DNA from: a virus
IMG/VR virus record: IMGVR_UViG_3300021598_000839
Coordinates: 1 to 21,369 of that record
DNA: 21,369 bases
Strand: one strand, 5' to 3'
Part shown: positions 1-21,369 of the stretch, piece by piece
Layout: each line of letters opens with the position of its first letter
How positions within the stretch are numbered: position 1 is the stretch's first letter
Program-made: the position numbers and the translations under genes
Notes under the pieces: model-generated
Databases searched by the model: none
Told to the model about the DNA's origin: nothing
Seen by the model: the letters and a program-made list of their open reading frames with translations, nothing else

Positions 1-99
1 CCACCAATCTCCCCCCAGAGACCAAACGGTGGTATTCTAATCAAGTGGTCGAGAGAGACCACACCGAACATCGACAACTGAATATTTTCCACATTATTT
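1..99. other. Gene-free leader before the first tRNA, with two hairpins
   Basis: No convincing gene is seen. CCACC (1-5) can pair with GGTGG (28-32), and GTGGTC (45-50) pairs perfectly with GACCAC (57-62) around a GAGAGA loop. A weak promoter-like pair, TCGACA (71-76) and TTATTT (94-99), has a 17-base spacer, but its start point would fall inside the tRNA, so transcription probably enters from upstream of the window. Confidence 0.4.
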
Positions 100-172
100 G
101 GGTCTGTAACTCAGTTGGTAGAGTAGCGGGCTTTTAACCTGTAAGTCGTCGGTTCGAGCCCGACCAGACCCA
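100..172 (+). tRNA. tRNA-Lys(TTT)
   Basis: A complete cloverleaf. Acceptor GGGTCTG (100-106) pairs with CAGACCC (165-171) and the discriminator is A172. The anticodon loop CTTTTAA is at 131-137 with anticodon TTT at 133-135, and the T loop is TTCGAGC. CCA is not encoded. Confidence 0.96.
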
Positions 173-176
173 TCGT

Positions 177-258
177 GGGAGGATTTCCGAGTGGTTAAAG
201 GAATCTGACTGTAAATCAGACGGCTCTGCCTTCGCAGGTTCGAATCCTGCTCCTCCCA
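177..258 (+). tRNA. tRNA-Tyr(GTA)
   Basis: Class II tRNA with a long variable arm. Acceptor GGGAGGA (177-183) pairs with TCCTCCC (251-257) and the discriminator is A258. The D arm is TCC/GGA and the anticodon GTA is at 211-213. The trailer is CCTTG rather than CCA. Confidence 0.96.
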
Positions 259-262
259 CCTT

Positions 263-336
263 GACCCATTAGTGTAGCGGCTTATCACGCCACCCTGTCA
301 CGGTGGAGATCACGGGTTCGAATCCCGTATGGGTCG
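263..336 (+). tRNA. tRNA-Asp(GTC)
   Basis: Acceptor GACCCAT (263-269) pairs with ATGGGTC (329-335) and the discriminator is G336. Anticodon GTC is at 297-299, in a loop closed by CCACC/GGTGG. The T arm reads ACGGG-TTCGAAT-CCCGT. Four bases separate it from tRNA-Tyr. Confidence 0.96.
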
Positions 337-337
337 T

Positions 338-511
338 TGGGAGTCAGTATTCTAACTCCCACGCATTCTTCAGAGGTTGCCAGTTTGCAGAAGAATGTCG
401 TAGTAATAACTGGAATTGGGGAGGGATTTCTAACCACCATCGGATGATGGCAGGATTCATAAGGCTACGAAGCGTAATCCGTAAGTAACTTCGTGTGGGA
501 TACCCCTCCCA
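338..511 (+). ncRNA. Candidate structured RNA with an H-type pseudoknot
   Basis: This gene-free gap between tRNA-Asp and tRNA-Glu folds almost entirely. Hairpin 1 is TGGGAGT/ACTCCCA (338-344/355-361). Hairpin 2 is CATTCTTC/GAAGAATG (364-371/390-397). A third unit is closed by a 9-bp helix (417-425 with 503-511). Inside it lie a hairpin CCATC/GATGG (437-441/446-450) and a pseudoknot: GGATT/AATCC (453-457/476-480) interlocked with ACGAAG/CTTCGT (467-472/489-494), with loops of 9, 3 and 8 bases. A competing small hairpin, TACG/CGTA (466-469/473-476), could give a second conformer. There is no T-arm consensus, so it is not a tRNA. T4 also encodes small stable non-tRNA RNAs inside its tRNA cluster. 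The function is unknown, and RNA status is inferred from structure alone. Confidence 0.5.
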
Positions 512-514
512 TCT

Positions 515-586
515 GGTCCTATCGTCTAGTGGTGAGGACATCACTCTTTCACAGTGAAGACACGGGTTCAAATCCCGTTAGGACTA
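515..586 (+). tRNA. tRNA-Glu(TTC)
   Basis: Acceptor GGTCCTA (515-521) pairs with TAGGACT (579-585), with a G-U at pair 1-72, and the discriminator is A586. The D arm is GTC/GAC. Anticodon TTC is at 548-550 in loop CTTTCAC, and the T arm is ACGGG/CCCGT. Confidence 0.95.
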
Positions 587-589
587 TAT

Positions 590-663
590 CCAGATGTAGC
601 GCAGTTTGGTAGCGCACCTGTTTTGGGAACAGGGGGTCGGGGGTTCGAATCCCTCCATCTGGA
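590..663 (+). tRNA. tRNA-Pro(TGG), copy 1
   Basis: Acceptor CCAGATG (590-596) pairs with CATCTGG (656-662) and the discriminator is A663. The anticodon stem CCTGT/ACAGG encloses loop TTTGGGA with anticodon TGG at 624-626. A second tRNA with the same anticodon lies at 4686-4759. Confidence 0.96.
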
Positions 664-667
664 CCTT

Positions 668-741
668 GGGAACATAGCTCCAATTGGTAGAGCACATGAT
701 TGAAGATCATGGTGTTATCGGTTCAAATCCGATTGTTCCCT
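668..741 (+). tRNA. tRNA-Phe(GAA)
   Basis: Acceptor GGGAACA (668-674) pairs with TGTTCCC (734-740). The discriminator is T741, unusual because phenylalanine tRNAs normally carry A73. Anticodon GAA is at 702-704, in a loop closed by CATGA/TCATG. Confidence 0.95.
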
Positions 742-745
742 CTCT

Positions 746-817
746 GGAATCGTAGCTCAGTGGTAGAGCACTCGGCTGATAACCGAGCGGTCACAAGTTC
801 AAATCTTGTCGGTTCCA
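746..817 (+). tRNA. tRNA-Ile(GAT)
   Basis: Acceptor GGAATCG (746-752) pairs with CGGTTCC (810-816) with one T-G wobble, and the discriminator is A817. The anticodon stem is CTCGG/CCGAG with GAT at 778-780. The trailer is CTTG, and a strong hairpin follows. Confidence 0.96.
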
Positions 818-818
818 C

Positions 819-1033
819 TTGCCCAAACTTTATTCCAAAGTTGGGTTGAGCGGAAAACTGAAAGGTAAAAGAAACCTGTCAGTATGCTTATTACTAACAA
901 ACGCAAAGGCTATAGAAACCAGACTCGTTCAAGGCGAGGCAGGGTAATAAGTTGAACGCAGTGAGTATTCCAACGATTAGGTCCAACAAGTAGATTCAAT
1001 GAGTAGAGTTAAGGAGTAAGCAACGTAAGGATA
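819..1033 (+). ncRNA. Gene-free structured spacer with a pseudoknot
   Basis: The 215 bases between tRNA-Ile and the irregular tRNA at 1034 hold no convincing gene. A hairpin pairs CCCAA (822-826) and CTTT (828-831) with AAAG (837-840) and TTGGG (841-845), leaving A827 bulged. Further in, CTTATTAC (887-894) is a perfect complement of GTAATAAG (944-951), and CGTTCAA (926-932) is a perfect complement of TTGAACG (952-958). The two helices cross, forming a pseudoknot in which strand 944-958 could give one continuous 15-bp helix. A shorter hairpin, CTCG/CGAG (924-927/935-938), competes. The stretch after 960 shows little structure. Function is unknown. It is either a free RNA or part of a tRNA precursor. 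Confidence 0.42.
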
Positions 1034-1117
1034 TTGTTCATAGTGTAACGGTAACACTCCGTCATAGCACTTGCGTTTTGGGAGACGGCAATGAAGGTTC
1101 AAATCCTTCTGAATAAT
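1034..1117 (+). tRNA. Irregular tRNA with a 20-base anticodon loop
   Basis: All stems form. Acceptor TTGTTCA (1034-1040) pairs with TGAATAA (1110-1116), the D arm is GTGT/ACAC, the anticodon stem is CCGTC (1059-1063) with GACGG (1084-1088), and the T arm is GAAGG-TTCAAAT-CCTTC. The anticodon loop, however, spans 1064-1083, 20 bases instead of 7. If the last seven bases (TTTGGGA, 1077-1083) are the real loop, the anticodon is TGG (Pro) and 13 bases (1064-1076) are extra. TTG (Gln) is the alternative reading, but both Pro and Gln already have normal tRNAs here. It may be a short intron-like insertion, an expanded-loop tRNA or a decaying gene. The discriminator is T1117. Confidence 0.6.
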
Positions 1118-1130
1118 AAACCTACGATAT

Positions 1131-1219
1131 GGAAGTGTGGCTGAGAGGTCTAAAGCAGCGGTTTGCTAAACCGCCGATGTCTTTATAGGCATCCGTTGGT
1201 TCGAATCCAACCACTTCCG
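1131..1219 (+). tRNA. tRNA-Ser(GCT)
   Basis: Class II tRNA with a long variable arm. Acceptor GGAAGTG (1131-1137) pairs with CACTTCC (1212-1218) and the discriminator is G1219. The anticodon stem GCGGT/ACCGC encloses GCT at 1165-1167. Confidence 0.96.
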
Positions 1220-1221
1220 TT

Positions 1222-1306
1222 GGAGAGTTGTCCGAGTGGTTTATGGTGAGATCTTGGAAAGGTCTTGTGTGTAACAGCACCAGAGGTTCGAATCCTCTAC
1301 TCTCCG
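1222..1306 (+). tRNA. tRNA-Ser(GGA)
   Basis: Acceptor GGAGAGT (1222-1228) pairs with ACTCTCC (1299-1305) and the discriminator is G1306. The anticodon stem AGATC/GGTCT (one T-G) encloses GGA at 1256-1258. It has a long variable arm, and the T arm is AGAGG/CCTCT. Two bases separate it from tRNA-Ser(GCT). Confidence 0.94.
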
Positions 1307-1307
1307 T

Positions 1308-1389
1308 TGGACTCCAGCAAGGTGCTTGCTAGGATATAAAAGACTGACGCCTCCCTCTTCAGAAAGAGTAACCAGCAGGTCAGCGTCCA
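1308..1389 (+). other. Folded spacer between tRNA-Ser and tRNA-Met
   Basis: This 82-base spacer is closed by TGGAC/GTCCA (1308-1312/1385-1389). It contains hairpin TCC-AGCAA/TTGCT-A-GGA (1313-1320/1326-1334, A1331 bulged). It also contains a second arm, CTGAC/GTCAG (1344-1348/1379-1383), topped by CTCTT/AAGAG (1355-1359/1364-1368). A promoter-like pair, TTGGAC (1307-1312) and TAGGAT (1330-1335), 17 bases apart, overlaps the first hairpin. It could be a small RNA or just precursor leader. Confidence 0.35.
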
Positions 1390-1393
1390 CTTT

Positions 1394-1465
1394 GGCAGTG
1401 TAGTTCAGTGGTAGAACAAGAGATTCATACCCTCTATGTCGGTAGTTCAATTCTACCCACTGCCT
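1394..1465 (+). tRNA. tRNA-Met(CAT), copy 1
   Basis: Acceptor GGCAGTG (1394-1400) pairs with CACTGCC (1458-1464) and the discriminator is T1465. Anticodon CAT is at 1426-1428. The innermost pair of the anticodon stem is an A-C mismatch (1423/1431). A CAT anticodon could also belong to an AUA-decoding tRNA-Ile modified with lysidine. Sequence alone does not separate the two, though the window has a separate tRNA-Ile(TAT). Confidence 0.9.
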
Positions 1466-1466
1466 T

Positions 1467-1537
1467 GTGACGTTAGCCTAGTGGTAAGGCAGTGGTTTGT
1501 GGAACCACCTAGATGGGTTCAATTCCCATACGTCACC
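1467..1537 (+). tRNA. tRNA-His(GTG) without an encoded G-1
   Basis: Acceptor GTGACGT (1467-1473) pairs with ACGTCAC (1530-1536), position 73 is C1537, and anticodon GTG is at 1499-1501. Bacterial tRNA-His normally has an encoded extra G at -1 opposite C73. Here that position is T1466. The D-arm position (G1476 as position 10) fixes the numbering, so this is not an alignment slip. Confidence 0.93.
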
Positions 1538-1539
1538 CC

Positions 1540-1611
1540 GCCCGATTAGCTCAGTGGTAGAGCAACTCACTAGTAATGAGTAGGTCGTCAGTTCGAGTCT
1601 GACATTGGGCT
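1540..1611 (+). tRNA. tRNA-Thr(AGT)
   Basis: Acceptor GCCCGAT (1540-1546) pairs with ATTGGGC (1604-1610, one G-T) and the discriminator is T1611. The anticodon stem ACTCA/TGAGT encloses loop CTAGTAA, so the anticodon is AGT at 1572-1574. A34 is rare in bacterial tRNAs other than Arg(ACG). It abuts tRNA-Gln with no spacer. Confidence 0.9.
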
Positions 1612-1685
1612 TGAGAAATCGTCTAATGGTAGGACACCTCCCTTTGAAGGAGTTTATCTAGGTTCGAGTCCTAGTTTCTCAGCCA
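1612..1685 (+). tRNA. tRNA-Gln(TTG) with encoded CCA
   Basis: Acceptor TGAGAAA (1612-1618) pairs with TTTCTCA (1675-1681), giving the U1-A72 pair typical of tRNA-Gln. The discriminator G1682 is followed by CCA at 1683-1685, the only encoded CCA I see in the array. Anticodon TTG is at 1644-1646. The outermost pair of the anticodon stem (C1637/T1653) is mismatched. tRNA-Trp starts at the next base. Confidence 0.93.
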
Positions 1686-1756
1686 GTTGGATTGGTGTAA
1701 TGGTAGCACGATGGTCTCCAAAACCATTAGTGGGGGTTCAAATCCCTCATCCTTCG
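1686..1756 (+). tRNA. tRNA-Trp(CCA) with a weak acceptor stem
   Basis: Anticodon CCA is at 1718-1720 in loop CTCCAAA, closed by ATGGT/ACCAT. The D arm is GTG/CAC and the T loop is TTCAAAT. Acceptor GTTGGAT (1686-1692) against ATCCTTC (1749-1755) leaves two adjacent U-U mismatches at pairs 2-71 and 3-70. The tRNA may be sub-functional, edited, or misread at its 5' end. The discriminator is G1756. Confidence 0.85.
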
Positions 1757-1760
1757 CCTT

Positions 1761-1834
1761 GTCCTTTTAGCTCAGTGGAAAAGAGCAGTAGGCTACGAAC
1801 CTATGTGTCGGGAGTTCGAATCTCTCAAAGGACG
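1761..1834 (+). tRNA. tRNA-Arg(ACG)
   Basis: Acceptor GTCCTTT (1761-1767) pairs with AAAGGAC (1827-1833) and the discriminator is G1834. The anticodon stem GTAGG/CCTAT encloses ACG at 1795-1797. The trailer CTTG runs directly into a -35-like TTGACA. Confidence 0.95.
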
Positions 1835-1835
1835 C

Positions 1836-1864
1836 TTGACAGATTCTTATGAGTCTGTTACTAT
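1836..1864 (+). promoter_or_regulatory. Sigma70-type promoter overlapped by an inverted repeat
   Basis: TTGACA (1836-1841), a 17-base spacer and TACTAT (1859-1864). An 8-bp inverted repeat (1839-1846/1851-1858, loop TTAT) starts inside the -35 box and fills the spacer. It would serve tRNA-Leu. The leader 1865-1928 also folds: GTAAGC (1880-1885) pairs with GCTTAC (1915-1920). Confidence 0.5.
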
Positions 1865-1928
1865 ATAAAGTGATAGAGGGTAAGCCTCTGTTATATCCTT
1901 ATGAGGTATATTACGCTTACTCCATCAA

Positions 1929-2010
1929 GTCGATGTGGCGGAATTGGTAGACGCGCTGGGTTTAGGTTCCAGTAGATTAATCTGTGAAGGTTCAAGTCCT
2001 TTCATCGACA
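1929..2010 (+). tRNA. tRNA-Leu(TAG)
   Basis: Class II tRNA. Acceptor GTCGATG (1929-1935) pairs with CATCGAC (2003-2009) and the discriminator is A2010. The anticodon stem CTGGG/TCCAG encloses TAG at 1963-1965. It has a long variable arm, and the T loop is TTCAAGT. Confidence 0.95.
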
Positions 2011-2011
2011 C

Positions 2012-2040
2012 TTGACAATCAAACTAAAATAGTTTATGAT
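2012..2040 (+). promoter_or_regulatory. Strong sigma70-type promoter within a 12-bp inverted repeat
   Basis: TTGACA (2012-2017), a 17-base spacer and TATGAT (2035-2040), 11 bases before tRNA-Gly. The inverted repeat GACAATC+AAACT (2014-2025) with AGTTT (2031-2035)+GATTGTC (2038-2044) covers most of the promoter. In RNA read through from tRNA-Leu it would form a stable hairpin without a long U tract. Confidence 0.6.
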
Positions 2041-2050
2041 TGTCTTATAA

Positions 2051-2122
2051 GCGGAGTTAGTTCAGCGGTAGAACGCTATCCTTCCAAGTTAGATGTCGTC
2101 GGTTCGATTCCGATACTCCGCT
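2051..2122 (+). tRNA. tRNA-Gly(TCC)
   Basis: Acceptor GCGGAGT (2051-2057) pairs with ACTCCGC (2115-2121) and the discriminator is T2122. Anticodon TCC is at 2083-2085. The anticodon stem CTATC/GTTAG has one internal U-U mismatch. Confidence 0.93.
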
Positions 2123-2124
2123 CT

Positions 2125-2476
2125 GAACCTTCGGGTTCTGGTTCCTCGTTCGAATCGAGGTGGGGGAGTTGAAAGGATTGGAAATGTCCGATTCTTTCAT
2201 ATTGGTTCTGAGTGGAATTCCCAGCAGTTCCGTTAGGGACTGTCCTTTGTAGGTTCGATACCTACATCTTCCTTATGGGAGATAAGAACGGCTACTGGAA
2301 ACCTCTTATTCACTGCCCTCTAATGCAGTGAAAATTGCGGAAAGTGTCTTCCGCTGGTGATGGGCACTCATCACCGTTCCGTAGGTGCCAAAACCTCTCC
2401 TCAGGTCTATGCTTATTGCTGGTGCTTGGGTGAATGTCAAGAGTGGGGACATAGGTAAAGTCCTCAACACCTACCA
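2125..2476 (+). ncRNA. Candidate large structured RNA (about 350 bases)
   Basis: This longest gene-free stretch is a nearly unbroken chain of helices. In order: GAACC-TTCG-GGTTC (2125-2138, a stable UUCG tetraloop); a T-arm mimic CCTCG-TTCGAAT-CGAGG (2144-2160); an 11-bp stem 2171-2181/2188-2198; CAGTTCC/GGGACTG (2225-2231/2236-2242); a second T-arm mimic (2248-2266); ATCTTCC/GGGAGAT (2266-2272/2277-2283); ATAAGA/TCTTAT (2282-2287/2304-2309); CACTGC/GCAGTG (2311-2316/2325-2330); GCGGAA/TTCCGC (2337-2342/2349-2354); GGTGATG/CATCACC (2356-2362/2369-2375). A long-range helix, GTAGGTG/CACCTAC (2381-2387/2468-2474), encloses ACCT/AGGT (2393-2396/2403-2406) and GGGGAC/GTCCTC (2445-2450/2460-2465). 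I recognise no known family. Large ornate phage RNAs near tRNA genes (GOLLD, ROOL) are the obvious comparison. Two decayed tRNAs could explain the T-arm mimics. Confidence 0.5.
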
Positions 2477-2479
2477 CAA

Positions 2480-2551
2480 CCTCTGGTAGTCTATTGGTAA
2501 GGACAGGCGGACAACGCACTTGGAAACTAGGTTCGATTCCTAGACAGAGGA
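2480..2551 (+). pseudogene. tRNA-like element without a normal anticodon arm
   Basis: The element is exactly 72 bases long. Acceptor CCTCTGG (2480-2486) pairs with ACAGAGG (2544-2550) except at the last pair, the D arm is GTC/GAC with GG in its loop, and the T arm is CTAGG-TTCGATT-CCTAG. The middle (2506-2522) cannot form a 5-bp stem with a 7-base loop. The best fold is GCG/CGC (2507-2509/2515-2517) with loop GACAA, with no U33 and no readable anticodon. The acceptor and D arm resemble tRNA-Asn, which is otherwise missing here. A hairpin CTACCA/TGGTAG (2471-2476/2484-2489) would compete with the acceptor stem. It is probably a decayed tRNA, or a tRNA-shaped RNA with another role. Confidence 0.5.
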
Positions 2552-2554
2552 CAC

Positions 2555-2626
2555 GGGAGATTAACTCAGCGGTAGAGTGGCTGCCTTACAAGCAGTAAGT
2601 CATTGGTTCGAATCCGATATTTCCCA
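2555..2626 (+). tRNA. tRNA-Val(TAC)
   Basis: Acceptor GGGAGAT (2555-2561) pairs with ATTTCCC (2619-2625, one G-T) and the discriminator is A2626. Anticodon TAC is at 2587-2589, in a loop closed by GCTGC/GCAGT. Confidence 0.95.
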
Positions 2627-2627
2627 C

Positions 2628-2656
2628 TTGATAAATAAATACAAAAAGAGTATAAT
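2628..2656 (+). promoter_or_regulatory. Promoter-like pair whose -10 overlaps the dps-like start codon
   Basis: TTGATA (2628-2633), a 17-base spacer and TATAAT (2651-2656). The likely start point (near 2663) is downstream of the ATG at 2655, so this promoter cannot produce the full-length protein. ATAAATA at 2631-2637 resembles the T4-type late -10 (TATAAATA) and would place transcription start before the ATG. Both are sequence matches only. Confidence 0.35.
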
Positions 2657-3089
2657 GGAAAAACTGTTTAAACTCTTAAGTGATGCTCAGTCATCACTTT
2701 TTGTTTTGTTTCACAAAACTTGGGCATTTCACTGGAATGTAGTTGGAGAAGACTTTACTCAACTTCATCAACTCTTTGGTGGTCAGTATGAAACTATGTT
2801 TGAAGAGATTGATCGTCTCTCAGAACATATGAGATACTTAAATGTAAAACCATTGAGTTCTCTTTCAAGAATGCTTGAGGTAACTCAGATTAAAGAAGCA
2901 GCAAGTTCAACTGGAGCGAAAGAAATGCTTCAAGAACTTCTTGATAATAACACCAAGTTTTGTGAATTAATGGCAGAGATTTCTGAAGAATCAGAAACAC
3001 AAAAGCAATATGCAACTGCTAATCTGGTTCAAGACTTAATGGAATCTCATGGCAAGTTTGTATGGATGCTAAGATCACATTTACAGTGA
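2655..3089 (+). CDS. Dps-like ferritin-family protein
   Basis: This 144-residue protein matches the Dps family in length and pattern, with motif FHWNVVGEDF at residues 25-34. Dps proteins form 12-subunit shells that oxidise and store iron and often bind DNA, protecting cells from peroxide. The ferroxidase ligands known from E. coli Dps (H51, H63, D67, D78, E82) align with H26, H38, G42, D53 and E57. The acidic residue at the D67 position is therefore glycine, and iron oxidation may be weakened. There is no long basic N-terminal tail for DNA binding. I start at ATG 2655 because upstream codons run through tRNA-Val, and AAAGAG lies just before it. It is the first protein gene after the main tRNA block and could limit oxidative damage during infection under light. 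Confidence 0.85.
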   Translation: MEKLFKLLSDAQSSLFVLFHKTWAFHWNVVGEDFTQLHQLFGGQYETMFEEIDRLSEHMRYLNVKPLSSLSRMLEVTQIKEAASSTGAKEMLQELLDNNTKFCELMAEISEESETQKQYATANLVQDLMESHGKFVWMLRSHLQ

Positions 3090-3104
3090 TAAGGATGAAG
3101 AACA

Positions 3105-3356
3105 ATGATTTCAATAAGATGTAAAGATTGTAATAGAGAATTGACAGGACAGCAATCAAAAACAGTGACTTGCGGTTGTCCTAATATGGCAACTATTCGT
3201 GGGGATAAGATTTCAGCACTTGACTTATCTAGAATTGTTATGTTAAACTCTTTAAAAGAAAATCAACAAAAGAATGTGCTGTCTTCTCAAGATATTGCTT
3301 GGCAAGAAGCACGTCGTCAACGTAAAGTAAGACGACTTGATTTTGAAGTCCGTTAA
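3105..3356 (+). CDS. Small CxxC/CxC protein, unknown function
   Basis: This 83-residue protein has four cysteines placed as a possible zinc-binding knuckle near the N terminus: C6-x2-C9 and C23-x-C25. A basic C-terminal tail (residues 67-83) is rich in Arg and Lys (ARRQRKVRR). Such short zinc-ribbon-plus-basic-tail proteins in phages can bind nucleic acid or a host protein, but nothing here fixes the role. It follows the Dps-like gene by 15 bases with AAGGATGAAG as ribosome binding site, so the two are probably co-transcribed. Its last codons overlap a promoter-like element that serves the next tRNA. Confidence 0.75.
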   Translation: MISIRCKDCNRELTGQQSKTVTCGCPNMATIRGDKISALDLSRIVMLNSLKENQQKNVLSSQDIAWQEARRQRKVRRLDFEVR

Positions 3357-3365
3357 GGACTTAAT
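3337..3365 (+). promoter_or_regulatory. Promoter-like element with an inverted repeat before tRNA-Ser(TGA)
   Basis: TTGATT (3337-3342), a 17-base spacer and CTTAAT (3360-3365). The 6-bp inverted repeat AAGTCC/GGACTT (3346-3351/3357-3362, loop GTTAA) fills the spacer, repeating the arrangement seen before tRNA-Leu and tRNA-Gly. It overlaps the end of the CxxC gene. Confidence 0.35.
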
Positions 3366-3368
3366 ATT

Positions 3369-3453
3369 GGAAAGGTGGTCGAGTGGTTGAAGGCTCCAGT
3401 CTTGAAAACTGGCGAAGTGAAAGCTTCCGTGGGTTCGAATCCCACCCTTTCCG
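3369..3453 (+). tRNA. tRNA-Ser(TGA)
   Basis: Acceptor GGAAAGG (3369-3375) pairs with CCTTTCC (3446-3452) and the discriminator is G3453. The anticodon stem CCAGT/ACTGG encloses TGA at 3403-3405. It has a long variable arm and T arm GTGGG/CCCAC. This is the third serine isoacceptor in the window. Confidence 0.96.
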
Positions 3454-3513
3454 TTTAGATAAGTTACAAATTTAATAATTGCTTAATGAGTGTTACGTAT
3501 TGAACACAATTCG

Positions 3514-3557
3514 TTGACGTTGAAATTCCTGTGATTAGTATATATTAGTATCACGGG
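3514..3557 (+). promoter_or_regulatory. Promoter-like region with inverted and direct repeats
   Basis: TTGACG (3514-3519) is followed, after a long 19-base spacer, by TATATA (3539-3544). CCTGTGAT (3528-3535) pairs with ATCACGGG (3550-3557, one G-T) around it, and the 8-base direct repeat ATTAGTAT occurs at 3534-3541 and 3544-3551, ten bases apart. It could be an operator, or an RNA hairpin 8 bases before the next start codon, which lacks a clear ribosome binding site. Confidence 0.33.
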
Positions 3558-3565
3558 ATAAACCT

Positions 3566-3715
3566 ATGGATCAGCACACCTATAATAATTGGGTGAAGAT
3601 CAAAGAAACCTTTGAAACTTCTGGTAACACCGATAATATGTTCTACAAAAGAGCAGTTGAAATTGTTAAAACTAGAAGAGATCCTCTCGCCAAATTTTTT
3701 GGAGACGAGAAATGA
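3566..3715 (+). CDS. 49-residue orphan protein
   Basis: A short, charged, soluble protein starting MDQHTYNNWVKIKETFE and ending DPLAKFFGDEK. It contains a likely amphipathic helix (residues 8-17) and a basic segment, KRAVEIVKTRRD, in the middle. The stop codon overlaps the next start (ATGA at 3712-3715), which supports translation as part of an operon. There is no Shine-Dalgarno match, and the start sits 8 bases after a stem-loop. I recognise the type as a tiny phage-conserved orphan but no function. Confidence 0.6.
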   Translation: MDQHTYNNWVKIKETFETSGNTDNMFYKRAVEIVKTRRDPLAKFFGDEK

Positions 3716-3915
3716 TGCATGAACAAGAGGAATTTATTACAAGAACTGAAGTGCAGGAGATGATTGATGATGCCATACGAAGACACAATCGTAATGCTTC
3801 GATTATTTCAATGTGTGTTGGTTGGGTTGTTCTTGCTCTTTTTGCTGAAGGTCTTCTTCGACTCATTGGAGTAATTCCGCCAGTATTTCCATGGCTCAAC
3901 ATTACTCTCCAATAA
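3712..3915 (+). CDS. 67-residue membrane protein with one helix
   Basis: The N-terminal part (residues 1-28) is charged and helical (EEFITRTEVQEMIDDAIRRH). It is followed by a hydrophobic segment at about residues 30-58 (IISMCVGWVVLALFAEGLL...) able to cross the membrane once. The start overlaps the preceding stop (ATGA), and a second ATG follows directly. The end overlaps the next gene by 25 bases. No function is recognised. The layout suggests a small inner-membrane protein with a cytoplasmic N-terminal coil. Confidence 0.6.
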   Translation: MMHEQEEFITRTEVQEMIDDAIRRHNRNASIISMCVGWVVLALFAEGLLRLIGVIPPVFPWLNITLQ

Positions 3916-4205
3916 TATTTTTAGTACCGTGGTTTGTTCTTGTTGTGATTGCTTTATCTATGGTTGTTCAGGGATGGATGATTATGAATGCTCATTATGG
4001 ATACTCAAAAAGTCCTAAAGTAAAACACCCAGAATTAAACAACGTTAAAGTAGGAGATCCTTTACTTGTGATTAAGTTTACGGACGAAGATTTTCAAGAA
4101 CTACAGCAAAGAGTTTTGCAACAAAAAATGAATGAACTCTTCGAGGAACCATCTACTTATGAGGACGACGACGATGACGACGACAGATTGGATTATATTT
4201 ATTGA
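3891..4205 (+). CDS. Membrane-anchored protein with an acidic tail
   Basis: 104 residues with one N-terminal transmembrane segment (about residues 8-32), a soluble middle, and a very acidic C-terminal tail with seven consecutive Asp after YE (residues 91-99). The middle contains a charged helical stretch (about residues 61-86). The start is inside the previous gene in another frame, so the two are probably translationally coupled. Function is unknown. Acidic tails of this sort can bind basic proteins or cations, but that is only a possibility. Confidence 0.6.
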   Translation: MAQHYSPIIFLVPWFVLVVIALSMVVQGWMIMNAHYGYSKSPKVKHPELNNVKVGDPLLVIKFTDEDFQELQQRVLQQKMNELFEEPSTYEDDDDDDDRLDYIY

Positions 4206-4296
4206 GTTTGTGTCTCATATTCTTTATTTGTTTGTCGCTTTCATGTGTGGATTAATTATTGGTTACATTGTAGGTTTTAGAAACGGGGGAATGTAA
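4174..4296 (+). CDS. 40-residue membrane peptide
   Basis: This short frame starts inside the poly-Asp codons of the upstream gene, with GAGG at 4161-4164 as possible ribosome binding site. It reads MTTTDWIIFIEFVSHILYLF followed by a second hydrophobic half ending VGFRNGGM, so it is nearly all membrane helix. Its stop overlaps the next start (TAATG). Support comes from the hydrophobic composition and the chain of overlaps. No homologue is recognised. Confidence 0.45.
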   Translation: MTTTDWIIFIEFVSHILYLFVAFMCGLIIGYIVGFRNGGM

Positions 4297-4388
4297 TGAG
4301 TACTACAGCAATTTTCAATGCAGTTTTTATTTTTAGTCTCATAACAATTTTTATTAATTGGGGACTTCATAATGCATATCCACAATAA
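4296..4388 (+). CDS. 30-residue membrane peptide
   Basis: Starts at the TAATG overlap and encodes one hydrophobic helix (AIFNAVFIFSLITIFINWGL) with a short polar tail. It overlaps the next gene by 17 bases. At 30 codons it could be chance, but its place in an unbroken overlapping series and its membrane-like composition argue for a real peptide. Confidence 0.38.
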   Translation: MSTTAIFNAVFIFSLITIFINWGLHNAYPQ

Positions 4389-4572
4389 ACAAAGGTATAA
4401 CTTTGCAATGTCTGCTTTTGTACGAATGTATGGGCATGGGATTATACATAATCATGACATTAGACAATTTTGCATTGAGTGGTCTAATTGGGAAGTGAAT
4501 GCTCCTTTATCGGGACTTGACGAAGTTGATCAATACTTGTATTATGAGTACAAGAACTGGAGGGGAAGATGA
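4372..4572 (+). CDS. 66-residue orphan protein
   Basis: A soluble His- and Tyr-rich protein (MHIHNKQRYNF... ending YYEYKNWRGR) with no membrane segment. Histidines at residues 2, 4, 21, 26 and 28 could bind a metal, but no known motif is seen. The start lies within the previous short frame and the stop overlaps the next start (ATGA at 4569-4572). It is part of the small-gene train between tRNA-Ser and the second tRNA-Pro. Function is unknown. Confidence 0.55.
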   Translation: MHIHNKQRYNFAMSAFVRMYGHGIIHNHDIRQFCIEWSNWEVNAPLSGLDEVDQYLYYEYKNWRGR

Positions 4573-4685
4573 TTTTTCATGTTGTAGAATCACTTGCTTC
4601 AAACCCATTTTTTCTTTTTCTATGTGGAATGGGGTTGACAGTCGTTCCTTTTGCTGGTATTATGTTTATACATAGAAACAAATAA
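4569..4685 (+). CDS. 38-residue membrane peptide
   Basis: Begins at an ATGA overlap with the upstream gene. It encodes a hydrophobic peptide (SNPFFLFLCGMGLTVVPFAG) with a basic C-terminal end (HRNK). The stop codon is immediately before tRNA-Pro. A strong promoter sequence lies within it, so part of the sequence is constrained for another reason, which lowers confidence that the frame is expressed. Confidence 0.4.
   Translation: MIFHVVESLASNPFFLFLCGMGLTVVPFAGIMFIHRNK
4635..4663 (+). promoter_or_regulatory. Strong extended -10 promoter before the second tRNA-Pro
   Basis: TTGACA (4635-4640), a 17-base spacer and TATTAT (4658-4663), preceded by TGG (an extended -10). The start point would be near 4670, so RNA would begin about 16 bases before tRNA-Pro. 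No inverted repeat is seen here, unlike several other promoters in the array. Confidence 0.55.
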
Positions 4686-4759
4686 CGGAATGTAGCTCAG
4701 TTTGGTAGAGCACTCGCTTTGGGAGCGAGTGGCCGTAGGTTCGAATCCTATCATTCCGA
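4686..4759 (+). tRNA. tRNA-Pro(TGG), copy 2
   Basis: Acceptor CGGAATG (4686-4692) pairs with CATTCCG (4752-4758) and the discriminator is A4759. The anticodon stem CTCGC/GCGAG encloses TTTGGGA with TGG at 4720-4722. The arms differ from copy 1, so this is not a recent duplication. C1-G72 is typical of tRNA-Pro. Confidence 0.96.
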
Positions 4760-4776
4760 CTCATAAAAATTACTTT

Positions 4777-5007
4777 ATGAAAATGTATCAAGAACTAAAC
4801 GAACTTCAATCATTTACAGTCGAAGAATTTCAATTAGATTTTGAAAATCTAATGAATAGAGTTGAAAATGGCGAATCATTTATTATCCGAGATGGGAGCA
4901 ATAGTGCAGTGATAGTTCCTTACAACGAAACCATAAAGTACGCAATAGAATCAACTGTGGATGATGAACTGATACGTCTCCACACAGACCATGAAGAAGG
5001 GTCTTGA
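4777..5007 (+). CDS. Phd/YefM-like small protein
   Basis: A 76-residue protein whose middle reads like the N-terminal fold of Phd/YefM antitoxins: a strand-helix start (FTVEEFQLDFENLMNRVENG) followed by ESFIIRDG and AVIVPYNE at residues 34-52. In that family this part dimerises and binds DNA, while a separate tail neutralises a toxin. The tail here (residues 53-76) is short and acidic. No toxin gene lies next to it; both neighbours are tRNAs. It may be a stand-alone regulator, or an antitoxin mimic blocking a host toxin. I start at ATG 4777 because the frame before it runs through tRNA-Pro. The family call rests on pattern alone. Confidence 0.55.
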   Translation: MKMYQELNELQSFTVEEFQLDFENLMNRVENGESFIIRDGSNSAVIVPYNETIKYAIESTVDDELIRLHTDHEEGS

Positions 5008-5032
5008 CGAATCGTTCCAGATCCGCTACTAT
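5004..5032 (+). promoter_or_regulatory. Promoter with inverted repeat flanking its -10, before tRNA-Ile(TAT)
   Basis: TTGACG (5004-5009), a 17-base spacer and TACTAT (5027-5032). Perfect 7-bp inverted repeat arms CCAGATC (5017-5023) and GATCTGG (5034-5040) flank the -10. The expected start point, near 5039, is a few bases before the tRNA. The -35 overlaps the stop codon of the Phd-like gene. Confidence 0.5.
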
Positions 5033-5046
5033 AGATCTGGTTTCAA

Positions 5047-5118
5047 GGGACTGTCGCCTATTGGTTAAGGCCCACTGCTTATAACGGTGTGAAGAGAGTT
5101 CAATTCTCTCCAGTCCTA
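5047..5118 (+). tRNA. tRNA-Ile(TAT)
   Basis: Acceptor GGGACTG (5047-5053) pairs with CAGTCCT (5111-5117, G-T at pair 1-72) and the discriminator is A5118. The anticodon stem CACTG/CGGTG encloses loop CTTATAA with TAT at 5080-5082. It would read AUA directly. Most bacteria instead use a CAT tRNA modified to lysidine, so this phage-borne form is notable. Confidence 0.93.
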
Positions 5119-5121
5119 CTT

Positions 5122-5194
5122 GCTCCTTTAGCAATCTGGTGAATGCAGCGAACTCATAATTCGCCTGAGGCGTGTTCGATCCACGCAAGGAGCA
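5122..5194 (+). tRNA. tRNA-Met(CAT), copy 2
   Basis: Acceptor GCTCCTT (5122-5128) pairs with AAGGAGC (5187-5193) and the discriminator is A5194. The anticodon stem GCGAA/TTCGC encloses CAT at 5155-5157. The T arm is GCGTG-TTCGATC-CACGC. The sequence differs widely from copy 1. One of the two may be an elongator and the other a lysidine-type Ile tRNA. It lacks the three G-C pairs of initiator anticodon stems. Confidence 0.92.
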
Positions 5195-5196
5195 TA

Positions 5197-5248
5197 GGAC
5201 AGAATCAGTACTGTCCACCTTGACTTGTCCAAGTCAAACCCTTATAAT
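5197..5248 (+). promoter_or_regulatory. Two hairpins and a strong promoter at the end of the tRNA array
   Basis: GGACAG/CTGTCC (5197-5202/5211-5216) directly follows tRNA-Met. A second perfect hairpin, TTGACTT/AAGTCAA (5220-5226/5231-5237, loop GTCC), contains the -35 of a promoter: TTGACT (5220-5225), a 17-base spacer and TATAAT (5243-5248). The hairpins could end or trim the tRNA transcript while the promoter restarts transcription for the genes from 5271. Confidence 0.6.
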
Positions 5249-5270
5249 ACTAAGGTCAACATTCAAAACA

Positions 5271-5486
5271 ATGACTCTCACAGTAAAATTCAAGAAAGAC
5301 CTTCAAACTCTTCGTGGTGCAGCAAATGGTGATTTTTACCTTGATGTAAAGAATCCAAAACTCTTCAAAAAAGTTCGCCGTTTTTATGAAAATGAAGGTG
5401 TAGTGTTTTCTGGTGATCCTCTGGATGATTATGAAATGCTAATGGAATATGTTCTTGCTGATCTCGAATCTGTTGAAGTGGCATGA
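5271..5486 (+). CDS. 71-residue orphan protein
   Basis: A small soluble protein with a basic N-terminal half (KFKKDLQTLRG, KNPKLFKKVRRFY) and an acidic C-terminal helix (DDYEMLMEYVLADLESVEVA). The start at ATG 5271 is about 17 bases after the expected start point of the promoter at 5220-5248, and the stop overlaps the next start (ATGATG at 5483). No domain is recognised. The short leader and strong host-type promoter suggest early expression. Confidence 0.65.
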   Translation: MTLTVKFKKDLQTLRGAANGDFYLDVKNPKLFKKVRRFYENEGVVFSGDPLDDYEMLMEYVLADLESVEVA

Positions 5487-5737
5487 TGAAAGTAGTTAGG
5501 AAACCAACTGTTCTTATGGAACGATTTCCATATCGTTACATCCAAGTGGGTACTTTAGAAATTAATGGTAAACCCGATTGTCGTATTCAAAAAGTAGACT
5601 CTTATACTGGTCGTTATCGAGATATGTATCTATGTGATAATGAAATGCAGTTAATGACGGCTATGGAAGATTTTGAATATACTAAATGGTTGGATCCTGA
5701 TACTGTTCCTTGTTACGTGAGGGACGATGATGAGTAA
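5483..5737 (+). CDS. 84-residue orphan protein
   Basis: Overlaps the previous stop by four bases and starts with two consecutive ATG codons. The protein is soluble and rich in aromatic and charged residues, with an acidic end (CYVRDDDE) and three scattered cysteines at about residues 33, 51 and 78. No family is recognised. It is probably co-translated with the 71-residue protein. Confidence 0.6.
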   Translation: MMKVVRKPTVLMERFPYRYIQVGTLEINGKPDCRIQKVDSYTGRYRDMYLCDNEMQLMTAMEDFEYTKWLDPDTVPCYVRDDDE

Positions 5738-5785
5738 ATAGTCACGGATGGACTTTAACAGCACTGGTCGGGAGCAAAACCCCTT

Positions 5786-6013
5786 ATGTCTAAATCTGAT
5801 TTACTTCGGTGGATTGGAAACATTCTCCTCATAATTGGTTATCAAACTATGCTATGGGGAGAATTTAAATATGGTTTAATGATAAAAGTTGTTGGAGGAT
5901 TACTCACAGTACCTTTTGCTATTAAACTTAAACTTTGGGATGTACTTTTCTTATGTGCATTCTTTGGTATTACCGAGATATCAAAGTTAACCCAACTTTT
6001 CTTAGTTTCCTAA
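5786..6013 (+). CDS. 75-residue membrane protein
   Basis: Hydrophobic throughout, with two or three possible membrane segments (about residues 10-27, 30-46 and 50-70): a short soluble start (MSKSDLLRW), then IGNILLIIGYQTMLWGEF, a Gly-rich middle and WDVLFLCAFFGITEI. No obvious ribosome binding site precedes it, and 48 bases without a gene separate it from the previous one. Function is unknown. Confidence 0.5.
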   Translation: MSKSDLLRWIGNILLIIGYQTMLWGEFKYGLMIKVVGGLLTVPFAIKLKLWDVLFLCAFFGITEISKLTQLFLVS

Positions 6014-6033
6014 AACTAAGTGGTGGAGTCAAT

Positions 6034-6141
6034 ATGACCCTATTAGGTTTCTTGCCATTCCTTCAAAAGGCAAGTGGTGCGGATGGGACTCTCTCCCGCC
6101 TGGTTTCCAATTTCCAGTCAAAGAATTGGTGGCGAGCCTGA
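6034..6141 (+). CDS. 35-residue peptide with a good ribosome binding site
   Basis: ATG 6034 is preceded by GTGGAG (6022-6027) at suitable spacing, and the frame ends 8 bases before an intrinsic terminator. The product starts MTLLGFLPFLQKASGADG and ends QSKNWWRA, with a short amphipathic or hydrophobic start. The same frame is open back to 5935, but that extension overlaps the membrane protein gene. It may be real, but it could be only transcript leader. CTTGCC/GGCAAG inside it also forms a hairpin. Confidence 0.42.
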   Translation: MTLLGFLPFLQKASGADGTLSRLVSNFQSKNWWRA

Positions 6142-6149
6142 GTCACAGA

Positions 6150-6176
6150 GGTGGGTTGCATAAACCCACCTTTTTT
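6150..6176 (+). terminator. Intrinsic terminator before the glycan operon
   Basis: Perfect 8-bp stem GGTGGGTT (6150-6157) with AACCCACC (6163-6170), loop GCATA, followed by six T (6171-6176). It closes the small-gene region. Confidence 0.88.
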
Positions 6177-6184
6177 AGTATAAT
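6156..6184 (+). promoter_or_regulatory. Promoter overlapping the terminator, for the glycan operon
   Basis: A consensus -10, TATAAT (6179-6184), follows the T tract. The matching -35, TTGCAT (6156-6161), is poor and sits in the terminator loop, 17 bases upstream. TATATAAA (6184-6191) is also near the T4-type late -10. Either could start the operon at 6210. Confidence 0.5.
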
Positions 6185-6209
6185 ATATAAAAAGAGTTTA
6201 ATGTAATCT

Positions 6210-7301
6210 ATGAGCGATTATAAAAAAACGGCACTTGTACTTGGTGCTGGTGGATTCATTGGAAGCCACATGGTAAAGCGTTTGAAAGCAGAGGGATATT
6301 GGGTTCGTGGTGTAGATCTCAAATATCCTGAGTTTTCTATTTCAGAAGCAGATGAATTTATTCAAGGTGACTTGCGTGACATGAGTTTTGTTCGCCGTGT
6401 TCTTGAATTCAAAGGTGAGCAAGGTAATTTTTACGCCAGTGTTCCTTATCGCTGCATTCTTCCGTTCCACGAAATCTATCAGTTTGCTGCTGATATGGGT
6501 GGTGCAGGATTCGTCTTTACTGGCGAAAATGATGCAGATATCATGCATAACTCGTCACAAATTAACCTTAATGTTCTTGAGGCACAGCGCCAACTGAATG
6601 AAACATTTGATGGTGTTGATAATGGAACTGCATGTGTTCGACCTGTTTTAGAATATCAAACCAAAATTTTCTATTCTGGATCTGCCTGTATGTATCCAGA
6701 GCATAATCAACTTGATCCAGACAATCCTGACTGCCGTGAAGAATCAGCATACCCAGCTAACCCAGATTCTGAGTATGGTTGGGAGAAGTTGTTCTCAGAG
6801 CGGTTGTTTCTCGCTTATTCTCGTAATTATGGGATCCCTGTTCGGGTTGCTAGGTATCATAATATCTTCGGACCTGAAGGAACCTGGGAAGGTGGAAGAG
6901 AGAAAGCACCTGCAGCAATCTGTCGTAAAGTAGCATATCTTCCAAAGGAAGGTGGTACAATTGATGTTTGGGGTGATGGAAAACAGACTCGTTCATTCCT
7001 CTACATTGATGAATGTATTGAAGCAACCCGCCGAATGATGGATTCTGACTTCCAAGGTCCAGTGAATATTGGTTCTGAGGAAATGGTAACTATCAATCAA
7101 CTTGTAGATATTGCTGCTAAAGTTTCTGGTAAAACTGTAGAGAAGAATCATATTGATGGTCCTCTTGGTGTTCGTGGTCGTAATTCCAATAATGATCTTA
7201 TCCGCGAAAAACTTGGTTGGGATTATTCTCAAACCTTAGAGGAAGGAATTCGTAAGACGTATTCTTGGATTAATGATCAGATCGAATCTACAAATAAGTG
7301 A
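6210..7301 (+). CDS. GDP-mannose 3,5-epimerase homologue
   Basis: This 363-residue extended SDR enzyme closely follows plant GDP-D-mannose 3',5'-epimerase, which makes GDP-L-galactose (and GDP-L-gulose) in the cytosol. Seen are the NAD motif GAGGFIGS (12-19), FAADMGG (92-98), SGSACMYPE (156-164, holding the catalytic Ser and Cys160), YGWEK (Tyr189, Lys193), RYHNIFGPEGTW (215-226), GGREKAPAA (228-236, second catalytic Lys232), GDGKQTRSF (255-263) and VRGRNSNN. Compared with the plant enzyme from memory there are two insertions, near residues 66-86 and 130-150, around the substrate region. ATG 6210 is the natural start just before the first strand, but no close Shine-Dalgarno is seen. It is the first gene of the glycan operon and is visibly less AT-rich than the genes after it. 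The specificity is inferred. Confidence 0.88.
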   Translation: MSDYKKTALVLGAGGFIGSHMVKRLKAEGYWVRGVDLKYPEFSISEADEFIQGDLRDMSFVRRVLEFKGEQGNFYASVPYRCILPFHEIYQFAADMGGAGFVFTGENDADIMHNSSQINLNVLEAQRQLNETFDGVDNGTACVRPVLEYQTKIFYSGSACMYPEHNQLDPDNPDCREESAYPANPDSEYGWEKLFSERLFLAYSRNYGIPVRVARYHNIFGPEGTWEGGREKAPAAICRKVAYLPKEGGTIDVWGDGKQTRSFLYIDECIEATRRMMDSDFQGPVNIGSEEMVTINQLVDIAAKVSGKTVEKNHIDGPLGVRGRNSNNDLIREKLGWDYSQTLEEGIRKTYSWINDQIESTNK

Positions 7302-7309
7302 ATAGTAGC

Positions 7310-8146
7310 ATGAATATTGCAGTATTAGGTTCAAGTGGTCAAGTTGGAGCATACCTGACCGAATATCTTCGTGGAAAAGGTCATACTGTCCATGAATTCG
7401 ATGTTGTGAATGGACCAGAACAAGATATGACTAGAATTCCAAATTCGTCATTGGAAATGGCGATACAAGATTCTGACTTTGTATTCTTCCTTGCATTTGA
7501 TGTTGGTGGTTCTCGTTATCTCAAGAAGTATCAACATACTTTCCAGTTTATTGATAACAATACTCGTTTGATGGCAAATGCTTTTGGATATCTTCAAAAG
7601 CATAATAAGAGATTTATCTTTGCTTCATCACAGATGAGTAACATGAGTTATTCTCCATATGGTGTGCTTAAAAATGTTGGTGAACTCTATACTAAGTCAT
7701 TGAATGGATTGATTGTTAAGTTTTGGAATGTTTATGGAATTGAAAAAGATCACGAAAAATCCCATGTCATTACTGACTTCATCCGCAAAGGTTTTGAAAC
7801 TGGTGTCATTGACATGCTTACTGATGGACAAGAAGAGCGAGAGTTTCTATACGCAGAAGACTGTTGTGAAGCATTGGAATCAATAATGAATAACTACTCC
7901 GAATTTACTAGTGAGGATGAACTTCATATTACAAGTTTCCAACCAATTAAAATTATTGATATTGCAAATGTTATTGTCGATCAATTTAAATCGATGGGAA
8001 AAGAAGTGAAAATTGTCCCTTCGCAGGAGAAAGATTCTGTTCAAATGGATAAGAAAAATAAACCAAATACTTATATCAATAAGTACTGGGTATCCAAAAC
8101 ATCTATTGAAGAGGGTATTTCTAATATAATAAAGGAGATGATTTAA
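7310..8146 (+). CDS. NAD-dependent sugar epimerase/dehydratase (SDR)
   Basis: A 278-residue extended SDR protein. GSSGQVG (7-13) is the dinucleotide-binding loop, Asp31 at the end of strand 2 points to NAD rather than NADP, and Ser106/Ser107 with YGVLK (Tyr117, Lys121) form the catalytic triad. The region LAFDVGGSRYL (61-71) replaces the usual HLAA motif. The substrate cannot be read; a nucleotide sugar is likely from the context directly after the GDP-mannose epimerase-like gene. An in-frame GTG at 7298 overlaps the previous stop. I prefer ATG 7310 because the Rossmann strand begins right there, though neither has a strong ribosome binding site. Confidence 0.8.
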   Translation: MNIAVLGSSGQVGAYLTEYLRGKGHTVHEFDVVNGPEQDMTRIPNSSLEMAIQDSDFVFFLAFDVGGSRYLKKYQHTFQFIDNNTRLMANAFGYLQKHNKRFIFASSQMSNMSYSPYGVLKNVGELYTKSLNGLIVKFWNVYGIEKDHEKSHVITDFIRKGFETGVIDMLTDGQEEREFLYAEDCCEALESIMNNYSEFTSEDELHITSFQPIKIIDIANVIVDQFKSMGKEVKIVPSQEKDSVQMDKKNKPNTYINKYWVSKTSIEEGISNIIKEMI

Positions 8147-9015
8147 TGTTAGCTTTTAATCACCTGGGAAATCTGGGCAGACTTGGCAACCAAATGTTTG
8201 AGTATGCTGCTCTGCGTGGAATAGCAGCAAAAAATAATTATGATTGGTGTATTCCACCATTCTCAGTTACTGGCATAGAAAACTACAGTCTTCATGAATG
8301 TTTCAAATTAGAATCTGTTACTGAAGATAGACAAGATATAAGAGAAGATTTTTTGCATCTTAAAGAAAGGTATTTTCATTATGATCAAGAACTTTACGAG
8401 AACTGCCCAGATAATGTAAGTCTCTATGGTTTTTTTCAATCTGAAAAATACTTCAAAGAAGTGTCCGAAGATATTAGAAAAGAATTTACATTTCTTGATT
8501 ATCATCTTGATCCCTGTTTGGAATTTATATCAGAATTTAAAAATCAAAATCCAATCTTTATTCATATAAGACGAGGTGATCCTAATCTTGTTGATCCTAG
8601 AGGGTTTAAATGGGCATATGTTAATTGCCAGGATCAACATCCTTTACAGACAATGGAATATTATTCTCAAGCACTTGATAAGTTTAATGATAATCAACCA
8701 GTTATTGTCTTTTCGGATTCTCCCGAATGGGTCGAAAGTCAAAAATTATTTAAAGGTGATAGATTTTTTATATCACAACCACAAGAAAAATATGAAGATG
8801 GATCGTATACTCCGTATACTGATTTGTGCTTGATGTCTTTGTGTTCTCATGCTATTATTGCTAATAGTTCACTTTCTTGGTGGGGAGCTTGGCTAATTAA
8901 TAATCCTAATAAAAAAGTAATCGCGCCAAAAAAATGGTTTGGTCCGTCTTATGCAGACAAAGATACTAAAGATTTGTATTGTCCAGAATGGGAGGTATTT
9001 GAGGAAACTGTATGA
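8146..9015 (+). CDS. GT11 family (alpha-1,2-fucosyltransferase-type) glycosyltransferase 1
   Basis: A 289-residue protein with all hallmark motifs of GT11: GRLGNQMFEYAALRG (11-25), HIRRGD (140-145, which binds the GDP-sugar), FSDSPEW (189-195) and ANSSLSWWGAWL (239-250). Family members use GDP-L-fucose, some related enzymes GDP-L-galactose, to form alpha-1,2 linkages. The start at ATG 8146 overlaps the previous stop (TAATG), with AAGGAG at 8132-8137. No GDP-fucose synthesis genes (Gmd, WcaG) are seen nearby but a GDP-L-galactose-type epimerase is, which makes L-galactose a plausible donor. A paralogue lies at 15555-16328. Confidence 0.9.
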   Translation: MLAFNHLGNLGRLGNQMFEYAALRGIAAKNNYDWCIPPFSVTGIENYSLHECFKLESVTEDRQDIREDFLHLKERYFHYDQELYENCPDNVSLYGFFQSEKYFKEVSEDIRKEFTFLDYHLDPCLEFISEFKNQNPIFIHIRRGDPNLVDPRGFKWAYVNCQDQHPLQTMEYYSQALDKFNDNQPVIVFSDSPEWVESQKLFKGDRFFISQPQEKYEDGSYTPYTDLCLMSLCSHAIIANSSLSWWGAWLINNPNKKVIAPKKWFGPSYADKDTKDLYCPEWEVFEETV

Positions 9016-10007
9016 AAATATTTGTAACCGGTTGTGCAGGTCTTCTTGGATCTAATTATACGCGACATTTGATTTTAAATGGTCATGATGTTATTGGTAT
9101 AGATAATCTTTCTGGTGGTTATCGAGCATTTCTACCAAAAGCAGAAAATTTTACTTTTGTAAAACTTGATCTGGAAAAAAGAAAAAAAGTTGTAGAACTG
9201 TTTGAAGAACACAGACCAGATATTCTTCTTCATTTTGCTGCATACGCTGCTGAAGGACTTTCTCCTTTTATTAGAAATTTTAATTATCGGAATAATCTTA
9301 TTTGTTCTGCAAACCTGATTAATGAATGTATTAAACATGATACAAAAATAATCTTCACTTCTAGTATGGCTGTATATGGGGAACAAGATCCACCATTTAC
9401 TGAAGATAAAAAACCACAACCAATTGACCCATATGGTATCGCTAAGTATGCTGTTGAATGTGATTTGAAATTGGCACATGAACAGTTTGGTTTGAGATAT
9501 AATATCGTAAGACCACACAATGTTCTTGGAATATATCAAAACATTTGGGACCGCTATCGTAATGTGATCGGCATTTTTATCCGCAAAACTTTGAATGGTC
9601 AACCTATTCTTGTTTATGGTGATGGAGAACAGACTCGTGCTTTCTCAGATATCAAATATTACATGCAACCTTTTGATAAACTTCTTACTGATTTTGATGG
9701 AGAAACTTTTAATATTGGCGCAGATAAGTATTTTACTTTAAATGAAGTTGCGGAAACCGTTCAAAGAATTGGTAAAAAGTATGGGTATGAAGTTCCTATT
9801 GAACATGGAGAACCCAGACATGAAGTAAAACATGCTTATTGTGATCACACAAAAGCAAAAACTATGTTAGAATTTAGAGATGAAACAAATCTCGATGAAC
9901 TAATTGAAAGTATGTTTGTTTGGGCAATGAAACAACCAAACAGAAAAGTTAAGACAATGGAGTATGAAGTTACAAAAGACATTTACGAATATTGGAAGCA
10001 AGTATGA
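9012..10007 (+). CDS. UDP-glucose 4-epimerase-like SDR
   Basis: A 331-residue extended SDR enzyme of the GalE/nucleotide-sugar epimerase type. It has GCAGLLG (7-13), Asp31 in GIDNLSGG for NAD binding, HFAAYAA (74-80), TSSMAVYGE (116-124) and the YGIAK catalytic pair Tyr141/Lys145, then RPHNVLG and VYGDGEQTRAF. GalE-like enzymes interconvert UDP-Glc/UDP-Gal or their N-acetyl or uronic forms. It could supply galactose-type donors to the transferases downstream. It overlaps the previous gene by four bases (ATGA). The exact sugar is not determinable from sequence. Confidence 0.82.
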   Translation: MKIFVTGCAGLLGSNYTRHLILNGHDVIGIDNLSGGYRAFLPKAENFTFVKLDLEKRKKVVELFEEHRPDILLHFAAYAAEGLSPFIRNFNYRNNLICSANLINECIKHDTKIIFTSSMAVYGEQDPPFTEDKKPQPIDPYGIAKYAVECDLKLAHEQFGLRYNIVRPHNVLGIYQNIWDRYRNVIGIFIRKTLNGQPILVYGDGEQTRAFSDIKYYMQPFDKLLTDFDGETFNIGADKYFTLNEVAETVQRIGKKYGYEVPIEHGEPRHEVKHAYCDHTKAKTMLEFRDETNLDELIESMFVWAMKQPNRKVKTMEYEVTKDIYEYWKQV

Positions 10008-10696
10008 TTGACGAATTTATTTTTCCCGAATGTAATCGGTATTTTAAAAAAGATCTTGATAATCTAAGATATAAGTTTGATGGTGTAGAAACAATTGAGA
10101 ATAACTATTCTCAAGCTTTTCAGGATATGTTTGCTCTTAGCATTCTTAATGGAAAGAAAAATGGAACCTATGTTGAGATAGGTGGAGATCATGCTGTAAT
10201 TATTAGCAACACCTATCTGCTAGAATCTAAATTTGATTGGACAGGCGTTTCTTTCGAAATTGATCCAGAAAAAGTTAATGGATATAATTCGATTAGAAAA
10301 AACAAATGTGTATGTGCAAATGCTCTAGAGGTTGACTTTAAAAAGATTTTTGAAGAAAGAAATCTTCCAAAGCAAATTGATTATCTTCAGGTAGATATAG
10401 AACCTGCTTGGCAAACATTGAATGCTTTAAAGGCTATTCCACTTGATGAATACAGATTTTCTGTTATTACTTATGAAACCGATCTTTATAAAGACGGTCC
10501 AGAACCACAAGAAGAAGCAATGCAACTTCTTACCTCATATGGATATGAATTGGTAGTTAGAAATGTTGCAAATTTGAACAATCCTTATGAAGATTGGTAT
10601 ATTGATCCAAAAGCAGTTGATAGTGAAATTGTAAAACTATTCAAACAACCTGGTAGGTTGTCTAAAGAAAGCACTGATTGTATATTTGGAAATTAA
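10004..10696 (+). CDS. FkbM-type methyltransferase 1
   Basis: 230 residues with the FkbM methyltransferase signature: YSQAFQDMFALSI, then NGTYVEIGG (a variant SAM-binding motif I), SNTYLLE and GVSFEID (binding the ribose), then YLQVDIEP and FSVITYETD at the end of later strands. In this family such enzymes O-methylate sugars or natural products. Here a hydroxyl on the phage-encoded glycan is the likely target. The start at ATG 10004 overlaps the previous stop, with GGAAG (9994-9998) upstream. The glycine-rich motif has IGGDH instead of the common IGAxDG, so the site may be altered. Confidence 0.75.
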   Translation: MIDEFIFPECNRYFKKDLDNLRYKFDGVETIENNYSQAFQDMFALSILNGKKNGTYVEIGGDHAVIISNTYLLESKFDWTGVSFEIDPEKVNGYNSIRKNKCVCANALEVDFKKIFEERNLPKQIDYLQVDIEPAWQTLNALKAIPLDEYRFSVITYETDLYKDGPEPQEEAMQLLTSYGYELVVRNVANLNNPYEDWYIDPKAVDSEIVKLFKQPGRLSKESTDCIFGN

Positions 10697-10697
10697 A

Positions 10698-11324
10698 ATG
10701 ATTATTAGTCTTGGGTCTATAATTAGAAAATACGACATCAATATTTCTGGTGTTATCCATGTTGGTGGACACATTGGACAAGAAATGCAGTCTTATAAAG
10801 ACAACAATATTAATAATCTTATTGTCTTTGAACCTCAAAAAGAACCATTTGCAAAATTGTCTAAAGTTGCAAAATCAATGAATTTTGAAAATTTAGAATT
10901 GCATAATGTAGCATTAGGGACTGAAAACAAAACCGTAGAAATGCATTGTAATATTGACGGATTGTGTAGTTCTATTTTAAAACCAAAACATGTTCTGGTT
11001 CAATATCCAGATATTACTTTTGATTCTACTGAAACTGTAGAAATGGTTACAATGGATTCTATAATTCCAGAGGATCATTCTTACAATTTTATTAATATGG
11101 ATACCCAAGGGTATGAACTCGAAGTTTTAAAAGGAGCTACTACAACTCTTAATAAAATTGATTATGTGTATACTGAAGTTAATAATACTGAAGTTTACGA
11201 AAATAATGCTATGATAGAAGATATTGATGAATTTCTAAAATCATATAATATGACCAGAGTTGAAACTGATTGGATAGGTGGAACTTGGGGAGATGCATTC
11301 TATATTAATAAGGACCTTATATGA
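10698..11324 (+). CDS. FkbM-type methyltransferase 2
   Basis: 208 residues. VIHVGGHIGQE (motif I, near residues 19-29), NLIVFEPQ (acidic Glu at the end of strand 2), the MDSII/FINMDTQGYELEVLKGA block and DYVYTEVN are standard FkbM features. This subfamily differs clearly from the preceding methyltransferase, so the operon encodes two dissimilar enzymes that could methylate two positions or two sugars. It starts one base after the previous stop at ATG 10698, and its end overlaps the next start (ATGA at 11321). Confidence 0.85.
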   Translation: MIISLGSIIRKYDINISGVIHVGGHIGQEMQSYKDNNINNLIVFEPQKEPFAKLSKVAKSMNFENLELHNVALGTENKTVEMHCNIDGLCSSILKPKHVLVQYPDITFDSTETVEMVTMDSIIPEDHSYNFINMDTQGYELEVLKGATTTLNKIDYVYTEVNNTEVYENNAMIEDIDEFLKSYNMTRVETDWIGGTWGDAFYINKDLI

Positions 11325-12109
11325 GTATACTTTACACTATCAGTAATTGGTACGGGAGACTTGGAAATAATATCCAACAGATTTGTAATGGAATAATTTT
11401 TTCAGAAATTAATGATTCTGGATTTTTTACTCCTCCTCACGAACTAATTGATCAAATTATTTTCAATCAGAGAAATCAAACAATGGTTAGGCCCTCTAGG
11501 TTTTTCCATTATAATACTGAAAATAAAGATTTTGAGATTGATATAAATTATCTCTATAAAAATATGAGAAGGGTTGCAAAGGAGTATGTAATTAATAAAT
11601 TTAAATTCTCGATAAAGGATCCTTTTGATGAAGATACTTTAGTTATTCATATCCGTAGTGGTGATATTTTTGCACATGAACATAATCCACCTCATGACTA
11701 TGTTCCAAATCCTCTGGTATACTATTTAAATCTTATTGAAGAATATGAAAAAGTTATAGTTGTTACTGAACCTGACAACTATAATCCAATCATAGATGAA
11801 TTGAGAAAAAATAATAAAGTTACAATTCAATCTTCTAATGTTTCTGATGATTTTTCTACTCTTTTGAGAGCAAAAAATTTAGCTTCCTCTGGTGTAGGAA
11901 CTTTTGCAGTTGCAGCTGCTCTGTGTTCAAATAATATTAAAAAATTTTACTGTACAAATTTATATCTTGATGAGCACTTAAATCCGGAAATGTTATATGA
12001 AACTGATATATCTGTTTATATGATGGAGTTAAATGACTATATTAATCTTAAAGAATGGAAAAACAATGAAGAACAACGTAAATTCATTTTGGAGTATAAG
12101 ATTAAATGA
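11321..12109 (+). CDS. Distant GT11-like glycosyltransferase
   Basis: 262 residues with the two key elements of the GT11/GT23 fucosyltransferase fold: YGRLGNNIQQI (11-21) and VIHIRSGD (108-115). Later, ASSGVGTFAVAAAL near residues 189-202 stands where GT11 enzymes have the Ser-rich ANSSxSWWG motif, but without the Trp pair. It therefore probably uses a GDP-sugar but belongs to a divergent branch. It overlaps both neighbours by four bases. Linkage and acceptor are unknown. Confidence 0.7.
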   Translation: MSILYTISNWYGRLGNNIQQICNGIIFSEINDSGFFTPPHELIDQIIFNQRNQTMVRPSRFFHYNTENKDFEIDINYLYKNMRRVAKEYVINKFKFSIKDPFDEDTLVIHIRSGDIFAHEHNPPHDYVPNPLVYYLNLIEEYEKVIVVTEPDNYNPIIDELRKNNKVTIQSSNVSDDFSTLLRAKNLASSGVGTFAVAAALCSNNIKKFYCTNLYLDEHLNPEMLYETDISVYMMELNDYINLKEWKNNEEQRKFILEYKIK

Positions 12110-12963
12110 AAATTTTTGATTCCGTAATTTTCTTTAACGAATTAGATCTTCTGGAAATTAGGTTAAATGTACTTAATGATTTTGTGGATTATTTTGTAAT
12201 CACAGAGTCTCCTTGGACAGTTAGTGGAAATTCTAAACCACTTTTTTATCTTGAGAACAAGGAAAGATTTTCTAAGTTTAATCACAAGATTATTCATAAT
12301 ATTACCGAAGAAATTCCAAATGATTATTCCGACTATATGGAAAAGCGGAAATATCATACTCCAATGAAAGAAAATGATAATGGAGGAAATCCATATTATC
12401 AATATCCTATTAGATTTCAAAGAGCAATATTTAATAGAGATTCCAGCATTTATGGTGCAATAAAGGGTGGAATAAACAACGAAGATATTATAATTACGAG
12501 TGATGTTGATGAAGTTCCAAATCCTTTAATTTTTGAAAACTTAGATTGGTTTGATAAAAATAATCATTATGTGTGCCTTCAAAGAGCATTCTATTACAAA
12601 TTGAACTATCTTTATCAAGAAAATTGGATGGGATCTAGAATTTGTAGTTTTGAAAAACTGTCAGAATCTTCTGTTGATATGCTTAGAAACAATCACAAAG
12701 ATTCTTATAAAATTGAAGACGGCGGATGGCATTGGAGTTTCTTTGGTGATGCTGATAATTTTAGAGCAAAACTTTCTGCATATGAACATACCGAAAACAA
12801 TACAGAAGAAATTACTTCTACTGCTGAGAAGAAAATAGAAGAAGGTATTGATCCTTTTGGTAGACCAATTCAAATAACAACCGTGCCTATTGATAGTTCA
12901 TACCCAGAATATATCATTAATAATCAAGAAAAATATTCTAATTTTATTAAACCATGGAATTGA
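12106..12963 (+). CDS. GT17-like glycosyltransferase
   Basis: 285 residues resembling the GT17 family (eukaryotic MGAT3, beta-1,4-GlcNAc transferase). The start FDSVIFFNELDLLEIRL (4-20), FVITESPWTVSGNSKPL (30-46), the metal-binding SDVDEVP (132-138) with its DxD, and GGWHWSFFG near 207-215 are the characteristic blocks. It would use a nucleotide sugar with a divalent cation; bacterial and phage members are poorly characterised. It overlaps the previous gene by four bases and the next by ten. Confidence 0.82.
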   Translation: MKIFDSVIFFNELDLLEIRLNVLNDFVDYFVITESPWTVSGNSKPLFYLENKERFSKFNHKIIHNITEEIPNDYSDYMEKRKYHTPMKENDNGGNPYYQYPIRFQRAIFNRDSSIYGAIKGGINNEDIIITSDVDEVPNPLIFENLDWFDKNNHYVCLQRAFYYKLNYLYQENWMGSRICSFEKLSESSVDMLRNNHKDSYKIEDGGWHWSFFGDADNFRAKLSAYEHTENNTEEITSTAEKKIEEGIDPFGRPIQITTVPIDSSYPEYIINNQEKYSNFIKPWN

Positions 12964-13904
12964 TTGAGGGTATAGAGCTTTCAAAATTATGTGATTATTC
13001 CTTCGGAGATCAATCTGGTCAATGGGGGAATATTTTTACATCTTTTATGAAAGATGCAAATTTATTAAATTTAGAATTTGTAGAGAAGGTTTTTGAAATT
13101 AAAAAGAGCAGAGATTATATGACTCTGTTCATTGATAATATTCGTTTATATAAAAGGCATATTGTAGAGGTTAAAGATTCTGATAGACCTTATGTTGAAG
13201 GTCTTATGGAAAAGAGTGATCTGTTAAGATTATGTTCTAATTTTCCTGATATGAGATTTATCATTTTTACTAATCTTGAAGATACTCCTATTGATGAGCA
13301 TATTTTTGAATCAATACCAGATAATGTTCTTTGCATTAGTGCGGTAAATGCTATTGCTAACGGAGGAAAGGTAATTCCAGCTCCTTATGGTTTGCAGAGA
13401 GCAATGAGTCAGAACGATAGTAGAATACTTGATATAAAGAGTTCTATGAGACTTTTGCCAAAAAATCCGCCTGGACTTTTATATGTTAGTCATAGCGAAT
13501 CTACAAATATTGAAAGGGTAGGCATTAAAGGTATTTTTAAAAATGAATCATGGGCAGAAGTGCATGAAGAAAGAGTTCCTTATTCTGTATTTTTATATAA
13601 TCTTAGTCAGTCTAAGTTTATGATTTGTCCTATCGGAAATGCTATCGATTGTCATAGGAATTGGGAAGTTCTTTATATGAGAAGAGTCCCAATAATAAAA
13701 AATCATCCTTATCTGAATAAATTATTCAATGGATATCCAGTGTTGTTTGTGGATGATTATAAAGAAGTGACGAAGCAACTTTTAGAAGACAATGAAGATT
13801 TGTTTATTAAAGCACAGACCATGGATTTATCTCAATTGACACTTCCAACTTTTTTTGATAATATTGTAAATAAAGCTTTAAGTGGAGAATATGTTAGTAA
13901 ATGA
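12954..13904 (+). CDS. Exostosin-like (GT47-type) glycosyltransferase
   Basis: 316 residues. The C-terminal half carries CPIGNAIDCHRNWEVLYMRR followed by VPII (225-248), the pattern of GT-B enzymes where a His-Arg-x-Trp-Glu motif binds the nucleotide sugar in the exostosin (GT47) and related families. The N-terminal half has no clear motif. The SYVSHSES-like stretch (LLYVSHSEST, 175-184) marks the beginning of the second Rossmann domain. It begins ten bases before the previous gene ends. The donor sugar is unknown. Confidence 0.7.
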   Translation: MELIEGIELSKLCDYSFGDQSGQWGNIFTSFMKDANLLNLEFVEKVFEIKKSRDYMTLFIDNIRLYKRHIVEVKDSDRPYVEGLMEKSDLLRLCSNFPDMRFIIFTNLEDTPIDEHIFESIPDNVLCISAVNAIANGGKVIPAPYGLQRAMSQNDSRILDIKSSMRLLPKNPPGLLYVSHSESTNIERVGIKGIFKNESWAEVHEERVPYSVFLYNLSQSKFMICPIGNAIDCHRNWEVLYMRRVPIIKNHPYLNKLFNGYPVLFVDDYKEVTKQLLEDNEDLFIKAQTMDLSQLTLPTFFDNIVNKALSGEYVSK

Positions 13905-14877
13905 AATGTATCTTGGGTCTGGTCTTGGTAATCAGATTTGGGCATCTGTTGTAACCCGTATCATTGCAGAAAAATTGGGATATGAATATGGGATTAAAGG
14001 CAAAGAACTTTGGAAAGGAAATGGATGGATGAAATATTTTTGGGGTAAAGAAGTTATTGGTGGATCTGGTCCAGATGGAGGACCTCCTGATACTCTCCCA
14101 GAAGGAATTGAATTTTGGTATCGCGAACGACAAGAAGGACATTATAAGGAAGGTCGTCATCAACATGATATGAACCCAATTGACCATGGACTTTTCTTCC
14201 TTCCTGATAATACTAAAATCGATGGAACATTTCAAAATATGTTATACATCGAAGATCGTCGTGATGATATTAGAGTGTGGTGCAAAGTTGATGAAGATAA
14301 AGTTATTACTGACTACTCTGCAGATGATATTTGTGTAATTCATTTTCGTGGTGGAGATTATTCCACTGGATTTTCCTTTCTGCCTCCCCATTACTACCAA
14401 ATGGCAATCGAAAGAATGAGGGATAGGAGAAGAGATATGAAATTTGTGATCGTTACTGACGATCTAGAACTAGCAAGAAAACACATTCCCGGAATTGAAG
14501 TTGTTGGTGCTGCAGTTTCTAATGAACCAGGAGGACCAGATTATAAAATCGGTTGGTATCAAATGAAAGGAGGACCACTATCAATTGACTATACTATTTT
14601 GCACACAGCAAAAAATGTAATTATGTCTTCCTCTACGTTTTCATTTTGGCCTGTTTGGTTGTCTACAGAACTTAAAAATATTATTGTTCCAATGTATTGG
14701 TTTGATTGGAATACCTCTGATGGTTGGTGGAGACCTGTAGATTCAATTGTTCCTGAGTGGACTTATATGGATAGAGATGGTAAAGTTAAATTGGGTGAAG
14801 ACTGTTGGCAAGAATACCGTAAATATAGTCATGTAATTAATCCTGAAACTTCTGGTGTTTTGGTTAAATATGAATAA
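13891..14877 (+). CDS. GT11-like glycosyltransferase, divergent, with a large insertion
   Basis: 328 residues. GSGLGNQIWASVVTRIIAE (9-27) matches the GT11 N-terminal motif, CVIHFRGGDY (148-157) the HxRxxD donor-binding motif and MSSSTFSFWPVWLS (245-258) the C-terminal Ser/Trp motif. A Gly/Trp/Pro-rich stretch (about 40-110) between the first two is longer than usual. I choose ATG 13891; GTG 13882 and ATG 13906 are alternatives, and GGAG at 13884-13887 is rather close. It overlaps the previous gene by 14 bases. It probably uses a GDP-sugar, like the other GT11-type enzymes of the cluster. Confidence 0.75.
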   Translation: MLVNEMYLGSGLGNQIWASVVTRIIAEKLGYEYGIKGKELWKGNGWMKYFWGKEVIGGSGPDGGPPDTLPEGIEFWYRERQEGHYKEGRHQHDMNPIDHGLFFLPDNTKIDGTFQNMLYIEDRRDDIRVWCKVDEDKVITDYSADDICVIHFRGGDYSTGFSFLPPHYYQMAIERMRDRRRDMKFVIVTDDLELARKHIPGIEVVGAAVSNEPGGPDYKIGWYQMKGGPLSIDYTILHTAKNVIMSSSTFSFWPVWLSTELKNIIVPMYWFDWNTSDGWWRPVDSIVPEWTYMDRDGKVKLGEDCWQEYRKYSHVINPETSGVLVKYE

Positions 14878-15547
14878 GATTAGTCTTCCAAATGTAACTC
14901 TTTTTTGCATTTCTTCTAACAATATTCCAGGTGCTCTCTATGCTCTGCAAAAAAGTATGGAGGGTATATCCTTTGGAAAAGTAAAATTAATTACCCACGA
15001 GTATCCTGGTAATCTTCCTGAAGGAATTGAGTTTTCTAAATGCTATAAGATAGAATCAATCCATGATTATAATTATTATTGCATCTATAATCTCACTAAA
15101 CATATTGACACTGATTATTGTCTACTTGTTCAACCGGATGGGTATGTTATTAGACCGTGGAACTGGGACAACACCTGGTTTAACTACGACTACATTGGAG
15201 CACCATGGAGATGGGAAGAGGCGTCATTTGTGACTCCATTTGGCGAACATATTTCAGTTGGTAATGGTGGGTTTAGTTTTAGAAGTAAAAAACTTTTAGA
15301 TGTTCCTACCAAAGTTCAAGTACCTTGGGATGTGAATAAAGGAAATTTTTATAAGCATTTTGGGTATGGGTCAACTTCAGAAGACGGAAATATATGTGTT
15401 CATAACAGACATATATACGAAGAACAAGGATGCAAGTTTGCTCCTATAGAAGTTGCAGCAAAATTCTCTAAAGAAAGACATATATCTCCATATCATGACG
15501 GCATAGAGACTTTTGGATTTCATTTTTTTGTTCAAGATATTATTTGA
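14870..15547 (+). CDS. DUF5672-like putative glycosyltransferase
   Basis: 225 residues with the layout of DUF5672 proteins. NVTLFCISSNN opens the protein, a helix with an ALYALQKS pattern follows, then CLLVQPDGYVIRPWNW (84-99), YDYIGAPW (106-113) and VGNGGFSFRSKKLL (130-143). These resemble GT-A folds in which the QxDG loop replaces the DxD. Such genes usually sit among glycosyltransferases, as here. Biochemical function is not established, so transfer activity is inferred. It overlaps the previous stop by eight bases. Confidence 0.72.
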   Translation: MNKISLPNVTLFCISSNNIPGALYALQKSMEGISFGKVKLITHEYPGNLPEGIEFSKCYKIESIHDYNYYCIYNLTKHIDTDYCLLVQPDGYVIRPWNWDNTWFNYDYIGAPWRWEEASFVTPFGEHISVGNGGFSFRSKKLLDVPTKVQVPWDVNKGNFYKHFGYGSTSEDGNICVHNRHIYEEQGCKFAPIEVAAKFSKERHISPYHDGIETFGFHFFVQDII

Positions 15548-15554
15548 GGTAAAC

Positions 15555-16328
15555 ATGATTGGATATAATCACTTAGGTCGTAATGGAAGACTTGGAAATC
15601 AAATGTTTCAATATGCGGCATTGAAAGGAATTGCTTCAAAGCATAATTATGATTATTGTATTCCCCCAAGCGAATTTAAAAATGAAAATATCGATCATCA
15701 ATTATTTGAAGCTTTTGAACTTTCATCTTTAAAGCATGTTGAAATGCTTGGTGCAGTTTATACTGAGGAAAAATCTTTTACATTTGATGAAGATTTATTT
15801 GAGAATTGTTCTGATAATGTAAATCTATATGGTTTTTTCCAAACTGAAAAATATTTCAAGCATATTGAAAATCAAATTCGGAAAGATTTCATTTTTGTAA
15901 ATGATATTTGGAATCCTTGTAAGGAAGTGTTTACTTTTGATGAAGCTTTATCTCTTCATATCCGCAGAACAGATTATGTGGAGAAGCAAAATTATCATCC
16001 ATTGTGCCCTCTAGAATATTATGAAGAAGCATTAAATAAAATGCCAAAGGATATTCCAGTTCTCATTTTTTCCGATGATCCAGAATGGTGCAAAAAACAA
16101 GAACTCTTTCAACCAGATAGATTCCTCATTTCAGAATCTAATAATAATCTTGTTGACATGTGTTTAATGACTATGTGCAATTATCACATTATTGCAAATA
16201 GTTCTTTTAGTTGGTGGGGAGCATGGCTCTCTGATAGTAAGAAGATTATTGCACCTAAAGTTTGGTTTGGACCTAGTGCAAATCTTGATGATAGTGATCT
16301 TGTTCCAGAATCTTGGGAAAGAATATAA
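15555..16328 (+). CDS. GT11 family (alpha-1,2-fucosyltransferase-type) glycosyltransferase 2
   Basis: 257 residues and a clear paralogue of the enzyme at 8146-9015. It starts with GRLGNQMFQYAALKG (11-25), then has HIRRTD (135-140), FSDDPEW (172-178) and ANSSFSWWGAWL (214-225), and the two share patches such as NYDxCIPP and VxLYGFFQxEKYFK. It is shorter by about 30 residues, mostly between the second and third motifs. ATG 15555 has GAGGT at 15546-15550; the frame upstream overlaps the previous gene and is not used. The two copies have diverged considerably at the DNA level, so they likely act on different acceptors. Confidence 0.9.
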   Translation: MIGYNHLGRNGRLGNQMFQYAALKGIASKHNYDYCIPPSEFKNENIDHQLFEAFELSSLKHVEMLGAVYTEEKSFTFDEDLFENCSDNVNLYGFFQTEKYFKHIENQIRKDFIFVNDIWNPCKEVFTFDEALSLHIRRTDYVEKQNYHPLCPLEYYEEALNKMPKDIPVLIFSDDPEWCKKQELFQPDRFLISESNNNLVDMCLMTMCNYHIIANSSFSWWGAWLSDSKKIIAPKVWFGPSANLDDSDLVPESWERI

Positions 16329-17089
16329 TGTCTTGTAAATTTTCTATTGCGATTCCTACCCATGATCGGGGGGAAGTTGGTACTGTTTGGTTGAGGGAAC
16401 TTTTTGAGTCTTTAAAAATTCAAACTTTTAGAGATTTTGATATTGTAATTTCTGATCAAAGTAAAAATGATAGTATATTGGATGTTTGTAAAGACTATTC
16501 TGAAGACTTCGAATTTACGTATATAAAGTATCAAGGATCTGTTCCTTGCGAAAATATAAATATTGCTCTAGAAAATTGTTCTGGAGACATTATTAAAATA
16601 ATGTTTTCAGATGATATTTTTGTTAGAGAAGACGCTCTTGATATAATTCAAAAAGAATATGAAAAAACTAATTGTAAATGGGCATTCAGTGGATTTTGTG
16701 GTACAAAAGATGGAAAAACTTTTTATGACCATAAAGTTCCACAATGGACTGACTATATGTTAGAGGGTCGAAATCTTTTAAGTAGTCCTTCAGTCGTTTC
16801 TTTTCTAAATGAAGTTAAAGTAGATTTTGATGAAAATTTAAAACTGCTATTGGACACTGATTTTTATCATAGAATGAGATGGGAAAATGGTCTCCCACAC
16901 ATTATAGAAGATGTACTAGTTGCTAATAGAGATCATGACAATAGAATAAGCAGTCACACTACTTCACAATATGATGCTGTTATTGAACACCCAGAAGGAA
17001 ATTGGTTAATTAATACCAGAGAATATAATTATATTCAAGAAAAATATAAGGAATTTGTACAAACAAGAAGATATCCAGATGAAAAATGA
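16328..17089 (+). CDS. GT2 family glycosyltransferase
   Basis: 253 residues. FSIAIPTHDRGE (5-16) is the GT2 nucleotide-binding start, FDIVISDQSKND (37-48) carries the conserved Asp, and GDIIKIMFSDDIF (86-98) has the SDD metal-binding motif (94-96). LLLDTDFYHRMRWENG follows, matching the acceptor-side region. It would be an inverting, metal-dependent enzyme adding a hexose or similar sugar. The start ATG 16328 overlaps the previous stop by one base with GGGAAAG upstream. The specific sugar is unknown. Confidence 0.85.
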   Translation: MSCKFSIAIPTHDRGEVGTVWLRELFESLKIQTFRDFDIVISDQSKNDSILDVCKDYSEDFEFTYIKYQGSVPCENINIALENCSGDIIKIMFSDDIFVREDALDIIQKEYEKTNCKWAFSGFCGTKDGKTFYDHKVPQWTDYMLEGRNLLSSPSVVSFLNEVKVDFDENLKLLLDTDFYHRMRWENGLPHIIEDVLVANRDHDNRISSHTTSQYDAVIEHPEGNWLINTREYNYIQEKYKEFVQTRRYPDEK

Positions 17090-17900
17090 TCTTTCTAAAG
17101 CAACATTTATAATACCAATTCAAATTGAATCTGAAGATAGACTTAGAAATGTTATAACAACGACAGCTTTTCTATTGGAAAATTTTGATACTAATATCAT
17201 TATAAAAGAAGTCGATACTACCTCGAAGTTTCAAGACGTTGCTCTACCAATATTAAAAGATGTAGTAGAATCTGATATTAATATTCTTCATATTTTTGAG
17301 CATTCAAAAGGATCTGAATTCCATAGACAGAAAATTTTGAATGAAATGATATCACAATCTAAAACTAAAATCGTAGTAAATTATGATTGCGATGTTCTAC
17401 TTCCATTGGATTCATATCTAAGTGCATATAACAAAATATTGAATGAAGAGTGTGATATTGTATACCCTTATGGTCAAGGAATGTATCAAAGACAGGTTAA
17501 AGCAACTGATGAAATTGTTTCTGCTTTTCTAGAAACTTCTGATTATAAAATTCTTGATAGTCATTCATCGGAGCATACCTCTGATTTTGGATGGGTTCAG
17601 TTTTTTGATCGGCAGGTCTATATTGATGGCGGAATGGAAAACGAAAACTTTGTGGCATATGCCCCAGAAGATAAAGAGAGATTTTACAGATTTTCTACGT
17701 TAGGTTATAATATTTGTAGAATCAAAAATTTAGTATATCATTTAGAACATGCTAGAGGAATTAATTCTTGGTTTAACAACCCTCATATGAATTCTAATAA
17801 TTTAGAATGGGAAAAAATTAGCACAATGGACAAAGACCAACTAATCGAGTATTATTCAAAACAGGATTATTTAAAAAAGTATAACAATGGACAAAAATAA
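17079..17900 (+). CDS. Galactosyltransferase-like GT-A enzyme
   Basis: 273 residues. ATFIIPIQIESEDRLRNV opens a GT-A fold, KIVVNYDCDVLLP has the DxD-type DCD (103-105), and IDGGMENENFVAYAPEDKER (182-201) resembles the acceptor and metal loop (GGxxExxxxxxxED) of beta-1,4-galactosyltransferases and chondroitin-synthase-type enzymes. It is followed by a His-rich VYHLEHARG. The start at ATG 17079 overlaps the previous gene by 11 bases. It may transfer galactose or GalNAc, but assignment rests on motif layout only. Confidence 0.7.
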   Translation: MKNDLSKATFIIPIQIESEDRLRNVITTTAFLLENFDTNIIIKEVDTTSKFQDVALPILKDVVESDINILHIFEHSKGSEFHRQKILNEMISQSKTKIVVNYDCDVLLPLDSYLSAYNKILNEECDIVYPYGQGMYQRQVKATDEIVSAFLETSDYKILDSHSSEHTSDFGWVQFFDRQVYIDGGMENENFVAYAPEDKERFYRFSTLGYNICRIKNLVYHLEHARGINSWFNNPHMNSNNLEWEKISTMDKDQLIEYYSKQDYLKKYNNGQK

Positions 17901-18675
17901 ATCTATATTCAAATTAAAAAATATTGGACCAATATACTATATTAATCTGGACGGACAACCAGAAAGAGATCAGTATATGAAATCTCAATTTGAATATTGG
18001 AATGTTACCAATTATAATAGAGTTTCTGCTTATGACGGAAGGGATGATGATCTGAGTGATATTATATCAGGAAAATATCCCGACAATATGACATCTGGGG
18101 AAATTGGTTGTGTAACGTCTCATTTGAAAGCTATCAGGCATTGGTACGAAAACTCAGATTCTCCATATGCTATTATCATGGAGGATGATTGTAATTTAGA
18201 TCTTGTTCGATACTGGAATTTTACTTGGGATGATTTTTATGCTCATATTCCCTACGATTGGGATGTGGTTCAGATCGCTATTATTTGCACAGGTGATATT
18301 CATGTAAAACTTCATAAAAGATTTGTCAACGATTTTTCTACTGCGTGTTATCTTATTACTCGCCATCATGCAGAAAAACTTTTAAAATTTCATGTTAGAG
18401 GAGAAAAGTATAAACTCGATAATGGTTGTAAACCACGACCTGTTGCAGATGATTTGATTTATAATACCGGAAATACTTACTCAATACCTCTTTTATTGTA
18501 TAGAATTGAATTGGGTTCTTCAATTCATCCTGAGCATATAGATGCAATTCATAGAGGAAATTATGAAGCATTAAATCAATTTTGGAGTCAGCGTGGATCT
18601 GATATCGATATAAAAGAGTATATGGATTATGATCCATATCTCGGCAGAATAACCCAAAATTCTTCTGCTCAATGA
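17887..18675 (+). CDS. GT25 family (LPS-type) glycosyltransferase
   Basis: 262 residues. PIYYINLDGQPER (15-27) is the typical GT25 opening, GEIGCVTSHLKAIRHW (71-86) the second conserved block, and AIIMEDDC (95-102) supplies the acidic metal-binding site. STACYLITRHHAEKLL matches the later block. GT25 enzymes, such as bacterial lipooligosaccharide galactosyltransferases, use UDP-sugars in the cytoplasm. It overlaps the previous gene by 14 bases and is the last gene of the glycan operon. There is no terminator before the porin promoter that follows it. Confidence 0.87.
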   Translation: MDKNKSIFKLKNIGPIYYINLDGQPERDQYMKSQFEYWNVTNYNRVSAYDGRDDDLSDIISGKYPDNMTSGEIGCVTSHLKAIRHWYENSDSPYAIIMEDDCNLDLVRYWNFTWDDFYAHIPYDWDVVQIAIICTGDIHVKLHKRFVNDFSTACYLITRHHAEKLLKFHVRGEKYKLDNGCKPRPVADDLIYNTGNTYSIPLLLYRIELGSSIHPEHIDAIHRGNYEALNQFWSQRGSDIDIKEYMDYDPYLGRITQNSSAQ

Positions 18676-18679
18676 GACC

Positions 18680-18708
18680 TTGACAAAGGTAAAGAAAGTC
18701 TGTATACT
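18680..18708 (+). promoter_or_regulatory. Strong sigma70-type promoter for the porin gene
   Basis: Consensus TTGACA (18680-18685), a 17-base spacer and TATACT (18703-18708). A start near 18715 would give a leader of about 60 bases. Confidence 0.68.
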
Positions 18709-18718
18709 AAATAAGTAC

Positions 18719-18743
18719 TTAAGAATTCAGTTGTAATTCTTAA
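18719..18743 (+). promoter_or_regulatory. 9-bp stem-loop in the porin leader
   Basis: TTAAGAATT (18719-18727) and AATTCTTAA (18735-18743) form a perfect stem with loop CAGTTGT, at the very 5' end of the expected transcript. Such a 5' stem could protect the mRNA from decay or serve as operator DNA. The start codon 30 bases on has no clear Shine-Dalgarno. Confidence 0.5.
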
Positions 18744-18772
18744 CATTTGTCCTATAGTACATAAACATTTTT

Positions 18773-20296
18773 ATGAAACTCAAACAACTGATGCTTGCAC
18801 CTGTTGCTCTGGGAATGGTTGCTCCTGTTGCTGCGAATGCTGCAGATCTTAATATGGCAGCAGTCAACCAATATTCCTCTGAACAGGTTACGAGTGTCTC
18901 ACAACTGTCTGATGTTCAACCCACCGATTGGGCATATCAGGCACTCAGCAACCTTGTAGAGCGTTATGGTTGCGTTGCTGGTTATCCTAACGGCACCTAT
19001 GGTGGCGGTAAGGCAATGACTCGCTTTGAAGCAGCAGCACTTCTCAATGCTTGCCTGGATCGTGTAACTGAAAATACTGATGAACTCAAGCGTCTTGCTG
19101 ATGAGTTCCGTAATGAACTGACTGTAATCCAAGGTTCTGTTTCTAAACTGGAAGCACAAGTTGGACAACTTGAAGCAACTCAGTTCTCTACAACTACCAA
19201 ACTTCGTGGTGATTCTCGTTGGGTTCTTGGTGGTGTAAATTATGGTGGTGATAAAGTAAATAAGTATAACGACGCCCCTCTTCGTGAAGCGGTTACATTT
19301 AACTATGATGTTCGTCTGAACTTTGATACTTCTTTCACTGGCAAAGATTTGCTTCGCACTCAACTTCGTGCTGGTAATTTTGATGACAGTGCATTTAACG
19401 GTGCTTATCCAACCAAACTCACAAAACTTGATGCTGCTTTCCAAGAAAATCTTGGTGGCACTGATGGAGGTGACGTAGTTGCTATTCAACGTCTGTACTA
19501 TCAATTCCCTGTAGGTAAGAATGTAACTGTTGTTGCTGGTCCTCGTGTTCGTCAGGATGATATGCTGGCGGTGTGGCCTTCTGTCTACAATGCAGATAAG
19601 ATCCTGAACATCTTCCAGTTTGCTGGTGCTCCTGGAACTTACAGCAAGAACCTTGGTGCTGGTCTTGGTGCCTGGTATAAGAGTGGTAGTTGGTCTTTAG
19701 GTGCTAACTACGTTGCTGCTGATGGTGATGTTGGTGATAGTGCTGAAGGTGGCGTGTTTAATGGCAATTCTGCTGCTACTACCACTGTTCAACTTGGTTA
19801 CACTGGTAAGAACTGGAACCTGACTGGTGCTTATACTTATGCAACCAATGGTGTTTCAATTCAAGGAACTAATGAATTAGTATCTTCACTTCCTAACTCT
19901 GAAACTGGTGGCAATACCAACTCATTTGCTCTGTCTGGTTATTGGCAACCTTCTACCTCTGGTTGGGTTCCTTCCATCTCTGCTGGTTGGGGATATAATA
20001 ACTCTTCCTATACTGAGGGTGGTGATACTGCTTCTCAGTCTTGGTACACTGGACTGGTTTGGAAAGATGTAATTGCTAAGGGCAATGCTCTTGGATTTGC
20101 AGTCGGTCAACCTACTTTTGTCACAGAACAAAACAGTGTAGACGGTAATGATGGTAACTATGCACTTGAAGGTTACTATAAAGTGCAAGTTACCGATAAT
20201 ATCGCAGTCACTCCTTCAGTATTCTATCTAAGTAATCCTGCTGGTGGTGGACTAGATGCTTTTGGAGCACTTGTTCAGACAACCTTTAAATTCTGA
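18773..20296 (+). CDS. Cyanobacterial-type SLH-domain outer-membrane porin
   Basis: 507 residues with the domain order of Synechococcus Som-type porins. A signal peptide (MKLKQLMLAP... ending AANA, cleavage about residue 23/24) is followed by one SLH domain (about 46-97: SDVQPTDWAYQAL, then RYGCVAGYPNGTYGG, TRFEAAALLNACL). Next come a coiled coil (about 98-136) that spans the periplasm, and an OprB-like beta barrel (about 140-507) ending in Phe (TTFKF) as barrel assembly requires. SLH domains anchor such porins to peptidoglycan-linked polymer. It would form a diffusion channel for ions or small solutes in the host outer membrane. It has its own promoter and terminator and is richer in GC than the glycan genes, consistent with a host origin. 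Its role in infection (nutrient uptake or altering the cell surface) is inferred. Confidence 0.9.
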   Translation: MKLKQLMLAPVALGMVAPVAANAADLNMAAVNQYSSEQVTSVSQLSDVQPTDWAYQALSNLVERYGCVAGYPNGTYGGGKAMTRFEAAALLNACLDRVTENTDELKRLADEFRNELTVIQGSVSKLEAQVGQLEATQFSTTTKLRGDSRWVLGGVNYGGDKVNKYNDAPLREAVTFNYDVRLNFDTSFTGKDLLRTQLRAGNFDDSAFNGAYPTKLTKLDAAFQENLGGTDGGDVVAIQRLYYQFPVGKNVTVVAGPRVRQDDMLAVWPSVYNADKILNIFQFAGAPGTYSKNLGAGLGAWYKSGSWSLGANYVAADGDVGDSAEGGVFNGNSAATTTVQLGYTGKNWNLTGAYTYATNGVSIQGTNELVSSLPNSETGGNTNSFALSGYWQPSTSGWVPSISAGWGYNNSSYTEGGDTASQSWYTGLVWKDVIAKGNALGFAVGQPTFVTEQNSVDGNDGNYALEGYYKVQVTDNIAVTPSVFYLSNPAGGGLDAFGALVQTTFKF

Positions 20297-20335
20297 TTTT
20301 GTAAGCATTTATACTCATTAAAGTCAGCATTTTCT

Positions 20336-20365
20336 AACAAGGGTGGGTTTCCCCCCTTGTTTTTT
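20336..20365 (+). terminator. Intrinsic terminator after the porin gene
   Basis: AACAAGGG (20336-20343) pairs with CCCTTGTT (20354-20361), extended by GGG/CCC around a TTT loop with T20344 bulged. A run of T follows (20361-20365). Confidence 0.85.
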
Positions 20366-20385
20366 CTTTAGATTTCCTATATAAT
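20357..20385 (+). promoter_or_regulatory. Promoter for hli, with its -35 inside the terminator
   Basis: TTGTTT (20357-20362), a 17-base spacer and a consensus TATAAT (20380-20385). The start codon at 20412 is about 20 bases past the expected start point. Confidence 0.55.
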
Positions 20386-20411
20386 TGTGTTGTAAATCTT
20401 TACAAAAGATA

Positions 20412-20621
20412 ATGACTGTAACAAAAAACGAGTTCGGGCAAATGAATATGTTTGCCAAAGAACCTTCGATGTATATGACTAAAGAAGATCTTGAGCGTTA
20501 TGGTATTGAACCCTATGCAGAAAAAGCGGAGAAAATGAATGGACGCTGGGCAATGGTCGGTTTTGTTGCTGGGATTATTTCTTACACTATCACTGGCAAC
20601 TTCTTCTTCGGCATCTTCTGA
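20412..20621 (+). CDS. hli: High-light-inducible protein (Hli) 1
   Basis: 69 residues with the single-helix chlorophyll-binding motif of the LHC superfamily, AEKMNGRWAMVGFVAGII (45-62 region): the Glu and Asn-Gly-Arg bind pigment and pair helices. The N-terminal half is a polar extension. Hli proteins associate with photosystem II and chlorophyll synthesis in the thylakoid membrane and dissipate excess light energy. Cyanophages commonly carry them to keep photosynthesis running during infection. I start at ATG 20412; the frame upstream passes through the promoter. Ferredoxin follows about 100 bases downstream. Confidence 0.93.
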   Translation: MTVTKNEFGQMNMFAKEPSMYMTKEDLERYGIEPYAEKAEKMNGRWAMVGFVAGIISYTITGNFFFGIF

Positions 20622-20628
20622 CAATTGA

Positions 20629-20657
20629 TTGACAATGACTTCAACTATCTTTACAAT
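20629..20657 (+). promoter_or_regulatory. Strong promoter for the ferredoxin gene
   Basis: TTGACA (20629-20634), a 17-base spacer and TACAAT (20652-20657). A start near 20664 would leave a leader of about 60 bases before the ferredoxin ATG at 20725. Confidence 0.55.
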
Positions 20658-20721
20658 TACTAGTGTCGCCTTCTTAGTTTTGTTGGCGCACTCAGTTAAT
20701 CAACTCTCAGAAACTTACTAA
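20635..20721 (+). CDS. Possible 28-residue membrane peptide
   Basis: Open frame ATG 20635 to TAA 20719-20721, encoding a hydrophobic helix (TIFTITSVAFLVLLAHSVNQ). It fills the gap between hli and ferredoxin and looks like the tiny subunits of photosynthetic complexes, but I can match it to none. A strong promoter covers its first eight codons, so it may be a chance frame. Confidence 0.28.
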   Translation: MTSTIFTITSVAFLVLLAHSVNQLSETY

Positions 20722-21223
<502 letters not shown>

Positions 21224-21227
<4 letters not shown>

Positions 21228-21343
21228 AAAATCTTTTTACCGAAAAAGCAGAACGTATTAACGGTTGGGCAGCAATGATTGGATTTGTCGCCGCTGCTGG
21301 ATCTTATCTTACTACAGGTCAAATTATTCCTGGTGTATTTTGA
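21224..21343 (+). CDS. hli: High-light-inducible protein (Hli) 2
   Basis: A minimal 39-residue Hli protein, nearly all chlorophyll-binding helix: FTEKAERINGWAAMIGFVAA, continuing AGSYLTTGQ. The motif has Glu and Asn-Gly but Trp where Hli 1 has Arg (ERINGW versus EKMNGR), a substitution also seen in short cyanophage Hli proteins. AAGGAG at 21211-21216 is a good ribosome binding site, and the ATG overlaps the previous stop. The following gene starts near the stop codon. Confidence 0.9.
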
Positions 21344-21354
21344 TGGAGGTTACT

Positions 21355-21369
21355 ATGCGTAGAGAAGGT
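21355..21369 (+). CDS. Start of a further gene, cut by the window edge
   Basis: ATG 21355 follows a perfect GGAGGT (21345-21350) by four bases and opens MRREG before the window ends. An in-frame ATG at 21343 overlapping the Hli stop is a second possible start. Nothing more can be said about the product. Confidence 0.5.

Follow-up and report, generated by a model that had tools for sequence, protein, structure and literature searches.

What sugar would a cyanophage build with a long run of its own glycan genes, and on what surface would it be placed? The question is raised by positions 6210-18675 of record IMGVR_UViG_3300021598_000839, a fragment of a T4-like cyanophage whose whole length of 21,369 nt is called the window below. 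The locus runs from an ATG at 6210 to a final stop at 18675, exactly as originally predicted, and comprises 15 ORFs, one more than the 14 genes first counted, all on the plus strand and head-to-tail. Judged by its sequence, it is a glycan cassette of 15 genes: an intact GDP-mannose 3,5-epimerase (GME), three GT11 genes, and eleven more that are mostly transferases, methyltransferases, and SDRs. An outer-membrane porin gene adjoins it.

The reading favored here, at a probability of about 0.55, is that the cassette makes an L-galactose donor, that its GT11 enzymes transfer L-galactose and not L-fucose, and that it occupies a modular slot, with the host envelope as the most likely target. The GME would supply GDP-L-galactose, the donor of a rare sugar of mirror-image form; the GT11s, perhaps together with the enzyme at 11321, would move L-galactose rather than L-fucose. 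The remaining transferases would lengthen the chain; they include the GT114-like enzyme, the known relative of which adds xylose to L-fucose. The FkbM enzymes would methylate the glycan. Other phages use the same slot for Gmd and Fcl with GT11 subfamilies of their own, and some for both modules, which would give the phage population alternative L-galactose and L-fucose coats.

The epimerase and the other SDR genes

Judged by sequence, the first gene (6210..7301, +) is an intact GME with the full catalytic set, in agreement with the original prediction. Its top PDB matches are both GME, namely 2c59, the Arabidopsis enzyme (E 1.8e-82), and 8sg0 (E 1.6e-80); the first non-GME match follows at E 3.2e-21. 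GxxGxxG, Ser158, Cys160, Tyr189, Lys193, Lys232, and Arg324, mapped through the 2c59 alignment as counterparts of the GM35E residues and motifs given by PMC6678494, are invariant in 98/98 phage and 78/78 cellular copies, a non-independent sample gathered by GME similarity. MfGM35E of Methylacidiphilum has the same set (GxxGxxG, Ser, YxxxK, Cys, Lys, Arg) but is a characterised enzyme (PMC6678494), whereas the phage GME is predicted and about 40 residues longer over the 2c59-aligned stretch.

Two further SDR genes had been overlooked at first. The putative SDR2 (7298..8146, +) matches Pfam Epimerase, and the GalE-like epimerase SDR3 (9012..10007, +) matches PF01370 (4.7e-45) and the UDP-glucose 4-epimerase 4zrm (3.5e-41). 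All three SDRs of the window scored below cut-off for Gmd (TIGR01472, best 21.9 of 415 bits) and Fcl (NF047922, best 82.9 of 500), so that the earlier statement that GDP-fucose genes are lacking is true within these 21,369 nt.

Transferases, methyltransferases, and the target of the glycan

GT11 enzymes are known for using GDP-L-fucose. Four had been proposed, and three exceed the curated PF01531 cut-off of 23.9 bits: GT11a at 8146..9015 (+; 4e-24, 85.8 bits), GT11b at 13882..14877 (+; 7.9e-11, 42.2 bits), and GT11c at 15513..16328 (+; 1.1e-25, 90.9 bits). The fourth, a GT-B enzyme at 11321..12109 (+), had no Pfam match, PF01531 included, and no meaningful PDB sequence match; within its family PF01531 matched 2/12 members (best E 0.038). 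Its AlphaFold model (pLDDT 90) found nothing in Foldseek at E <=0.001, the heptosyltransferase TibC standing in first place. With VIA-align, the top 16 rows were fucosyltransferases (Z 10.8-9.9, rmsd 3.7-4.5 across 181-215 residues), with the GDP-fucose enzymes FUT8, NodZ, and AtFUT1 among them, and a heptosyltransferase came next at 9.7. The modeled protein may resemble fucosyltransferases, and by fold only.

The two FkbM methyltransferases of the original prediction fared differently. The one at 10686..11324 (+) lies above cut-off (PF05050 1.1e-15, TIGR01444 1.7e-21), while the protein at 9992..10696 (+) reaches 18.0 of the 22.7 bits needed for PF05050. PF05050 is found in 9/13 members of its family (best 7.2e-6) and its structure model shows a methyltransferase fold, which suggests a SAM methyltransferase of a distant FkbM type. 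The GT17 (12106..12963, +; PF04724 4.6e-30), GT2 (16313..17089, +; PF00535 1.2e-11), and GT25 (17887..18675, +; PF01755 7.3e-14) enzymes were borne out by Pfam, the GT25 gene being the last of the cassette. The product of 17055..17900 (+) is probably GT-A-like, with weak GT2 and galactosyltransferase similarity among family members (PF00535 in 6/12, best 0.0051; PF02709 in 3/12, best 1.9e-6). Two other genes had escaped the first description. A DUF5672 protein (14855..15547, +; PF18922 4e-18) is glycosyltransferase-like by context only. The GT114-like enzyme (12954..13904, +) gave a profile match of 1.3e-31 and is a relative of the chlorovirus PBCV-1 beta-xylosyltransferase A075L. The donor-site residues Arg158, Arg208, and Asn202 of A075L correspond to its Arg188, Arg235, and Asn229, invariant in 12/12 aligned rows. 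The match is confined to the C-terminal part, and the N-terminal acceptor domain of A075L with the catalytic Asp73 lies beyond it.

The same relationship raises the question of where the glycan goes. Because a chlorovirus GT114 relative helps to glycosylate the viral capsid protein (PMC11571054), the glycan might decorate tail fibers or capsid of the phage particle, and phage S-B43 has a partial GME directly after a tail-fiber-like gene. This is a serious possibility, although on the unlikely side, since the neighboring porin gene fits envelope remodeling. The outer envelope of the infected host is most likely the target, the virion being less likely.

Donor modules and GT11 subfamilies in a shared slot

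The cassette lies in a cargo slot that opens with two small conserved ORFs, homologues of T4-GC249 (5271..5486, +) and T4-GC250 (5483..5737, +), both traced in named-phage loci and in the contig survey. The T4-GC249 homologue was found in 21/25 named-phage loci searched; among the four without it, the sequence ahead of GME is limited to 3 kb in L014, L015, and L022, and L018 shows GC250 but not GC249. It is also present in 62/80 GME contigs and 65/80 Gmd contigs, and both kinds of contig carry the same upstream ORFs. On the downstream side, Pfam places the edge here at hli (a weak match) and petF (20385..21018, +). Both genes occur in five of the 25 named-phage loci (L006, L007, L011, L104, L105), most others ending sooner, and S-CAM7 (L106) has a tail-fiber gene instead. 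In relatives, the slot after the two ORFs, often followed by hli-petF, houses GME, Gmd with Fcl, or sometimes both.

Gmd with Fcl often stands where GME would, although the two modules are not exclusive. Gmd above cut-off was missing from 16/17 GME-phage records, all 17 of which hold GT11, and 7/8 other GT11 or gmd phage records, outside the GME list, hold gmd. Among contigs distinct at 97% whose flanks measured 5 kb or more downstream and 2 kb or more upstream, Gmd and Fcl were found in 0/37 with GME; of those with Gmd, 3/47 had GME and 47/47 had Fcl. When donor-bearing contigs were sampled through the wcaG RNA instead (n=35), GME occurred with Gmd in four and with Fcl in three more.

The GT11 trees point in the same direction. 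Donor labels changed 10 times for GME against 37.7 in shuffles and 9 times for Gmd against 35.3, with 0/500 shuffles as low. The labels also cluster on control trees, where 0 to 22 of 500 shuffles were as low (observed/shuffled changes: GC249 17/27.3, GC250 16/23.4, Dps 9/13.7, GT25 5/7.9, porin 3/5.6); the GC249 and GC250 alignments have only 71 and 80 columns, and all trees are quick ones. GT11a falls in a clade of 11 and GT11c in a clade of 5, every member coming from GME loci; GT11b falls in a clade of 17, flagged for long branches, with 16 from GME loci. On these alignments, GT11 subfamilies appear to track the donor module more tightly than neighboring genes do, the three of the window sitting in GME clades. 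The sorting may in part reflect joint transfer of linked genes.

The original prediction drew GDP-L-galactose from the lack of GDP-fucose genes. That argument is weak alone, since the window is a fragment and gmd is above cut-off in 195/300 host-family genomes; the donor is now better supported because 16 of the 17 GME phages are without gmd, because the modules often replace each other in the slot, and because the GT11s sort with them. Against the prediction were to count Gmd and WcaG genes elsewhere in the phage; a complete relative, S-SCSM1, does hold both GME and Gmd with Fcl. The GT11s could take GDP-L-fucose from the host or from unseen phage genes, the GME feeding another branch of the glycan. 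Most hosts could supply GDP-L-fucose, GT11 stands beside GME, Gmd, and Fcl in S-SCSM1, and Gmd or Fcl is also present in 7/27 GME contigs sampled via the wcaG RNA. A sufficient host supply, however, would make Gmd and Fcl needless, yet every flank-filtered Gmd contig carries both, and the GT11s of GME phages form largely separate subfamilies; this explanation is held to be unlikely. In host-family genomes, GME at E 1e-80 was found in 1/300, the seed itself, and GT11 in 10/101.

It is a little more doubtful still that the GME acts mainly as a C5-epimerase yielding GDP-L-gulose, or that SDR2 alters the product further, so that the end sugar is not L-galactose. SDR2 occurs in 17 of the 37 flank-filtered GME contigs, and GME is present in four Prochlorococcus records, with SDR2 next in two and manC next in one. 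No SDR2 was detected in the other 20 contigs, and the homologue in P-SSM2 (64% identity; 64-66% for the Prochlorococcus genes) follows Fcl, suggesting that the two sugars share this step.

Leader RNA, selection, and described relatives

The leader of the cassette, also missed at first, contains a wcaG RNA (RF01761), an orphan cis-regulatory RNA, at 6043..6143 (+; 97.8 bits, gathering 42). In relatives, 97.1% of cells are paired and 16/24 pairs changed on both sides, in an alignment fitted to the covariance model. A 75-aa ORF (5786..6013, +) often stands right before it (39/80 GME contigs, 34/80 Gmd contigs). An intrinsic terminator lies between the RNA and gene 1 (6147..6173, +). The scan of the region alone is not significant (1 found, 1.1 expected in shuffles), but a terminator-like element is present in 41/42 and 40/42 distinct relatives' leaders against 22/1680 random stretches. 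Within it lies a promoter-like element (6156..6184, +), TTGCAT, 17 nt, and TATAAT, of which TTGCAT agrees in only 3/6 positions with the consensus; the list given by the region scan lacked it. The three elements would set expression at the cassette head.

The RNA was described in 2010 as of cyanophage origin and associated with exopolysaccharide or high-light genes (PMC2864571). Here the terminator proved near-constant, and RNA and terminator were counted ahead of the cassette head in most GME and Gmd relatives; the available text of PMC2864571 is without a description of this link to both heads. It is tempting to imagine a "serotype" locus in which an L-sugar donor module (GME or Gmd with Fcl) and matched GT11s are swapped as units, while RNA and terminator act as a gate sensing GDP-mannose or the GDP-L-sugar, the one kind of metabolite that the two modules share; host GDP-mannose supply would then switch the cassette. 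This is improbable.

That the sugar genes are mere filler for headful packaging, an option left open where PMC3037559 considers the function of cyanophage LPS clusters, is hardly credible: cargo content does differ widely from phage to phage, but nine measured cassette genes are under purifying selection (dN/dS 0.04-0.19 in 27 comparisons, rough ratios as dS exceeds 1 in many), which argues against filler, as do the invariant catalytic residues of the 98 phage GMEs and the gene order kept in contigs such as L157, L167, L120, L163, and L179.

It had been claimed that no described phage system has this combination, which was too strong. The genes given for S-SCSM1 in PMC9602691 include GME, Gmd, Fcl, and fucosyltransferases; according to PMC3037559, the phages S-SSM7, S-SM2, and P-SSM2 have LPS gene clusters close to hli03. 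The cell-wall gene cluster of S-SCSM1 shares GME (62% protein identity), GT11, methyltransferase, and GT genes, the upstream ORFs, an annotated wcaG RNA upstream, and hli-petF downstream. It differs in that its Gmd and Fcl stand directly before GME and its wcaG RNA scores 37.2, below the gathering value of 42; the available part of PMC9602691 lists the genes singly, without donor replacement or GT11 sorting. The three LPS clusters occupy the same slot near hli, with GME at 80% in S-SM2 and 73% in S-SSM7; P-SSM2 has SDR2 but Gmd with Fcl as donor module, and the cargo of all three is unlike that of the cassette.

What is new is the shared slot, the sorting of GT11s with donors, the Prochlorococcus GME loci, the RNA and terminator before gene 1, and the low dN/dS. 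If the favored L-galactose reading is true, cyanophage LPS-type clusters would be modular sugar-coat cassettes kept by selection, with a transferase that can be predicted from the donor enzyme. Most picocyanobacterial hosts would lack the GME route to L-galactose. The old question of what viral sugar genes do would become testable on infected cells or virions, and the questions of blocked superinfection or grazing, and of the signal read by the wcaG RNA, would be sharpened.

The closest cellular parallel is a surface polysaccharide cluster of Prochlorococcus AG-347-J14 (L025). No wcaG RNA was found at the locus and no GT11 in the genome. GME (72%) and SDR2 (64%) are adjacent in the same order as in the phage, but in what reads as a chromosomal setting, with an exopolysaccharide sugar transferase and with GMP_PMI (690.9 bits against a cut-off of 373) as their direct neighbor, two genes from GME.

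The cassette and its epimerase

The 21,369-base virus record is probably a genome fragment. Twenty-three tRNA genes lie in it, along with genes for a ferritin-like protein, an OprB/SLH porin and a ferredoxin, and an hli gene with a weak match. The closest named records are mostly Synechococcus phages, and the annotated ones are T4-like. The cassette spans 6210-18675 on the + strand, as originally predicted, but the predicted 14 genes become 15 same-strand ORFs, which touch or overlap. These encode, in order, GDP-mannose 3,5-epimerase (GME), SDR2, GT11a, SDR3, a distant FkbM-type methyltransferase, FkbM, a fucosyltransferase-like enzyme, GT17, a GT114-like enzyme, GT11b, DUF5672, GT11c, GT2, a GT-A-like enzyme and GT25. 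Nearly the whole gene order recurs in L157 and L167, among other contigs of the best 80 of at least 580 carrying GME.

The assignment of the first gene as a GME was upheld: it matches 2c59 (GME) at E 1.8e-82, against 3.2e-21 for the next kind of enzyme. All 98 phage copies examined retain every residue on the GM35E list (PMC6678494). GDP-L-fucose synthase is ruled out as its identity (82.9 of 500 bits). Relatives at E 1e-20 come from 37 phage records, of which 29 are Synechococcus phages, two Prochlorococcus phages, one a cyanophage and five marine single-cell records, and at least 580 stretches were confirmed from 600 candidates in the viral contig collection; L111 and L112 carry a GME identical to that of the window. 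Phage and Prochlorococcus copies share one clade of the GME tree (99/86), which also includes MAG contigs labelled Pelagibacteraceae and Kordia. The base of the tree is not resolved and the tree does not give the direction of transfer; on it, the copy of Prochlorococcus AG-409-M05 (L024, 7980-9071) stands apart from the other Prochlorococcus copies and was possibly acquired separately.

Clusters of LPS genes close to hli have been on record since 2010 (PMC3037559). For nine cassette genes of the window, each compared three times with the nearest relatives that are not identical, dN/dS ranges from 0.04 to 0.19, with dS above 1 in many comparisons, and these low values speak against the filler idea raised in that paper.

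Two neighbours of the cassette have their own distribution. The full-length OprB/SLH outer-membrane porin gene (18773-20296), between the cassette and hli, has full-length relatives among named phages only in two S-SRM01 records, and among viral contigs (the best 80 of at least 575 with Gmd and the best 80 of at least 580 with GME) the porin is present in 34 and 9, respectively. The ferritin-like (Dps-type) gene at 2577-3089 also has relatives in S-SRM01, as well as in 37 of the same 80 Gmd and 26 of the same 80 GME contigs.

Exchange of donor genes in one slot

The cassette lies in a slot behind the small conserved ORFs T4-GC249 (5271-5486) and T4-GC250 (5483-5737). Of 17 named GME-phage loci, 14 have one or the other before GME, and the remaining three, including S-B43, extend just 3 kb upstream; GC249 is upstream in all eight loci of GME-less phages as well. 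The slot ends with hli and petF in 5 of 25 loci, most others stopping earlier, and has a tail-fibre gene at its downstream side in S-CAM7. Gmd and Fcl, the GDP-fucose genes, occupy it in P-SSM2, S-SRM01, S-CAM7, ACG-2014f, DSL-LC02, DSL-LC03 and S-SKS1, and a GT11 lies in that of the GME-less phage B23.

A true gmd occurs in 1 of 17 GME phage records versus 7 of 8 GME-less records. Some TIGR01472 match is present in 13 of the 17, not all of which count as gmd (Bellamy and SynMITS9220M01, with 164-165 of 415 bits, were not taken as such); the Fcl cut-off of 500 is passed by none of the 17, S-SCSM1 reaching 455. Viral contigs were taken as the best 80 of at least 580 GME and the best 80 of at least 575 Gmd confirmed stretches. 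Among those with enough flank and distinct at 97%, none of the 37 GME contigs carries Gmd or Fcl, and 3 of the 47 Gmd contigs carry GME, all three S-SCSM1-like; the ranking followed similarity to the GME of the window or the Gmd of S-SCSM1, so that contigs with both donors are too rare in one set and too frequent in the other.

Contigs sampled instead through the wcaG RNA (RF01761, an orphan cis-regulatory RNA) and holding 3 kb downstream number 44 among the matches listed: GME is present in 27, Gmd in 12, either in 35 and both in 4, where by our arithmetic about 7.4 would be expected under independence. The deficit is only modest, and three further contigs among these matches carry GME with Fcl. 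Strict exclusion between GME and Gmd is thereby ruled out. Because this sampling finds GME together with Gmd or Fcl, donor replacement is common but not strict.

The original prediction held that no phage system with such a combination had been described. This goes too far, since S-SCSM1 has been published with its own GME, Gmd, Fcl, fucosyltransferases and wcaG RNA (PMC9602691). Listed matches in which the RNA is followed by both Gmd and GME (L294, L295, L296, L335), or by Fcl and GME with Gmd not detected (L280, L323, L332), represent a second class beside S-SCSM1. Neither donor replacement in one slot nor the sorting of GT11 enzymes by donor was found in print among the open-licence papers searched, and as far as these searches reach both are new.

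Host pathways and the proposed donor specificity of the GT11 enzymes

At E 1e-80, GME was found in 1 of 300 Prochlorococcus-family genomes, namely the seed genome, and most hosts would therefore gain, through the phage enzyme, a sugar that they could not make by a GME route of their own. In the same number of genomes of this family, gmd exceeds its cut-off in 195. GT11 was found in 10 of 101 genomes of the family, and in none of five searched separately without a positive control. Four Prochlorococcus records bear GME (L024, L025, L026, L028), on contigs whose other genes, judged by eye, indicate host DNA. An SDR2 homologue directly follows GME in L025 (AG-347-J14) and L026; next in L025 is GMP_PMI (manC), which makes GDP-mannose, and an ORF of similar size holds that position in L026. 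In L024, GME adjoins a nucleotide-sugar dehydrogenase. Judged by sequence, GME and SDR2 (7298-8146 in the window) are a pair common to host and phage, and since the pair lies next to GMP_PMI in L025, GDP-mannose is a plausible substrate of GME. The host pair with manC is new within the reach of our searches. In P-SSM2, SDR2 follows Fcl and is 64% identical, so the two L-sugar routes probably share the step that it catalyses.

The GT11 enzymes were compared in a quick tree of 120 proteins, the window's three included, which remained from 146 ORFs once near copies, cellular loci and those below 220 or above 360 residues had been omitted. On this tree 10 changes of the donor label are counted for GME and 9 for Gmd, against 37.7 and 35.3 in shuffled labels, and none of 500 shuffles gave so few. 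By our calculation the observed changes amount to about 0.26 of the shuffled number, against 0.54-0.68 for flanking or shared genes, whose donor label clusters too (as few changes in 0 to 22 of 500 shuffles). Among these control trees, which omitted near copies and loci with both or neither donor, those of GC249 and GC250 are built on too few columns to be good, and those of Dps, GT25 and porin are better resolved and smaller (44, 23 and 27 rows). The window's GT11s (ORFs at 8146, 13882 and 15513) fall into clades with GME members in 11 of 11, 16 of 17 and 5 of 5 cases; the GT11b clade has a long branch.

This sorting is read as a sign of donor specificity, part of which could come from linkage in transferred cassettes. 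The best explanation, to which we give a probability of about 0.55, is a phage glycan cassette in an exchangeable slot whose GT11s would transfer L-galactose, not L-fucose. Alternatively, the GT11s may use GDP-L-fucose from the host or from unseen phage genes, with GME serving another branch of the glycan. Gmd or Fcl accompanies GME in 7 of the 27 RNA-sampled GME contigs among the matches listed; for this reason L-galactose transfer was rated lower and GDP-L-fucose use higher, the latter still being rather unlikely. If L-galactose is transferred, it may also serve as acceptor for the GT114-like enzyme, by analogy with the chlorovirus A075L beta-xylosyltransferase, which this gene matches over the C-terminal domain (1.3e-31) and which puts xylose on O4 of L-fucose (PMC11571054).

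The wcaG RNA at the cassette head

The wcaG RNA lies at 6043-6143 on the + strand (97.8 bits). It is found in 10 of 17 named GME phage records (9 over gathering), being missing or undetected in the other seven, and in 6 of 8 GME-less records (5 over gathering). A model from 11 copies, applied at E 0.01, matches 54 of 80 GME and 65 of 80 Gmd contigs (best 80 of at least 580 and of at least 575), always on the cassette strand. With GC249 upstream, the RNA is present in 57 of 65 Gmd versus 45 of 62 GME contigs of these sets, which rules out a GME-specific RNA. Its pairs covary in an alignment fitted to the model: 97.1% of cells are paired, and the score of 0.445 exceeds the 0.191 obtained on shuffling and the maximum of 0.118 obtained on sliding. 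This covariation, with length differences that are not multiples of 3, rules out coding by a 35-codon ORF over the RNA. A search without positive control gave the RNA in 0 of 201 host-family genomes, and its absence at E 1 from the four host GME loci (L024, L025, L026, L028) rules it out as a feature of them. Two contigs of the genome collection, titled Euryarchaeota TMED129 (L023) and Rhodobacteraceae NAT686 (L027), combine cyanophage slot ORFs, GME and the RNA, and are probably mis-binned phage DNA.

Among the matches listed, GME or Gmd follows within 6 kb in 35 of the 44 contigs that extend 3 kb downstream and in 18 of the 24 that extend 5 kb. The nine with neither lead to hli or porin (L279, L314), GT11 (L293, L329, L346), another SDR (L273) or, in three, unidentified genes. 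That GDP-mannose, the substrate of both enzymes, could be the ligand is a bold guess, against which count these nine contigs and the RNA being missing or undetected in the seven GME phage records and remote from GME in two others, S-B43 and S-B05, where about 30 kb separate them. In S-B43 (L022) the two are on opposite strands, and GME is cut to its C-terminal part directly behind a tail-fibre-like gene, an arrangement due to either rearrangement or assembly error.

Omitting the weakest, 51 of the 54 GME and 51 of the 65 Gmd RNA matches gave 42 and 42 distinct leaders. A terminator-like element comes right after the RNA in 41 and 40 of these, respectively, against 22 of 1680 random stretches, which were drawn via Python hashes and are not exactly repeatable. 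This counted RNA-terminator head appears to be new, to the extent of our searches. In 31 of 54 GME leaders the terminator overlaps a promoter-like pair whose hexamers stand exactly 17 nt apart, 29 of them with TATAAT, some contigs being near copies; 12 further promoter-like elements stand directly before GME by reading of the list. On the cassette strand there are 60 such elements in 1.10 Mb, versus 10 on the other. In the window the first hexamer of the pair, TTGCAT, agrees with the consensus at only 3 of 6 positions, and the element is absent from the promoter scan output. If this promoter is active, the RNA would not head the cassette mRNA but would come last in the upstream transcript and control read-through from there.

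Upstream of the RNA, within 6020-6143, there is a degenerate second copy of its core (hairpin, GGTGGAGTCAA..TGACCC, hairpin), which by eye appears to share a stem with it. A tandem arrangement is possible, and two tandem wcaG matches occur in the contigs L202, L203 and L235 and in S-CAM7.
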